Assembly: GCA_903823665.1 (NCBI GenBank)
Contig: CAIJTR010000036.1
Location: forward strand, 1-64,000
Length of the DNA: 64,000 nucleotides
Reading direction: 5' to 3'
From: an uncultured Rhodospirillales bacterium
GTDB taxonomy: Bacteria; Pseudomonadota; Alphaproteobacteria; Acetobacterales; Acetobacteraceae
Shown piece by piece: positions 1 to 64,000 of the stretch (its first letter is position 1; every line of letters begins with the position of its first letter). The position numbers were made by a program, and so were the translations under genes. The notes under the pieces are model-generated. The model saw only the letters and a program-made list of their open reading frames with translations. It was not told the origin of the DNA and made no database searches.

Positions 1-28
1 GGTTCAATATGATCGGGCGTTGCTCTAG
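1..28. repeat. Right half of palindromic intergenic repeat (copy A, cut by window edge)
   Basis: The first 28 bases are the right arm of an inverted repeat whose complete copies lie at 9121-9186 and 49397-49461. They read GGTTCAATATGATCGGG followed by CGTTGCTCTAG. The left arm would lie outside the window. The next gene begins at 201, so this copy is also intergenic. I see no protein-coding content, so this is a non-coding REP-like or MITE-like element. Confidence 0.75.
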
Positions 29-200
29 TTGGAGAACGCGCGGCGGACAGCGCCGAGTTGTGACAGAGGTTGGCTGACTGCACGAATGGCATACTGCAAA
101 TGCAGTATTGTCACGTCCGCACCATCCATGGTTGCATCATGTTGTTTGGGCCAGTTTTTTGGCCGAAGCGATCGTCCCCTTGTATGTGATGGAGCCCTTC

Positions 201-578
201 ATGATAAAGAAGTTTAGTGCATTCTGCTTGGCTGCATTGGCAATGGTTTGGACGCCATCCATCGCACTGGCAGCGGGTCCATTTGATGGAAGTTATATCG
301 GCAGCACGATTAACATGACGGGTGGCAAGGGCACACAGGGCTGCCTGAATGCCAACAACAAAACCATCGTGGTGAAGGACAGTGTGCTCGACTACACCTC
401 CACCTCCACCAGCACACATGAAGTCTTTCACGACAAAATCCCCGTGGGCGCGGACGGCAACTTCAAGGGCACCGCAGGCCTTGGCGGCCAGATGTCTGGC
501 CAGTTCACGGCGACCGGCATGACCGGCCAATGGTCGGTTCTTGCCTGCCAATTCAAGATGGAATTCAAAAAGAGCTGA
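201..578 (+). CDS. Small secreted protein of unknown function
   Basis: This is a 125-residue protein. The ATG at 201 is preceded by GGAG at 191-194 and opens a clear Sec signal peptide: basic MIKK, a hydrophobic core, and a probable cleavage after SIALA near residue 24. The mature part of about 100 residues is rich in Gly, Thr and Ser and has two cysteines, one in GCLNANN and one in LACQF, that could form a disulfide. That composition suits a small beta-rich periplasmic or secreted protein. I recognise no family. A longer in-frame start at 108 would bury the signal peptide, so I rejected it. The gene stands alone, facing the convergent FkbH-like gene. Confidence 0.7.
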   Translation: MIKKFSAFCLAALAMVWTPSIALAAGPFDGSYIGSTINMTGGKGTQGCLNANNKTIVVKDSVLDYTSTSTSTHEVFHDKIPVGADGNFKGTAGLGGQMSGQFTATGMTGQWSVLACQFKMEFKKS

Positions 579-613
579 TCGATGAGGCTTTCTCAGGTGC
601 GCCTGCGATCGCT

Positions 614-2446
614 TTATGCTGGCTGAAGCGTGACGTGAGCGGGGATGGCGGTTGTGACGTTTAGCGCGCGCCGCCATTCCCCGCCGTCCTGCTCATATCC
701 GGTGCGGCTATAGAGATCGCGGGATAGGACGTTGGCGGCAGTTTCGGTGGCTGTCGCACGCACCTCGGAGTGACCGGAGTGCTTGAGATCAGCCTCCACC
801 ACCGCAAGCGTTGCCGTCTCCACGCCGAGACCGATCACTCGGCAGCTCATGACGAATTGCTCGATCACCGGGCCGAGCACGAGGGCGATGCAGACGATGC
901 CGTATTGGGAGAAGCGGTCGGAGACGTCCATTGCGTAGCCGCGCAGGCCGAGGGCGAAGCCTTCGACGTAATCGGCGTGCGTCCAGCGTTTGCCGGTGGT
1001 GTTGAACTGATTGGTTTTGTTCACGAGTTCAAACATGCGGGCAAAGCGCGGGTCGTCCACACTCGTGACAACATGCGTCGTTACTTGCACGCCAAGTGAA
1101 GCCTGAAATTCCTCGTGGCTCATCTGCCGCTTGCTGGTCTCGCGCACGATCTGGTTCTGTACCATTTCGGTGCGCCGGTCTGATTCATCGGTGATGGCGA
1201 TGGGCTGGAGTTCGGCGGACCAGAGCAGAATGCGGCGCAAGTAATACGGGTTGGCCCCAAGCAGGCGGATGTCGGGGAACGCCTGATGGATCGCCTCACG
1301 CTCGACTGGATTGTCGTCGATATAGACCACGCTTTTGGGTAGGAGATTGGTCTCGGCCAGAATCTCCTCCATGTTTTCGGCCTTGGATTTCCAGTTCACC
1401 TTGATGGAGACGAAGTTGGAGAGCGGAAAGAAGCCGCCGTAGACGCGCTCCCATGCCGTCACCGCGTTTGTCATCTCGTTCTTGCTGATGATCGACAGCA
1501 GCACGCCGCGGCGCTTGAGATACATCAGCGCCTCGATAAAGCCGAGCGGCCAACCGACCCGCTGGAACTCCACCGAAAGTTCGGCCTCTGCCGCGATGCC
1601 ACGCCAGGCAGTGTCATCAAGGTCGATGACCACGAGCTTGACCGCGTCGATCTGCCGGACGGCACGATAGGAGAGGACGATCTCCTCCGTCATGGCGATA
1701 TAGGCCTCGCGCGTACGGGTGCTGTAATAGCTGCTGACCGGGGCGAGAGACTCCAGCCGCTGCTGCGCGCCCTCGCGGGTTTTTTCGAATTCGTGGTCGA
1801 GTTCGGTGAAGAACGCGCCGTGGCAATCCGCCCAGATTGAATCATCCTGGGTGTAGCGTTTGCCGAAGCTGGACACGATGCCGTCGATATCCAGCATGAA
1901 GGCGTTTTTGTGCTGCTCGACGGAGAGCGTCAGCACCTCGTTCAGCTTTTCGACGTAATATCGTGGGTTGCGCAGGTCGTAGCGCGGCAGGAAACGGCCG
2001 ACCGGGTTGATCTGCGGGACGAGGAAATTGCCGACGAAGGTCAGCAGGCCGTGCGCGCGGTTCCAGCGTAGCGCGTTGCCGAGGAGGCGCTGGATTTCAG
2101 CGGCACTTGTATCGAAACGGGCCTGTTCGGCGGCGGCGTCGGAATAGCGCATGCGGAAATACAGATGCGCGGGCATGACGTAGTCGAGCGGGAGAACGAC
2201 GATTTGGAAATCATAGGCTTCAACCGGGCGGGGCAGAGCGGCGTTGGGGTCGTTGAGTGAGCCGATATGGACGAAATCACTCTCGATTTGATGCACTTCG
2301 CGCAGGAAGCCCTGGAGGTGATCGGCGGTGCAGACGCCGACCAGCAGGGCGCGCGTGGCGGGGAGCGGCGTGACCGCGAGGTCCGACGGGCATCGGAAGA
2401 GATCGCCGTCATGCACGTCCAGTCGGTTCGGAATCGGGTGCTGCAT
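614..2446 (-). CDS. FkbH-like HAD-IIIC family protein (orphan)
   Basis: A 610-residue protein with the FkbH layout. The N-terminal part (to about 265) resembles an SGNH-like region. It is followed by a HAD phosphatase-type domain with motif I DLDDT at 275-279, the ISKN segment and the VYIDDNPVERE motif. A C-terminal acetyltransferase-like region contains the NKTNQFNTT segment. Characterised FkbH proteins dephosphorylate 1,3-bisphosphoglycerate and load a glyceryl unit onto an acyl carrier protein in polyketide pathways. Motif I here is DLDDTAWRG rather than the common DLDNTLWGG. No carrier protein or synthase lies nearby, so the substrate is unknown. GAGG lies about 10 bases before the ATG. 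The gene diverges from the decarboxylase cluster. Confidence 0.85.
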   Translation of the reverse strand: MQHPIPNRLDVHDGDLFRCPSDLAVTPLPATRALLVGVCTADHLQGFLREVHQIESDFVHIGSLNDPNAALPRPVEAYDFQIVVLPLDYVMPAHLYFRMRYSDAAAEQARFDTSAAEIQRLLGNALRWNRAHGLLTFVGNFLVPQINPVGRFLPRYDLRNPRYYVEKLNEVLTLSVEQHKNAFMLDIDGIVSSFGKRYTQDDSIWADCHGAFFTELDHEFEKTREGAQQRLESLAPVSSYYSTRTREAYIAMTEEIVLSYRAVRQIDAVKLVVIDLDDTAWRGIAAEAELSVEFQRVGWPLGFIEALMYLKRRGVLLSIISKNEMTNAVTAWERVYGGFFPLSNFVSIKVNWKSKAENMEEILAETNLLPKSVVYIDDNPVEREAIHQAFPDIRLLGANPYYLRRILLWSAELQPIAITDESDRRTEMVQNQIVRETSKRQMSHEEFQASLGVQVTTHVVTSVDDPRFARMFELVNKTNQFNTTGKRWTHADYVEGFALGLRGYAMDVSDRFSQYGIVCIALVLGPVIEQFVMSCRVIGLGVETATLAVVEADLKHSGHSEVRATATETAANVLSRDLYSRTGYEQDGGEWRRALNVTTAIPAHVTLQPA

Positions 2447-2607
2447 CTTTGTCTGACCTCAGAAACATGGGCGGCGCCTGGCTTGGTCGCCCTGCATAGC
2501 GCGACAGGCGCGCCGCGTCGCCTCCGGCAGTTGGGAGGCAGCATTCACCAAAACCGAATTGATCGCCTATGGTTTGGAAAAGCTGCCCTCGGGAGGAAAA
2601 CGCGACG

Positions 2608-3165
2608 ATGAGCCAGGATGCAAACACCGGCCACACAGGCGGGACAATGGCGGCAGAGCCACGAGACTGGCCGCTCGAACTTCACCGGATTTTGCGCGCC
2701 GAAGATGTGCGGCAGATGTGTTTTGTACCGGATGCGGGGCATTCGCGGCTGATCAAGCTGTGTCAGGCGGACCCGGAGATGGCGACGCATGTGCTGACGA
2801 CTGAGGAGGAGGGCATCGCGATTGCTGCGGGCGCTTGGCTGGGTGGGCAGCGCAGCGTGGTGCTCATGCAGTCCAGCGGTGTGGGCAATTGCATCAACAT
2901 GCTGTCGCTGCCGGTGATTGGGCGGTTCCCGCTGCTGATGATGGTGACGATGCGGGGCGAGTGGGCGGAGTTCAATCCGTGGCAGATGCCGATGGGGCGG
3001 GCGACGGAGGCGACGCTGAATGCGATTGGCGTGGCCACCGTGCGGGCGGAGACGGCGGATGATCTGGTGGAGATCACCGCATCATCCGCGAAGATGGCGT
3101 ATGGGGCGGATCAGCAGATCGCCGTCATTATTTCGCAGCGTTTGCTGGGAGCGAAGAAATGGTGA
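2608..3165 (+). CDS. ThDP-dependent decarboxylase, alpha (PYR-domain) subunit, ComD-like
   Basis: A 185-residue protein matching the pyrimidine-binding half of a two-chain ThDP enzyme, such as sulfopyruvate or phosphonopyruvate decarboxylase. The TTEEEG segment at residues 64-69 carries the glutamate expected to activate the cofactor. It is followed by GAWLGGQRSVVLMQSSGVGN, the usual continuation in ComD. I chose ATG 2608 because GGAGG lies at 2592-2596; an upstream in-frame ATG at 2569 has no such site. It overlaps the beta subunit by 7 bases, indicating coupled translation. The true 2-oxoacid substrate cannot be read from the sequence. The downstream oxoprolinase and acyl-CoA dehydrogenase suggest a catabolic role. 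Confidence 0.85.
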   Translation: MSQDANTGHTGGTMAAEPRDWPLELHRILRAEDVRQMCFVPDAGHSRLIKLCQADPEMATHVLTTEEEGIAIAAGAWLGGQRSVVLMQSSGVGNCINMLSLPVIGRFPLLMMVTMRGEWAEFNPWQMPMGRATEATLNAIGVATVRAETADDLVEITASSAKMAYGADQQIAVIISQRLLGAKKW

Positions 3166-3752
3166 ATTTGTCCTTTACCCTTGACCGCCGTGACGTGGTG
3201 GCACGCTTGCTGCGGGATCGTGGCGAGGCGTTGGTCGTCACCGGGCTGGGTTCGCCGAGCTATGACGTGAATGCGGCGGGCGACCATAAGGGGAATTTCT
3301 ATCTTTGGGGCGCGATGGGTGCGGCAGCACTTGTCGGCATGGGGCTTGCGAAGGCTCAGCCAGAGCGGACTGTGCTGGCGATCACCGGCGATGGAGAGGC
3401 GCTGATGGGTCTGGGTGGGCTTGCCACGATCGCGGTGGCCAAACCGGCCAATCTGGTGGTGATTGTGCTTGATAACGGGCATTTCGGGGAGACCGGGATG
3501 CAGCAGAGCCATACCGGGTTCGGGCTGGATTTGGCGGCGGTGGGCAAAGCGGTGGGGTTTGCTGAGACGGGTGTGGTGACGGATGACGCGGGTGTGGAGG
3601 CATTGGCTGCCGCTCTGCACGCCCGGGCCACGGGTCCCCGGCTTTATGTGGTGCGGGTGAGGGCAGAGAATGTGGCGCGATCCCTGCCTCCGCGTGATGC
3701 GGTGTGGGGCAAGAACCGGCTGCGGGCGCATCTGGGGTTTGGAGTGTCGTGA
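3159..3752 (+). CDS. ThDP-dependent decarboxylase, beta (PP-domain) subunit, ComE-like
   Basis: A 197-residue partner of the preceding gene, carrying the diphosphate-binding domain. The ThDP/Mg signature is complete: GDG at residues 77-79 and the terminal Asn at 106 ([10 protein letters not shown]). It begins inside the last codons of the alpha subunit (overlap 3159-3165), so the two chains are almost certainly made together and assemble into one enzyme. Known members of this two-subunit type decarboxylate sulfopyruvate or phosphonopyruvate to the aldehyde. Nothing nearby synthesises coenzyme M or phosphonates, so I leave the substrate open. Confidence 0.85.
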
Positions 3753-3780
3753 GCGCGACGCTCATTTTGGAGATACATTG

Positions 3781-6700
3781 ATGTCTGGCTGGCAGTTCTG
3801 GGTGGATCGCGGCGGCACGTTCACGGACATTGTGGCGCGTCATCCGCAGGGGGCGCTGACGGCGCATAAGCTGTTGAGCGAGAATCCGGAGCGGTATCGG
3901 GATGCTGCGGTGGCGGGCATTCGTGGGGTGCTGGGGCTGGCACCAGGCGCGCCTATTCCGCCGGGTGTGATCGATGCGGTGAAGATGGGGACAACCGTTG
4001 CCACCAACGCATTGCTGGAGCGACGGGGGGAGCGGACGCTGCTGGTGGTGGGGCGCGGGTTTGGTGATGCACTGCGAATTGGCAATCAGGCCCGGCCACG
4101 GCTGTTCGATCTGGATGTTCGGTTGCCTGAATTGCTGCACGAGCGCGTGGTGGAGATCGGCGGACGTGTGAGCGTTGATGGTGACGAAATCGAGGAACTT
4201 GACGAGGACGCCGCGCGCGTGGCGTTCGCGCAGGCGGTGAAGGATGGCATTGGCGCGTGTGCGATTGTTCTGCTGCATGCCTGGAAATATCCGGCGCATG
4301 AGCAACGATTGGCGGCGCTGGCGCGGCAGGCCGGGTTTGCGCAGATCTCAGCAAGCCATGCCGTGAGTCCGCTGCTGCGGCTGGTGCCGCGCGGCGATAC
4401 GACGGTGGTGGATGCGTATCTGTCGCCCATTCTGCGCCGGTATGTGGAGCAGGTGGCGAGCGAGCTTCCGGGGGTGAAGCTATATTTCATGCAGTCCAAC
4501 GGCGGGCTTGCGGATGCTTCTGCTTTTGGTGGCAAGGACGCGATTTTATCTGGTCCCGCCGGTGGCATTGTGGGGGCGGCGCGAACGGCGGAGTCGGCCG
4601 GCCTGGGCAGCATCATTGGCTTTGACATGGGTGGCACGTCGACCGACGTGGCGCTGTATGACGGTGCGTTTGAGCGGGCGTTTGAGACGGAGGTGGCGGG
4701 CGTTCGTATTCGTGCGCCGATGATGGCGATCAACACGGTGGCAGCCGGTGGTGGCTCGATCTTGCACTTCGATGGTTCGCGTTATCGGGTGGGGCCGGAC
4801 AGTGCGGGGGCGGTGCCGGGGCCTGCGTGTTACCGGCGCGGCGGGCCGCTGACGGTGACGGATGCGAATGTGATGGTGGGCAAGATTCAGCCCACACATT
4901 TTCCAGCGATTTTTGGTGCGGAGGCAAATCAGCCTTTGGATGCCGACGTGGTGCGGGAGAAGTTTGCGGCGTTGGTTCCCGGTGTTGATGGGCGGGCGGT
5001 GGCGGAGGGATTCCTGCGCATCGCTGTTGCCAACATGGCAAATGCGATCAAGCAAGTTTCGCTGGAGAAGGGGCATGATGCGGCGCGGTTTGCGTTGCAG
5101 TGCTTCGGCGGTGCAGGCGGGCAGCATGCGTGTTTGGTGGCTGATGAGCTGGGGATGGACACCGTGTTCATCCATCCGTTTGCCGGTGTGCTTTCAGCTT
5201 ATGGCATGGGGCTGGCCGATCAGGCGGTGTTGCGCGAGCAGGCGGTAGAGCGGGAGCTTGGTGAGGATTTAGGCGTGCTCAATGAACTTGCTGACACGCT
5301 TGCGGCTGATGCTTCGGCTGCGTTGATTGCGCAGGGGGCGGATGCGGCGGGGTTGCGCGTGGAGCGGCGGGTGCATTTGCGCTATGCGGGCACGCAGGCG
5401 GCACTTGAGGTTCCGTTGGATGCTGATCTGCGCACGGCTTTTACCGAGGCACATCGCACGCGGTTTGGGTTTGTGACATCGGAGCGTGCGCTGATTGTCG
5501 AGGCTGTGGCGGTGGAGGCGGTGGCACCGGGTGTGCCAGTTTCTGAGCCGACGCTTTTGGCTCGGACAAAGGGTTCTCCCGTTTCAATCGATAGCGTTAT
5601 GGTTTGGACGGGCGGGGCGGAGCACTCCGCCCCGGTGTTTGAGCGGACGGCGTTGCTGGCGGGGGATCGGATTGCCGGGCCTTCGCTGATCCGTGAGGCG
5701 AATGCGACCACGATGGTGGAGCCAGGGTGGACGGCGGAGATCACATCACTGAACCATTTGCTGATGCGCCGCACCACGGCACGCGCTGGCGAGAATGCGG
5801 AGGCTTCGGGCAAGCCTGATCCAGTTTTGCTTGAGCTGTTCAACAATCTTTTCACCAACGTGGCGGAGCAGACCGGCATTGTGCTGGCGAACACGTCGCT
5901 TTCGGTGAACATCAAAGAGCGGTTGGATTTCTCCTGCGCAATCTTTGATGCGCAGGGGCGGCTGGTGGCGAATGCGCCGCATGTGCCGGTGCATTTGGGG
6001 GCTATGGGTGAGAGTGTTCGCACCGTGCTGCGCAATCGTGGGGCTTCGCTTCGGCCGGGCGACGTGGTGGCACTGAACAATCCGTATAATGGCGGCACGC
6101 ATTTGCCAGACGTGACGGTGATCACGCCGGTGTTTGATGCGGCGGGAGACCATATTCGTTTCTTTGTCGGATCACGTGGGCATCACGCTGATATTGGCGG
6201 GCTGACACCGGGCTCCACGCCTCCGCAATCGCACACGCTGGAGGAAGAGGGCGTGGTGATTGATGATTTCTTGTTGGTGGAGCAAGGAACATTTCGAGAG
6301 GCAGAGTTTCGGGCGCTGCTGTCGGGCGCGCGGTATCCTGCACGCTCGCCGGATGTGAACGTGGCGGATATCAAGGCGCAGGTGGCGGCGAATGAGCGCG
6401 GCGTGCAGGAGCTGGGGCGCGTGGTGACGCGCTATGGCTGGCAGGTTGTCACTGCCTATATGGGCCACGTCATGGACAATGCTGAGGAAAGTGTGAGGCG
6501 GGTGCTGGAGAGATTGCCGAGCGGTTCTTTCGCGCTCACCATGGACAATGGCTCGCCGTTGCGTGTTGCGGTGACGGTGGATGCGGCCACGCGGTCCGCC
6601 ACGGTGGATTTCACCGGCACCGGACCACAGGCCAGCGGCAATTTCAATGCGCCACCGGCGGTGACGCGCGCGGTGGTGCTGTATTGCTTCCGTTGCCTTG

Positions 6701-7344
6701 TGGGGGCGGATATTCCGCTGAACGATGGATGTTTGGTTCCGCTGAACATTGTGATCCCGCCGGGCACGTTCCTGTCGCCGGCGCCAGGTGCCGCGGTGGT
6801 GGCGGGGAACACCGAGGTGAGCCAGGCGGTGTGCAATGCGCTGCTGGGGGCGCTCGATGCGCTTGCGTGCAGCCAAGCCACGATGAACAACTTCTTGTTT
6901 GGCAATGCCAAGTATCAATATTACGAGACGATCTGTGGCGGCATTGGAGCGGGGCCCGGCCATAACGGGGCCTCGGCCGTGCAGACGCATATGACCAACA
7001 CGCGGATGACGGACCCGGAGGTGCTGGAGCTGCGCTATCCGGTGCGGCTGGAGGAGTTCAGCATTCGTCGTGGGTCCGGTGGTGCTGGGCAGTGGCGGGG
7101 TGGGGATGGGTCGATCCGGCGCATCCGGTTTTTGGAGCCGATGCAGGCGGTGATTGTGGCGTCGCGCAGGCGGGAGGGGCCGTTTGGGATGCATGGTGGG
7201 GCTTCGGGTGCGGCTGGGCTGCAGTATGTGGACCGGGTGGATGGCACGCGCGTGACCCTCACCGGGACGGATAGCGTCGAGATGGCCGCTGGTGATATCT
7301 TCACCATCGAAACGCCGGGTGGTGGCGGCTGGGGGGAAGCATGA
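3781..7344 (+). CDS. 5-oxoprolinase-type fused hydantoinase A/B protein
   Basis: A 1187-residue single chain. Residues 1 to about 670 form the HyuA-like ATP-binding half, with DRGGTFTD at 9-16 and a second phosphate motif GGTSTD at 284-289. From about residue 680 the HyuB half begins ([26 protein letters not shown]) and ends with the Gly-rich GGGGWG tail. Length and fusion order match ATP-dependent 5-oxoprolinase, which opens 5-oxoproline to glutamate. Related hydantoinases and ketone carboxylases share the fold, so the substrate is an inference. ATG 3781 has TTGGAG at 3767-3772. An in-frame start at 3670 would overlap the previous gene extensively. It overlaps the next gene by ATGA. Confidence 0.88.
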
Positions 7345-8516
7345 ACGACGTGGTGCGCAGCTTGGAAAATCCGCGTGATCGGTATCGCGAAATCCGCGAG
7401 GAAGTGGCCAAGCTATGCTCGCGCTTTCCGGGTGAATACTGGCGCAAGCTGGATGAGACGCGGGCTTATCCCACTGAGTTTGTGAATGCGCTGACCGAGA
7501 GCGGGTATTTGGCGGCGTTGATCCCTGAGGAATATGGCGGCGTGGGCCTGCCGCTGTCGGGTGCCGCCGCCATTCTGGAGGAGGTTCAGCGCCAGGGCTG
7601 CAACGGCGGCGCATGCCATGCGCAGATGTATATTATGGGCACCATTCTGCGGCATGGATCACCGGCGCAGAAGGCGGAGTATTTGCCACAGATCGCATCA
7701 GGCAAGCTGCGCCTGCAGGCGTTCGGCGTGACGGAGCCGACGAGTGGAACGGACACCACGGCGCTGCGCACCACGGCACGCCGAGAGGGCGACAAATATA
7801 TCGTCAACGGACAGAAAATCTGGACCAGCCGGGCGGAGCATTCCGACCTGATGCTGCTGCTGGCACGCACCACGCCGCGTGATCAGGTGACGAAGAAGAC
7901 CGAGGGACTTTCGACGTTCATTGTGGACATGCGGGTGGCGAAGGGCCTGACCATCCGGCCCATTCGCACGATGATGAACCATAATTCGTGCGAGGTGTTC
8001 TTCGACAACATGGAGATCCCGGCTGAGAACTTGGTGGGCGAGGAAGGGCGCGGGTTTCGCTATATTCTGTCCGGCATGAACGCAGAGCGCATTTTGATTG
8101 CGGCGGAATGTGTTGGTGATGCGAAATGGTTCACCGAGCGTTCTGTTGCCTATGCAAAACAGCGTGAGGTGTTTGGGCGGCCGATTGGGCAGAACCAGGG
8201 CGTGCAATTCCCCATCGCGCGGGCCTACGCCAACATGCGCGCGGCAGAGTTGATGGTGGACGAGGCGCTGCGGATTTATGAGGCGGGCGAAAACCCGGGG
8301 GCCGAGGCGAACATGGCCAAGATGCTCGCCGCCGATGCTTCATTCGAGGCAGCAAATGCGTGCGTGCAAACGCATGGCGGGTTTGGGTTTGCGGAAGAGT
8401 ATGATGTGGAGCGGAAGTTCCGGGAGACGCGGCTGTATCAGGTGGCCCCGATTTCGACGAATTTGATCCTGTCGTATCTGGCCGAGCATGTGCTGGGGAT
8501 GCCTCGGAGTTATTGA
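7341..8516 (+). CDS. Acyl-CoA dehydrogenase family protein
   Basis: A 391-residue flavoprotein of the acyl-CoA dehydrogenase fold. It has the FAD/substrate loop [17 protein letters not shown], the [11 protein letters not shown] beta-domain strand and the C-terminal helical segment [16 protein letters not shown]. The usual C-terminal catalytic glutamate (YEGT in medium-chain enzymes) aligns here with APIS, so it is absent. A glutamate in MNAERIL (E249) stands at the alternative position used by isovaleryl-CoA dehydrogenase. It would oxidise a short or branched acyl-CoA with electron transfer to ETF. The start overlaps the oxoprolinase stop (ATGA), making it the last gene of the cluster. The substrate is unknown. 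Confidence 0.9.
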
Positions 8517-8593
8517 GGGGTGTGCTCCACGCCATTGTTTGTTGCGTTTTGGGTTCGGCCGGGAGCACGGTCGAAACTGAAGAAGGCATCCGG

Positions 8594-8947
8594 GTGTCGC
8601 AAATGATGGCACGTTATCGTTGGCTGTTTGGCCGCTGCGACCTGCTGATATGGTTTGCTGTGCCGTATGGAATCGCGGCATGCGTGGCAGCGAGGCTTCT
8701 GCCGCTTCCGGCGGTGCTGGATATTGTTCCAAACGCCAGGATGTTCTGGGTGTTCTTGGTCGCCACTATTTTCTATGCCATGGCATCGTTCGCGCCAGGT
8801 GTGACCCTGAACACCGACCACACATCACGGTGGAGCCATCGTAGTCAGGTATTGGTGTTTCCGAAGACCTTCATGCGCATCCTGTGCGTCGTCGTGATCG
8901 CCATTGAAGCGAGCCTATGGATCGCCAAGTGCACGTCCGCCAATTAG
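8594..8947 (+). CDS. Small three-helix membrane protein, hypothetical
   Basis: A predicted 117-residue protein with three hydrophobic stretches: DLLIWFAVPYGIAACVAARL, MFWVFLVATIFYAMASF and ILCVVVIAIEASLWIA. I place the start at GTG 8594 because GAAGG lies at 8582-8586, seven bases upstream. ATG 8603 lacks a well-spaced site. The frame is open back to 8513, overlapping the dehydrogenase stop. I recognise no family. The hydrophobic pattern and conventional ribosome site argue that it is real, but no conserved motif supports this. Confidence 0.5.
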   Translation: MSQMMARYRWLFGRCDLLIWFAVPYGIAACVAARLLPLPAVLDIVPNARMFWVFLVATIFYAMASFAPGVTLNTDHTSRWSHRSQVLVFPKTFMRILCVVVIAIEASLWIAKCTSAN

Positions 8948-9120
8948 CATGACGCGTTGACCTGGGACGCTGTGTTGGACTGGCGGGCATTTATGGGTAT
9001 CGAAACGATGCTGTTCCTGTTCAGCCAAAACAAACCTTGGCGACCCTCGGCTGACGCCAAAGGTGTTGCGTGAGGCTGTGCCACAGACGGGCGACAGGTC
9101 TTCGCGTTCCTTCACCGCGT
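8948..9120. other. Intergenic region without recognisable gene
   Basis: Between the small membrane protein and the palindromic repeat I see no credible reading frame, RNA gene or terminator. A 66-codon minus-strand frame crosses it but has no family features and no ribosome site. Confidence 0.5.
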
Positions 9121-9186
9121 CTAGACCAACGCCCCGATCAAATTGAACCGATTTGGTTCAATCTGATCGGGGCTAAGTTGCTCTAG
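9121..9186. repeat. Palindromic intergenic repeat (copy B, complete)
   Basis: The left arm (9121-9149, CTAGACCAACGCCCCGATCA then AATTGAACC) and the right arm (9155-9186, GGTTCAATCTGATCGGGG then CTAAGTTGCTCTAG) are near-perfect inverted copies around a 5-base loop. The right arm carries a small insertion (CTAAG) near its outer end, shared with copy C. Its right end overlaps the stop codon of the minus-strand transporter gene (9183-9185). It could fold as a long hairpin and act as a terminator, but there is no T-run. Confidence 0.8.
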
Positions 9187-10613
9187 GCCTGCTTCTCGGC
9201 TTGATGGCCGCTCATTTCCTCGGCGGCATTGCGAGCCATGAGCAGTGTTGCCGGCGCGGCCATGAGCGAGATCAAGGCAACGGCGACGAAAGCCACTGAA
9301 AAGTCGTTGAGATGTGGTATCGTCTCATTTGTTATTCTCATCGAGAGTGCGAGCATGGCGGCACCAATCGAAACGCCAAAGGTCAGCGAAATCTGCTGGA
9401 TCGTGCTGTAGAGGCTGGTCGCCGCACTCATCCTCTCGCGCGGCACATCAGCGTAGGCCACCGAGTTGTAGGCGGTGAATTGCAGCGACCGGAAAAACCC
9501 GCCGAGCAGAAGCGATAGATAAATTGCAAAAGCTGGCCAAGCTGGGCGGAATGCAGCGCATAGCATAAGCAGCAACGCCGAGATCACGGTATTGACCAGC
9601 AGCGTGTCACGAAAGCCGAAGCGCCGCAGAGCAAACATTGCGGCAGGCTTCATCATGATTGCCCCAGCGGCACTGACGAAGGTGATCAACCCACTTTCCG
9701 CAGCAGATTTGCCAAAACCCACCTGCAGCATCAGCGGCAGCAGAAAAGGCACTGCCCCCACGCCCACGCGGAACAGCGTTCCCGCCAGAACAGAGACCAG
9801 GAAGGTCGGAATACGCATCAGCGTAAAATCGAGCAAAGGCGCCGGGTGGGAGCGTGCATGAGCGACATAGCCAAACGCGGCAGTCACACCGCCACCAAGC
9901 ATCACCCAGGTGACCCATGTCTCAACCATGCCACGCCCGGCCGTTTCCATACCGACCATAATCCCAGCCATAGTCAGGCCCGACAGCAGCAAGCCCCAGC
10001 CATCGAGCTTCGCTCTAGCAGCTTCACGAACGTCATCCACGAAATACGTCACCAGCAAAACGCCGATGACGCCCACCGGCACATTGATGTCGAACACCAG
10101 ACGCCAGGAGAAATAGGTGACGATGAAACCCCCAAGCGGCGGGCCCACAACCGGACCGATCAGCGCTGGCATCGAAAGCCAGGCCATTGCCGCAACAAGC
10201 TCGGATTTCAATGCGGTGCGAATGAGCAGCAACCGTCCCACTGGCACCATCATGGCACCACCCACGCCCTGCAGGATACGCGCAATCACCAAGAAGCCGA
10301 GCGTGTCCGCACGACCGCACAGGATCGATCCCAGGGTAAAAATAACAATTGCGGCACGGAAGACCGGTTTGGCTCCGAACCGGTCCGCCACCCATCCACT
10401 CGCGGGAATAAATACGGCCAGACTGAGCAAATACGACGTGAGCGCCACGTTCATGCGCACCGGGTCAGACCCAAAGTCACGCGCCATCGTGGGCAGGGCG
10501 GTCGCAATTACCGTGCTGTCGAGGTTCTGCATGAACAGTGCGCAAGCAACGATAAGAGCGGTGATCCTGGTGCGGCGAACTCGCGCCTTCGTCTCCTCGT
10601 CGGTCTCCACCAT
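9183..10613 (-). CDS. DHA2-type (EmrB/QacA-like) MFS drug exporter
   Basis: A 476-residue, highly hydrophobic protein consistent with 14 membrane helices. It has QNLDSTVIATALP in helix 1 (DHA2 motif D1), GWVADRFGAKPVF in the first cytoplasmic loop (motif A) and GPVVGPPLGG in helix 5 (the antiporter motif C). It is expected to export drugs or other hydrophobic compounds in exchange for protons at the inner membrane. It is the last gene of a minus-strand operon after ogt and the quinone oxidoreductase, with a 2-base gap to the latter. Its TAG stop codon lies within the terminal CTAG of repeat copy B. Confidence 0.92.
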   Translation of the reverse strand: MVETDEETKARVRRTRITALIVACALFMQNLDSTVIATALPTMARDFGSDPVRMNVALTSYLLSLAVFIPASGWVADRFGAKPVFRAAIVIFTLGSILCGRADTLGFLVIARILQGVGGAMMVPVGRLLLIRTALKSELVAAMAWLSMPALIGPVVGPPLGGFIVTYFSWRLVFDINVPVGVIGVLLVTYFVDDVREAARAKLDGWGLLLSGLTMAGIMVGMETAGRGMVETWVTWVMLGGGVTAAFGYVAHARSHPAPLLDFTLMRIPTFLVSVLAGTLFRVGVGAVPFLLPLMLQVGFGKSAAESGLITFVSAAGAIMMKPAAMFALRRFGFRDTLLVNTVISALLLMLCAAFRPAWPAFAIYLSLLLGGFFRSLQFTAYNSVAYADVPRERMSAATSLYSTIQQISLTFGVSIGAAMLALSMRITNETIPHLNDFSVAFVAVALISLMAAPATLLMARNAAEEMSGHQAEKQA

Positions 10614-10615
10614 TG

Positions 10616-11587
10616 TCAGGGGACCAGGACAGTGCTCCCCGTGGTCTGACGTGCCTCAAGCGCACGATGCGCGTCGGCAGCATGGCTGAGCGGGAAGGTC
10701 TGGTTTACCCGAATGGCAACGGCACCGCTGGAAACCGCGTCGAACAGTTCGTTTGCACCACTTACCAGATCAGCTCGCTTGGCCGTGTAGGTGGCCAACG
10801 TTGGACGGGTGACAAAAAGACTGCCCTTGGCGGACAAAATGCCGAGATCAACCGGTGGGACAGGGCCGGAGGCGTTACCGAACGTGACCATCAGCCCAAG
10901 CGGTGCAAGGCAATCCAGGCTGGCTGCGAACGTGTCCTTGCCGACGCTGTCATACACAACCGGCACCATGGCACCGTGAGTGAGCTTTTTCACCTCTGTT
11001 GCGAGATCGTTGTGGCCGATGATCACGTGGGCTGCGCCATGCGCCAAAGCGAGATCCGCCTTGTCCTTGGTCGAGACCACACCAATGACGTTGACGCCCA
11101 TGTGTTTCGCCCACTGGCACATGATTAGCCCCACACCACCGGCAGCGGCATGAACCAGAATGGTTTGACCGGGCTGCACGGCGTAGGTGCGACGGAGCAG
11201 ATATTGCGCGGTCAAACCCTGCAACATCATCGCCGCACCGGTGTTGAAATCGATGCTGTCGGGCAGTTTTACCAGCCGGTCAGCAGCGATCACGCGCTCA
11301 GTTGAATAGGCCCCGATCGGGCCACCGGCATAGGCAACTCGATCACCAGGCTGGAGATCCGTCACATCAACACCGACGGCAAGCACGGTGCCGCTGCCTT
11401 CCATGCCGATCGTGGCGGGGAGGGGCACCTTGTAGAGACCAGTGCGGAAATAAACGTCAATGTAGTTCAGACCAACGGCAGCGTGGCGAATAAGTGCTTC
11501 AGCGGGACCCGGCTCGGGCGTCGGCACGTCCTCCCATTTCATCACCTCTGGGCCGCCAATGGCATGGATACGGATGGCTTTGGTCAT
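10616..11587 (-). CDS. qor: NADPH:quinone oxidoreductase (zeta-crystallin type)
   Basis: A 323-residue medium-chain reductase without structural zinc ligands. It contains the nucleotide-binding motif HAAAGGVG in the Rossmann domain, the early GLNYIDVYFRTG segment and the GSTVLVP C-terminus typical of QOR. It transfers electrons from NADPH to quinones in the cytoplasm. Its ATG overlaps the ogt stop by ATGA, and it is followed after 2 bases by the exporter. The three genes look like one transcript for protection against alkylating or redox-active chemicals; that role is inferred from the combination. Confidence 0.92.
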   Translation of the reverse strand: MTKAIRIHAIGGPEVMKWEDVPTPEPGPAEALIRHAAVGLNYIDVYFRTGLYKVPLPATIGMEGSGTVLAVGVDVTDLQPGDRVAYAGGPIGAYSTERVIAADRLVKLPDSIDFNTGAAMMLQGLTAQYLLRRTYAVQPGQTILVHAAAGGVGLIMCQWAKHMGVNVIGVVSTKDKADLALAHGAAHVIIGHNDLATEVKKLTHGAMVPVVYDSVGKDTFAASLDCLAPLGLMVTFGNASGPVPPVDLGILSAKGSLFVTRPTLATYTAKRADLVSGANELFDAVSSGAVAIRVNQTFPLSHAADAHRALEARQTTGSTVLVP

Positions 11588-12198
11588 GGCAGGTCCAGTC
11601 GTGGCTGTAGGGTTGCAACAGGAGGCAGCGAGCGCCGTTCAAGCGCCAGGAGGAAATGTTTGGTCGGCAATCCGTCACCGCCGGAATATCCGCCCACGCC
11701 GTTGCTGGCAACGATGCGGTGGCAAGGGATGATGACGGGGATGGGGTTATGCGACATGGCTGAGCCGATAGATCGCGCCGACCCACCAGCTACGTCAGCC
11801 AATTGCCCGTAGGTCCATGTCTGTCCGGGTGGGATGGTCGTCAACGCCTGCCAGACGCGTTTGCGGTAGACGGTACCCATCGGCGCGAGGGGCAGATTGA
11901 ACTGCAGTAGCCCGCCATCGAAATACGCCTGCAGTTGGCCCCGCGCTTCGAGCAGCACCGGAGTTAGTGTCTGATCACGGCCCCATCCCCAATCAACAGC
12001 CACAATCTCCCCCACCTCTTCCGAGAGGGTAAGATCGCCGACCGGCGTGTGCAGCGAAAGCTGGGGCAAGCGTGGTTCCGAATTTGGCAAGCGAGATGAC
12101 GGCCCTCGCCAGACATCAACATGACGCATCAGACGAGCGCTGCCCAGTGGGGGCAAGACCCTAGCAGGGCAAGGGGCAGAGCTCTCAGAGATGAGCAT
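11584..12198 (-). CDS. ogt: Methylated-DNA--[protein]-cysteine S-methyltransferase
   Basis: A suicide DNA-repair protein that accepts alkyl groups from O6-alkylguanine or O4-alkylthymine. The active-site IPCHRIVASNG is present, with the acceptor cysteine at 159 when counted from the first ATG. The GQTWTYGQLA helix-turn-helix region and the GLPTKHFLLALE C-terminal motif are also present. The first ATG (12198) gives 204 residues, and an internal ATG at 12129 would give 181. Neither has a clear ribosome site, so the start is uncertain. It is the first gene of the operon with qor and the exporter. Confidence 0.93.
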   Translation of the reverse strand: MLISESSAPCPARVLPPLGSARLMRHVDVWRGPSSRLPNSEPRLPQLSLHTPVGDLTLSEEVGEIVAVDWGWGRDQTLTPVLLEARGQLQAYFDGGLLQFNLPLAPMGTVYRKRVWQALTTIPPGQTWTYGQLADVAGGSARSIGSAMSHNPIPVIIPCHRIVASNGVGGYSGGDGLPTKHFLLALERRSLPPVATLQPRLDLP

Positions 12199-12254
12199 GG
12201 AAGCCAGAGGCTCGGTAGGTTAAACCCAGCATCTCACTGGATAGGGCGTCATTC

Positions 12255-12596
12255 ATGGCCGAGCAGGGACGACGTAACGATGACCCCGCATTGTTTTTCG
12301 ATGCCCACCTTTTTGTTTGCTGCAATCGCCGCCCAGATGGTCACCCCCGCGGCTCCTGTGCGGCCAAGGGATCGGAGCGGCTGCGCGACTACATGAAGGC
12401 GCGCGCCAAGGAGCTCGGCATCACCGGCATTCGTGTCAATAGCGCAGGCTGTTTGGACCGGTGCGAGCTAGGGCCATGTCTGGTGATCTACCCAGAGGGA
12501 GTTTGGTATAAAATCGAAACGAATGCGGACGTAGATCGTGTGCTGACCGAGCATGTGATGGGACACGAACGTGCCCGTTCGCTGATGTTGTTATAA
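12255..12596 (+). CDS. Thioredoxin-like [2Fe-2S] ferredoxin domain protein
   Basis: A 113-residue protein of the thioredoxin-fold 2Fe-2S family. Cysteines at 22/23 and 35 and the SAGCLDRCELGPC block (66, 70, 75) give the family's cluster-ligand spacing. The C-terminal half (CLVIYPEGVWYKIE) completes the fold. The family includes stand-alone ferredoxins and the small subunits of NADH-linked hydrogenases and formate dehydrogenases; no partner is nearby. It ends 52 bases before mnmE and may share its promoter. The electron partner is unknown. Confidence 0.88.
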   Translation: MAEQGRRNDDPALFFDAHLFVCCNRRPDGHPRGSCAAKGSERLRDYMKARAKELGITGIRVNSAGCLDRCELGPCLVIYPEGVWYKIETNADVDRVLTEHVMGHERARSLMLL

Positions 12597-12648
12597 TACT
12601 GTTTGAATTCAATGTCTTGCCAGCTTCTGGCTAGAGTGTTGTTGCGTA

Positions 12649-13962
12649 ATGCAGATGCACTTTAGCGACACAATATTTGCCTGTGCATCAGGAGTGGGCA
12701 AAGCCGCTCTGTCAGTGCTGCGGATCAGTGGGCCTGAAAGCGGCCGCATTCTGACCGCGTTGTGTGGGCAGGCCTCACACCCACAGCCGCGCCGAGCATC
12801 ACTGCGCCGACTTCTAGGACCCGACGGATTTGTCCTCGACGAGGCATTGGTGCTGTGGTTTCCCGGCCCAGGCAGCTTCACCGGAGAGGACTGTTTCGAA
12901 CTGCATATCCACGGCGGGCGTGCTGTGCAGGAGGGCGTGTTTGACGCATTGGCAAATCTTGGTGGGCGGCCAGCAGAGCCTGGTGAATTTAGCAGACGCG
13001 CCGTCAGCCATGGCCGGTTTGGCTTGCTGGAGGCGGAAGCAATGGCCGACCTCATCGACGCAGAGACGACGCAGCAACGCGATCAAGCGCTACGACAGAT
13101 GGGCGGTGCTCTCAGCGCGCTCTATCAAGAGTGGTCGCAGAGACTTCTGCATTTACTGGCGCAACAGGAAGCGTTGATCGATTTTCCTGACGAGGATCTG
13201 CCACAGGAAGTGGATGAGGCAATGCTGGCGGAGATTGCAGCAGTGGCACAGAGCTACCGGACCCATCTTGCTGAGAGCATCCGCGGCGAGCGTCTGCGCA
13301 CGGGGTTGACGATCGCAATCGCCGGCCGCCCCAATGCCGGCAAGTCTACCCTCATCAACGCCCTATGCCAAAGAGACGTTGCGATTGTCTCCCCCATCGC
13401 CGGCACTACGCGTGATGTGCTGGAGGCAAGGATCGAGCTTGGCGGGGTGCCGGTCACATTGCTCGACACGGCCGGACTGCGGGACAGCGATGACCCGGTA
13501 GAGGCCGAGGGAGTTCGCCGTGCACGTGCGCGCACATCAGCAGCAGATCTGGTGATGGCACTGCAGCCGGCCGAAGATGACGAAGGCCCAGAGCTGCCTG
13601 ACGGCAACTTTGACGTTATCCTTGTCCGGACGAAGATTGATCTGTCAATCGCCCCCCCACATGCCGCGCTAGGAGTGAGCGCCGTGACTGGGCAGGGCCT
13701 GGATGGGCTGATTGCTGCGTTAGACGACAAGGTCCGCCAACTCGCTGGAAGCGTCGGCACGCCGGTCTTCACCCGCGCCAGGCATCGGGTGGCATTGCAA
13801 CAAGCCGAGAGCCACCTTGATGCAGCTTTGCGTGCGCCCCTGCCTGAGTTACGCGGAGAGGAGCTTCGGCTTGCCCTGCAAGCCATAGGACGGATCACTG
13901 GCGCAGTCGGCGTCGAAGATGTGCTTGATTCAATCTTCAGCCAGTTCTGTATAGGCAAGTAG
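12649..13962 (+). CDS. mnmE: tRNA modification GTPase MnmE
   Basis: A 437-residue, three-domain protein: an N-terminal folate-binding domain, a helical domain and an inserted G domain. G1 is GRPNAGKS at 226-233, G3 is DTAG, and the G4 box reads RTKIDL (Thr where NKxD has Asn). The C-terminus is CIGK, carrying the invariant catalytic-site cysteine. With MnmG it installs the cmnm5 or nm5 group at U34 of certain tRNAs. It is immediately followed by mnmG, then rsmG, parA and parB, the standard alphaproteobacterial order. Confidence 0.98.
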   Translation: MQMHFSDTIFACASGVGKAALSVLRISGPESGRILTALCGQASHPQPRRASLRRLLGPDGFVLDEALVLWFPGPGSFTGEDCFELHIHGGRAVQEGVFDALANLGGRPAEPGEFSRRAVSHGRFGLLEAEAMADLIDAETTQQRDQALRQMGGALSALYQEWSQRLLHLLAQQEALIDFPDEDLPQEVDEAMLAEIAAVAQSYRTHLAESIRGERLRTGLTIAIAGRPNAGKSTLINALCQRDVAIVSPIAGTTRDVLEARIELGGVPVTLLDTAGLRDSDDPVEAEGVRRARARTSAADLVMALQPAEDDEGPELPDGNFDVILVRTKIDLSIAPPHAALGVSAVTGQGLDGLIAALDDKVRQLAGSVGTPVFTRARHRVALQQAESHLDAALRAPLPELRGEELRLALQAIGRITGAVGVEDVLDSIFSQFCIGK

Positions 13963-14001
13963 TATATTGTGCCACGTCGAGCGAGGCAGGGGTTCCAACC
14001 A

Positions 14002-15885
14002 ATGAGTGTTCACTACGACGTCGTGGTTATCGGCGGTGGCCATGCCGGAACCGAGGCAGCCGCCTGCGCCGCGCGGATGGGCGCAAGAACGCTACTGCTC
14101 ACCCACCGGATTGAGACGATCGGGGAGATGTCGTGCAACCCCGCGATCGGCGGCATCGGCAAAGGCCATTTGGTACGCGAAATCGACGCTCTTGACGGGC
14201 TGATGGGACGCGCCGCCGACCTCGCCGGCATTCACTTCAAACTCCTCAACCGGAGCAAGGGACCGGCCGTGCGCGGCCCACGTGCGCAGGCTGACCGTGC
14301 GCTGTATCGGCGGGCTATTCAAAGCATGTTAGCCGAACAGTCTGCGCTGGAGTTGCGCGCAGATGCCGTCGGCAATCTTGAGATCGGCAATGACGGACGC
14401 CTGACCGGCGTGATCACCGAGAAGGGTGAGCGCATTGGATGCAGCGCCGCCGTTTTAACCGCCGGGACATTTCTGAGCGGGGTCATTCACATCGGCCACG
14501 ATGCGAGCCCGGCGGGCCGGGTAGGCGAGCCCCCCTCGGTCGATCTGGCGCGGTCATTGCGCCGCCTCAAGCTTCCCCTCGGCCGCCTCAAGACCGGCAC
14601 ACCTCCTCGGCTGGATCGCCAGAGTATCGACTGGAGCGGCCTCGCGGCAGACTGGGGTGACGCGGAGCCCGAACTGTTCAGCACAATGTCGAGCGGCATC
14701 GTGAATGAGCAAATCGCCTGCGGGGTGACGGCGACGACGGCCCGCACGCATGCCATTATTCGCGAGAACCTGCTTTTGTCGGCAGTCTATGGCGGCCAGA
14801 TTGCCGGACGCGGCCCTCGCTATTGCCCCTCGATTGAGGACAAGATTACTAGGTTTGCCGACCGCCCACAGCACCAAATTTTCCTGGAGCCCGAGGGCTT
14901 GAACGATAACACGGTCTATCCGAACGGCATCTCGACCAGTTTACCAGCAAACGTGCAGGCGGACCTGGTGGCGAGCATTCCGGGCCTAGAGCACGCCAAG
15001 ATCATCCGCCCAGGCTATGCCGTGGAATACGACTATATCGACCCACGCGCGCTCACGTCTGCATTGGGGCTTCGTGCAGTCCCAGGCCTCTTTTTGGCCG
15101 GACAAATCAATGGCACCACAGGCTATGAGGAAGCGGCAGCACAAGGCCTGATGGCAGGTTTGAACGCGGCACGGCTTGCGGGTTCGATGCCGGCGGCGAC
15201 ATTCGACCGCGCCGATGGATATATCGGTGTGATGATCAGCGATCTGACAACCCAAGGCGTGTCTGAGCCCTATCGGATGTTCACGTCCCGCGCGGAGTTC
15301 CGCCTCACGCTCCGAGCCGACAATGCTGATCTCCGCCTAACCGAGCGCGGCCACGGTCTTGGCTGTGTCGGGGACGAGAGATGGAACGTCTTTTCGGAGT
15401 ATCGAGACGCAGTGCGGGCTGCCATGCACGTCGCCACCAATGAAGGCCTCACACCATCTGAGCTCCAACGGCTTGGAGCTTCGGTACGACAGGACGGGGC
15501 CTTCCGCTCAGCGCTGACACTGCTGGCATCGGAGGGCATACCAAAGGAAATGCTGATAAACCGCTTCCCTTGGCTCACCACCCTTTCAAAACGAGTGAGA
15601 GAACAACTTGAGTACACCGCGCTCTACGCGGGATACATTGGCAGGCAAGAATCCGAAGCGCGCGGCTTCCGGCGCGAGGAGGCAGCGGCGCTGCCGGAAG
15701 CGATATCATACGCAGCCATTGGCGGGCTATCTGCCGAGCTGCGCGAGAAGCTGGAGGCCGCGCAGCCGCAGTCTATAAGTGCCGCAGCGAGAATTCAGGG
15801 CATGACACCGGCGGGCCTCGCGGCTATTTCGGCGCACATCCGAAAGCGACACACGGCCAACTCTGTCGATGCGTGTTTCACGTGA
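14002..15885 (+). CDS. mnmG: tRNA uridine-5-carboxymethylaminomethyl modification enzyme MnmG
   Basis: A 627-residue FAD enzyme. The dinucleotide motif [10 protein letters not shown] at 11-20 and the family signature GYVEYDY-like [12 protein letters not shown] are present. It partners MnmE in wobble-uridine modification. I chose ATG 14002, with AGGGG a few bases upstream; a GTG at 13969 in frame would add 11 unusual residues. The last codons run into the 38-bp palindrome, and the TGA stop (15883-15885) lies inside the first parS site. rsmG starts within these same bases. Confidence 0.97.
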
Positions 15886-15900
15886 AACACGCATCGACAG
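15863..15900. promoter_or_regulatory. parS site 1, centre of a 38-bp perfect palindrome
   Basis: TGTTTCACGTGAAACA at 15874-15889 is a perfect match to the bacterial parS consensus bound by ParB. The symmetry continues outward for 11 further bases on each side, so 15863-15900 is a perfect 38-bp palindrome. It spans the mnmG stop and the rsmG start, encodes the FHVKH residues of RsmG, and lies 1.4 kb upstream of parB. Confidence 0.95.
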
Positions 15901-16496
15901 CGGGCGACGCAGTTTCACGTGAAACATTCGATCGCCTGAACGAATTCGCAGCGCTCCTGCTCCGTTGGAACAAAACGATCAATCTCATCGCCCGCAACGA
16001 TGAGAGGGAGGTCTGGTCACGTCATATTGCGGACGCCCTACAACTTCTCCCGCTCATGCCGCCCAACATCACCCAGGCTGTAGATCTCGGTTCGGGCGCG
16101 GGATTTCCAGGCCTCATCCTAGCGATTGCCAGCGGTACACACTTCCATCTCATTGAGTCTGACAATCGCAAGGCCGCGTTCCTCATCGAGGCAGCCAGAA
16201 CAGCAAACGCCAAGGTAACCGTGTATGCCTCCCGGATCGAAGCGGTCACTATCCCACCAGTTCGACTGGTAACAGCGCGCGCACTTGCTCCGCTTCGAGA
16301 TCTGATAGGTCTAGCGATGCCTTTCTTGACACCGGATGGCATGTTGCTCGCACCAAAAGGGGCCAATGCGGAGGCTGAATTGACGGATGCCGCTGCGCGG
16401 TGGCACATGGCGGTGGCGCGTACCGAGAGTACAACCAACCCCGCCGCAACCATCCTCCAAATCACAGAGGTCAGTCGTGTCGGACATACCGATTAG
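15873..16496 (+). CDS. rsmG: 16S rRNA (guanine-N7)-methyltransferase RsmG
   Basis: A SAM-dependent methyltransferase of the GidB family, up to 207 residues, that methylates G527 of 16S rRNA. The SAM-binding motif [10 protein letters not shown] is at 71-80. The start is ambiguous because both in-frame GTG codons (15873 and 15882) lie within parS site 1, so translation initiation and ParB binding share the same DNA. It overlaps mnmG by 13 bases and parA by 20, showing a coupled operon. Confidence 0.95.
15911..15926. promoter_or_regulatory. parS site 2
   Basis: AGTTTCACGTGAAACA differs from the consensus parS only at the first base. The core GTTTCACGTGAAAC (15912-15925) is intact. Its centre lies 37 bases downstream of the centre of site 1, inside the 5' end of rsmG. 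Confidence 0.92.
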
Positions 16497-17322
16497 CGCC
16501 ATCACTGCCAGCAAACATTCTGGGCAGGCCACCACCGTCATCGCAATCGCCAACCAAAAGGGCGGAGTAGGCAAAACCACGACCACAATCAATCTTGCAA
16601 CTGCGCTCGCAGTAGCCGGAAAGCGCGTGCTGCTCGTCGATCTTGATCCTCAGGGCAATGCCTCAACAGGCCTCGGCATTGGGCGTGAAGACCGCGGTGC
16701 TGGCACCTATGCCTTGCTGACAGATACGGTCACTGCCGACGCCGTCACCCAAAAGACATTCCTACCCAGTCTATCAATCATCGCAGCCGAGCCTGACCTT
16801 GCGGGTGCGGAGATTGAGTTGGTCGGCGGAGCGCGGCGAGAATTCAAGCTACGAGATGCCCTGCGCCCCAATAGTAAGACCAGCATCAAATATGATTTTG
16901 TGCTCATCGATTGTCCACCAAGCCTCGGTCTGCTGACCCTTAACGGGTTGGTCGCCGCTGATTCCGTTCTCGTCCCACTCCAATGCGAGTTCTTCGCCCT
17001 TGAAGGGCTAAGTCAATTGATGCGAACGATTGAGGCGGTGAAGCGCAATCTGAACACTGCGCTGAAGCTCGAAGGCATTGTGTTGACCATGTATGATCGC
17101 CGCAACAATCTCTCTGATCTCGTGGCCAACGACGCGCGGGGGTTTTTCGGTGAAACCGTTTATGAAACCGTGATCCCTCGCAACATCCGCATCTCAGAGG
17201 CCCCCAGCCACGGCAAGCCGGTTATCATCTATGATCACCGCTCACCCGGGGCTCAGGCTTACATCAAACTCGCTGCTGAGGTGCTGCGGCGCAGTCAACC
17301 GAATAACGGAACACGAGCATGA
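16477..17322 (+). CDS. parA: Chromosome partitioning ATPase ParA
   Basis: A 281-residue deviant Walker-type ATPase. KGGVGKTTT lies at 28-36, followed by DLDPQGNAS and the DCPPSLGLLTLN motif. It forms the nucleoid-bound gradient that moves ParB-parS complexes apart. I chose GTG 16477, which has AGAGG six bases upstream; the in-frame ORF extends to 16387 inside rsmG without a site. It lacks the long DNA-binding N-terminal extension of plasmid ParA proteins, fitting a chromosomal system. ATGA overlap with parB. Confidence 0.97.
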   Translation: MSDIPISAITASKHSGQATTVIAIANQKGGVGKTTTTINLATALAVAGKRVLLVDLDPQGNASTGLGIGREDRGAGTYALLTDTVTADAVTQKTFLPSLSIIAAEPDLAGAEIELVGGARREFKLRDALRPNSKTSIKYDFVLIDCPPSLGLLTLNGLVAADSVLVPLQCEFFALEGLSQLMRTIEAVKRNLNTALKLEGIVLTMYDRRNNLSDLVANDARGFFGETVYETVIPRNIRISEAPSHGKPVIIYDHRSPGAQAYIKLAAEVLRRSQPNNGTRA

Positions 17323-18188
17323 GCGCTAAAGAAGTGAGCCCTCGCCTTGGCCGAGGGCTTGCCGCCCTTTTGGGTGATAGCAAACCATCTGCTGACACGG
17401 CACAGGGTGGTGCCTCTGGGATTAGAGCCATCCCTATTGAACACCTGGAGCCAAGCCCATTCCAGCCACGCGGTGTAATGGACCAAGCCGCACTCGCTGA
17501 TCTTGCCGACTCAATCCGTGCACGCGGCATTCTTCAGCCTTTACTTGCGCGTCCACACCCTTCCAAAAATGGTAAATTCCAGATCATTGCCGGAGAAAGG
17601 CGCTGGAGGGCGTCTCAGGAAGCTGGCCTGCATGAGGTGCCCGTTCTCGTTCGTGAATTAAACGACCTTGAGACGATGGCAGCTGCCCTCGTCGAGAATT
17701 TGCAGCGGCAAGATCTTAACGCAATCGAGGAGGCCGAGGGCTATAAGCGCCTGTTCGATGAGTTCGGCATGACGCAGGAAGCGCTGGCTGAATCAGTTGG
17801 CAAATCGCGCAGCCACATCGCCAACACGTTGCGCCTGCTCAACCTGCCCGCGACAGTGCGACAGGAGGTGAAGAACGGTGCCCTGTCGCCCGGCCACGCG
17901 CGTGCGCTGCTTGCACATCCCGAGCCAGAAAAAGCCGCCCTTGCCGTCATCGCGCGGGGTCTCAATGTCCGGCAAACTGAGGCTCTTGCGAAGGCAAAGG
18001 TTGACGGCCCGGCGAGCCACTCCCTGAAACCAAGCAAGGACCCGGAGACCGAAGCGCTCGAACGGGATCTGAGCCAGCATCTGGGCCTGAAGGTTGATAT
18101 CAGCTTCGACGGCAAAGGTGGCACGGTTCGGTTGAACTATCGCACTTTAGATCAACTTGATGGAATTATTGCATTACTTAACAAATAA
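17319..18188 (+). CDS. parB: Chromosome partitioning protein ParB
   Basis: A 289-residue protein. The N-terminal LGRGLAALLGD (ParA-interacting) comes first. The CTP-binding domain follows, with GERRWRAS at 92-99 and VENLQRQDLNAIEEAEGY. A helix-turn-helix region (ALAESVGKSRSHIANTLRLL) is next, then a C-terminal dimerisation domain. It loads and spreads at parS, and its target sites lie 1.4 kb upstream at 15874 and 15911. It overlaps parA by ATGA and converges with holA. Confidence 0.98.
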   Translation: MSAKEVSPRLGRGLAALLGDSKPSADTAQGGASGIRAIPIEHLEPSPFQPRGVMDQAALADLADSIRARGILQPLLARPHPSKNGKFQIIAGERRWRASQEAGLHEVPVLVRELNDLETMAAALVENLQRQDLNAIEEAEGYKRLFDEFGMTQEALAESVGKSRSHIANTLRLLNLPATVRQEVKNGALSPGHARALLAHPEPEKAALAVIARGLNVRQTEALAKAKVDGPASHSLKPSKDPETEALERDLSQHLGLKVDISFDGKGGTVRLNYRTLDQLDGIIALLNK

Positions 18189-18240
18189 CGTATGGTAATT
18201 TCGGTTTTCTAACTAGAAGCCAGTATTTCTGCCTGAGTTA

Positions 18241-19254
18241 TTAACGACGCCGAGCAATAGCTGCCCGCTGTGCAAGTCCTAAAATAGCATTGCGACACAG
18301 CGTTTCCGCTGGTGAGCCGGTCCGCTTACACGCGCACTCAGCCTCCCAAACGCGCTGAGTGCCCAACGCGAGCGTTGCAGACGACCATATCCGCAGGGCG
18401 CGAAGAAAAGCCCCCTCCCGCCTGAAAAACACCGGGGGGCGTACCCCCTTCGCCGCTTCTTCAGCAGAGTCGCCGTCATCAAACATCGCGCGCGCCCTCG
18501 CCAACCGCTGTAGATGCATCAAAGCCGCCCGCAGCACGGCCACAGGTGCCGCACCTTCCGCCATGGCAAGCTCCAATGCACGGTCCGTGGCCACCACTTC
18601 TCCTTCGGTGGCCGCAAACAATGCATCTTCCAAGGACAAGCCAGACAAATCACCTACGCAATGCTGCGCTGCCACAACGTCCACCGAACCGCGGTGGCCT
18701 GCATATAGCGCCAGTTTCTCGATTTCACGCCGCGCCACAGCCCGATCCGCGCCAAGCTGCCCGCTGACCCAGGTTAAAGCATCGGCGTCGATCTGCACCT
18801 CTGCCTCAGACAGCATGCTGCGAACAAGCTGCGTCACTCCCCGGGTATCCATGGGATAACACGCGATCGTCCCTGCGTCAGGGGTGCGATCTAGCAGGGT
18901 CTTCAGGCGTGACTTCCCGCCCAACCCGGCACCTTCCAGCACCAGCAATGCGGGGCCTTCGCCTCCGAGGAGTTTCTGCACTGGGGCCGTGGCGGCGTCT
19001 GTCGCCTCCCGTACCCGAACAACGCGTCTGCCGCCAATCAGCGACATCGCCGCAACCTCATCTGGCAACCGACCAAAACCGTCCCGATCAACTTCAGACA
19101 CTCGGAAGGGGTCATCCAACGAATCCGCAACCTTGCGCACTAGCTCGCTCGCCCATTCACGGATCAGGCCTTCGTCATCACCGTGAAAGAGTACGACGCG
19201 CAACCCGCCGGGGTCAGCCAAAATCTGCGGCACCCGGCGGGCATCAATCTTCAC
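18241..19254 (-). CDS. holA: DNA polymerase III subunit delta
   Basis: A 337-residue clamp-loader delta subunit. The N-terminal PQILADPGGLRVVLFHGDDEGLIREWA and the C-terminal helical collar region match the family, which opens the beta clamp during loading. The collar segment ACKRTGSPAETLCRNAI is the usual C-terminal signature. It ends the leuS-lptE-holA operon, with a 5-base gap after lptE, and converges with parB across a 52-base gap. Confidence 0.93.
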   Translation of the reverse strand: MKIDARRVPQILADPGGLRVVLFHGDDEGLIREWASELVRKVADSLDDPFRVSEVDRDGFGRLPDEVAAMSLIGGRRVVRVREATDAATAPVQKLLGGEGPALLVLEGAGLGGKSRLKTLLDRTPDAGTIACYPMDTRGVTQLVRSMLSEAEVQIDADALTWVSGQLGADRAVARREIEKLALYAGHRGSVDVVAAQHCVGDLSGLSLEDALFAATEGEVVATDRALELAMAEGAAPVAVLRAALMHLQRLARARAMFDDGDSAEEAAKGVRPPVFFRREGAFLRALRIWSSATLALGTQRVWEAECACKRTGSPAETLCRNAILGLAQRAAIARRR

Positions 19255-19259
19255 GATAT

Positions 19260-19802
19260 TCAGCCGCCCGTGGGGTGCTGGCGAAAATATCCGGCGAGCT
19301 GCAAGGAAATCTGATCAGCCACTTCCTGTGCCAAACGCTGCTGGGTCTGCTCGTTCGCCAGGTCCGTGTAGAAGTACTGGCTATCAATGGGATTAAACGC
19401 GTCATATGCCCGCGCCCGGCCGGAGGTGAGAGTCCGGCGCTGGGCATCGGCGGATACCAGCGACCAGCTCGCGTTCCCGACCAAACGCACGCGCGTGGCA
19501 ACCGAGTTTGCACGTTCAATGGCAATACCCTCGCCTTGCACGCCATATGAAACGACAAGCTCGTAGAGCTTTGCGCCACCATCCCCGCTGCGATCAAAAC
19601 GCTGCTGCAACGCTTGGCGAAGTAACTGACCACTGCGCTCTGGAAGGGGCGGGATATCGACCTGTGACAAGCCAGCCTCAGCCGAGCTGACCGCGCCCGC
19701 TGGACCCGGCGCATAGACCGGACGGAAGCCGCACCCTGCCAAAACCGGGAGCAATGCCGCCAGACAAAGGCTTCGGCGTGACGTCAAAGCGCTACCCCGC
19801 AA
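19260..19802 (-). CDS. lptE: LPS-assembly lipoprotein LptE
   Basis: A 180-residue outer-membrane lipoprotein. A lipoprotein signal peptide ends in LPVLAGC with the acylated cysteine at 24, followed by GFRPVYAPG, the typical start of mature alphaproteobacterial LptE. It plugs and assists LptD in lipopolysaccharide insertion. It overlaps leuS by 11 bases and precedes holA, the order found across Rhodospirillales and Rhizobiales. Confidence 0.92.
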
Positions 19803-22413
19803 TCACGAAATTGACGACGCGGTTCAGCACATAGACCTGTTTGACGATGCGCCGGCCTTCCAATGCCCGCGCCACGTTGGCATCTGCGGCCGCCATTGCC
19901 AGCACGTCTGCCTCCGCAGCGCCGGGCGCAATCTCAATCGTTCCGCGTAATTTGCCCATAACCTGCACCGCAATGGTAAATGCCTCCGCCGCGGTTAGGC
20001 TGACATCGGCCTGAGGCCACGTCACGTTCGCGACAAGAGTATCCAACTTAGGATCTATCAAATGAGCAATCTCCTCAGCCAGATGCGGCATCATCGGTGC
20101 AATTAGAACGGCGAGCATCTCCATCGCCTCAAGCCGCGCCCAGACCATGCCGGCTGCGTCCGGGGTGCGCTCTGCCTCAGCGAGTGCATTGGCGAACTCA
20201 TAAACGCGAGCCACCGCCACGTTGAAGGCGAAACCCTCCAACGCCTCCGTCACCGAGGCGATCGCCCGATGCGTGGCACGGCGCAACGTGCGCGCCGCTG
20301 CATCAAACGTCTCCGGGCAGGCACCGCGCGCACCACGCGGCGCATTCTCAGCCAAACGGAAAAGCCGTTGAGTAAAGCGGTAGGAGCCGAGCACGCCCGT
20401 CTCGGTCCACTCCATGTCCCGCTCAGGCGGATTGTCCGAAAGTATATACCAGCGCGCCGTATCGGCACCGTAACGACCAATGATCGCAGCTGGGTCAACG
20501 GTGTTCCGCTTAGACTTCGACATCGCCTCGATCCGGCCGACCAGAACCTCTTCCCCGGTGTCGTTGTGAACCGTCACACCGTCCTGTCGCTTGTGGACCT
20601 CTTCCGGATAGAGCCAGCGGCCATCTGCTCCCTTATAGCTCTCATGCGTCACCATGCCCTGGGTGAACAGGCCCGCGAACGGCTCCGTCACTTCGAGTTG
20701 ACCGGTCGCCTTCATGGCCCGCGTGAAGTAACGAGCATACAACAGATGAAGAATAGCATGCTCAATCCCGCCGATATACTGATCCACCGGCATCCAATGA
20801 TCAACCGCGGCACGCAGCACCGGCTCTGCCGATTCCGGTGAGCAGAACCGGGCGAAATACCATGAACTGTCGACGAACGTGTCAAACGTGTCGGTCTCAC
20901 GCGTCGCCGGCTTGCCACAGGACGGGCAGGCCACGTGCTTCCAGGTTGGGTGATGGTCCAGCGGATTGCCAGGACGGTCAAACGCGACGTCGTCCGGTAG
21001 TCGAACCGGCAACTCACTTTTGGGAACAGGCACCACGCCACAATCGTCGCAATGAACGACGGGAATTGGGCAACCCCAGTAGCGCTGGCGCGACACGCCC
21101 CAGTCCCGCAGCCGCCAATTCACGACACCCTGGCCCATACCAAGCTGCGTGAGCTCGCCGATCGCCGCAGCTTTGGCAGCATCTGGCGTCATGCCGTCGA
21201 GAAAACCAGACCGGATCAAAAGCCCAGTGCCGTCATAGGCCTTATCCGCCACATCAAACGACGCAGCGTCCTCCCCAGGCGGCAGAACGACGGCGGTAAC
21301 CGGCAGGTCGTATTTGCGGGCAAAATCCAAATCGCGCTGATCATGAGCTGGGCAGCCGAAGACTGCACCGGTGCCGTATTCCATCAGAACGAAGTTGGCG
21401 ATCCACACTGGATGCAGCTTACCGGTGAACGGGTTGACGACTTGAAGCCCCGTGTCGAAGCCTTTCTTCTCCAGCGTCTCAAGCACTGCTTCACTGGTAC
21501 CTTTGCTCTGACAATCGGCCACGAATGCCTGGGCGTCGGGATTTTGCGCGGCGACCAATGTGGCAAGCGGATGTTCGGCTGCAATCGCCAGGAATGACAT
21601 ACCGAACATCGTGTCCGGCCGCGTCGTGTAGACCTCGACGCCGTCGATCTCCCCCAATGTGCTCGCAAGCTTGAAGCGAACGCGCGCACCCTCGCTGCGG
21701 CCGATCCAATTGGCCTGCATCAGGCGAACGCGCTCGGGCCAGCGATCCATGTCGTCGAGCGCTTCGAGCAGATCAGACGCCATGTCAGTGATGCGCATCA
21801 CCCAGCTGGACAGCTTTTTCTTCTCAACAACGGCACCAGAGCGCCAGCCCCGCCCGTCGATCACCTGTTCGTTGGCCAGCACCGTGCCGTCCACGGGGTC
21901 CCAGTTCACGTAGGCGTAGCGCCGCTCGGCAAAGCCCGCCGCGAGCATATCGAGAAACAACGCCTGCTGGTGGCCGTAATAGGATGGATCGCAGGTGGCG
22001 AATTCGCGTTGCCAATCGATCGACAACCCCATGCGCTTCAACTCGGTGCGCATGGCGGCGATGTTGTCCCATGTCCATTTCGCCGGATGGATGCCGCGTT
22101 CGCGCGCAGCATTTTCGGCGGGCAGACCGAACGCGTCCCACCCCATCGGGTGCATCACTGAGAAACCGCGCGCCCGCTTGTATCGCGCCAGCACGTCACC
22201 CAGCGTGTAGTTGCGCACATGGCCCATGTGAATTTTGCCGCTGGGATACGGAAACATCTCCAGCACGTAATATTTTGGCAAGCCGTCCGTCGGCACGTCT
22301 TCCACACGAAAGCACGCGGCCTCGTTCCACGCAGCCTGCCAGCGTTGCTCGGCGGCGGTGAAGTTGTATCGTGGGGCAGACGCCTCGATCAGCTCAGCGG
22401 GAACGCTTGTCAT
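19792..22413 (-). CDS. leuS: Leucyl-tRNA synthetase
   Basis: An 873-residue class I synthetase. The HIGH-type motif is HMGH at 62-65 ([17 protein letters not shown]), and the KMSKS-type motif is MSKSK at 631-635. The CP1 editing domain lies between them (TTRPDTMFG, with the T-rich segment). A zinc-type knuckle, CDDCGVVP plus CPSCG, is also visible. First gene of the operon with lptE and holA; I see no T-box-like leader. Confidence 0.98.
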
Positions 22414-22512
22414 TCAGGGGCTCGACAGTACAGAAAACATGAGCACCATGTATCTGTCAGATCAACGCAAACGGCAACCGCCCCGAGCAGTCTGACGATC
22501 AGCTGCCGGCGT

Positions 22513-23049
22513 TCAGCTGCCTGTGTTCTGCGCGCGCAGTTCACGAGCGCGGGCGAGAACCTTGTCCTCAACCTCGCTGCTGGTCGATGGTGCGACGGGC
22601 GCATCAACCCATTGGCCACCTTGCTGCACCTGACGGAACAGCGAAACCCGCACACCATCCGCGCGTAGCTGGCGTCCGAGAATATAGGCCGTTGCCTTGA
22701 AGCGTTCGCCGGTCGCAGCAGGCGGCGAATACCAGTCGGTGATGATCACGCCGCCGAACGGATCAGCGGAGGACAGCGGCATGAACGACAGCGTATCGAG
22801 CGCACCGCGCCAAAGATAGGCATTCACACCAAGTGCGCCGCCCGCGGTGTCACGACCTCCGGGGGTGTTGTTCTTGGCGGTGCTGAACAAAACGCCGCCG
22901 CTTTCATCCAGCGTAGACTGAAAGCCCCGCGCGTATTTCGGGTCGAGCACCTCGGTTGCCGAGTTTTCCTGGATATCGGCACCTTTGCAGGCCGCGACCA
23001 CACTCACCAGGGCAGCGCAGCACAGACGAAGGACGAAGCGATACCGCAT
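22513..23049 (-). CDS. DUF3576-type lipoprotein
   Basis: A 178-residue lipoprotein with a signal peptide ending in VSVVAAC (acylated Cys21). The mature protein has GALGVNAYLWRGALDTLSFMPLSSADPFGG and TDWYSPP segments typical of the DUF3576 family, which commonly sits next to leuS in Rhodospirillales. I use ATG 23049; a GTG at 23079 would place ten extra residues before the signal peptide. The function is unknown. Its C-terminus (VEDKVLARARELR) is strongly charged and helical. Confidence 0.85.
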   Translation of the reverse strand: MRYRFVLRLCCAALVSVVAACKGADIQENSATEVLDPKYARGFQSTLDESGGVLFSTAKNNTPGGRDTAGGALGVNAYLWRGALDTLSFMPLSSADPFGGVIITDWYSPPAATGERFKATAYILGRQLRADGVRVSLFRQVQQGGQWVDAPVAPSTSSEVEDKVLARARELRAQNTGS

Positions 23050-23163
23050 GTTTGGCCCATTCTTGAAAATCAGGCGCACCGTATCGAAAGCGCCAATAGG
23101 AGCGCGGTGTTAGCGCAAAGACATGCATTCGCCAAGCAGCCGCACATCCGTCGGCCATGTGTA

Positions 23164-23198
23164 CAAAAAGAAAGGGCGGTGGATCACCACCGCCCTTT
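23164..23198 (-). terminator. Rho-independent terminator of the first porin gene
   Basis: An 11-bp perfect stem (AAAGGGCGGTG at 23171-23181 with CACCGCCCTTT at 23188-23198) surrounds a 6-base loop. On the minus strand it is followed by TTTCTTTTT. It lies just downstream of the porin stop codon at 23226 and ahead of the DUF3576 promoter region. Confidence 0.88.
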
Positions 23199-23225
23199 CC
23201 CATCAAGCCAAGCTACGCGAGCAGC

Positions 23226-24521
23226 TTACCAACGGAAGACGTTGCCGATGGCGACAACGCGAGCGTCGGTCGAATTGTGCAGAGCGGAGTTGCCACCGTT
23301 CAGCAGATCGATGTTGTTCTGGTGCTTGTGGCCGTAGAGAAGCGTTGCGTAAGCCGACGCACCCGAAGCGTAGTCCCAAGCGCCGCCGATCGCGACACCG
23401 GTTTCCTTCAGGCCGCCCTTGTATCCAGCAGCGGAAACGAAGTTGCCAGCGCTGACCTGACTGATCAACTGAACACCACCGGTGACAGTGCCAGTGGTGT
23501 ACTGAACGCCGCCGATGAAGGCTTCTTCATGCTTGGTGCCAGCGCGCATCGGCTGATAGCCGTTGCCCGAGATCGTGCCGCCATCGTAGTGAATGCCGAC
23601 CAGGAAGCCGTAAGCCGACACCTGAGCGCCAGCGTCAATCAGGCTGATGCCCTTGAAGGCCTGCGCGGTCGTGCTGTTGCCGACAACACCTGAACCCCAG
23701 TAACCGCCTTCAACGACGAGAGCTGCCGGACCGAACGAGCCGGTGTAGCGAGCGCCCACGTCAAAGGTGTTCTTACGGGTCTGCACGCCACCAGGAACGC
23801 TGGATGCGTTCGCGCAACCTACGTTTGCAACGGTGCCGCACTGGTCAATGGCCGTTGCGTAGCTCGGCTCGAACGATGCGCCAAAATCAAAGCCAGCAAA
23901 CTTAGGCGAGATGTACACGATCTTGTTCGTCGTGTAGGTGCCGCCATCTTCCGGCTGAAGCCAGCCCAGCTGCGTGTTGCCGTTCAGGAAGTCCGGAGCG
24001 TCGCCGTTCCAGCCGCCGTTGACGTCGATGCCCTCGAGCGTGCCAACCATGAACGCTGCGAGAGCGCCGCTGGCCTGGCCAACATACAGCTTACCAACGG
24101 TCGGCAGACCGATGTAGCTGGCAGCGTTACGAACGAACAAGGTGTTGCCAGCAGTGCCGCCGTTGGCACCCGAGTTCTGACGGATCTGAGCGGCCGCACC
24201 ATATTGCAGGCCGTTTGCGGCCACACCATCCATGCGCGGATAGAGGCGCAGATATTCCTGAACCTGGAAGCCCTGGCTCTTGGAGGTGCCAGCAGCGGTC
24301 GTGTTGCGGCTGCCCGAGTCCGAACCATAACCGATGTCCGACCACAACTGCGTGCGCAGCGTGACGGTCACGGTGCCAGGAGCCGGCGGAGCGCTGTTGG
24401 CGCGGCCAGCGCTGAACGAGTCAGTCGTGACAGGAACCGATGGGATACCCTGCGCGAGTGCATTGGTCGCGACGAGGCCCGTCGCGGCAATGACCGTCGC
24501 GGTCATGAGAAACTTACGCAT
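23226..24521 (-). CDS. Outer-membrane porin, paralog 1
   Basis: A 431-residue beta-barrel porin. The signal peptide (MRKFLMTATV... to NALAQ) starts at ATG 24521, preceded by a strong GGAGG; a much longer in-frame ORF to 24782 has no signal and is rejected. The mature protein has alternating beta-strand patterns (TVTVTLRTQLWSDIGYG, FDFGASFEPSYA) and ends in NVFRW, an aromatic C-terminus as recognised by the BAM complex. It is closely similar throughout to the gene at 25509. It should allow passive diffusion across the outer membrane. It has its own terminator. Confidence 0.92.
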   Translation of the reverse strand: MRKFLMTATVIAATGLVATNALAQGIPSVPVTTDSFSAGRANSAPPAPGTVTVTLRTQLWSDIGYGSDSGSRNTTAAGTSKSQGFQVQEYLRLYPRMDGVAANGLQYGAAAQIRQNSGANGGTAGNTLFVRNAASYIGLPTVGKLYVGQASGALAAFMVGTLEGIDVNGGWNGDAPDFLNGNTQLGWLQPEDGGTYTTNKIVYISPKFAGFDFGASFEPSYATAIDQCGTVANVGCANASSVPGGVQTRKNTFDVGARYTGSFGPAALVVEGGYWGSGVVGNSTTAQAFKGISLIDAGAQVSAYGFLVGIHYDGGTISGNGYQPMRAGTKHEEAFIGGVQYTTGTVTGGVQLISQVSAGNFVSAAGYKGGLKETGVAIGGAWDYASGASAYATLLYGHKHQNNIDLLNGGNSALHNSTDARVVAIGNVFRW

Positions 24522-24785
24522 ATTATCCTCCATGTGTCGCCGGGAACCCCGACGGATGAGCAGGCCCCGCCCCGTTTCCCACAGATGAGATGGCGTTTCG
24601 CGGTAGTGGCGAACAACATACAAATCTGCAACGGGTGGGGGCAGCCAGACCTGATGAGAGTATTGGCGCAGCCATTGCCGTCCCGCAATCCGCTGTCCAG
24701 GAAAATCATGGTATTTCTGAAACACTGTGGCACAGTTGCCACAAAGTCGTTGTGAGCCGCATGCTTGACCAAACGCGGCCATGTG

Positions 24786-25481
24786 ATGACCTATGCACCA
24801 ATGACAGATCCAGCAGCAATCAGCATTGCCGACAGGCTTTCCGCCATTCGCGTCAGGGTGGCCGAGGCCGCCGTTCGAAGTGGCCGTGCAGTCAATGCCG
24901 TAACCTTGGTCGCCGTCTCAAAAACCCACGATCAGCAGGCCATTTTGCAGGCCCTGACAGCGGGGCAGCTCTCCTTTGGCGAAAACCGGGTGCAAGAGGC
25001 GTCCCAGAAATTTCCGCAACTTCGCGCGGACCATCCCGCGATGCGTCTTCACATCATCGGCGGGTTGCAGACCAACAAGGCGCGTGACGCCGTGCGATTG
25101 GCCGATGTCATCGAAACGCTCGACCGGCCGCGTCTGGCGGAAGCTATTGCATTGGCAGCAGCCCAGGAAGGCCGCACACCGGATTTGCTGGTTCAGGTCA
25201 ATGTCGGAGATGAGCCACAAAAATCAGGCATTCCAACCGCCGGGGCGGATGATTTCATCGCCGAATGCAAGGCAAGATTTGGCGCATCACTGACCGGCCT
25301 CATGTGCATCCCGCCGGCTGAGGGTGACCCTTCACCCCATTTCGATTGGCTGGCAGAGCGGGCGGCCCGGCATCATCTCCCGGTGGTATCGATGGGCATG
25401 TCGGGCGATTTCGAATTGGCAATCGCCCACGGTGCAACGCATGTGCGCGTCGGGTCCGCCATCTTCGGCAGCCGGAGCTGA
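24786..25481 (+). CDS. yggS: YggS/PLPBP family PLP-homeostasis protein
   Basis: A 231-residue single-domain PLP-binding barrel of the YggS family. The PLP lysine lies in LVAVSKTH. GENRVQEA, HIIGGLQTNKAR and SMGMSGDFELAI are the characteristic motifs, and the C-terminus RVGSAIFG matches. It buffers free pyridoxal phosphate; no enzymatic reaction is known for the family. I chose ATG 24786; a TTG at 24765 opens the frame. It lies between two minus-strand porins and is divergent from the first, so it is insulated from both. Confidence 0.95.
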   Translation: MTYAPMTDPAAISIADRLSAIRVRVAEAAVRSGRAVNAVTLVAVSKTHDQQAILQALTAGQLSFGENRVQEASQKFPQLRADHPAMRLHIIGGLQTNKARDAVRLADVIETLDRPRLAEAIALAAAQEGRTPDLLVQVNVGDEPQKSGIPTAGADDFIAECKARFGASLTGLMCIPPAEGDPSPHFDWLAERAARHHLPVVSMGMSGDFELAIAHGATHVRVGSAIFGSRS

Positions 25482-25508
25482 CTCGGACTGCCGGGTTGGC
25501 AGAGGCCG

Positions 25509-26801
25509 TTACCAGCGGAAGACGTTGCCAATCGCGAACACGCGGGCGTCGGTGTTGTTGTTGGACGCCCCTGGCACAGCATTGAGCAGGTCGATCCCGC
25601 TCTGATGGCGATGGGCGTAGAGGATTGTAGCGTAGGCCGTGGCCCCGGAGGCATAGTCCACGGCAGCACCGAACAAGATGCCGGTTTCGTGCAGTCCGGT
25701 CTGATATTTTGCCGTGCTGTTGTAGGTGCCGGCGCTGATGTCGTTGATCAGCTGAACGCCGCCGGTGATAGTACCGTGGGTGTATTGCACGCCACCAGAA
25801 AACGCCTCCTCCTTGCGCGCGCCCACATGCATTGGCAGATAACCACTGTTGATGGCACCGCCATCGTAATGAACGCCAATCAGGAAGCCATAGGCCGTTG
25901 CCTGCACGCCTGCGTCGAAAACGTCGAGGCCTTTGTAGACTTGTGAGCCAGTGCTGTTGTTGACCGCGCCTGAGCCCCAGTAACCACCTTCCACGATCGC
26001 GGCGGCCGGGCCGAATGAGCCTGTGTATCGCGCCGCCACGTCAAACGTGTTCCTGCGGAAATCAGCACCACCCGGTGTGGACGCCAGATTGGAGCAAGCG
26101 GGCCCCGCTACGGCGCATTGCGACGCACCGACGGCGTAGTTCGGTTCGAATGACGCGCCGAAATCAAAGCCTGCGAATTTGGGTGAAATATAGACGATCT
26201 TGTTTGCGGAATAGGTTCCATTGGCGTCCGGCGGCAGCCAGGAAGGCTGAGTGCGCGCATTCAAAAAGTTAAGGGCGCTGCTGCCATTGAAACCGCCATT
26301 GGGGTCAACGCCCTCAAGCGTGCCCATCATCATGACCTGAAGCGCCGCGGGAGCCCCGCCCACAAAGATTTTCCCAAGGCTTGGAGCGCCCACATAGCTA
26401 TAGGCGTTGCGGACGTAAATTGTGCTGCCCGAACTGGCACCGTTGGCACCACTGTTCTGCCGGATTTGCACGAATCCTCCATACTGCATGCCATTGGCGG
26501 CAACACCGTCCAGCTTCGGATACATCCGCAAGAATTCTTGCACTTGGAAGCCCTGGCTCTTGGACGTCCCGGCAGCGGCCTTGTTGACGCTGCCGGAATC
26601 CGACGCGTAGCCAATATCGGACCAAAGCTGGGTGCGCAGTGTGACGGTGACGGTACCCGGCGCAGGCGGACTGCTGTTCGCGCGCCCTGCACTGAATGAG
26701 TCGGTGGTGACCGGCACTGTGGGGATGCCTTGTGCCGATGCGGCAACAGAATAAAGCGCGCTACCTGCGAGGAGTGACGCCGCCAAAAACCTCAGGTTCA
26801 T
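25509..26801 (-). CDS. Outer-membrane porin, paralog 2
   Basis: A 430-residue paralog of the porin at 23226. It has its own signal peptide (MNLRFLAASLL... to ASAQ) and the same mature N-terminus (GIPTVPVTTDSFSAGRANS). Repeated features include SKSQGFQVQEFLRMYP and NKIVYISPKFAGFDFGASFE, and the C-terminus NVFRW is the same. The signal peptides differ while the mature regions are closely alike, consistent with a duplication followed by divergence. GGAGAA precedes the ATG. It diverges from kup across an AT-rich spacer. Confidence 0.92.
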   Translation of the reverse strand: MNLRFLAASLLAGSALYSVAASAQGIPTVPVTTDSFSAGRANSSPPAPGTVTVTLRTQLWSDIGYASDSGSVNKAAAGTSKSQGFQVQEFLRMYPKLDGVAANGMQYGGFVQIRQNSGANGASSGSTIYVRNAYSYVGAPSLGKIFVGGAPAALQVMMMGTLEGVDPNGGFNGSSALNFLNARTQPSWLPPDANGTYSANKIVYISPKFAGFDFGASFEPNYAVGASQCAVAGPACSNLASTPGGADFRRNTFDVAARYTGSFGPAAAIVEGGYWGSGAVNNSTGSQVYKGLDVFDAGVQATAYGFLIGVHYDGGAINSGYLPMHVGARKEEAFSGGVQYTHGTITGGVQLINDISAGTYNSTAKYQTGLHETGILFGAAVDYASGATAYATILYAHRHQSGIDLLNAVPGASNNNTDARVFAIGNVFRW

Positions 26802-27104
26802 GCAAGTTCTCCATTGCGCGCAGCGATGTGCTCCACCACGCTTTCTGTCGATAATAGATAATTAAACATCCGAATATATTACAAATTAGAGGTTGAAATT
26901 AAAAAGCGGTCATTCATTAGATATATTACATGAATTGTATGACAGATATGTTTCTAGGTTATTGGTCCACTATCCGAATAATTGTGCCTGCGTTGCGCAA
27001 TCTCTCTGCACGCCCAACGCTGCCTGCCGGTCAACGCCAAGGCCACTCTTGCAAGCGGTTGGGCAGAGGCGTAAGGCCCGGCCCGGCGTAGAACCGAGGG
27101 TATC
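26802..27104. promoter_or_regulatory. AT-rich divergent intergenic region (porin 2 / kup)
   Basis: About 300 bases with no gene. The section from roughly 26850 to 26960 is strikingly AT-rich compared with its surroundings. It holds a 10-bp direct repeat, ATATATTACA, at 26874-26883 and 26921-26930. It must carry the promoters of both the porin and kup. I cannot name a regulator, and no riboswitch fold was recognised. Confidence 0.6.
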
Positions 27105-29012
27105 ATGACGAGTTCAACGGCACCGGCTGACAGCACCGGCTCCACCCACCGTGTCCAACAGCTGACTGCGACCGGCCTTCTGGGCGTGCTGGGGATTGTT
27201 TACGGCGATATCGGCACAAGCCCGCTTTACGCGTTCCAGGCCAGCATCGAGCATTTCGGTGCGGCAAAGATCGCATACGGCGATCTGATGGGCATCCTAT
27301 CGCTGATCTTTTGGTCACTGGTGTTGATCGTGACCGTGAAATACGTGTCGCTGGTGATGCGCGCCGATAATCGTGGCGAGGGTGGCATTTTGGCGCTGAT
27401 GGTGCTGGCGCAACGCGGCTGCACCAACCCCAGAATGTTGAAATTTCTGGCGTTGGTGGGCGTTGGCGGCTGCTGCCTGTTCTTTGGTGACGGCGTGATC
27501 ACCCCGGCGATCTCGGTTCTCTCGGCTGTCGAGGGCTTGAAGGTCGCGGCTCCTTCGCTGGGCCAATTCGTGCTGCCGATTTCCGCCGTCGTGATCATTG
27601 CCCTGTTCGCCGTGCAGTCGCGCGGCACCGGCAGCGTTGGCCGGATGTTTGGCCCGGTGATGACGATATGGTTTCTGGTGATCGGCCTGATGGGAGTGTT
27701 GCAAATCGTCCAACACCCACAGGTGCTTGCGGCGCTGTCACCCACCTATGGCTACGAATTATGCGCCGAACACGGCTGGCTCGCGTTCGTGGCACTTGGC
27801 TCGGTGGTGTTGGCCGTGACGGGTGCCGAAGCGCTCTATGCCGATATGGGCCATTTCGGCGCAACCTCCATCCGCGCGGCATGGATCTTCTTCGTGTTGC
27901 CATGCCTGGCGCTCAACTATTTCGGCCAGGGCGCGCTGGTTTTGGCCAACCCGGCTGCCGCCGAAAACCCGTTCTATCTGATGGCACCGGATTGGGCATT
28001 GATCCCGCTGGTTATCCTCGCCACAGCGGCCACGGTGATCGCAAGTCAGGCGCTGATTTCCGGTGCCTATTCGGTCACCCGCCAATGCATGCAACTCGGC
28101 TTCCTACCGCGAATGAGCGTGGCGCATACGAGTGCCGTCGAGGAGGGACAGATCTATGTACCCCAGGTCAACACGGCTTTGATGGTGGGCGTGCTGGTTC
28201 TGGTGTTTGCTTTCCGTTCATCGGAAGCGCTTGCCTCCGCTTATGGTATTGCGGTTACGGCGACGTTCGCTTGCACGTGCATTCTGGCGATGGTTGTGTT
28301 CCGCCGCATGTTCAAATGGCCACGCTGGGCCGCCGTGCTGGTGTTTGGCGGCTTCTTCTTCATTGACACTGTGTTCTTCGCCGCCAATGCATTGAAGATA
28401 CCGGATGGTGGTTGGGTGCCGCTGGCACTCGGTTTGGCGCTGATGGCGCTGATGACGAGCTGGAAGCGCGGCCGCGGCCTGTTGCTGGATCGCTGGAAGC
28501 ATGACAGCCTTCCGCTCTCAGCATTCCTTGCCAGACTGCCGCACTCGCGCACCATCCGTGTGCCCGGTATGGCAATTTTCATGACCGGCAACCCTGACTA
28601 CGTTCCGGCCGCCCTGCTGCACAACCTGAAGCATAACAAGGTTCTGCACGAGAAGGTACTGTTCGTGACCGTCAACAACCTTGACGTACCGGAAGTGGGA
28701 ATGGCCGAGCGCACAGTGATAACCGAGCTTGCCCCAGGCATTCACCGCGTGATGCTGCGATACGGTTACATGGAAAGCCCCAACCTGCCGCGCGATATCG
28801 CTCTGCTTAACGACCAGGGCGTGCCGGTTGAACCGATGCAAGCCAGCTACTTCCTTGGGCGTGAAACACTTGTCGCCGCAATGGCTCCAAAGATGCCGGT
28901 CTGGCGCATGTGGTTGTTCCTTTTGCTCGCCCGCAACGCAACACCTGCGACTGAGTTCTTTCGCATCCCCAGTGACCGGGTGGTCGAACTGGGTGTGCGG
29001 GTGGCGATCTAG
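27105..29012 (+). CDS. kup: Low-affinity potassium transporter Kup
   Basis: A 635-residue K+/H+ symporter of the KUP/HAK/KT family. The diagnostic [15 protein letters not shown] motif is in helix 1 (about residues 31-45). About 12 membrane helices follow and then a cytoplasmic C-terminal domain (residues ~480-635). [19 protein letters not shown] and GTEALYAD-type [15 protein letters not shown] are further family motifs. The ATG follows GAGGG closely. It stands alone between the AT-rich spacer and the subtilase-Hint gene. Confidence 0.97.
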
Positions 29013-29078
29013 AAAGCGCTTCTCGGCTTGCCCATCGCACCCTAGAATACGGTACCATAACCGCACCGGGACCGTTTT

Positions 29079-31532
29079 ATGAACGCTCTTCATCCACGCC
29101 ATTCAAACGACCTGTTGGCGCGGGATGCGGTTGCGTCAAACGATCAGGACGATTTTACGGACTTGGTGCCGCTGCAGTTTCCAATGACATTCAGCGCCAC
29201 CACCTCGTTTTCGTTTCAGGTAGCGATGGCGGTGGTGTCGTCGAGTGATCTGGGGACCGCGTTGCTCACCGACATGACCAACAGCGTGGTCACGTTTGCG
29301 ACACCAGTCAATTACAACGCCGCAGCAAATGCGATCAACGCTATCACGGCGCAAACCACCTACAACGTGACCGGCGCCGGGATCAAAATCGGCATTCTAT
29401 CAGATAGCTTCAACATCAAAGGCGGCGAGAGTTCGGCTATCGCGAACGGCTATTTACCGTCCAATGTTACCATCTTGCAGGACGGTCCGGCCACGGGCGC
29501 AGATGAAGGCCAGGCAATGGCCGAGATCATCCATAGTATTGCTCCCGGCGCGTCGATTTATTTCTACAGCGCCGAAGACCCCACCGGCGGAAACAATGGC
29601 GAAACTGATTTTGCCAACGGCATTGCTGCATTAGTTGCGGCTGGATGTAACATTATTGTAGATGACGTATCTTATAGCAACGAGCCATTTTATCAAAATG
29701 CTGGGCCAATTACACTCGCTGCCGAGAAGGCTGTCAGCCAAGGCGTTGATTATTTCACTTCAGCTGGGAACTATGCCAGCAACTACTATGAAGGGACGTT
29801 CACTTCTGTTTCTGGTGTAACACTCCCTGCCGCCAATAATGGGACATCCAAAAATAACACGGTATCGGAGACCGGGACGGGCAGTGCGCAGACGCCTTAT
29901 GTCGAGGTCAATATCACCCCGTCCACGATAGTCAATTTTACCTTGGAATGGTCACAACCCTTCGCATCCACCGGTGGGGGGCATGGATCGAGCTACGGCA
30001 TCGAAGTGGAGTTCTTCGATAGTAACAAGAACTATCTCGGAACCTTCAACAATGGCTTTGCGATTGGCCAAGATCCGGTCGTGACCGGCACCTTCACGAA
30101 CTCATCGTCATCCTCAACCGTTTATATGGTGTTCGTTCAGAACGGCGGCGTTGCCAACGGTGCCACGTTCAAAATTTTGTTTGAAGACAACGGTGGCCAG
30201 ATCACCGGGGGGTCGTCATTCGGCACAGGTTCAGGGGCGATATTCGGCCATGCCCAAGGAACCGGGGTCAACGCCGTTGGAGCGATGAGTGTTTCAGCCG
30301 CGCCAAGCGGCACTCCAGAAGCGTTCTCAAGCACTGGTCCGGGCAGCATTATCTACAACACCGCAGGCCAGAAACTTACCACACCGGTTACTCCGGGAAC
30401 CCCGCAATATCTGGGACCTGATGGAAGCAGCACAACAATCTTCGACCCGTTCAACGGCACGTCCGCCGCAGCGCCCGCTGCCGCTGCCGTTGCGGCCCTA
30501 GTGCTGCAGGAGGATGCGAACCTCTCGACGAGTCAGGTCACAAGCCTGCTTAAATCCACGGCCACCACCGATGGCAGCCAACCTGCGAGCCTTGCAGGTT
30601 CGGGGCTGATCAACGCCAATGCAGCAGTGGCTGCAGCCGCTGCCCTTGTTGCGTGTTACTGCCCCGGGACACTCATCGAAACTGAAACTGGCGAACGGCC
30701 GATCGAGACCTTGGCCGTCGGTGACCTGGTCCGCACCGTGACCGGAGACATGCGCCCCATCCGCTGGATCGGACGACGCAGCTATAGCGAGCGGTTCGCG
30801 CGCCGAAATCCTGATCTATTGCCGGTGATTTTCCGCGCTGGCTCGCTCGAAAACGCAGTTCCGCGGCGTGATCTTATGGTCTCACCGCGGCACGCGATGT
30901 TCCTCGACGGCGTGCTGATCCAGGCCGTGGATCTGGTGAATGACGTGACCATTCTGTCGGCAACCCTCGGCGAGCGCGTTGACTACATCCACATCGAACT
31001 CGACAGCCACGATGTGATTTTGGCGGAGGGTGCTCCATCCGAGAGCTTCGTTGATGATGAAAGCCGGGAGATGTTCCTCAACGCAGCCGAATATCGGGCG
31101 CTCTATCCAGACGCGGTGAAGCAGTCGGCCGAATACTGCGCGCCTCGTATTGATGGCGGCCCACTCTTGCAGGCCGTTCGTAACCGGTTGGCCCACCGCG
31201 CGGGTCTTGCCACACCAGCCTTATCAACGGGCCCGATGATTGGTTATGTCGAGCTTATCGACAGCGGCATGGTACACGGCTGGGCGCAAAACACATCCCG
31301 GCCCAACACCCCGGTGTGTCTGGATGTGGTGCTTGATGGCGTCGTGATAGCCCAAACCCTTGCCAACCTCACCCGCCATGATCTTGCTGTTGCGCAATTC
31401 AGCAGCGCGCGGCATGGGTTTGAGGTTTACCTGCCGTTTGCCCTTGATGCGCGGCAGCGCCAAATGGTGGCAGTGCGCCGGTCGTGTGACCGGGAGGCAC
31501 TGCCCGCGCTGGCCACTGCGCGCGCGGCATAA
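29079..31532 (+). CDS. Divergent subtilase (S8-like) fused to a Hint domain and a C-terminal accessory module
   Basis: An 817-residue three-part protein. Residues ~95-520 form an S8-like peptidase domain with Asp109 (GILSDS), the oxyanion Asn231 (TSAGNYA) and the nucleophile Ser462 (NGTSAAAP). The position normally held by the HGT histidine reads DEGQ, with Glu143. Residues from Cys526 (CYCPGTLIETETGERPIE) to about 650 form a Hint domain like those of hedgehog and bacterial self-processing proteins, with SPRHAMFLDG. Residues ~722-808 form a module also present at the start of the next gene. There is no N-terminal signal peptide, so any export would need another route. Bacterial Hint domains can cleave the chain at the cysteine; that is inference here. 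Confidence 0.85.
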   Translation: MNALHPRHSNDLLARDAVASNDQDDFTDLVPLQFPMTFSATTSFSFQVAMAVVSSSDLGTALLTDMTNSVVTFATPVNYNAAANAINAITAQTTYNVTGAGIKIGILSDSFNIKGGESSAIANGYLPSNVTILQDGPATGADEGQAMAEIIHSIAPGASIYFYSAEDPTGGNNGETDFANGIAALVAAGCNIIVDDVSYSNEPFYQNAGPITLAAEKAVSQGVDYFTSAGNYASNYYEGTFTSVSGVTLPAANNGTSKNNTVSETGTGSAQTPYVEVNITPSTIVNFTLEWSQPFASTGGGHGSSYGIEVEFFDSNKNYLGTFNNGFAIGQDPVVTGTFTNSSSSSTVYMVFVQNGGVANGATFKILFEDNGGQITGGSSFGTGSGAIFGHAQGTGVNAVGAMSVSAAPSGTPEAFSSTGPGSIIYNTAGQKLTTPVTPGTPQYLGPDGSSTTIFDPFNGTSAAAPAAAAVAALVLQEDANLSTSQVTSLLKSTATTDGSQPASLAGSGLINANAAVAAAAALVACYCPGTLIETETGERPIETLAVGDLVRTVTGDMRPIRWIGRRSYSERFARRNPDLLPVIFRAGSLENAVPRRDLMVSPRHAMFLDGVLIQAVDLVNDVTILSATLGERVDYIHIELDSHDVILAEGAPSESFVDDESREMFLNAAEYRALYPDAVKQSAEYCAPRIDGGPLLQAVRNRLAHRAGLATPALSTGPMIGYVELIDSGMVHGWAQNTSRPNTPVCLDVVLDGVVIAQTLANLTRHDLAVAQFSSARHGFEVYLPFALDARQRQMVAVRRSCDREALPALATARAA

Positions 31533-31550
31533 GGCAGCCGGTCGAACATC

Positions 31551-33185
31551 GTGGCGCTCACCGGCTGGGTTGACAATCTCTCAATCGAGAGGATTGCAGG
31601 TTGGGCGTATGATGACGATACGCCGAATGTGCCGGTCACGCTCCTGATCACCGCAAACGATACCCTGCTGGCCCGCGTGCTCGCAGATAAACCACGATCC
31701 GACCTGCAGGCAGCGGGCTTTGGCGACGGACGACATGGTTTTGATGTTCACCTGACTGGCCTTTCGCCTCATGACCGGCATGTCATTGCCGTGCGCCGGG
31801 AAAGTGACGGCTTGGATCTTCAGCGCTCTCCAACCGTGGTAGAGCCGCAAAGCACGTTACAAAGCAGCCTACGCGATCACTGCGCCGCTCTCGTATCGGC
31901 GACCACCGAAGAAACCGATGTAGACGCCGCGTTGATTTTCCTGACCGAGCAGGTGGAAGCGCTGCTTCACAAACGGTCGGCACGCAGGAGCAAGCGGGTA
32001 GAGCGTGAGGCGCTCGCGCAGATCAAATGGCGTTGGACTGGAACCAGTGCCGCCCAGCCAAAGCCGCCCCGGCCTCTCCTGCCGCGCGCATTGGTGATTG
32101 ATGAACTGCCGCCCCGCGCTGGGCACGACGCTGGTTCCAACGCATTGCTATCGCACATGCAATCGCTTCGTAGGCTTGGCTTCGAGGTGGTATTTGCGTC
32201 AAGCGCGATGGAACCCGATCATGACGAGGTTTTGGAAAAGGCTGGCGTCGTGTGTTGCGCAAGGCCTTGGCATGGTTCGGTCGAAGAAGTGCTCTTGCGC
32301 GAACAACATTGCTTTGATGTGATCTATATGCACCGCGCAAGCGTGGCGTGGCGCTACGCCGCGATGGCCCGGCATTATCAGCCCAAGGCGCAGCTGATCT
32401 TCAGCGTGGCGGATCTTCATCATGTCAGGATCGCGCGTCAGGCCAAGGTGGAAGAGCGTCAGGAACTCCTCGCGGTGGCACGCCATTTTCAGACGATTGA
32501 GCAATATTCCGCGCTGAGTGCGAATGCCGTGATCACGCACTCAACCGAGGAAGCGGTCGTACTGCGCAAGCTTGCTCCGCAGGCAAAGGTGGTGGTGGTG
32601 CCGTGGATGGTGCCGCTGCAACCCACCGGGGTGCCGCTCGCTGAGCGCCACGGCATCGCATTCATCGGGCATTTTGCCCACATGCCTAACTTGGATGCGG
32701 CTTACCGTATCATTGATGAAATCATGCCGATGCTGCGGCTGACACATCCAGATATGGAATGTGCGCTGGTGGGCTCAAACATGCCAGAGCGCTTGCAGCA
32801 GCCCCTGCCCGGCATCGTCCCACGCGGGGGAGTTGCGCGTCTTGGGGATGTTTTCGACAGCGTCCGACTCACCGTTGCCCCATTGTCGTTTGGTGCCGGG
32901 GTAAAGGGGAAGGTGCTCGATAGCATGGCGGCTGGTGTGCCGTGCGTCTGCACCAGCATCGCAGTCGAGGGCATCGAGTTGCCGGATATCCTTCGCCAAC
33001 TCGTTGCAGACGACAATGTCGGCATCGTCCGGTCCGTGATGCGCCTGCATGACGATGCCGTGTTCAATCAAAAATGCCGTGACGCAGGGCTCACCTATAT
33101 CGCGGCACATTGTTCAGAGGAGCGAACCGACAATGGAATGCGTGATGCTGTAGGGCTACCCCCCAGCGGCATCACGCAAATCTGA
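31551..33185 (+). CDS. GT-B glycosyltransferase with N-terminal accessory module
   Basis: A 544-residue protein starting at GTG. Residues ~4-90 are the same GWA-type module that ends the preceding subtilase-Hint protein. A linker with a charged helix follows, and from about 180 a GT-B fold begins. The C-terminal donor-binding region has PLSFGAGVKGKVLDSMAAG and TSIAVEGIELP, characteristic of GT4-type glycosyltransferases. The donor and acceptor are unknown. It starts 18 bases after the subtilase stop, so the two are probably co-transcribed, with a weak ribosome site (AAGG 17 bases upstream). Confidence 0.82.
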   Translation: MALTGWVDNLSIERIAGWAYDDDTPNVPVTLLITANDTLLARVLADKPRSDLQAAGFGDGRHGFDVHLTGLSPHDRHVIAVRRESDGLDLQRSPTVVEPQSTLQSSLRDHCAALVSATTEETDVDAALIFLTEQVEALLHKRSARRSKRVEREALAQIKWRWTGTSAAQPKPPRPLLPRALVIDELPPRAGHDAGSNALLSHMQSLRRLGFEVVFASSAMEPDHDEVLEKAGVVCCARPWHGSVEEVLLREQHCFDVIYMHRASVAWRYAAMARHYQPKAQLIFSVADLHHVRIARQAKVEERQELLAVARHFQTIEQYSALSANAVITHSTEEAVVLRKLAPQAKVVVVPWMVPLQPTGVPLAERHGIAFIGHFAHMPNLDAAYRIIDEIMPMLRLTHPDMECALVGSNMPERLQQPLPGIVPRGGVARLGDVFDSVRLTVAPLSFGAGVKGKVLDSMAAGVPCVCTSIAVEGIELPDILRQLVADDNVGIVRSVMRLHDDAVFNQKCRDAGLTYIAAHCSEERTDNGMRDAVGLPPSGITQI

Positions 33186-33201
33186 CGCCAGAAGCCTCTG
33201 A

Positions 33202-33690
33202 TCAAGCGTTGCCAGCGGTCGGCGGCATGCGACGGCTCTGCCACAGAGCCACAAAGTCGATCGGCTGCAGGAAAACCGGTGGGAAGCCACCCTCACGCGT
33301 GATGTCGCTCAGCACGTTCCGGGCGAAGGGGAACAGCAGGCGTGGGCATTCAACAAGCAGAATCGGCTCCACCGACTCAGCCGGGATGCCATTCAGAGTA
33401 AATACGCCGCCGTAGGACAGCTCAGCGACAAACACGCGGGCTGATTCGGGGGAGGTGTCCGCACCGTCCTTCGCTTCTGCGCGAATAGCGAGCACCACTT
33501 CGAACACGTCCTGCCCTTCCTGAATGCGACGAGCTTGGACGTCCAGATTGATGTCCACCCGAGGCGGGGTGCGCAGTTGCGTATAGATCGCCGGCGCGCC
33601 CGGAACCTCAAAGCTAAGATCCTTGACGTACTGGATGTTCACAACCAAAGGCTGGACGGGAGCTTCGGCGGCAGTGGCGGTTTCAGACAT
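33202..33690 (-). CDS. secB: Protein-export chaperone SecB
   Basis: A 162-residue tetrameric chaperone. NIQYVKDLSFEVPGAP near the N-terminus and the C-terminal ECPRLLFPFARNVLSDITREGGFPP are the family signatures. It keeps precursors unfolded and delivers them to SecA. It follows the histidine phosphatase gene on the minus strand with a 39-base gap. The tim44-mltA group lies divergently, as in many alphaproteobacteria. Confidence 0.97.
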   Translation of the reverse strand: MSETATAAEAPVQPLVVNIQYVKDLSFEVPGAPAIYTQLRTPPRVDINLDVQARRIQEGQDVFEVVLAIRAEAKDGADTSPESARVFVAELSYGGVFTLNGIPAESVEPILLVECPRLLFPFARNVLSDITREGGFPPVFLQPIDFVALWQSRRMPPTAGNA

Positions 33691-33729
33691 CGATAATCTC
33701 CGTGAAAATCTCAGTGAATGGTGGAGCGG

Positions 33730-34284
33730 TCAGTGGCGCCAGCTGATTTCCGCAGGTGCGGGCTGGGTTGGATCATAGCGTAGGATCTGGCCGTTCATCA
33801 CGCTGGTGCCAGTGAGCGACAGAATGAACCCCCAATGGCTGACAACGAGGGTCCGGCTCCAATTCGGCAATGCTGCCATCTCAGCGCGAAACAGCGCGGC
33901 CCGGGCGATCACGTTGTCGGCCGGCTCCTCAATTTGCGGCCACCAGATCTCGTCGATATGGCTGAAATCGTGGTGCGGCCAGCCCCGCGCGAGATGAGAT
34001 GCCGGTGAGCCCACGTCACAGCTGAACGCGTAGCGCTCGGCCACGATCGGGTTGACGTAGACGGGAATGCCGAGCTTTGCCGCAACAGGTGCTGCTGTCT
34101 GGAGCGCACGGCTGTAAGGCGAGACGATGATGCGCTCGATGCCCTCATGCGTCAGCGCCTCGGCGGCCTGTTCAGCCTGGGAATGGCCAAGTTCGGTCAG
34201 CCTGGGATCGATGATCCCAGGGTCGCGCCTGGTGGCGGTGAACAGCAGGTTGAATTCGCTTTGGCCATGACGGAGCAGGATCAT
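33730..34284 (-). CDS. Histidine phosphatase (phosphoglycerate mutase-like) family protein
   Basis: A 184-residue enzyme starting MILLRHGQSEFN, where the RHG histidine is the phosphate acceptor. The second conserved histidine is in VVSHWGF. Substrates in this family range from phosphosugars to nucleotides and cannot be assigned. I start at ATG 34284 because the RHG motif normally lies within the first ten residues. A TTG at 34320 would add 12 residues. Neither has a convincing ribosome site. Confidence 0.88.
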   Translation of the reverse strand: MILLRHGQSEFNLLFTATRRDPGIIDPRLTELGHSQAEQAAEALTHEGIERIIVSPYSRALQTAAPVAAKLGIPVYVNPIVAERYAFSCDVGSPASHLARGWPHHDFSHIDEIWWPQIEEPADNVIARAALFRAEMAALPNWSRTLVVSHWGFILSLTGTSVMNGQILRYDPTQPAPAEISWRH

Positions 34285-34422
34285 GGCGGGGGTGATAGCC
34301 GGGCGAAACAATGCGTGCAATCCAGTCTGTCAGCCCGTGCGGCACGTTATACAGATGCGTTGTGATTGTGTGACGGCATCACTCTGCCTATGTGGAGGGT
34401 AGATGATGCGGTGGGGACTGTG

Positions 34423-35097
34423 ATGGACGGCGGATTTCCAATCGATCTGGTGCTGTTCGGCCTTGTGGCGGCATTCCTTGTGCTGCGATTGGTGAGCATT
34501 CTGGGCAAGCGCACTGGCTTCGAGCAACCAGCTGAGCGGGTGATACCTGAGCCCGCAGGACGCAGCGCGTCACCAGTGGCAGCGCCGTTGATCGACGGTG
34601 TGGCTGAGACTGTGGCAGGTGTTAGACGCGTGACACCCGCACCAGACAGCACGTTGGGCCAAAGCCTGGCGGCGATGGCACGCATTGATCGCAACTTTAC
34701 CCCAGAACGTTTTCTCGATGGGGCTGAGGCCGCTTTCCAGATTATCGTGAAGGCCTATGCCGAGGGCGAACGCAGAACCTTGCACCCGTTGCTTACCTCC
34801 GAAACTTATGCCGCGTTCGAGGAGGCCATTTCAGCTCGCGAGACGGAAGGCCATGTCCAAAAGACTGACATTCGCAGCGTCGAATCAGCTGTGATCACCC
34901 AGGCCGATCTGCACGGCACGAATGCCGTGATAGCGGTGCGCATCGTCTCCGATCAGGTTAACTTCACCGTGGACCAGCACGGCGCGCCAGTGTCCGGTGC
35001 GGATGCGGTGACCGAGATGACCGAGATCTGGAGCTTTGAACGTGATCTGGCGCAGTCCGACCCGGCGTGGCGGCTGGTAGCGGCACACAGCGCATGA
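34423..35097 (+). CDS. Tim44/TimA-domain inner-membrane protein
   Basis: A 224-residue protein with one N-terminal membrane helix (IDLVLFGLVAAFLVLRLV), a variable Pro/Ala linker and a C-terminal Tim44-like domain (LDGAEAAFQIIVKAYAEG, LLTSETYAAFEEAI). Bacterial members are thought to act at the inner membrane near protein export or envelope assembly, but their role is not settled. ATG 34423 follows GGGG with a spacing of eight. It is the first gene of a nine-gene plus-strand run and overlaps mltA by ATGA. Confidence 0.9.
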   Translation: MDGGFPIDLVLFGLVAAFLVLRLVSILGKRTGFEQPAERVIPEPAGRSASPVAAPLIDGVAETVAGVRRVTPAPDSTLGQSLAAMARIDRNFTPERFLDGAEAAFQIIVKAYAEGERRTLHPLLTSETYAAFEEAISARETEGHVQKTDIRSVESAVITQADLHGTNAVIAVRIVSDQVNFTVDQHGAPVSGADAVTEMTEIWSFERDLAQSDPAWRLVAAHSA

Positions 35098-36284
35098 GGC
35101 TGGCGTTTCTGGCGGTGATGGCCATCATTCTGTCGGGCTGCACGCCACCGCAGGATTTGCACACCGCACCCAACCCGAGTGCCGGCAAGCAGGTCATGGC
35201 GCTGGCCCCGGTGGGTTTTGGCGATGTGCCAGGCTGGAACGCGGATCATACCGGCGAAGCGTTGGCTGCCTTCGTTGCTGGCTGCGCACACATGAGCGGC
35301 ACACTTGGCGGCAATGGAACAGCGGCGGCGCTTGGCGGGTTGGCGGAGAACTGGAAGCAGGCGTGTGATGCAGCGCGCGAGGTTCCAAAGGCCAATGAAG
35401 TTCTGGCCCGAGCCTTCTTTGAGAAGCAATTTCAGGCCTATGCCATCACCGGCGATGGCAGCGATCAGGGCCTGTTCACCGGGTATTACGAGCCCGAGGT
35501 TCTTGGCTCCCGCAGCCCCGGCTCCGGCTATCCGGCAGCTTTGCTCAGCAAGCCGAATGACCTTGTGCAGATCGACCTGTCCGCTTTCGCCGACGATCTG
35601 AAGGGGCGGAAACTCGGCGGGCGGCTGCAATCAGGCAGTTTCGTGCCGTATTATGACCGGTCTGAGATCGCAGCCGGCGCTTTAAAAGGCAAGCGGCTGG
35701 AGCTGATCTGGCTTGCCAATGAGATCGACGCGTTTTTCCTGGAAATTCAGGGTTCAGGGAGGGTCCGACTTCCAGACGGGCGCGTGGCGCGCGTAACCTA
35801 TTCGGCTCAGAACGGTCGTCCCTATGTGCCAATTGGCAAGGTGCTCGCCGATCAGGGGGCCATTCCGCTTGATCAGGTTTCGCTGCAAACCATCCGCGCC
35901 TGGCTTGAGGGCCACCCGGCTGAGGCGCAGGGGGTGATGAACCGCAACCCGTCTTTCGTGTTCTTCCGCGAATTGATCAACACCCGGGCGGATCAGGGGC
36001 CACCGGGCGCATTGGGCGCACCGCTGACACCAGGGCGATCAATCGCCGTTGATCGCTCCTATCTGCCGTTGGGTGCCCCGGTGTTTGTTGACACCACCGA
36101 TGCTATCACAGGCGACAAGTTCCAGCGGTTGATGGTGGCGCAGGACCTTGGTGGTGCCATCAAGGGGCCGGTGCGGGCAGATATTTTCTTCGGCTGGGGT
36201 GAGGACGCAGAGGCGCATGCCGGGCATATGCGCCAGCAGGGACGGCAATTCCTGCTGCTGCCAAAGGCGGCGTCCGGTAACTGA
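35094..36284 (+). CDS. mltA: Membrane-bound lytic murein transglycosylase A
   Basis: A 396-residue lipoprotein. Its signal peptide ends in AIILSGC with the lipid cysteine at 16. The MltA domain follows (GLFTGYYEPEV, FFLEIQGSGRVRLPDGR), with the terminal 3D domain (AVDRSYLPLGAPVFVDT, AQDLGGAIKGPVRADIFFG) carrying the catalytic aspartate region. It cleaves peptidoglycan strands to anhydromuropeptides at the outer membrane. The start overlaps the tim44 stop, and the stop TGA shares its A with the ATG of the next gene. Confidence 0.95.
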   Translation: MRLAFLAVMAIILSGCTPPQDLHTAPNPSAGKQVMALAPVGFGDVPGWNADHTGEALAAFVAGCAHMSGTLGGNGTAAALGGLAENWKQACDAAREVPKANEVLARAFFEKQFQAYAITGDGSDQGLFTGYYEPEVLGSRSPGSGYPAALLSKPNDLVQIDLSAFADDLKGRKLGGRLQSGSFVPYYDRSEIAAGALKGKRLELIWLANEIDAFFLEIQGSGRVRLPDGRVARVTYSAQNGRPYVPIGKVLADQGAIPLDQVSLQTIRAWLEGHPAEAQGVMNRNPSFVFFRELINTRADQGPPGALGAPLTPGRSIAVDRSYLPLGAPVFVDTTDAITGDKFQRLMVAQDLGGAIKGPVRADIFFGWGEDAEAHAGHMRQQGRQFLLLPKAASGN

Positions 36285-37057
36285 TGCGGCTGATATGTGG
36301 CGACTGCCTGGAGGTTCTGCCAAACCTTGATGTCGCCTCCGTCGATGTCATCGTGACCTCACCGCCCTATAATATCGGGCTTGGCTACGAGGCCTATGAC
36401 GACCGCTTGGATGAGGCCGCCTATCTGAACTGGATGGTCGATGTGGCCACGGCCCTGCGCCGGGTGATGCAGCCGGGTGCGTCGTTCTTCCTCAATATCT
36501 CCGGTTCATCGACACGGCCTTGGCTGCCGTTTGAACTGATCGTGCGGCTGCGTTCGTTGTTCGTCCTTCAGAACCACATCACCTGGATCAAATCCATCAC
36601 TGCGGGGGACGACACGGTGGGGCATTTTAAGCCGGTGTCAGGCCAACGCTTTCTGCATCACGCACATGAACATATTTTTCATCTGACCTTGTCCGGCAAT
36701 GTAAAGCTCAACCGGCTGGCGATCGGTGTGCCTTATAAAGACAAATCCAACATCGCCCGACGCGGCCATGCGAGCGACCTACGCTGCCGGGGCAATACAT
36801 GGTTCATTCCCTACGATACCATCCAGCGCAAGGCGCAGAAGTTCAACCATCCTGGCACATTTCCCATCGACCTGCCGCGCTGGTGCATCCGCCTCCATGG
36901 CACGACGAACGCGGTGGTGCTCGACCCTTTCATGGGCACCGGTACAACAATGGTGGCAGCTCAACTTGAGGCATGCACTGGCGTAGGAATCGACGTGGAC
37001 CCGGCCTATGTCGAAATCGCCCACGCGCGACTGGCGCAAGCCGGGCAGGCCGCGTAA
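36284..37057 (+). CDS. Orphan beta-class DNA methyltransferase (N4-cytosine/N6-adenine)
   Basis: A 257-residue methyltransferase. The catalytic motif TSPPYNIG is at 25-32 and the SAM-binding motif DPFMGTGTT at 214-222. With the catalytic motif before the SAM motif, the order is that of the beta class. The intervening part (KLNRLAIGVPYKDKSNI, RGNTWFIPYDTI) is presumably target recognition. No restriction gene lies nearby, and its ATG overlaps the mltA stop by one base, so it belongs to a housekeeping transcript. It is not CcrM: that enzyme has a DPPY motif and is longer. The recognition sequence is unknown. Confidence 0.9.
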   Translation: MRLICGDCLEVLPNLDVASVDVIVTSPPYNIGLGYEAYDDRLDEAAYLNWMVDVATALRRVMQPGASFFLNISGSSTRPWLPFELIVRLRSLFVLQNHITWIKSITAGDDTVGHFKPVSGQRFLHHAHEHIFHLTLSGNVKLNRLAIGVPYKDKSNIARRGHASDLRCRGNTWFIPYDTIQRKAQKFNHPGTFPIDLPRWCIRLHGTTNAVVLDPFMGTGTTMVAAQLEACTGVGIDVDPAYVEIAHARLAQAGQAA

Positions 37058-37066
37058 TTTCGCTGC

Positions 37067-37840
37067 ATGACCATGAACACCCGCCCCCGCGTTGCCCTTT
37101 TCGTCACCTGCCTGGTCGATCTGCACCGGCCCAGCGTGGGATTTGCCGCCATCAAATTGCTAGAAGACGCAGGCTGCGACGTGGAAGTGCCACGCGCGCA
37201 AACGTGCTGTGGACAACCCGCCTATAACTCTGGCGACCGGGCAACGACGGCTAGCTTGGCCCGCGACTTCATTGATGCGTTCGCGGGTTATGACTACGTG
37301 GTTGTGCCGTCAGGCTCGTGCGGTGGCATGCTACGCACGCACATGCCCCATTTGTTCGATGATGATCCGAACACCCGTGCCTGCGCCGAGGTGCTCGCAG
37401 GCAAAACCTATGAACTCGTGAGCTTCCTCACCGATATCTGCGGTATAACGGAAGTGGCGGCGAGCATGACGGGCCGTGCCACCTATCATGACAGCTGCGC
37501 TGGTCTGCGCGAGCTTGGCGTCAAGGCACAGCCACGCACCCTGCTTGCGTCGGTGACCGGGCTGAGCATGGTTGAGATGAAGGAGCCGGAGATTTGCTGC
37601 GGATTCGGCGGCACGTTCTGCGTGAAATACCCTGAAATCTCCACGCGTATGGTCAGCGACAAAACGGCTGACATTGTGGCGACGGGTGCCGATACGCTGC
37701 TCGCTGGCGATATGGGTTGCCTGCTGAACATGGCGGGCCGCCTGTCACGCGAGGGCAGCAGCATCAAAGTGCGCCACGTGGCAGAGGTTCTCGCCAACAT
37801 GACCGGCAGCGTGCCTGCTATCGGCGAGAGCCGCTCCTGA
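37067..37840 (+). CDS. lutA: LutA/YkgE-type (Fe-S) L-lactate utilisation protein
   Basis: A 257-residue protein with two cysteine-rich CCG domains: TCCGQPAYN with VPSGSCGGM in the first half, and ICCGFGGTFCVKYPEIS in the second. LutA, LutB and LutC form the iron-sulfur L-lactate oxidation complex first described in Bacillus. It starts 9 bases after the methyltransferase. Unlike the usual lutABC order, a hydrolase gene lies between lutA and lutB. Confidence 0.93.
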   Translation: MTMNTRPRVALFVTCLVDLHRPSVGFAAIKLLEDAGCDVEVPRAQTCCGQPAYNSGDRATTASLARDFIDAFAGYDYVVVPSGSCGGMLRTHMPHLFDDDPNTRACAEVLAGKTYELVSFLTDICGITEVAASMTGRATYHDSCAGLRELGVKAQPRTLLASVTGLSMVEMKEPEICCGFGGTFCVKYPEISTRMVSDKTADIVATGADTLLAGDMGCLLNMAGRLSREGSSIKVRHVAEVLANMTGSVPAIGESRS

Positions 37841-38703
37841 CCGCGCGCGCCATTCGGCTGAGCGACGGCCGGGCGCTCGGTTTCCAGATTTTTGGGCCTG
37901 AGGGAGCGCCAGCTGTTCTGTATTGCCATGGCTGGCCAAGCTCACGGCTCGAGGCGGCGTTGGCACCACCGCTGCCGCTCCGGTTGATCGCGTTCGATCG
38001 CCCAGGCTACGGCAATTCGGACCCCAACCCCAATGCCAAGTCGCTGCAGGACCTGACCGGCGATGTTGCGCGTTTGGTCAGCCATTTGGGATTGAAGCGC
38101 TATGCGGTGGTCGGCGTGTCCGGCGGCGGGCCGTTGGCTGCCGCCTGCGCGCGGTTTTTGCCAGAAGTAAGCGCGCTGACGTTGATCAGTGCGGTGCCGC
38201 CGCCGGAAGGCGTATCGGACGGCAAAATTGCCTCGCTCATGCGATTTGGTCGCTGGCCGATTGCAGCACGGCCGGTGATGGCAGTGGCGCGCGAGTTCAT
38301 CCTCTCGCCAGACAAGGCAGACACTGCCGTGTTCGGGCGGGTTATTCCGGGCCGCGATGGCGTGGTGATGAATTCAACCCGCCGCGCGGCCCTGTTGGCC
38401 GGAATTCGTGAAGGTGTGCGCAAGGGCACCGCAGGCGCTGTGGCAGATGCATCGTTCTATGGCCGGCCCTGGGGTTTCAGACTTGAGGATATTCTCGTGC
38501 CAACCGCGGTGTGGCATGGCACCGAGGACCATTTGATCCCCGCCGAGGCAGCACTCGCGTTCAAATCCATCCCGAACGTGACATTGAATATTCTGCCGCA
38601 AGAGGGACATTACTCGTTGGCCCTTGGGCAGACCGAGAAGATTTTGGCTGATCTGATGGCCCGCTCCGCAGAGAGCTTGGGTGAAGCCGCCAATCCTGGC
38701 TAA
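37837..38703 (+). CDS. Alpha/beta hydrolase with an unusual start
   Basis: An alpha/beta hydrolase of about 288 residues: YCHGWPSSRLEA (oxyanion region), AFDRPGYGNSD, the nucleophile elbow GVSGGGP, the acid in HGTEDHLIP and the histidine in QEGHYSL. The substrate is unknown. The recognisable domain begins right after the lutA stop. No ATG or GTG start exists there in this frame; the codon at the junction is CTG (37837), overlapping the lutA TGA as CTGA. The nearest conventional alternative is a TTG at 37717, deep inside lutA. I annotate from CTG. Confidence 0.75.
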   Translation: MTARAIRLSDGRALGFQIFGPEGAPAVLYCHGWPSSRLEAALAPPLPLRLIAFDRPGYGNSDPNPNAKSLQDLTGDVARLVSHLGLKRYAVVGVSGGGPLAAACARFLPEVSALTLISAVPPPEGVSDGKIASLMRFGRWPIAARPVMAVAREFILSPDKADTAVFGRVIPGRDGVVMNSTRRAALLAGIREGVRKGTAGAVADASFYGRPWGFRLEDILVPTAVWHGTEDHLIPAEAALAFKSIPNVTLNILPQEGHYSLALGQTEKILADLMARSAESLGEAANPG

Positions 38704-38730
38704 ATTGACCGCCACCACGGAGTGAACGCA

Positions 38731-40155
38731 ATGCTCGCCACCAGCCCGGCCTTTAAGGAAAACGCCTCGCGTGCGATGGCCGATCCTGGCCTGCAAAAGG
38801 CGCTTGCCCGCACGCGCCCACAGAACCCCGCTAAGCGCGCCGCCGCGGTGGCCGGGCTGCCTGAGTTTGAGCAACTGCGCGATATTGGTAGGGACATCAA
38901 AAACCACACGCTGGCCCATCTGGATTTCTATCTGGAAGAGTGGGAAGCCAACGTCCTCGCCTCCGGTGGCCATGTGCATTGGTGCAGCACCGCCGATGAC
39001 GCGCGCGCGGCTGTGCTAAAAATCTGCCAGGCGGCCGGAGCCCGGACGGTCACCAAGGGCAAGTCCATGGTGTCCGAAGAACTGGCAATCAACGACCATT
39101 TGGAAAAGCACGGCATCAAGCCGATCGAGACTGATCTTGGCGAATACATCCTCCAGATCCGCAACGAAGCACCGAGCCACATCATCGGCCCAGCGTTTCA
39201 CCTCAACCGTGAGGATTGGGAGGAGAGTTTCCGCGCAGTGCACACGCATCTGCCGAAGGACCGGGTGTTCGCGGAGAAGAAGGATATTCAGGCTGAGGCC
39301 CGCACCCTGCTGCGGGACAAGTTCCTGGCCGCCGACGTTGGAATCACCGGCGCAAATTTCCTGATCGCCGAGACCGGGTCGAGCGTGATTGTGACCAACG
39401 AAGGGAATGGTGACCTCACGCAAACTATTCCGCGCGTACACATCGCTCTCGCCACGATTGAGAAGATCGTACCGACACTGGAAGATGCGACGAGCCTACT
39501 GCGACTGCTGGCACGCTCGGCAACCGGTCAGGATTTCTCGGTCTACACCACGTTTTCGACTGGCGGGCGACGTCCGGGTGATCTCGACGGTCCCGAGGAA
39601 TACCACGTTGTCATCGTCGATAACGGTCGCTCGGCGATGATCGGCACCGAGTTCCAGGACATGCTGCGCTGCATTCGTTGTGCCGCCTGCATGAATCATT
39701 GCCCGGTTTATCAAACCGTGGGTGGCCATGCCTATGGCTGGGTCTATCCGGGGCCGATGGGCTCGGTGCTGACGCCCACACTGATCGGTGTGGACAAGGC
39801 GGGTCATCTGCCGAACGCTTCGACCTTCTGTGGCAAATGCGAGAGCGTCTGCCCGGTCAAAATTCCATTGCCGAAGATGATGCGGCATTGGCGAGAGCGG
39901 GAGTTTGAGCGGCATTTGTCACCCGCAACAACGCGCACGAACCTCGCTGTCTGGGCCTGGGTTGCGCGCCGCCCTCAACTCTATCGGCTTGCAACGGGAA
40001 TGGCCGCGCGACTGCTGAAGCTTGTAGGCGGCAGCAAGGGGCGCATTGCTTCGCTGCCGTTTGCTGGCAGTTGGACCAAAACCCGTGACCTCCCGGCACC
40101 CGAGGGCGAGACGTTCTTCACGCGCTATGCCCGTATGCAGCGAGATGAAGCATGA
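38731..40155 (+). CDS. lutB: LutB/YkgF-type iron-sulfur L-lactate utilisation protein
   Basis: A 474-residue protein: an N-terminal LUD domain (TKGKSMVSEELAINDHLE, ADVGITGANFLIAETGS) followed by two 4Fe-4S motifs. The first has Cys 314/317/320/324 (CIRCAACMNHC) and the second Cys 367/370/374 (CGKCESVC). ATG 38731 follows GGAG by eight bases; a GTG at 38722 is an alternative. It works with LutA and LutC in lactate oxidation. It overlaps lutC by ATGA. Confidence 0.95.
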   Translation: MLATSPAFKENASRAMADPGLQKALARTRPQNPAKRAAAVAGLPEFEQLRDIGRDIKNHTLAHLDFYLEEWEANVLASGGHVHWCSTADDARAAVLKICQAAGARTVTKGKSMVSEELAINDHLEKHGIKPIETDLGEYILQIRNEAPSHIIGPAFHLNREDWEESFRAVHTHLPKDRVFAEKKDIQAEARTLLRDKFLAADVGITGANFLIAETGSSVIVTNEGNGDLTQTIPRVHIALATIEKIVPTLEDATSLLRLLARSATGQDFSVYTTFSTGGRRPGDLDGPEEYHVVIVDNGRSAMIGTEFQDMLRCIRCAACMNHCPVYQTVGGHAYGWVYPGPMGSVLTPTLIGVDKAGHLPNASTFCGKCESVCPVKIPLPKMMRHWREREFERHLSPATTRTNLAVWAWVARRPQLYRLATGMAARLLKLVGGSKGRIASLPFAGSWTKTRDLPAPEGETFFTRYARMQRDEA

Positions 40156-40850
40156 GCCGGGACGCTATTTTTGGTGCAATCCGCCGTGGTCTGCGCCGTG
40201 GAGCCTTGCCGGAAGACCAAGCCATGGGCTTGCGCGCGCGACTAATTGCGCACCCGCGTCACCTGATTCCTGCACGTTCGCGGGTATCGCGGCCTGAACA
40301 GGTGGCACTGTTCCTTCGCAATCTTGAGAAGGAATTTGCGACCTATATCCGCGTTCCGAACACCCATGAGGTTCCAGGCGTGGTGGCAGATTATCTGGCG
40401 GCGCAGAACCTTCCGACTTCGCTGGTGATGGCACCGCACCCAGAATTGCAGAACATCCCCTGGGTTGAACGGCCGTTGCTGCAACTTCGCGAAGGACGAG
40501 CTTCACCGGACGATTTGGTCTCAATTCAGCACTGCTATCTCGCAGTGGCAGAGACCGGCACCTTGATGCTACCCGCCACGGCTGAGCGGCCAACAACGTT
40601 AAACCTGCTGTGTGATACTGAAATCGTCATTCTGCGCAGTACCCGCATCGTTGGCGCGTATGAAGAGGGCTGGGATTTGCTGCGAGCTGAGCATCAGAAC
40701 AGTGGCAAGGTTGGGTTCATGCCGCGTAACGTGATGCTCGTCACCGGGCCATCGCGTTCGGCAGATATTGAAAGCACGCTGGAACTCGGAGCCCACGGCC
40801 CGCGCCGCCTGCACGTTGTGCTAATCGACGACGACGAAACGGCGCTCTGA
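40152..40850 (+). CDS. lutC: LutC/YkgG-type LUD-domain protein
   Basis: A 232-residue LUD-domain protein. The core AVAETGTLMLPATAERPTTL and the C-terminal GPSRSADIESTLELGAHGP are the usual LutC signatures. It is the third component of the lactate utilisation system. It overlaps lutB by four bases, and the smr gene starts one base after its stop. Confidence 0.94.
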   Translation: MSRDAIFGAIRRGLRRGALPEDQAMGLRARLIAHPRHLIPARSRVSRPEQVALFLRNLEKEFATYIRVPNTHEVPGVVADYLAAQNLPTSLVMAPHPELQNIPWVERPLLQLREGRASPDDLVSIQHCYLAVAETGTLMLPATAERPTTLNLLCDTEIVILRSTRIVGAYEEGWDLLRAEHQNSGKVGFMPRNVMLVTGPSRSADIESTLELGAHGPRRLHVVLIDDDETAL

Positions 40851-40851
40851 T

Positions 40852-41394
40852 GTGGCAGTACGTAGGCGAGGCAAGCTAAGCGAGGCTGACGTTCAGGATT
40901 GGGCGCTGTTTGCACAACAGCTGCGCCCATTGCCGGGACGAGTGGTGCCAGCTTTGCCATTACCGGCACCACCACAAGTCGCCGAGCTCAATGCAAAACC
41001 TGATCCCGTCAACCAGCCGATCAAACAGCCAACGACGTCTACCTGGCCACACTATTTGCAGGTTGGCAGTGCTCCAGGTGGGCTCGATAAATCGTCGTGG
41101 AACAAGTTCCGCACCGGCAAACTCGGGGCGGTGCGGACACTTGATTTGCATGGCCGCACCGCCCAGCGCGCCTATCATGCGCTGCACAGCTTTTTACTCG
41201 CAGCCCATGCAGATCAGGTGCGCTGTGTGGAGGTGATCACCGGTCGTGGCTCGGGTGAGACCGGGGGCGTAATCCGTCGGGAGCTTCCGCTATGGCTCAA
41301 TCTGCCGACGCTACGCCCGCTTGTGTTGGCAGCATCACATCCGCATCCGGCCAACCCCGGGTCGGTCCGGCTGCTTTTGCGGAAACCGAAATGA
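40852..41394 (+). CDS. Smr-domain protein
   Basis: A 180-residue protein with a C-terminal Smr domain: the DLHGRTAQRAYHALHSFL helix, the EVITGRGSG loop and the terminal GSVRLLLRK strand. The N-terminal 80 residues are Pro-rich and probably disordered. Smr domains are linked to nucleic-acid nicking or RNA cleavage at stalled ribosomes; the role of this alphaproteobacterial subgroup is unclear. The start is GTG 40852. The overlapping ATG 40850 leads to a stop within ten codons. Confidence 0.92.
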   Translation: MAVRRRGKLSEADVQDWALFAQQLRPLPGRVVPALPLPAPPQVAELNAKPDPVNQPIKQPTTSTWPHYLQVGSAPGGLDKSSWNKFRTGKLGAVRTLDLHGRTAQRAYHALHSFLLAAHADQVRCVEVITGRGSGETGGVIRRELPLWLNLPTLRPLVLAASHPHPANPGSVRLLLRKPK

Positions 41395-41792
41395 CCCCCT
41401 TTGGCGCGCGCTTGCGGCAATGGCGAGACAAGCTTGGCATCACCCAGGCGGAACTGGCTGACCGGTTACAGGTCTCTGCTGCTTACCTGTCGGCTTTGGA
41501 GCATGGCAAGCGCGGGGCACCTAGTACCGGGCTGGTGCACCAGATCTGTGCGGAGTTGGGTCTCATCTGGGACGCATCGGAGGAATTGCTGGCTCTGGCC
41601 CGGCTGTCCAATCCGCGCATCGTCGTCAACACCGCGGGCCTCTCGCCGCAACAAACGGCTCTCGCCAATCGCATCGCGCAAACCATTGCCAAACTGTCTC
41701 CGGAGACCGTTGACACCCTGATTGCAGTACTCGACGGTGCATCGAGGGCTAGCAAACCCCGCGTCAGACGCGCCGCCGGCCGCCACCCCTGA
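41391..41792 (+). CDS. XRE-family helix-turn-helix regulator
   Basis: A 133-residue protein with an N-terminal Cro/C1-type helix-turn-helix (FGARLRQWRDKLGITQAELA, then VSAAYLSALEHGKRG). A helical C-terminal region (ALANRIAQTIAKLSPETVDTLIAVL) may dimerise. It overlaps smr by ATGA and ends the nine-gene run. It is a plausible regulator of the lut genes or of its own operon, but there is no direct evidence for the target. Confidence 0.9.
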   Translation: MTPFGARLRQWRDKLGITQAELADRLQVSAAYLSALEHGKRGAPSTGLVHQICAELGLIWDASEELLALARLSNPRIVVNTAGLSPQQTALANRIAQTIAKLSPETVDTLIAVLDGASRASKPRVRRAAGRHP

Positions 41793-41827
41793 TCGCGGCT
41801 CAACACGTCACACCGCGGCGAACCAAT

Positions 41828-42514
41828 TTATAGCAAAGTAGCGTCCTGGGTCTGGGCAGCGAGCTTTACTGTTTGCGTCAGGATCAGCAACACTGGCACG
41901 CCTAACGACGTCGCTGTGGTTAAATTTGCCAAACGGAGCTTGCTGGGCGTGAGCTCATGCCGGCCCAACGCAACCACGATGACAAGTGCTGTCCACCACG
42001 TGGCTGACGCCACCAACACACACCCCGCGAGGCAGATGACTGCCACCCACGTGGCCGCACCCAGATCCAGTGCGTGTGGTGTGACCGCGGCAAAGCCAAG
42101 CAGTGCCGACGGACCGCTCAATGTCCAAAACAAACCAACACTGTAGGACGCGATCAATGAGGTTTTTTTATTTTCACTGCCCTCTGTCCGAGCTGGAATA
42201 GTGGGTGCCGGGTGCCGTGCAATTTTGACCGCCAGATAAATCAGGAACATAGCGCAGATCGGCTGTAATCTGATGCCGATCATTGGTGCTGTGTTGGTGA
42301 CGTTGATCACAACATCTGCGCGGGGGGCCGCGAGCAACGCATACACTGTGTGAACCGTAGCTGCGCCGTAACTTGTGGCCACCCCAACAGCAGCTCCGCT
42401 TGCGATGGTTCTTGCAATACAAAGGGCAGCGGTCGGTCAGATCGGTGCAGCGATGGCGAGCCCCAAGGCAGCCCAGCGGAAAAAAATGGGTATTTCCGAT
42501 GTCTCGACATTCAT
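41828..42514 (-). pseudogene. LysE/RhtB-type exporter gene interrupted by one TGA
   Basis: Read from ATG 42514, the frame encodes a typical LysE-family N-terminus (FFRWAALGLAIAAPI). It meets TGA at 42439-42437 and continues in the same frame as PTAALCIARTIASGAAVG then VATSYGAATVHTVYAL. Family members have a glycine at that point (APIGP), so one GGA-to-TGA change explains the break. The rest of the protein is complete, with hydrophobic helices to the end. A GTG at 42382 could reinitiate but would lack the first helix. It may be a recent pseudogene, a sequencing error, or a read-through gene. Confidence 0.8.
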
Positions 42515-42790
42515 AGTGCGATTGCCAGTGTATGCACACCAACTCTCAAGAAGTGAGCTGACAATCGTTTGCGCTTCGTGTTTTTCACACTGAAATTCCT
42601 TTGATCTCATAAATTTCATGCATGGCCCGCTGATGGAGACCCGGCCACTACAAACATGACAATTAAATATCCAATATTAGCGTCTTCTACGTTCAGCCAG
42701 AAAACAATGAATTGAATATTGCAATACGATCATCAATCCGTGAAGGAACCCACTACAGCCCCTCGTGCACCTTGAAACCTGTTGTGCATG
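42515..42790. other. AT-rich intergenic region, no gene seen
   Basis: This spacer between the broken exporter gene and maf is clearly richer in A and T than its flanks, especially 42655-42740. I find no credible frame, RNA gene or strong hairpin. It presumably holds the exporter's promoter and the 3' end of the maf transcript. Confidence 0.45.
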
Positions 42791-43405
42791 TTAATTTATT
42801 AACACGCCGTGCTGCCGCAGAAACCCGAAAAGCGGCAATAACGGCAAGCCAAGGATGGCGGAGTGTTCACCTTCTATTTTGTCGAAAAGATGCACCCCTT
42901 GGCCTTCGAGGCGATACGCGCCCACCGTTTGCGTGAGTGCCGTGCCCTCAGCCTCAAGGTACTCAGCCAAAAACGCCTCGGAAAAACGACGCATGGTGAG
43001 CTTTGGTTGGGCGACGTGATGCCACAGCCTCTGTTCACCGGTCTGACAAATGACGGCAGTGACGAGTGTATGGGTCTGTCCACGAAGTGCCAGCAGATGT
43101 GTGCGGGCCTCGTTGAGATCGGCGGGCTTATCAAACCAACGATCATTGCACACAAGGATCTGATCACAACCGATCACCACAGCGTCAGGGTTGCTGCGGG
43201 CGATACGGAGTGATTTCATTTCTGCCAGCAACAGCGCTGTGGCTGCCACTTCCATTCCCTCAGCACGGGCGGACCGTTTAATCTCGTCCTCATCCACGCC
43301 GGATGTTCGAGCCTCGAATAGAATGCCAGCTTGCGCCAATAGGCTCTGCCGCGATGACGACGCGCTGGCCAGTATCAACGGGGGGGTTGATACCTGAAAG
43401 CTCAC
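42791..43405 (-). CDS. maf: Maf-type nucleoside triphosphate pyrophosphatase
   Basis: A 204-residue Maf/YhdE-family protein. Near the N-terminus it reads [19 protein letters not shown], followed by GCDQILVC and the [27 protein letters not shown] segment. These enzymes hydrolyse non-canonical or modified nucleotides and were historically linked to septum inhibition. The start overlaps the end of ppsR by four bases, and both read away from the candidate origin. Confidence 0.94.
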
Positions 43406-44265
43406 GACACCGGGCTTTCTACTTTGCGCCTGCGCTCATGCCACGCTTGCATCAACGTGATGATGGTGGCTGCCGTCTCTTCAATCGAGCGCCTGGTGAC
43501 ATCGATCACCGGCCAGCCGCGCTGAGTGCAAAGCCGTCTTGCCCATAAAAGTTCGGATTTGACCGCTTCATGGTCCACGTAAATACCGGAATCTTGTCGA
43601 ACGGTCCCAGCGGTTGGCCCAGCACCGATCAGCTTCAACCGGTGCCGGCGAATTTCGATCAACGCCTCTGGATCAAGCGTCAAGCCGATAACAGGGCATA
43701 CCGGGTTCTCTAGCCCCGGTGGATCTTGTGTTCCAGGTACAAGGGGAATGTTCGCGGCCTTGATGCCTCTGTTCGCAAGATAGAAGGAGGTGGGTGTTTT
43801 TGAGGATCGCGACACACCGACGAGGACGACATCCGCCTCCGCAATTCCTGCCTGCGCCTGTCCGTCATCGTGAGCCAAAACATAGTGCATGGCGTCGATG
43901 CGACGGAAATAATCAGCATCAAGCACGTATTGCCGTCCCGGCCGGGCCGCGGCCTTCTCACCCAGATGCTCCTGAAACATCGAAATCACCGGGTCGAGCA
44001 CGTTGACCACGGCCACATCAAATCGCTGGCATGCGCTTTCGAGCTCGGCGCGCAATCCCTTATCGACCAACGTGGACAAAACCGGGCCGGGCTCTGCCTC
44101 GATACCCTCGATTACCCGATGTAGCTGGAACCGGGTCCGGATTAGGCTCCAACGATGGTACAGGATTGACGCGTGTTCGAACTGCGACACCGTGGCGCGG
44201 GTGATCGAATTCAGCGTCTCGCCGGTGGCGTCAGACACTAGATGGAGGTTGATGCGGTTCGACAT
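43402..44265 (-). CDS. ppsR: Pyruvate, phosphate dikinase / PEP synthase regulatory protein
   Basis: A 287-residue bifunctional serine/threonine kinase and phosphorylase of the DUF299 family. The P-loop-like motif [11 protein letters not shown] is near the middle, and the N-terminus [17 protein letters not shown] is diagnostic. It controls PEP synthase or pyruvate phosphate dikinase by reversible phosphorylation. Its gene is the known left neighbour of the chromosome origin in Caulobacter (RP001 homologue); here too hemE lies on the other side. Confidence 0.94.
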
Positions 44266-44575
44266 GGTCTGAGGATAGCGGGGATAAGTTGTCAGTTCAT
44301 CCCCTCATATGACGCGATTTTTTGCGACCGGGGATAACCTATCACCGAGGGCGTACCTGGGATGAAATTTCACAAGATTTGTGCAACTGGGGGATGATGC
44401 GATAAAACGTCGCAACAGCAATATGTTAGCGCTGCCAGTGCATGTGGAAAAAGGTGATGATCACTTTCACCAGCGCCGGTACCCCGTGATCCACAGGCAA
44501 CAACTAAGACTTCAACAAGACTCTTATCTTTTTATCATTGATAAGAAGATAAGCCGGACGAGGACCAGAGGGACG
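44266..44575. other. oriC: Candidate chromosome replication origin (oriC) between ppsR and hemE
   Basis: A 310-base non-coding gap in the position of the Caulobacter origin. It contains TGATCCACA at 44487-44495, which matches the Caulobacter G-type DnaA box. TGTGGAAAA at 44443-44451 is a reverse box with one mismatch. CGGGGATAA occurs twice, at 44279-44287 and 44329-44337 (reverse boxes with two mismatches, exactly 50 bases apart). An AT-rich near-perfect inverted repeat at 44523-44553 would suit an unwinding element. Genes on both sides read away from it. No CtrA-type TTAA-N7-TTAA site was seen. Confidence 0.72.
44487..44495 (+). promoter_or_regulatory. DnaA box (TGATCCACA)
   Basis: TGATCCACA differs from the E. 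coli R1 box (TTATCCACA) only at the second base and equals the G-type box of the Caulobacter origin. It is the best DnaA site in the ppsR-hemE gap, 28 bases from the AT-rich inverted repeat. Confidence 0.75.
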
Positions 44576-45622
44576 ATGACCAAGAAGATTTTGCGGGTGC
44601 TGAATGGTGAAGCTGTCTGGCCGCCGCCGGTATGGCTGATGCGTCAGGCTGGCCGGTTCCTGCCGGAATATCGCGCCGTGCGTGCCACCACGGCTGGCTT
44701 CATGGATCTTTGCACCACGCCGGAGAAGGCCGCTGAGGTCACTCTGCAGCCAGTGCGCCGGTTTGGCATGGACGCCGCCATCTTGTTCAGTGACATCCTC
44801 GTGTTGCCGTGGGCGCTGGGTCAAAAGCTGGAATTTGCGGAAGGGGAAGGACCCATCCTACCGCCAATTCGTGATGCGGCGGGCGTGGAAGCACTCGATA
44901 CCGCCGGCGTGCGAAATGCCATCAAGCCGATCCTGGAAACCGTCCGCTTGGTCCGCGCAGCTTTGGATGAGCGGGAGCGGGAAGGCGAGGGACAGGCAAC
45001 TCTGATTGGGTTCGCCGGGAGCCCGTTCACAGTGGCCTGCTACATGGTCGAAGGCGGTGGCTCCAAGGAATTTGCCCATGTCCGAGCGATGGCGCATGGC
45101 GAGCCGGAGTTGTTCGGAGCCCTGATGGAAAAGCTGATCACTTCGACGATCACCTATCTTTCGGCCCAGATTCTGGCGGGTGCTGAAGCGGTGATGCTGT
45201 TCGACAGCTGGTCCGGCATCTTGTCGCCGCATTTGTTCCGGCTTCACGTCATCGAAGCAACGGCACGGATTGTAACCGCTTTGCGCTCGCGGTTTCCCGG
45301 CGTTCCCGTCATCGGCTTCCCGCGTTTGGCTGGCATGATGCTGGGTGAGTATGCGGCTCGCACGGGCGTGCAGGGTGTGGCGATCGATACCTCGGCTGAG
45401 CCCAGCTATGCGGCCGCGATGATCCCGACCGCGATGGCGTTGCAGGGCAATCTTGATCCGTTGGCACTGGTGGCCGGTGGGGACGCGCTGACGCGCGAGG
45501 CGGACTCAATTTTGCAGGCGCTGAAGGGGCGGCCGCATATCTTCAACCTTGGCCACGGCATTCTGCCACACACGCCGCCGGATCATGTGGCTCAACTGAT
45601 CGCACAGATCAGAGCAGCTTGA
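44576..45622 (+). CDS. hemE: Uroporphyrinogen decarboxylase
   Basis: A 348-residue enzyme that converts uroporphyrinogen III to coproporphyrinogen III. WLMRQAGRFLPEYR near the N-terminus is the conserved substrate-binding segment, and the second signature GFAGSPFTVACYMVEG follows. I chose ATG 44576 because family homology begins there. An in-frame ORF to 44381 would run through the candidate origin and encodes nothing recognisable. It starts a heme gene run with hemH, a HAD phosphatase gene and hemJ. Confidence 0.97.
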   Translation: MTKKILRVLNGEAVWPPPVWLMRQAGRFLPEYRAVRATTAGFMDLCTTPEKAAEVTLQPVRRFGMDAAILFSDILVLPWALGQKLEFAEGEGPILPPIRDAAGVEALDTAGVRNAIKPILETVRLVRAALDEREREGEGQATLIGFAGSPFTVACYMVEGGGSKEFAHVRAMAHGEPELFGALMEKLITSTITYLSAQILAGAEAVMLFDSWSGILSPHLFRLHVIEATARIVTALRSRFPGVPVIGFPRLAGMMLGEYAARTGVQGVAIDTSAEPSYAAAMIPTAMALQGNLDPLALVAGGDALTREADSILQALKGRPHIFNLGHGILPHTPPDHVAQLIAQIRAA

Positions 45623-45653
45623 CGGAGCCCGATTGTTGGCCACCTCTGACGCT

Positions 45654-46781
45654 ATGAACAAATCTGCGACAACGCCAAAGACGGCCATTGTGCTGATGAA
45701 CCTGGGTGGACCGGACAAGATGTCCTCGGTCTACCCGTTCCTGCTCAACCTGTTCCTCGATCCGGCGATTTTGCGCGTTCCGTTTTTCATCCGGCCGCTA
45801 CTGGCGCGGATCATTGCGTTCGCGCGCAAGAAGCCCGCCAGTGAGAATTACAAGCTGCTCGGCGGCAAGTCGCCGCTGCTTGAGCTGACCGAGGAGCAAG
45901 CGCAGGCGCTTGAAGCGGCGCTGTCGGACAGCAACGTGAAGTGCTTCATCGCCATGCGCTATTGGCATCCGTTCAGCGATGAGGCGGCGGCTGCAGTGAA
46001 GGCGTGGAACCCGGATGAGGTTGTGCTGCTGCCACTCTATCCACAGCATTCCACGACCACGACCGGGAGCTCGTTTACCGCCTGGCGCGAAGCTGCGGCA
46101 AAGGTTGGGCTGATCAAGCCAACGCGCTCGATCTGCTGCTATCATTCCGATCCGGGGTTCGTGGCTTCGACCGCCGCCATCGTGCGGGAGAGCTATGAGA
46201 AGGCACGTGCCGAGCTAGATCCAGCCATCCCTCTACGTGTTCTGTTTTCAGCGCATGGCCTGCCTGAGAGCATCGTCAAAGCGGGTGATCCATACCAGCA
46301 TCAGGTTGAGCGCACGACGCAGGCCGTTCTGCGGCAGATGAATTTGCCTGATCTCGACACGCTGGTGTGCTACCAGTCTCGTGCCACCCCGCAGAAATGG
46401 ATCGGGCCTTCGACAGAGGACGAGATCGAGCGTGCTGGGCATGAGAAGGTAGCGTTGCTCATTGTGCCAATCGCCTTCGTGTCTGAGCATTCCGAGACAT
46501 TGGTAGAACTCGACATCGAATACCGCGAAGTGGCCGAGCACGCCGGCGTGCCCGCCTATTTTCGCACGCCAACACAGAACTGCGATCCAGGGTTTATCGC
46601 ATCGCTGGCCGATCTTGTCCGTCGGAGCCTCGGTCGGCCCACTGGGTTGTGCAGCTTTGCCGGCAGCCGCACCTGCTACAAGCCACACAGCGATTGCCCG
46701 CATGCCCGCGCAGGTGCGCCAGCACCACCGGGACCTGACGCGGTGACAGCAGAGCCGACGAAGCTGCCGAGAGCTGCGTGA
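45654..46781 (+). CDS. hemH: Ferrochelatase
   Basis: A 375-residue ferrochelatase that inserts Fe2+ into protoporphyrin IX. IVLMNLGGP opens the domain, FSAHGLPES contains the catalytic histidine, and SEHSETLVELDIEYRE is the C-terminal signature. Near the end three cysteines (333, 341, 348) stand in LCSFAGSRTCYKPHSDC, and an internal CC pair is present (RSICCYH). This fits the [2Fe-2S] ferrochelatases described in Caulobacter and mycobacteria. A disordered Pro/Ala tail follows. ATG 45654 is chosen over TTG 45633. The stop overlaps the next start (GTGA). Confidence 0.96.
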   Translation: MNKSATTPKTAIVLMNLGGPDKMSSVYPFLLNLFLDPAILRVPFFIRPLLARIIAFARKKPASENYKLLGGKSPLLELTEEQAQALEAALSDSNVKCFIAMRYWHPFSDEAAAAVKAWNPDEVVLLPLYPQHSTTTTGSSFTAWREAAAKVGLIKPTRSICCYHSDPGFVASTAAIVRESYEKARAELDPAIPLRVLFSAHGLPESIVKAGDPYQHQVERTTQAVLRQMNLPDLDTLVCYQSRATPQKWIGPSTEDEIERAGHEKVALLIVPIAFVSEHSETLVELDIEYREVAEHAGVPAYFRTPTQNCDPGFIASLADLVRRSLGRPTGLCSFAGSRTCYKPHSDCPHARAGAPAPPGPDAVTAEPTKLPRAA

Positions 46782-47470
46782 CACCTCAGAAATTGCTGGT
46801 AAGGCGCACCGAAAAGCTGCGGCTGGTGATTTTCGATTGCGATGGCGTGCTGATCGACAGCGAGGGCATCGCAAATCGGATCGTCGCCCGTCGGCTGTCT
46901 GAAATCGGCTGGCCGATGACACCGGATGAAGCCGATCGGCTGTTCCTCGGCATGACGCTGAACGACATGACGCCGATGATTGAGGCTAAAACCGGCAAAA
47001 AAGTTCCTTCGCACTGGGCCGATGAACTTCGTGCCGAGTTTGTGAGCGTCCTGGGCGATGAGGTGATCGCTATCAACGGTGCCGTTGAAGCGCTCGACGG
47101 TGTGTCATCTTTGGGCCTGCCCTGGCGTGTGGCCTCAAATTCATCACACGATGAAATGCGAGTGAAATTCGCGCGTGTTGGTTTCACGGAACGCGTATAT
47201 GGCCGTGTGCACAGCCACCGCGACGTGGCACGTGGCAAACCGGCACCAGACCTGTTTTTGGCAACAGCCACAGCTGAGGGTGTGTTACCTGCGAGCTGCA
47301 TCGTCATTGAAGACAGTGTGACAGGTGCGAAGGCTGCAGCAGCGGCCGGTATGGACTGTCTTGCCTACGTGCCGCATGGTGACGGTGCCGCATTACGCGC
47401 TGTCGGCGCCGTGCCGTTTCACTCCATGTATGAATTACCGGGCCTATTGGCCCTCGCAGCAAGAGGCTGA
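46778..47470 (+). CDS. HAD-superfamily phosphatase (phosphoglycolate/beta-phosphoglucomutase-like)
   Basis: A 230-residue HAD-IA protein. Motif I is FDCDGVLIDSE, motif II lies at VASNSSHDEMR, the motif III lysine is in RGKPAPDLF, and motif IV is IVIEDSVTG. The cap is alpha-helical. The substrate is unknown. It starts at GTG 46778 overlapping the hemH stop and precedes hemJ by 3 bases, so it is expressed with the heme genes without an obvious functional link. Confidence 0.9.
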   Translation: MTPQKLLVRRTEKLRLVIFDCDGVLIDSEGIANRIVARRLSEIGWPMTPDEADRLFLGMTLNDMTPMIEAKTGKKVPSHWADELRAEFVSVLGDEVIAINGAVEALDGVSSLGLPWRVASNSSHDEMRVKFARVGFTERVYGRVHSHRDVARGKPAPDLFLATATAEGVLPASCIVIEDSVTGAKAAAAAGMDCLAYVPHGDGAALRAVGAVPFHSMYELPGLLALAARG

Positions 47471-47473
47471 TTT

Positions 47474-47926
47474 ATGACGATCGCAGTGCTGGCCCCGTTT
47501 TTACTCTACACCAAATCGTTGCATGTGATTTCTGTTATGGCGTGGATGGCTGGGCTTTTTTATCTACCGCGCCTGTATATCTATCATTGCGATCTGGTGC
47601 GCGGCAGCACTGAGAGCGAGCGTTTCAAAGTCATGGAGCGTCGTCTGCTCAAGCAGATCATGAACCCGGCGATGATCGCGAGCTGGTCGTTTGGTATCTT
47701 ACTCGTGCTGACGCCGGGTGCCGTGGATTGGACGGCGGGCTGGTGGCACGTGAAATTGCTGATGGTCATTTTGATGAGCGGCTTCCACGGGGCCTGCTCG
47801 AAATGGCGCAAGAATTTCCTCGATGACCGCAACACCAAGCCTGCGCGCTTCTATCGCTTCGCCAATGAAGTGCCGACGGTACTGATGATCATTATCGTGT
47901 TTATGGCGATAGCTCAGCCGTTCTGA
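47474..47926 (+). CDS. hemJ: Protoporphyrinogen IX oxidase HemJ
   Basis: A 150-residue membrane protein with four hydrophobic helices. His17 in TKSLHVISVMAWMAG and Lys94 in WWHVKLLMVILM are the invariant residues of the family. It performs the penultimate heme step in bacteria without HemG or HemY. Last gene of the hemE-hemH-HAD-hemJ group. Confidence 0.95.
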   Translation: MTIAVLAPFLLYTKSLHVISVMAWMAGLFYLPRLYIYHCDLVRGSTESERFKVMERRLLKQIMNPAMIASWSFGILLVLTPGAVDWTAGWWHVKLLMVILMSGFHGACSKWRKNFLDDRNTKPARFYRFANEVPTVLMIIIVFMAIAQPF

Positions 47927-48125
47927 CTTGACGCCACCTGCGCACGGCACTATCGACGTGATGGTGCGCGGATCCGACGACGGGTGTGCGTTCCTCCCTC
48001 CTCTCTTGGACAATTGATTGCGTGCCAACATGGCAGGCCTCATCTGAGCGTTAAGGCCACAGCGCCCCGCTTATCGTCCGCCCTCACCTGACTTCGCTGT
48101 CTGATCACATCTTTCGAGGCAATCA
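47927..48125. other. rho leader region
   Basis: About 200 bases between hemJ and rho. I see no reading frame of interest and no strong hairpin. rho leaders are often autoregulated by termination, but nothing specific can be pointed to here. Confidence 0.4.
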
Positions 48126-49400
48126 ATGCACCTCGCCGAACTCAAGGCAAAAACACCGGCGGACCTTTTGTCCTTCGCCGAATCACTGAACATCGAAAAC
48201 GCATCATCGCTGCGCAAGCAGGACATGATGTTCACTATTTTGAAAACGCTGGCGGAAAACGACCAGGCCATTCACGGGGAGGGCACACTTGAAATTCTCT
48301 CTGATGGCTTTGGCTTCCTCCGCAGCCCGCAGAGCAATTATCTGCCCGGCCCGGACGATATCTACATTTCCCCAACACAGGTTCGCCGTTTTGGCCTGCG
48401 CACTGGCGACACCGTAGAAGGTCAGATCCGAGCGCCGAAGGATGGTGAGCGCTACTTCGCCATGTTGAAGGTGAACACGATCAACTTCGAGCCTCCTGAG
48501 GCGGTGAAGCATCGAATCAACTTCGACAATCTGACGCCGCTTTATCCTGATCAGCGGTTGAAGATGGAAATCGAGATGAAGGAGCTGCCACCAAAAGGCA
48601 GCACTCGAGATAGTATCCCCCGTGTGATCGATCTCGTGGCGCCCATCGGTAAAGGCCAGCGCGCCCTGATCGTGGCACCGCCGCGCACCGGTAAAACGGT
48701 GATGCTGCAGTCGATCGCCACCTCGATTTCGGCTAACCATCCTGAGGCGTTCCTGATCGTGCTGCTGATCGACGAGCGGCCAGAGGAAGTCACAGACATG
48801 GCGCGCACGGTGAAGGGCGAAGTTGTCGCCTCGACCTTTGACGAGCCGTCGACTCGCCACGTGCAGGTCACCGAAATGGTTCTCGAAAAGGCCAAGCGTC
48901 TCGTGGAACACAAGCGTGACGTGGTGATTTTGCTCGACTCCATCACCCGTCTGGCCCGTGCCTACAACACTGTTGTACCGTCCTCCGGCAAGGTGCTGAC
49001 GGGTGGTGTGGACGCCAACGCCCTGCAAAAGCCGAAGCGGTTCTTCGGTGCTGCTCGTAACATCGAGGAAGGTGGGTCGCTCACGATCATCGCCACCGCC
49101 CTGATCGACACTGGCAGCCGCATGGACGAAGTGATTTTCGAAGAGTTCAAGGGCACCGGCAACAGTGAGATCATTCTCGATCGCAAGCTGGCTGATAAGC
49201 GCACGTTCCCGGCGGTCGATATCACCAAGTCCGGCACCCGCAAAGAGGAGTTGCTGGTGGATAAGGGCACGCTGTCGAAGATGTGGGTGCTGCGTCGTAT
49301 CCTCAATCCGATGGGTCCAATGGATGCGATGGACTTCCTGTTGGACAAGCTGAAATACAGCAAGAACAACAACGATTTCTTCGACGCGATGAACACCTAG
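48126..49400 (+). CDS. rho: Transcription termination factor Rho
   Basis: A 424-residue hexameric RNA helicase. The N-terminal helix bundle is [20 protein letters not shown], and the cold-shock-like RNA-binding domain contains [23 protein letters not shown]. The ATPase domain has GKGQR at 175-179 and the P-loop PPRTGKT at 185-191, followed by [13 protein letters not shown]. The protein ends in FFDAMNT. Its TAG stop (49398-49400) is part of palindromic repeat copy C. Confidence 0.98.
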
Positions 49401-49461
49401 AGCAACGCCCGATCATATTGAACCAGCTTGGCTCAATATGATCGTGGCTAAGTTGCTCTAG
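49397..49461. repeat. Palindromic intergenic repeat (copy C, complete)
   Basis: The left arm is 49397-49424 (CTAGAGCAACGCCCGATCAT then ATTGAACC). The right arm is 49430-49461 (GGCTCAATATGATCGTGG then CTAAGTTGCTCTAG). They flank a 5-base loop. The arms match copies A and B closely, and the extra CTAAG in the right arm is shared with copy B. It begins at the last codon of rho and could form the rho transcript's 3' hairpin. Confidence 0.82.
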
Positions 49462-49474
49462 GGTCATATATTTC

Positions 49475-49525
49475 TAGAGCACGAACTTTCGAACAGAAGA
49501 TTCCCTCTGGTCGAAACGTGCTCTA
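49475..49525. repeat. Second short inverted repeat (TAGAGCACG type)
   Basis: TAGAGCACG at 49475-49483 pairs with CGTGCTCTA at 49517-49525. An inner TTCGA/TCGAA pair lies just inside the arms. The outer arms resemble the TAGAGCA ends of the neighbouring repeat, but the interior is different, so this is a distinct element or a divergent relative. It is the only copy seen in the window. Confidence 0.6.
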
Positions 49526-49563
49526 ACGACGCCGCAGCGAAACGGCATGCCACGAGGATCAGG

Positions 49564-50001
49564 TCAAGGCCGGTTCCGCGGGCCACTCGTTGCGCCAGAT
49601 CGGCCGCCAGCATGATTGCCACCCCCCCCGCCAGTGTGGCCGCCGCCTTGGCCGCCGACGTGAACGCCACCACCCGACGCGCCCGCATGGCCGCCGGGGC
49701 GACCACCCCCTTGGGGAATGGAAGGCACGCGTTGCCCGCCTGGTGCGGGTCTGAAACCGTGATTGCGATCACCGCCGCGATACCGGTCACCACCGTCACG
49801 GCCAAATGGCCCAACCGCAAAGCCGCTATCCCATCCACCGTAATCCACACCGAAAGGCGAGTAATAGCCTGGATCAGTGGCGAAGGTAGCACCATAACCG
49901 ACATCAGGGTTGTAGCCCGCCCCAACAGGTTGGAGCGCACAACTCGCCGTCATCGCCAGCAGAGCGAGGCAGCCCAACGCCCGTTGCAGAGGTGCGGTCA
50001 T
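49564..50001 (-). CDS. Gly-rich lipoprotein, hypothetical
   Basis: A 145-residue protein. A lipoprotein signal peptide (CLALLAMTASC, Cys21) is followed by a Gly/Tyr/Asp-rich segment and a low-complexity Gly/His tail (GGHTGGGGGNHAGG). I recognise no family. It overlaps the VOC-domain gene by ATGA (49998-50001), the best evidence that it is translated. The tail resembles disordered envelope or metal-binding segments, but that is only composition. Confidence 0.65.
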   Translation of the reverse strand: MTAPLQRALGCLALLAMTASCALQPVGAGYNPDVGYGATFATDPGYYSPFGVDYGGWDSGFAVGPFGRDGGDRYRGGDRNHGFRPAPGGQRVPSIPQGGGRPGGHAGASGGGVHVGGQGGGHTGGGGGNHAGGRSGATSGPRNRP

Positions 50002-50900
50002 GGCAACACCTCCTTGCTGTCAAATGCAGTCCATTCCAACAGCCCAAACGCGGCACCATTGGGATCTGACACCACTGCAATTTGCCCGCCATGGCGGTCG
50101 CTGTGAGGTGGAACAATTACCTTCCCGCCGAGTGCGCGCAGCTTCGTGATGGTGTCGTCAGTGTTGAGGACGCGGATGTAGTTCAGCCAGTAAGGGTAGC
50201 GGTATGCCTGCCCAGCCGGCAACCTGTTCACACTGGCGCGCGCATATTCGTCAGACGCCAACATAAAATGGCCGCCGCCATTGTCATCGGGCAGATCGAA
50301 GACCTGGTAACTGAAAATCGACTGATAGAACCCGGCATCGGTATCGGGGTCGGTGGTATGCAGGGATGACCATATCCATTGTCCAAGTGGCACCAGTTCG
50401 TCTTCAGGATCACCGCTGACTGATACCAGTGTGCCGAAAATCGCGCCCTGTGGATCGGCATAGATCGCCTGTCTGCCCAGCCCGGGAATATCCTTCGGCG
50501 GACGAACGACGTGAGCACCATATTGCTCCGCGAGCACCTTTGTCGCATCGGCATCACGAACGGAAAACATCGTCAGCCATGCTGGCTTGCGCGTCAGCGG
50601 ACCAGCAACCTCACGACGAATAAGGCCCGCAACCGGATGATCGTTGATGGTCGCCACCGCATAGTCAGGTGCCTTATCTTCGGTCGCCCGAAACCTCCAG
50701 CCGAACATCTGACCATAAAAGAGTTCGCTGGCATCAAGATCTGGCGTCACGAGTTCAAGGAAAATCGGTTTGCCCACGTGCCGGTCTGGCGTCGATGGGA
50801 TGACAAGCGGCGGCACGCTATGCGGCTGGGCGCTTGCGGATGAGGCCCCGGCCCAGATGACAAAACCTGCGAGCAGGCTTTGCCGGATAAGGCGCTGCAT
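49998..50900 (-). CDS. Exported protein with two VOC (glyoxalase-like) domains
   Basis: A 300-residue protein with a Sec signal peptide (VIWAGASSASAQ) and two tandem VOC domains: ~43-160 (IFLELVTPDLDASELFYGQMFGW) and ~170-290 (WSSLHTTDPDTDAGFYQSIF). VOC proteins bind metals and act as lyases, dioxygenases or antibiotic-binding proteins, mostly in the cytoplasm. The substrate is unknown. AGGAG precedes the ATG. It is co-transcribed with the downstream Gly-rich lipoprotein. Confidence 0.85.
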   Translation of the reverse strand: MQRLIRQSLLAGFVIWAGASSASAQPHSVPPLVIPSTPDRHVGKPIFLELVTPDLDASELFYGQMFGWRFRATEDKAPDYAVATINDHPVAGLIRREVAGPLTRKPAWLTMFSVRDADATKVLAEQYGAHVVRPPKDIPGLGRQAIYADPQGAIFGTLVSVSGDPEDELVPLGQWIWSSLHTTDPDTDAGFYQSIFSYQVFDLPDDNGGGHFMLASDEYARASVNRLPAGQAYRYPYWLNYIRVLNTDDTITKLRALGGKVIVPPHSDRHGGQIAVVSDPNGAAFGLLEWTAFDSKEVLP

Positions 50901-50970
50901 GATGGCTCCTGTGATCGAGAACCATCACGCTATGCGAACCTTCACCGCAAAGGTCAGCCTCGGAATTCAC

Positions 50971-51597
50971 TCACCGGCTTGAGGGCAACTTTCGCAGTTG
51001 GAAAAGTGCCTGCTCGCCAAAAATGTTGGCGAGGCTGGCATTGCGCCGCCAGGGTGATTTCCACCCGTCCTCATCAATCGCCAGCCATTGTTCGACGGCG
51101 TAGCCCTCCTCCGCACATAGCACGAAGAAATCGCGGATGGTGCAGGGATGGATGTTTGGCGTCTCGTGCCACGGCCGCGCCCAGACGGAGGTCATCGGCA
51201 TCCGCCCACTCCAGAGCAACTGCAACCGCACCTGCCAATGCCCAAAGTTTGGAAAGCTCACAATGGCACGTTCGCCGATACGCAGCATCTGCCGAAGAAC
51301 CTCACGCGGCTTTTCCACCGCCTGCAGCGTTCGGCTTAGCACCACATAATCGAACGCCCGATCCGGGTAGTGTGACAAATCACTGTCGGCATCGCCATGC
51401 ATCACCGGCAAGCCACGTGCGACGGTGCGCGTTACTTCCGCCATGTCGATCTCAATGCCACGCGCGTCGCACCCACGCGTGCGCGTCAGTTCATCGATCA
51501 ACGCGCCATCTGAACAGCCAATGTCGAGCACGCGGCTGCCGGGTGCCACCATTTCCGCGATGAGCCGTAGGTCAACGCGCATGTTCTTGGCGCTCAT
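50971..51597 (-). CDS. metW: MetW, methionine biosynthesis methyltransferase-like protein
   Basis: A 208-residue protein with the SAM-binding motif [12 protein letters not shown] and the MetW-specific [19 protein letters not shown] and [15 protein letters not shown] segments. MetW works with MetX in homoserine acetylation in many proteobacteria, and its exact activity is debated. It overlaps metX by ATGA, the usual arrangement. Confidence 0.95.
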
Positions 51598-52742
51598 TGC
51601 GGATCAAGCCCTGCATGTGCAGCACAGCCTGAAAGAAAACCGGCCACAATCCGGCGCAGATCCGGTTCATCGAGCAGGAACGCGTCGTGGCCTTTATCTG
51701 ACTCCACTTCCACAAAACTCACATTCGCCGCCGCCTTGTTCAACGCCCGCGCCACAGCCCGGCTTTCGGCGGTGGGGAACAGCCAGTCGGACGAGAAGCT
51801 GATGATGCAGAACCGCGTTGGCGTCCCTGCAAAGGCACGGGATAAATCGCCCTCATGCTCGGCTGCCAGGTCGAAGTAATCCATTGCCCGCGTGATCGTG
51901 AGATAGGAGTTCGCATCAAACCGCCGCACAAACGTGCTGCCCTGGTGCTGTAGGTAACTCTCGACCTGGAACATATCGCCGAACATCGCGAGCGGAGCGG
52001 CGGCGCTGCCCTGTAGCTTACGCCCAAACTTCCGGTTCAGCGCCTGCTCGGACAGATAGGTGATGTGCGCCACCATCCGCGCCACACCAAGGCCGCCGGC
52101 AGGCACACGGCCCGTCGCGTAATATTGCCCACCGTTGAAGTCAGGATCCGCGAAAATTGCCTGTCGCCCAACCTCGTTGAACGCAATGTTCTGGGCCGAA
52201 TGATAGGCTGCGGTGGCGATCGGCAGTGCTGCAAACACCGCCTCAGGATACGTTGCCGCCCATTCCAGAACCTGCATGCCGCCCATCGAACCGCCGATCA
52301 CCGCAAACAGGCGATCGATGGCAAGCCGGTCAATAAGCCGCTTTTGCGCGCGTACCATGTCGCGGATCGTGATGGGTGGAAAGTCTGTGCCCCAAGGTGC
52401 CTCACCCGGCGCTCGTGGTTCCATGGGTCCAGTGGTTCCCATACACCCACCAAGCACGTTACTACATATGACAAAATAGCGGTCTGTGTCAATGGGTCTG
52501 CCGGACCCAACGAGCTGATCCCACCACGGGCCCTTACCCGTCACCGGGTGGCGCTCGGCGACGTATTGGTCCCCAGTCAATGCATGACAGATGAGCACAG
52601 CATTGGAGCGCTCCGCATTCAGCGTCCCGTAGCTTCGATATGCCACGGTGAGTGACGCCAGATGCACACCGCAATCAAGCAACAGCCCGTCTGTGAAGAC
52701 GTGACTTTGGTGGGTGATATCGGGAATGTCGGCCTGATCCAT
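51594..52742 (-). CDS. metX: Homoserine O-acetyltransferase
   Basis: A 382-residue alpha/beta-hydrolase-fold acetyltransferase that makes O-acetylhomoserine for methionine synthesis. The nucleophile is Ser152 in GGSMGGMQ, the aspartate is in SSDWLFP and the histidine in [19 protein letters not shown] and [10 protein letters not shown] are diagnostic. ATG 52742 has GGAG five bases upstream; an earlier in-frame start (52781) is weaker. It diverges from the chorismate mutase operon. I see no SAM-II-type riboswitch in the 128-base leader. Confidence 0.95.
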
Positions 52743-52870
52743 ATAACTCCGTCCATAGGCCGGGCAGGGCTGTCTCCGCAACCTTGCCGATGTTCATGCA
52801 ACGGCCCAGCAATGCTTTGCATTGGCCTTGGCATCAGCTATTCCGAAAGCAACCCTATTTGATAGCAGCC

Positions 52871-53752
52871 ATGTCCAACACTCTGCCTCAACTTGCACCC
52901 CAAACTGACACGTTGGAGAGCCTCCGCGCGGAGATCGACCGGCTGGACGACGCCTTGCACGACATCCTGATGGCACGTGCTGAGATTGTCACCCGCGTGG
53001 GGGCTCTTGGCGCAAAGGGAGCCGTGCCGCTGCGGCCGGGGCGGGAGGCTGACATTATTCGCCGTCTGCTGCGCAGGCATCGCGGCGCTTTGCCGAAGCG
53101 CGTTTTGCCGCGCATCTGGCGCGAGCTGTTGGCGGCAACGACGGCGATGCAAGGTCCCTACACCATCACAGTCTGCGAAGTGCCGCGAGCCTCTGGCACG
53201 GACGGATATGCCACCCTCACGCGGGAGCATTTCGGCACGGGGACACCAACGCGCGTCCATCGCAGCCCCGCTCAGGCGATCGCCGAGGTGAGTGCCGGCA
53301 CCGCCATTGCCGCCGTTCTGCCGATGCCGTCTGAGCAGGATGATAGTCGCGAAGCCTGGTGGACCGCGTTGCTGCAACGCGACACGCCACGCATTCATGT
53401 GGTGGCACGTCTGCCATTCTGGTCGCCCCGTGCCGAGGGAGCGCCACAAGTCCGCGCGCTCGTTGTCTCCGCCGCGGCACCTGATCGCAGCCAGCACGAC
53501 CACACATTGCTCGGCCTCGAATTATCCCCAGAGATGAGCCGTGCAAGGCTTTCGACGGCGCTCACCGAAGCAGGGTTTGTCACCAGCGGCATCCTGCTAC
53601 GACGTGACGAGCATGATCCGCGCTCGCTGCTGCTGGTTGATGTGGATGGGTTTGTGACTGAAGACGACCCGCGCCTTGCCATGCTCGGCACCCTGCGTCC
53701 GCCGGTGGTGCTTGGAGCCTATGCAATGCCAGTTGATGGAGAGACGCCATGA
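52871..53752 (+). CDS. Chorismate mutase (AroQ) with C-terminal regulatory-like region
   Basis: A 293-residue protein. Residues ~14-105 form an AroQ-type helical chorismate mutase ([34 protein letters not shown]). The remaining ~185 residues resemble the back half of bifunctional mutase-prephenate dehydratases (a type-2 periplasmic-binding-like fold plus an ACT-like end), but I see no convincing dehydratase active-site motif. It converts chorismate to prephenate for Phe/Tyr. ATG 52871 is where homology begins. It overlaps hisC by four bases. Confidence 0.88.
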
Positions 53753-54855
53753 ATGAGATGAGCCGCCCCGCCGCCCCTCAGCCGCGCGCCGAAGTGTTGA
53801 CGATTGAAGCTTACAAAGCTGGCGGGAGCAAAATCGAGGGTGTGAACCGCATCGTCAAACTCTCCTCCAATGAGGGCGCGTTCGGTCCACCGAAAGCAGC
53901 GCAAGAGGCCTATCTCAAGATTGCCGCGAACCTACATCGCTACCCGGATGGTGGCTCGCTGGAGCTGCGTCAGGCCATCGGCGCGCGCTTTGGCCTCGAC
54001 CCGGAGCGACTCGTTTGCGGCACTGGCTCGGACGAGCTGATCCAGCATCTTTGCCATATCTACGCCGGCCCCGGCACCGACATCCTGATGAGCATGCATG
54101 GCTTCACCATGTATCAGATCTCCGGCACCTATGCGGGTGCCCGCGTGATCCAGGTGCCGGAACGGAACCTCACCTGTGACGTCGATGCGATGATCGCAGC
54201 CGTCACGCCGGAGACGCGCCTCGTGTTCATCGCCAATCCCAACAATCCCACGGGAAGCCTCTTGGCGCAGTCGGAGGTTGAACGCCTGCGTGCTGGACTG
54301 CCTGCCGACATATTGCTGGTGCTGGATGCCGCCTACGCTGAATACGTCACCGAGGCGGATTACGACGCCGGCGTGAAGCTGGTTGATGCCGGTGAGAACA
54401 CCATCATGCTGCGCACCTTCAGCAAGGTGTTCGGCCTGGGCGGAATGCGCGTGGGCTGGGGTTACGGCCCGGCTGCGGTGATAGATGCGCTGAACCGGGT
54501 GCGCGGCGTGTTCAATGTCAACCTCGCGGCACAGGCAGCGGCGGTGGCGGCTTTGGCAGAACCCGGCTGGGTCGAGGCGAGCGTTGCCCACAACGTCCAA
54601 TGGCGTGACTGGCTGATGGCGGCGCTGAACACCATCGGCATCAAAACATGGCCGAGCCACGGCAACTTCTTCCTGGCTGATTTCGGCACCGCCGAGCGCT
54701 CTGCCGCCGCCAACGCGTATCTGATGTCGCGTGGGCTGATCGTGCGCGCGATGAACAGCTACGGCCTGCCGCAAACCTTGCGCATCACCGTTGGCACGGA
54801 GGAGGAATGCCGCATGGTGGCAGCCGCCCTCGGAGATTTCGTGACACATGCCTGA
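53749..54855 (+). CDS. hisC: Histidinol-phosphate / aromatic amino acid aminotransferase
   Basis: A 368-residue fold-type I PLP aminotransferase. The PLP lysine is in [15 protein letters not shown], and [13 protein letters not shown] and NPNNPTG are typical of HisC. Its place between chorismate mutase and prephenate dehydrogenase suggests it mainly transaminates aromatic 2-oxo acids or prephenate; histidinol-phosphate activity is also possible. It overlaps both neighbours, by ATGA and by 8 bases. Confidence 0.93.
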
Positions 54856-55735
54856 ACCGCTGTTTCGCCGCTTGGCGCTGATCGGCATTGGGCTGATCGG
54901 CAGTTCGGTCGCGCGCATTGCCATGCAGAACGGCAATCTCGCAGCCGAGATTGTCGCCAACGCCCGCACCCAGGCAACGCTTGATCGCGTCGTCGAACTC
55001 GGCATCGCGCATCACGTGGAAATCGACGCGGCCCGCTGCGTCGAAGGTGCCGACTGCGTGATGTTGTGCGCGCCGGTCGGCGCTTACGCCGCCTTGGCCG
55101 AAGCCATCGCGCCATATTTGGCACCCGGCTGCATCGTGACCGACGTTGGCTCGACCAAGCAATCCGTCATCCGCGACGTCGGGCCATTGCTGCCGGAAGG
55201 CGTGCATTTTGTCCCAGGCCACCCGATGGCTGGTACTGAATATTCTGGTCCGGACGCTGGCTTCCTCACCCTGTTCGAGGGCCGTTGGTGCCTTCTCACC
55301 CCGCCGCCGGGCACGGACGAGGCAGCGGTTGAGAAGATCGCTGAGTTATGGCGTCGCTGCGGCTCGATGATCGAGATTATGGAGCCGGGCCATCACGATA
55401 AGGTCGTCGCCGTCGTCTCCCATCTGCCGCACCTGCTCGCGTTCACCATCTGCGGCACCGCCGACGATCTCGCCGATGAAAGCCGCCAGCAGGTCCTGAA
55501 ATTCGCCGCCGCCGGGTTCCGCGATTTCACCCGCATCGCGGCATCGGACCCCACCATGTGGCGCGACGTGTTCCTCAACAACCGCGAGGCGCTGCTGGAA
55601 ATGCTCGCCCGTTTCACCGAGGACGCGCAGGCGATGGGCCGCGCGGTGCGCTGGGGCGACGGTGATTACATCACCGACAAGATCGAACGCGGCCGTGCAA
55701 TCCGCCGGAGCCTGATTGAGCTGAAGCAGGCCTGA
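54848..55735 (+). CDS. tyrA: Prephenate/arogenate dehydrogenase
   Basis: A 295-residue NAD(P)-dependent dehydrogenase of tyrosine synthesis. The Rossmann motif is [15 protein letters not shown], and [15 protein letters not shown] contains the conserved histidine and the substrate-binding region. [13 protein letters not shown] completes the family pattern. Cofactor preference and the choice of prephenate versus arogenate cannot be read with confidence. It ends the three-gene operon and converges with the D-aminopeptidase gene, 3 bases apart. Confidence 0.94.
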
Positions 55736-55738
55736 CGG

Positions 55739-57304
55739 TCAGGCTCGCTCGAACACCAAATTACGGGCGAGCCAGCAGCCGATCATCGCACGCGTAACCC
55801 GCCGGGCGTCGTCGCGCTTAAACCGGATCGTCCATTCGCCCGGCGGCGAATGATCGAGAGCGCGGGGCATCGGCAGACGCCAGATATCCGGCCCCACAGC
55901 AATCAGTGACTGCATCGGACCTTCACCGAGAAAGCCTGACAACCCACCATACGCTGCCCCGCCCGAAAGCGTGCAGGCGAAGGTCGCACCCAACTCGGCA
56001 CACACGAACCGGCCCTCGATATCCGGCTGCGTCTCCCCCGGCTCCGCCAGCTTTTGCAGCAACACCGCATGTTGATCGCCGTCACGCTCCATGCGAATGC
56101 CATCGGTGCCGCGCCTCAGAACCGTGCCGTTGCCACGTGCCTCATCATCCCTGCCGAGATCGAGCAACTCCGGGTTCGGCCCGTAATGCATCCGCACGCG
56201 GTGATCGCCGGTTGAAGCCAGCCGCACCACAATGCCGTAATCCGGGTCGAGGTAATCGCCGTCCCAAGGTGAGGCCGAACCGCCTGCACCGGCTTTGCTC
56301 GGTCCTTCGATCAAGTGGCCAAGCAGATCGAGGGCGGCGGCCATCGGGTCGGCCATGTGGTTGAACAGGACCACCATCGAAATTCGCTCAGACGGTAGGT
56401 TGAAGCGAAAGCTCCGCCATCCGCGCAACCCACCGCCATGCCCGGTGCCGCGCCGACCCAACAGCGTTACCTGACTCAACCCAAAGCCGTATTTGGCAAA
56501 GGCACCGCCCGCGAAGCTCTGCGGGGCGGACAGCCTGCGATAAAGCCCGGTTGCGTCGTCACGCGTGCTGTCGATGAAACGTTCCCACGCGATCATATCA
56601 TCCAGGCTTGCACCCAACCCGGCATCGCCGGTCCAGATGATGCGATTGACGGCTGGGCGGAAACCGCTTTCCAGCGTGCCTTCATACCCTGTGGTGCCAT
56701 CGGGCATCGCCTGAGTGTCGGCACAAAGCTGGGCTGTCGGCATTCCCGCCACGTCGAAGACCTGAGTGCGCACGAGTTCCCCGAACGGGCGTCCGGCGCG
56801 CTCGGCTACAATGTCACCCAGCATGCGGAAATTCTGGTTGCAGTAGGAATAGCGCGTGCCGGGCGTGAAATGCAGCGACGCGGTTTTGCCGATCAGAGTG
56901 CGCGCATCCGCCTCACCAAACGGTGCCTCAATCGGCGAGCCGCACAGCATCGCTGTCGCCCAATAATCACGCAGGCCAGACTGGTTGTGCGCCAGTTGCA
57001 GCGCCGACGGAGCCCCGTCCAGCAACGGCATCCTTGCCTGCACATCGCCATTGAGAACAGATGGGTCCGGGAATTGGTCGAGCATCAGACCGCAGGTGAA
57101 TTGCTTGCTGATCGAGCAGATGCGAAACAGCGTTTGCGGCGTGAACTGGATCCTGCGCTCTAGATCGGCGAACCCCCAGGCATGCCGGACCAATACCTCG
57201 CCATCCTTCAGCACCGCGACAGCACCGCCAGGACCCGCATAATCCAACGGCAGGCGAGCGAGCGTACGCTCCAAGGCGTTCAGCTGTCCTGGCTCAAAAC
57301 CCAT
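55739..57304 (-). CDS. D-aminopeptidase-like serine hydrolase (S12 family)
   Basis: A 521-residue penicillin-recognising-fold enzyme. SISK at 64-67 (catalytic Ser64 and Lys67), YCN at 154-156 and HGG at 289-291 form the active site. About 180 further residues correspond to the two C-terminal beta-barrel domains of the Brucella (Ochrobactrum) anthropi D-aminopeptidase, whose total length (520) is the same. That enzyme removes N-terminal D-residues from peptides. There is no signal peptide, so it should be cytoplasmic. It lies 41 bases downstream of livF on the same strand, suggesting the importer supplies its substrate. Confidence 0.87.
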   Translation of the reverse strand: MGFEPGQLNALERTLARLPLDYAGPGGAVAVLKDGEVLVRHAWGFADLERRIQFTPQTLFRICSISKQFTCGLMLDQFPDPSVLNGDVQARMPLLDGAPSALQLAHNQSGLRDYWATAMLCGSPIEAPFGEADARTLIGKTASLHFTPGTRYSYCNQNFRMLGDIVAERAGRPFGELVRTQVFDVAGMPTAQLCADTQAMPDGTTGYEGTLESGFRPAVNRIIWTGDAGLGASLDDMIAWERFIDSTRDDATGLYRRLSAPQSFAGGAFAKYGFGLSQVTLLGRRGTGHGGGLRGWRSFRFNLPSERISMVVLFNHMADPMAAALDLLGHLIEGPSKAGAGGSASPWDGDYLDPDYGIVVRLASTGDHRVRMHYGPNPELLDLGRDDEARGNGTVLRRGTDGIRMERDGDQHAVLLQKLAEPGETQPDIEGRFVCAELGATFACTLSGGAAYGGLSGFLGEGPMQSLIAVGPDIWRLPMPRALDHSPPGEWTIRFKRDDARRVTRAMIGCWLARNLVFERA

Positions 57305-57345
57305 CGCGCGCCACTCCGTTATGTGTGGCGCAGGCTATCAGAACC

Positions 57346-58071
57346 CTAACCCGCCGCCATCCCGCCCAGATACGCCGCGCGCACCTGTGGGTCGTTCCAC
57401 AACTCGTCCGGCTTGCCCTGCACCAGCAGATTGCCGGTCTCCAGCACATAGCCACGATCCGCCACCGAAAGCGCCATATGTGCGTTCTGCTCCACGAGCA
57501 GCACGGTGGTGCCGAGTTTGCGGATTTCGCCGATGACCTTGAACACCTGCTGCACGATCAGCGGGGCCAAACCAAGCGATGGCTCATCGAGCAGCAGCAC
57601 GCGCGGATTGGCCATCAGCCCGCGCGCAATCGCCACCATCTGCAATTGCCCCCCCGACAATGTCCAGCCGAGCACGTCGGCCAGCCTGCGCAGATCGGGG
57701 AAGAGATCAAACTTCTGATCCACCTCGCGCTTGGTGTCAGCGCCGGAGATGCGACGGTTGGAGGCACCGAGGATCACGTTTTCCCGCACCGTCAGACCGG
57801 GGAACACGCGCCGCCCCTCGGGAACATGCGAAACACCCAGCCGCGCAATAGCCTCGGTTGTCTGGCCGAGCAGCGATTTGCCATCCAACGTGATGCTGCC
57901 GGCAACATGCGGCACAAGACCCGATATGGCGCGCAGCGTGGTGCTTTTGCCGGCACCGTTGGCACCCAGCAGAGCCACAATCTCACCCTGATCCACCGAA
58001 AGGTCGAAGCCCTTCAGCACCTCGCCCGCACCGTAGCGCGCGCGCAGATCCTTGATCTCAAGCAGCTTCAT
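57346..58071 (-). CDS. livF: Branched-chain amino acid-type ABC transporter ATPase LivF
   Basis: A 241-residue ABC ATPase. The Walker A motif is GANGAGKST, the signature is LSGGQLQMVAIARGL, and LLLDEPSLGLAP gives Walker B. ATG 58071 is chosen because homology starts at MKLLEIKDLRARYG; the ORF extends to 58143 inside the preceding gene. It overlaps livMG by 14 bases and is followed by the D-aminopeptidase gene. Confidence 0.94.
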   Translation of the reverse strand: MKLLEIKDLRARYGAGEVLKGFDLSVDQGEIVALLGANGAGKSTTLRAISGLVPHVAGSITLDGKSLLGQTTEAIARLGVSHVPEGRRVFPGLTVRENVILGASNRRISGADTKREVDQKFDLFPDLRRLADVLGWTLSGGQLQMVAIARGLMANPRVLLLDEPSLGLAPLIVQQVFKVIGEIRKLGTTVLLVEQNAHMALSVADRGYVLETGNLLVQGKPDELWNDPQVRAAYLGGMAAG

Positions 58072-59821
58072 GGCGGGGCTCCCCAAGATAGGCTGCAACA
58101 ACGTCCGGGTTGGCCAACACGGCCGATGGTGTCCCATCCGCAATGCGCCTGCCGAAATTCAGCACGGTGATATGATCAGCCACCTGCTCCACAAGATTCA
58201 TATCGTGGTCGATGATCAGAATTGTCAGGCCATGCCCGCCAAGCCGTTTCAACAGCTCACCCAACTCATGCTTCTCGGTGAGGTTGAGACCAGCGGCCGG
58301 CTCATCGAGCAACAACGTTTGCGGGCTGGAGGCAAGGGCGCGGGCAATTTCGACGTAACGCTGATGGCCGTAGGACAACGCGCCAACCTGCCGATGCGCA
58401 TCACCGCGCAGATCCACAAAATCCAGCGCCGCCAGAGCACGCTCCACCACCGCAGCGGGATTTTCGGCAATATCGTTGCCAGGGCGCTCGGCTCCCACCA
58501 TCACGTTGTCTAACACCGTCATGCCGCGGAACACGCGAATGTTCTGGAACGTCCGGGCGAGGCCAGCGCGGTTGCGCTCATGCGGTTGTGCGTGGGTGAT
58601 GTCCTGGCCAGTGAACGTCACCTTCCCAGCGGTCGGCCGATAGAGCCCGGTGACGACGTTGATGAATGTGCTTTTGCCGGACCCGTTCGGCCCGATCAGC
58701 GCATGCACGGTGCCACGGCGCACCGCGAGGTCCACGCCGTCCAGCGCCTTCACGCCGCCGAAATGCTTGGCCAGGCCTTCAACCTTGAGCACATAGTCGT
58801 TCGAGGCTGCGGCGCGTTCAGACAGCAATGGCAACGGCTCCACGCTGCCCTCAATCGGCTTGGCCCGACGAATAACGCGGGACAGCATAAGCCCCCACAG
58901 CCCATCCGGCAGGAACACCATGATAAGAATCACGGCCGCGCCATAAACCGCGAGGTAGATCTGCTGCAGGAAGCGCAGCCATTCCGGCAAGATCACCAGC
59001 ACCATCGTGCCGACGAGCGAGCCAAACGGGGACTGCACGCCGCCAAGCAGCGCCATTGTCAGCAGCACGATTGATTCCGAGAAGCTGAACTGATCTGGCG
59101 AGATGTATTGGAAGCCGCCGGCGAACAATGCGCCGCCAATACCACCCATCACCGCCGAAATCCCGAATGCGATCACCTTGGTGGAAAACACGTTGATACC
59201 GCAGGTGCCCGCCGCGAGTTCGTTGTCGCGCACAGCCTGCATGGCGCGGCCCAAGCGGCCGGTCTTGAGCCGCCAAATGGTCAGCGTGGAAAGCACCAGG
59301 AACACAAGGCACAGCGCCAGGAACGCGTGGCCGCTGGCGAAACTCACGCCCATCAGCGAGGGGCGCGGAATGCCGCGAATGCCGTCCGGGCCGTGCGTGA
59401 ACGAGATCCAGTTGGTGAGGAACAACGTCAAAATCTGCTGGAAGCTGATCGTGACCATTGCGAGGTAATGCCCACCCAGCCTTAAACTACCGAGGCCGAG
59501 CAACAGCCCGGACAGACCCGCAGCCGCCACGCCCAACAGCATGGCTGGGAAGAAGCCAATGCCGAAATCGACCATGCCGATGCCGACACCATAGGCACCG
59601 ATTCCAAAGAACGCCGCCTGCGCGATGGAGATCTGCCCGCAATACCCGAGCACCACCACCAGACCGCTGACTGCGATGGCGTAGGTCGCCGCCTGCATCA
59701 GAATGTTGAGGTAATAGCCTTCGCCGGGAAGCAAAAAGGCGAGTGCGACGACAGCCACGCAGGCCACCGCCGCCTGCGGCAATCCGCGCGAGATGCGGGC
59801 CGAAGCCAGATTGACGCTCAT
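58058..59821 (-). CDS. Fused permease-ATPase LivM-LivG of a branched-chain amino acid-type ABC importer
   Basis: A 587-residue fusion. Residues 1 to about 320 are the LivM permease with about ten helices (VLGYCGQISIAQAAFFGIGAY and VRDNELAAGTCGINV). From about 340 the LivG ATPase follows, with Walker A GPNGSGKST at 376-384, the LSYGHQRYVEIARAL signature and LLLDEPAAGLN. Separate LivM and LivG are the norm; such fusions are known in alphaproteobacteria. It overlaps livH (ATGA) and livF. Confidence 0.94.
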   Translation of the reverse strand: MSVNLASARISRGLPQAAVACVAVVALAFLLPGEGYYLNILMQAATYAIAVSGLVVVLGYCGQISIAQAAFFGIGAYGVGIGMVDFGIGFFPAMLLGVAAAGLSGLLLGLGSLRLGGHYLAMVTISFQQILTLFLTNWISFTHGPDGIRGIPRPSLMGVSFASGHAFLALCLVFLVLSTLTIWRLKTGRLGRAMQAVRDNELAAGTCGINVFSTKVIAFGISAVMGGIGGALFAGGFQYISPDQFSFSESIVLLTMALLGGVQSPFGSLVGTMVLVILPEWLRFLQQIYLAVYGAAVILIMVFLPDGLWGLMLSRVIRRAKPIEGSVEPLPLLSERAAASNDYVLKVEGLAKHFGGVKALDGVDLAVRRGTVHALIGPNGSGKSTFINVVTGLYRPTAGKVTFTGQDITHAQPHERNRAGLARTFQNIRVFRGMTVLDNVMVGAERPGNDIAENPAAVVERALAALDFVDLRGDAHRQVGALSYGHQRYVEIARALASSPQTLLLDEPAAGLNLTEKHELGELLKRLGGHGLTILIIDHDMNLVEQVADHITVLNFGRRIADGTPSAVLANPDVVAAYLGEPRHEAA

Positions 59822-60693
59822 GCTTTCTCCGAAATCTTTTCGCCGAACAATCCCTGTGGCCTGACCATCAGGAACATCAGCAGCATGGCGAATGCGAAGG
59901 CATCCTTATAAGGCACCGAGATATAGGAAGCGCCCAGCGTCTCAGCCACGCCGAGCAGCAATCCGCCCAGAATGGCACCGGGAATGGAGCCGTATCCGCC
60001 GATGATGTTGGCGGCAAACGCCTTCAGCGCGATCAGCCCGCCCATGCCCACCGAGACGAACAACACCGGGGCCACCAGCATGCCGGCCAATCCGCCGAGT
60101 GCCGCCGAGTAGCCGAACGTGATCAGGATCATGGCCACCACGGGAATGCCCAGCAGGCTCGCCATTTCTTTGTCTTGGCTCGTCGCCTGCAATTTCTTGC
60201 CGAGCAACGTTTTCTCGAAGATCAGATATTGGAGGATCACAAGGATCGTGCTGGCCACCAGGATCGACAGATACTGGCTGTCCATGAACACCGGGCCAAC
60301 CTGAATGCCAGGACTGTCGAACAGGCCGGGCAGCACTTCCGGGCTAGGTCCATATAAAAACAGCACGATATTTTCGAGGAAGATCGAGGCACCGATGGTG
60401 CTGATGATCACCGGCAGGCCGCCACGATGACGCAGCGGCCAATAGGTGGCACCTGCGAACAGCACACCAAAGCCCGCCATCAACACCACCGACAGAAACA
60501 TCGACAGGTAATAAGGCAGACCCAGAACGTTGAACCCCACAACGAGCAGATAGGCACCCACCATGGAGAACTGGCCTTGCGCGAAGTTCACCACGCTGGC
60601 GGCACGGATCAGCAAAACGAAGCCCAGGGCCACCAGCGCGTAGATCGCGCCGATGCCCAGGCCGGTGAACAACAGTTGGAGGAAAGTCGCCAT
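59818..60693 (-). CDS. livH: Branched-chain amino acid-type ABC permease LivH
   Basis: A 291-residue permease of about eight helices. GLGIGAIYALVALGFVLLIRA at the N-terminus, NFAQGQFSMVGAYL and the FAANIIGGYGSIPGAILGGL segment near the C-terminus are LivH signatures. It pairs with the fused LivM-LivG. It lies 9 bases after the binding-protein gene. Confidence 0.95.
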   Translation of the reverse strand: MATFLQLLFTGLGIGAIYALVALGFVLLIRAASVVNFAQGQFSMVGAYLLVVGFNVLGLPYYLSMFLSVVLMAGFGVLFAGATYWPLRHRGGLPVIISTIGASIFLENIVLFLYGPSPEVLPGLFDSPGIQVGPVFMDSQYLSILVASTILVILQYLIFEKTLLGKKLQATSQDKEMASLLGIPVVAMILITFGYSAALGGLAGMLVAPVLFVSVGMGGLIALKAFAANIIGGYGSIPGAILGGLLLGVAETLGASYISVPYKDAFAFAMLLMFLMVRPQGLFGEKISEKA

Positions 60694-60702
60694 CAGGTCA
60701 GA

Positions 60703-61836
60703 TCAGCTCTCGAATTCAACGCGCTTGTCGAAGACGATCTTGCCGTTCTCGTTCTTCACAACGTTGTAGCCGCGAACACCATCGCCATTCGCGTCATAGC
60801 GATAGGTACCCTCGGTGCCTTTGTAGCCATTGATGCCACGCAGCGCCGTCTGGATCGCCACCGCGTCAGTGCTTTTAGCGGTGTTGATGGCAACGGCCAG
60901 CAGGTTCAGCGCGTCATAGACCCAGGTGCTCTGGTTGTCCGGGTTCACCTTGTAGCGACTGACGTATTCGGCGTTATACGCCTTGGCTTCCGGGGAGGCA
61001 TCCGGCGTGTAGTCGGCGATGCCGAAAGTGCCAAACAGCGAGCGACCGGCAAGATTCAGTGCTGTGGTGCTTATGATCGACGGTGACCCAACCCAAGGTG
61101 CCGTTACGCCAAGCTGGCGAAGCTGGCGCGCGAAGATGCCGAGATCATTCTCGAAGGTGAAGTAGGATGCAATCACGTCTGGCTCGGCCGACTTCACCGC
61201 GAGCACAACTGGAGTGAAATCAGCCTGCTGGTTGGTGTAGCCCTGCACCAGGACGGGCTTGAGGTTCATCTTTTCGAGAGTTGCCACGAGGGCGTTCATG
61301 CCGCCAGTGCCGAACGCGTCGGTGCTGTGGACGAGCGCCACCTTGGTTTTCTTCAATGTATTAACAGCGTAGTCAGCGATCACCCTGGCCGAGAAGCTGT
61401 CATTTGGGCGGCAGCGGAACAGCCACGGATTGCCCTGATGGGTGGTGGACGGATCGGTGCCGCCAAACATCACGGGCTTGCCCGCCTTCAGCGCGTCGGG
61501 GGCCATCGCGTTGACCTGCGTCGAGCGGACCGAGGAGGTGTAGGCCACGCAGTCGCCACGGCTGACAAGGCGGGAGAAGCCGAGCACGGCACCCGGGTTG
61601 GTGGTGGCGTCGTCTTCGATCACCCACTCCATTTTTTTGCCAAGCACGCCGCCTTTTGCGTTGATGGCATCGAGCGCCATCTTGGCCCCGTTCTGCATGA
61701 ACTTGCCCGCTTCGGCGGCGGGACCAGTCAACGGCACGATGCCGCCAATCTTGATGGTGTCATCGGCGCGGGCGAAACGAAGCGGGGTGGCGGCAGCGAG
61801 CGTTCCAAGCAAAGCGGTGCGGCGGCTGATGATCAT
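60703..61836 (-). CDS. LivK-type periplasmic substrate-binding protein
   Basis: A 377-residue type I periplasmic binding protein. The signal peptide (MIISRRTALLGTLAAATPLRFARA) has an RR pair resembling a Tat signal. IGGIVPLTGPAAEAGKFMQNG and GGVLGKKMEWVIEDDATT open the domain. It is the first gene of the minus-strand operon and determines its substrate, which could be branched-chain amino acids, amides or, given the downstream D-aminopeptidase, small peptides. The substrate is not readable from sequence. Confidence 0.92.
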   Translation of the reverse strand: MIISRRTALLGTLAAATPLRFARADDTIKIGGIVPLTGPAAEAGKFMQNGAKMALDAINAKGGVLGKKMEWVIEDDATTNPGAVLGFSRLVSRGDCVAYTSSVRSTQVNAMAPDALKAGKPVMFGGTDPSTTHQGNPWLFRCRPNDSFSARVIADYAVNTLKKTKVALVHSTDAFGTGGMNALVATLEKMNLKPVLVQGYTNQQADFTPVVLAVKSAEPDVIASYFTFENDLGIFARQLRQLGVTAPWVGSPSIISTTALNLAGRSLFGTFGIADYTPDASPEAKAYNAEYVSRYKVNPDNQSTWVYDALNLLAVAINTAKSTDAVAIQTALRGINGYKGTEGTYRYDANGDGVRGYNVVKNENGKIVFDKRVEFES

Positions 61837-61998
61837 GGTCGGTCTCCCCTATGCGACAGCGTCTTGGCGACGCCAATTCTGCGAAACGCTACTGTCATGT
61901 CTGCTGCGGTTCGGCAAGCACCATGCCTGCGTTGACGCGCGGCAGACAGCCTCGTAGACCGAAAACGACAAGCAACAATGCAAATCCGGGGAAATTCC
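61837..61998. promoter_or_regulatory. Divergent promoter region between two liv-type systems
   Basis: These 162 bases separate the two divergently read binding-protein genes and must hold promoters for both. I see no convincing operator palindrome. GGGGA at 61988-61992 is the ribosome site of the plus-strand gene. Confidence 0.5.
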
Positions 61999-63153
61999 AT
62001 GCCGCTGAGCCGCATATTGGGCGTTCTGACCGTCTCCGCTTTGGCACTGACCGGGGCGGCCAACGCCGAGCCGATCCGCATTGGCCTCACGCTCTCCGCC
62101 ACCGGCCCCGCCGCCTCACTCGGCATTCCGCAGCGCAATTCGGTGGCGCTGATGCCCAAGCAGATGAGCGGGCAAGACGTCGAGTATATTGTTCTCGACG
62201 ATGCCTCGGACGCCTCCAAGGCCGTGGCCAACGCCCGCAAGCTGATCGACGAGAACAAGGTGGACGTGCTGATCGGCTCCTCCACCACCCCGGCGGCGCT
62301 GGCGATGATCGATGTCGCCGCCGAGAAGCACGTGCCCATGATCGCACTCGCCGCCTCCGCCGCCATCATCACGCCGATGGATGACCGCAAGCACTGGGCC
62401 TTCAAGTCCCCGCAGAATGACAGCCTGATGGCCGAGGCCATTGCCGCCCACATGGAAAAGGCAGGCGTGAAATCCGTGGCCTTCATCGGCTTCAATGACG
62501 CTTACGGCGATGGCTGGCTGGCGGAGTTCACGCCCGCCGCAGCCCGCCATCACGTGACCATCACGACCACCGAAAAATACGCGCGCCCGGACACGTCGGT
62601 CACTGGCCAGGTGTTGAAGATGATCGCCTCAAAACCCGAAGCCGTGCTGGTCGCTGGTGCTGGTACCCCCGCCGCCCTGCCGCAGAAGACCCTGCGCGAG
62701 CGCGGCTTCACCGGCGTGATCTATCAAACCCATGGCGTTGCCAACAACGACTTCCTGCGTGTCGGCGGCAAGGACGTGGAAGGCACCATTCTCCCCTCCG
62801 GCCCGATCCTGGTGGCCGCCCAATTGCCGGACAGCAACCCGATCAAGGCCGTGGCACTCGACTACATCACCCGTTACGACGCGGCGAACGGCGCAGGCTC
62901 GGTCAACAACTTTGGTGCCCATGCTTATGACGCCATGCTGATGATCCAGGGTGCCGTCCCCGCAGCGCTCGCCGCTGGCAAGCCGGGCACGCCGGAGTTT
63001 CGCGCCGGTCTGCGCGCTGGCCTTGAAGGGCTGCACAACGTCACTCTCGATCACGGTGTGACCACGATGTCGCCCACCGATCATAACGGCTTCGACGAAC
63101 GCGCTCGCGTCATGGTGACGGTGAAAGACGGCCATTGGGCGCTGTTGCCCTGA
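61999..63153 (+). CDS. Second LivK-type periplasmic substrate-binding protein
   Basis: A 384-residue binding protein with a Sec signal peptide (VSALALTGAANA). IRIGLTLSATGPAASLGIPQRN, VLIGSSTTPAALAMIDVA and AFIGFNDAYGDGW are type I binding-fold features. It is only distantly similar to the protein at 60703, so a different ligand is likely. ATG 61999 follows GGGGA by six bases. It is followed after 31 bases by a permease gene, forming a second Liv-type system on the opposite strand. Confidence 0.91.
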   Translation: MPLSRILGVLTVSALALTGAANAEPIRIGLTLSATGPAASLGIPQRNSVALMPKQMSGQDVEYIVLDDASDASKAVANARKLIDENKVDVLIGSSTTPAALAMIDVAAEKHVPMIALAASAAIITPMDDRKHWAFKSPQNDSLMAEAIAAHMEKAGVKSVAFIGFNDAYGDGWLAEFTPAAARHHVTITTTEKYARPDTSVTGQVLKMIASKPEAVLVAGAGTPAALPQKTLRERGFTGVIYQTHGVANNDFLRVGGKDVEGTILPSGPILVAAQLPDSNPIKAVALDYITRYDAANGAGSVNNFGAHAYDAMLMIQGAVPAALAAGKPGTPEFRAGLRAGLEGLHNVTLDHGVTTMSPTDHNGFDERARVMVTVKDGHWALLP

Positions 63154-63184
63154 TCCTATCCGTTCGCCACATCGCCTGATCTGA

Positions 63185-64000
63185 ATGGATCTCTCGATCC
63201 TTCTGATCCTTTTGCAAGACGGCATCGTCAACGGTGCCGTCTATGCATTGGTGGCATTGTGCCTTGTGCTGGTCTTTGCCGTCACCCGCATCATCCTGAT
63301 CCCGCAGGGTGAGTTCGTCTCCTTCGCCGCACTTACCTACGCCGTGCTCGACACCGGAGTGGCACCCGCCAGCCTCTATTTGCTCTGCGGCCTTGGAGCG
63401 GCGGCGTTCCTTAGAAGCTGCTGGACCCGGCGAGGCTCCGAACTGCTCTGGCTGGCGCTGGAAACATTGATACTCCCCGCCATCGTCACGCTGATCACCA
63501 TCTGGCTCGCCCCCCTGCATCTCGGCGTCGCGGTGCAGGCAATTCTGGCAATTGCGATCACCGCACCGCTCGCCCCCTACCTCTACCGCCTCGCCTATCA
63601 ACCACTCGCTGAAGCCTCCGTCCTCGTCCTGCTCATCGCCTCGGTGGGGGCGCATCTGGCGCTGGGCGGCATCGGCCTGCTGGTGTTTGGACCGGAAGGC
63701 TCCCGTGGCCCTGCCTTCACCTCCGCCATATTCCATCTGGGCGATCAAACCATCAGCGGTCAGTCGCTCTGGATCGTAGCCCTCACCGCAGCCTCTCTCA
63801 CCGGGCTCTACCTCTTCTTCGAATTCACCCTGCTCGGTGCCGCGCTGCGCGCCACCGCCGTCAACCGCCTCGGCGCGCGTCTCGTCGGCATCCGCACCAG
63901 TCAATCCGGCCTGATCGCCTTCACCCTCGCCGGACTGCTCGGTGCCCTCTCCGGCGTGCTGATCGCCCCGCTCACCACAATCTATTATGACGGCGGGTTT
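63185..64000 (+). CDS. LivH-family ABC permease, 3' end beyond the window
   Basis: An open frame of 272 codons from ATG 63185 to the window edge with no stop. It opens with [20 protein letters not shown], continues [20 protein letters not shown] and then QGEF, and carries many hydrophobic helices. The segment [21 protein letters not shown] followed by a Gly/Leu-rich helix is a LivH feature. An inserted stretch around residues 70-130 is longer than in a typical LivH. It is the permease partner of the binding protein at 61999. The annotation is partial because the sequence ends. Confidence 0.88.

Follow-up and report, generated by a model that had tools for sequence, protein, structure and literature searches.

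A hemE-type chromosome replication origin very probably lies between ppsR and hemE in an Acetobacteraceae bacterium

Does chromosome replication in this uncultured member of the Acetobacteraceae begin in the gap between ppsR and hemE, or elsewhere on the chromosome? The ppsR-hemE gap is an ordinary location for an alphaproteobacterial origin, and in Caulobacter the origin was mapped experimentally at the hemE/COG1806 pair, in a gap of 404 bp (PMC1914354). We analysed the gap in the context of the window, that is, the whole 64-kb stretch of DNA under study, and compared it with the corresponding gaps of family relatives; placement of the genome in the Acetobacteraceae was judged from its named relatives.

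The ppsR-hemE intergenic region

The gap is 310 bp long and non-coding, with ppsR on the minus strand and hemE on the plus strand diverging from either side (Table 1). An in-frame GTG at 44381 could extend the hemE frame upstream; the alignment to the hemE genes of relatives begins at 44576. Elsewhere in the class, 24 of 29 genomes examined have ppsR and hemE as divergent neighbours, and the 85 unique ppsR-hemE gaps collected from Acetobacteraceae measure 291-498 bp, with a median of 314 bp. An Rfam search of the gap returned no matches. The original prediction had described a gap of this length, its two flanking genes and four DnaA boxes inside it, all of which lie where it had placed them.

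Table 1. Coordinates of the features discussed, numbered from the first letter of the window.
Feature	Position	Strand	Evidence
Very probable oriC region, ppsR/hemE intergenic	44266..44575	.	gap length, boxes, family alignment
ppsR (PF03618; COG1806, RP001 homologue)	43402..44265	-	domain match
hemE, uroporphyrinogen decarboxylase (PF01208/TIGR01464)	44576..45622	+	domain match
CTATCCTCA, weak DnaA-like fifth site, adjoining the first TTATCCCCG	44270..44278	-	motif scan; conserved block
TTATCCCCG box, weak-type	44279..44287	-	motif scan, family alignment, genome count
TTATCCCCG box, weak-type	44329..44337	-	motif scan, family alignment, genome count
TTTTCCACA, strong-type DnaA box	44443..44451	-	motif scan, family alignment
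TGATCCACA, strong-type DnaA box	44487..44495	+	motif scan, family alignment
Predicted DNA unwinding element, least stable 50 bp of the gap	44502..44551	.	stability scan
GACTC, candidate CcrM-type GANTC site inside the unwinding element	44519..44523	.	sequence, alignment
mnmE-mnmG-rsmG, upstream of parAB	12649..16496	+	gene context
parS, perfect TGTTTCACGTGAAACA	15874..15889	.	motif scan
parS, one mismatch	15911..15926	.	motif scan
parA	16387..17322	+	gene context, domain match
parB	17319..18188	+	gene context, domain match

A conserved arrangement of DnaA boxes

The two strong-type CCACA boxes (44443-44451 and 44487-44495) face each other at a distance of 35 bp, a spacing that is also the most frequent one among relatives. 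Compared with dinucleotide shuffles of the gap, the presence of two boxes within one mismatch of TTATCCACA has a P value of 0.0045 and that of two TTATCCCCG boxes a P value of 0.0025, and the four boxes together were recovered in 0 of 2000 shuffles. None of the 310-bp stretches elsewhere in the 64-kb window holds two boxes of either class, and a TTATCCCCG pair within 60 bp occurs a single time in the 4.54-Mb assembly (4,538,145 bases), at this gap. By itself, TGATCCACA is uninformative because the genome holds 41 copies of it; the cluster of DnaA boxes in the gap exceeds chance.

The same sites recur across the family. Of the 85 unique gaps, 88% contain a box that differs from TTATCCACA at no more than one base, versus 5% of shuffles, and 82% contain a TTATCCCCG-type box, versus 9.5%, although the gaps are mutually related and these counts are therefore non-independent. 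Alignment of 77 gaps, out of the 85 counted, revealed a conserved block at the ppsR end, GGATA.CGGGGATAA (GaGGATA.CGGGGATAA where it spans the weak CTATCCTCA site), followed by the further blocks CGGGGATaA, cTGTGGA.A and gGGtaCCCCgt.ATCCACAGG, the last of which precedes a G-poor tract that turns T-rich. The most frequent spacing of the two CCACA boxes is 34-36 bp. At the position of the reverse strong box, where this genome has TTTTCCACA, relatives mostly carry TTGTCCACA or TTATCCACA; at that of the forward box, the commonest form is TTATCCACA (16 of the 77 gaps), followed by TGATCCACA (9) and TCATCCACA (8), and the GG directly after it is near-invariant. The reading of TGATCCACA as a Caulobacter-type box did not hold up: it is a species-level variant and, judging from the alignment, not a conserved Caulobacter G-box.

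An unstable, G-poor element beside the forward box

A low-stability, AT-rich element adjoins the forward DnaA box, and its least stable part, 44502-44551, ranks in the top 0.05% for instability among the 50-bp stretches of the window. AT content reaches 63% at 44496-44560 versus 39.7% window-wide, which bears out the earlier description of an AT-rich hemE end. In relatives, the place corresponding to the unwinding element has a top strand that is G-poor and later T-rich. At 44496-44535 and the equivalent positions of relatives, G on the top strand mostly stays below 10% per column after the GGcc, so that 3' of the forward box a G-depleted tract of about 30 bases gives way to a T-rich part family-wide.

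Inside the unwinding element there is also a near-perfect inverted repeat, CTTATCTTTTTATC-ATT-GATAAGAAGATAAG, with 14-bp arms (44523-44553). The hairpin folds well in this genome (z -3.0), and partial versions exist in some congeners; the family median z is -0.3, and because no equivalent is shared generally by family members, we rejected the hairpin as an origin part.

Searches for CtrA, IHF and DnaA-trio elements

The exact CtrA (TTAA-N7-TTAA) and IHF consensus sequences are absent from the gap, and among 77 family gaps they occur in 1% and 5%, respectively. CtrA control is thus not indicated, and consensus matching gives no sign of Caulobacter-like control at this origin. The DnaA-trio module has been described for many origins (PMC8287927; PMC6669920). 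Searching for at least three trios within 16 bp of a box, we found a longest run of one in this gap, on the expected strand, and no enrichment in the family, where runs occurred in 22% of gaps versus 45% of shuffles.

GC skew and centromere sites

We sampled GC skew in five relatives, each of a different genus and with a closed or nearly closed genome, using 20 stretches of 20 kb per genome. In each, the skew turns from minus to plus at hemE, to within the resolution of the sampling, although it is weak in one of them. When hemE is set as the origin of a two-arm model, R2 values of 0.72, 0.77, 0.84, 0.41 and 0.90 result, and these match the best fit; when dnaA is set instead, R2 drops to 0.53 and 0.08 in two relatives, and the other three admit no acceptable model. 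The two genes are 185 kb apart in one of these genomes and more than 600 kb apart in the other four.

The parS pair at 15874-15926 comprises the only two such sites in the whole assembly. The pair sits where mnmG meets rsmG, immediately ahead of parA and parB and 28 kb from the gap; the ppsR-hemE gap is on the same contig, and dnaA is on another. The pair recurs in congeners, in one case 33 kb from hemE and on the same side. Among the closed relatives, parS lies 9-55 kb from hemE in most and 88-98 kb away in one; another genome has one outlying weak site, and the pattern search found no sites in two.

Skew in the genome under study tells against this picture. The assembly is a draft of 211 contigs, and its own skew covers the 94-kb contig (94,076 bases), where skew is +0.03 to the left of the gap and -0.10 to the right, or +0.05 to +0.11 and -0.13 to -0.29, respectively, at fourfold sites. 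An origin would give the opposite sign, and the discrepancy persists when fourfold sites, or genes of either strand, are considered. To the right of rho (49.4 kb), gene order differs from that of congeners, and a contig block at 83-92 kb belongs to the opposite arm in one congener, whose arm shows almost no skew over 200 kb. Because synteny is lost right of rho and the congener's arm is nearly unskewed, local skew is weak evidence in this genus; nevertheless, the wrong sign counts as an unexplained point against oriC. Local GC skew as support for oriC was accordingly rejected. Right of rho (49400-64000 in the window and 64001-94076 on the contig), skew is strongly negative, as low as -0.2, whichever strand the genes are on, contrary to the prediction from an origin at 44.4 kb.

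Identity of the origin and alternative explanations

Given the conserved box layout, the unstable DNA, the skew switch in five relatives, and the presence of parS and parAB in the window, we are highly confident that 44266-44575 is oriC, a hemE origin of the Caulobacter/Rickettsia type. The original prediction had drawn the same conclusion, and conserved boxes, unstable DNA, the hemE skew switch of relatives and parS/parAB support it.

It is very unlikely that replication starts elsewhere, for example at dnaA, with the ppsR-hemE gap being ancestral or unused. In favour of this possibility are the wrong sign of the local skew and two publications that assign oriC to the vicinity of dnaA, one for A. 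pasteurianus 386B (PMC3751514) and the other for A. cerevisiae KSO5 (PMC13209655), but in the five closed relatives skew switches at hemE and the dnaA fit is worse or absent. Moreover, the 4.4-kb dnaA locus of this genome contains one box within one mismatch, parS is not on the dnaA contig, a survey of Rhodospirillales found that dnaA is not near ori (PMC8116508), and conservation of the sites would be unexpected for an unused origin. The oriC assigned in KSO5 lies at the skew maximum, 51 kb from dif (PMC13209655), and for this reason its position, as we read it from the text of that paper, is more readily reconciled with a terminus than with an origin. The published Acetobacter dnaA origins (PMC13209655, PMC3751514) conflict with the hemE skew switch observed in five family relatives. 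We reject dnaA as the origin on skew, box content and parS.

DnaA doubles as a transcription factor, and the boxes lie in a divergent promoter region, where they might control the two flanking genes, or titrate DnaA, with no origin function; this explanation accounts neither for the unwinding-prone DNA and the nearby parS/parAB nor for the fact that skew switches at hemE in five genera, and we regard it as less likely still. The explanation that these 9-mers arose by chance, the gap being intergenic and AT-richer, could cite the abundance of TGATCCACA alone, but is hardly credible in the face of the shuffles, the window scan, the genome-unique TTATCCCCG pair and the conservation of the same sites in family relatives.

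Proposed mechanism and comparison with known origins

With the ppsR-hemE gap taken as oriC, and by analogy with characterized origins, DnaA would bind the two CCACA boxes and spread cooperatively from them in the direction of ppsR, onto the weaker TTATCCCCG sites; weak TCCCC-type boxes of Caulobacter require cooperative DnaA binding (PMC4468827). The AT-rich DNA at 44502-44551 would then be opened by DnaA, the helicase could be loaded there, and two forks would depart, while the new origins would be segregated through ParB at parS, 28 kb off.

The gap resembles Caulobacter crescentus Cori in its flanks (hemE and COG1806), its similar size, its AT-rich stretch, and the presence of two DnaA site classes, CCACA-type and TCCCC-type. 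It differs in that no CtrA TTAA-N7-TTAA or IHF consensus is present, in that the G-box variant TGATCCACA is unconserved in Acetobacteraceae, and in that its weak boxes, towards ppsR, are of the TTATCCCCG form. A hemE origin is also predicted for Rickettsia prowazekii, where COG1806 (ppsR) flanks it on the opposite side, but Rickettsia origins are much more AT-rich, at about 82%, and have reported CtrA and IHF sites (PMC1914354). Sphingopyxis, too, has a predicted hemE origin with DnaA boxes and a DUE (PMC4741004). As in the Bacillus-type basal unwinding system, a DnaA box stands beside unwinding-prone DNA, with GC-rich GGcc directly after the box in most relatives; unlike in that system, no DnaA-trio run rises above shuffles, and a G-poor C/T/A tract is found instead.

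These comparisons raise the broader possibility, for and against which we see the balance as even, that Acetobacteraceae have a distinct hemE-type origin layout without CtrA consensus sites, and that the published dnaA origins are misplaced, some perhaps near the terminus. Starting from ppsR, such a layout would comprise TTATCCCCG sites, a pair of CCACA boxes that face each other across about 35 bp, and a G-poor tract replacing DnaA-trios.

The present analysis fixes the likely replication start for the family to which the acetic acid bacteria belong. Knowledge of the origin position is needed for gene-dosage work, for growth rates derived from metagenome coverage, and for oriC-based vectors. 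Our results further suggest that dnaA-based origin annotations in Acetobacteraceae, including the published Acetobacter oriC, should be rechecked, and they make available, for comparison with Caulobacter, a compact origin that lacks the CtrA consensus.

Other genes in the window

Two further genes of the window attracted our attention. An N6/N4 DNA methylase of 257 aa is encoded at 36284-37057, downstream of an MltA-domain gene and 7 kb from oriC; its match to CcrM is weak, far under the CcrM cut-off. The other, at 29079-31532, encodes an 817-aa protein that combines a subtilase domain with a Hint_2 domain, a pairing that looked unusual.
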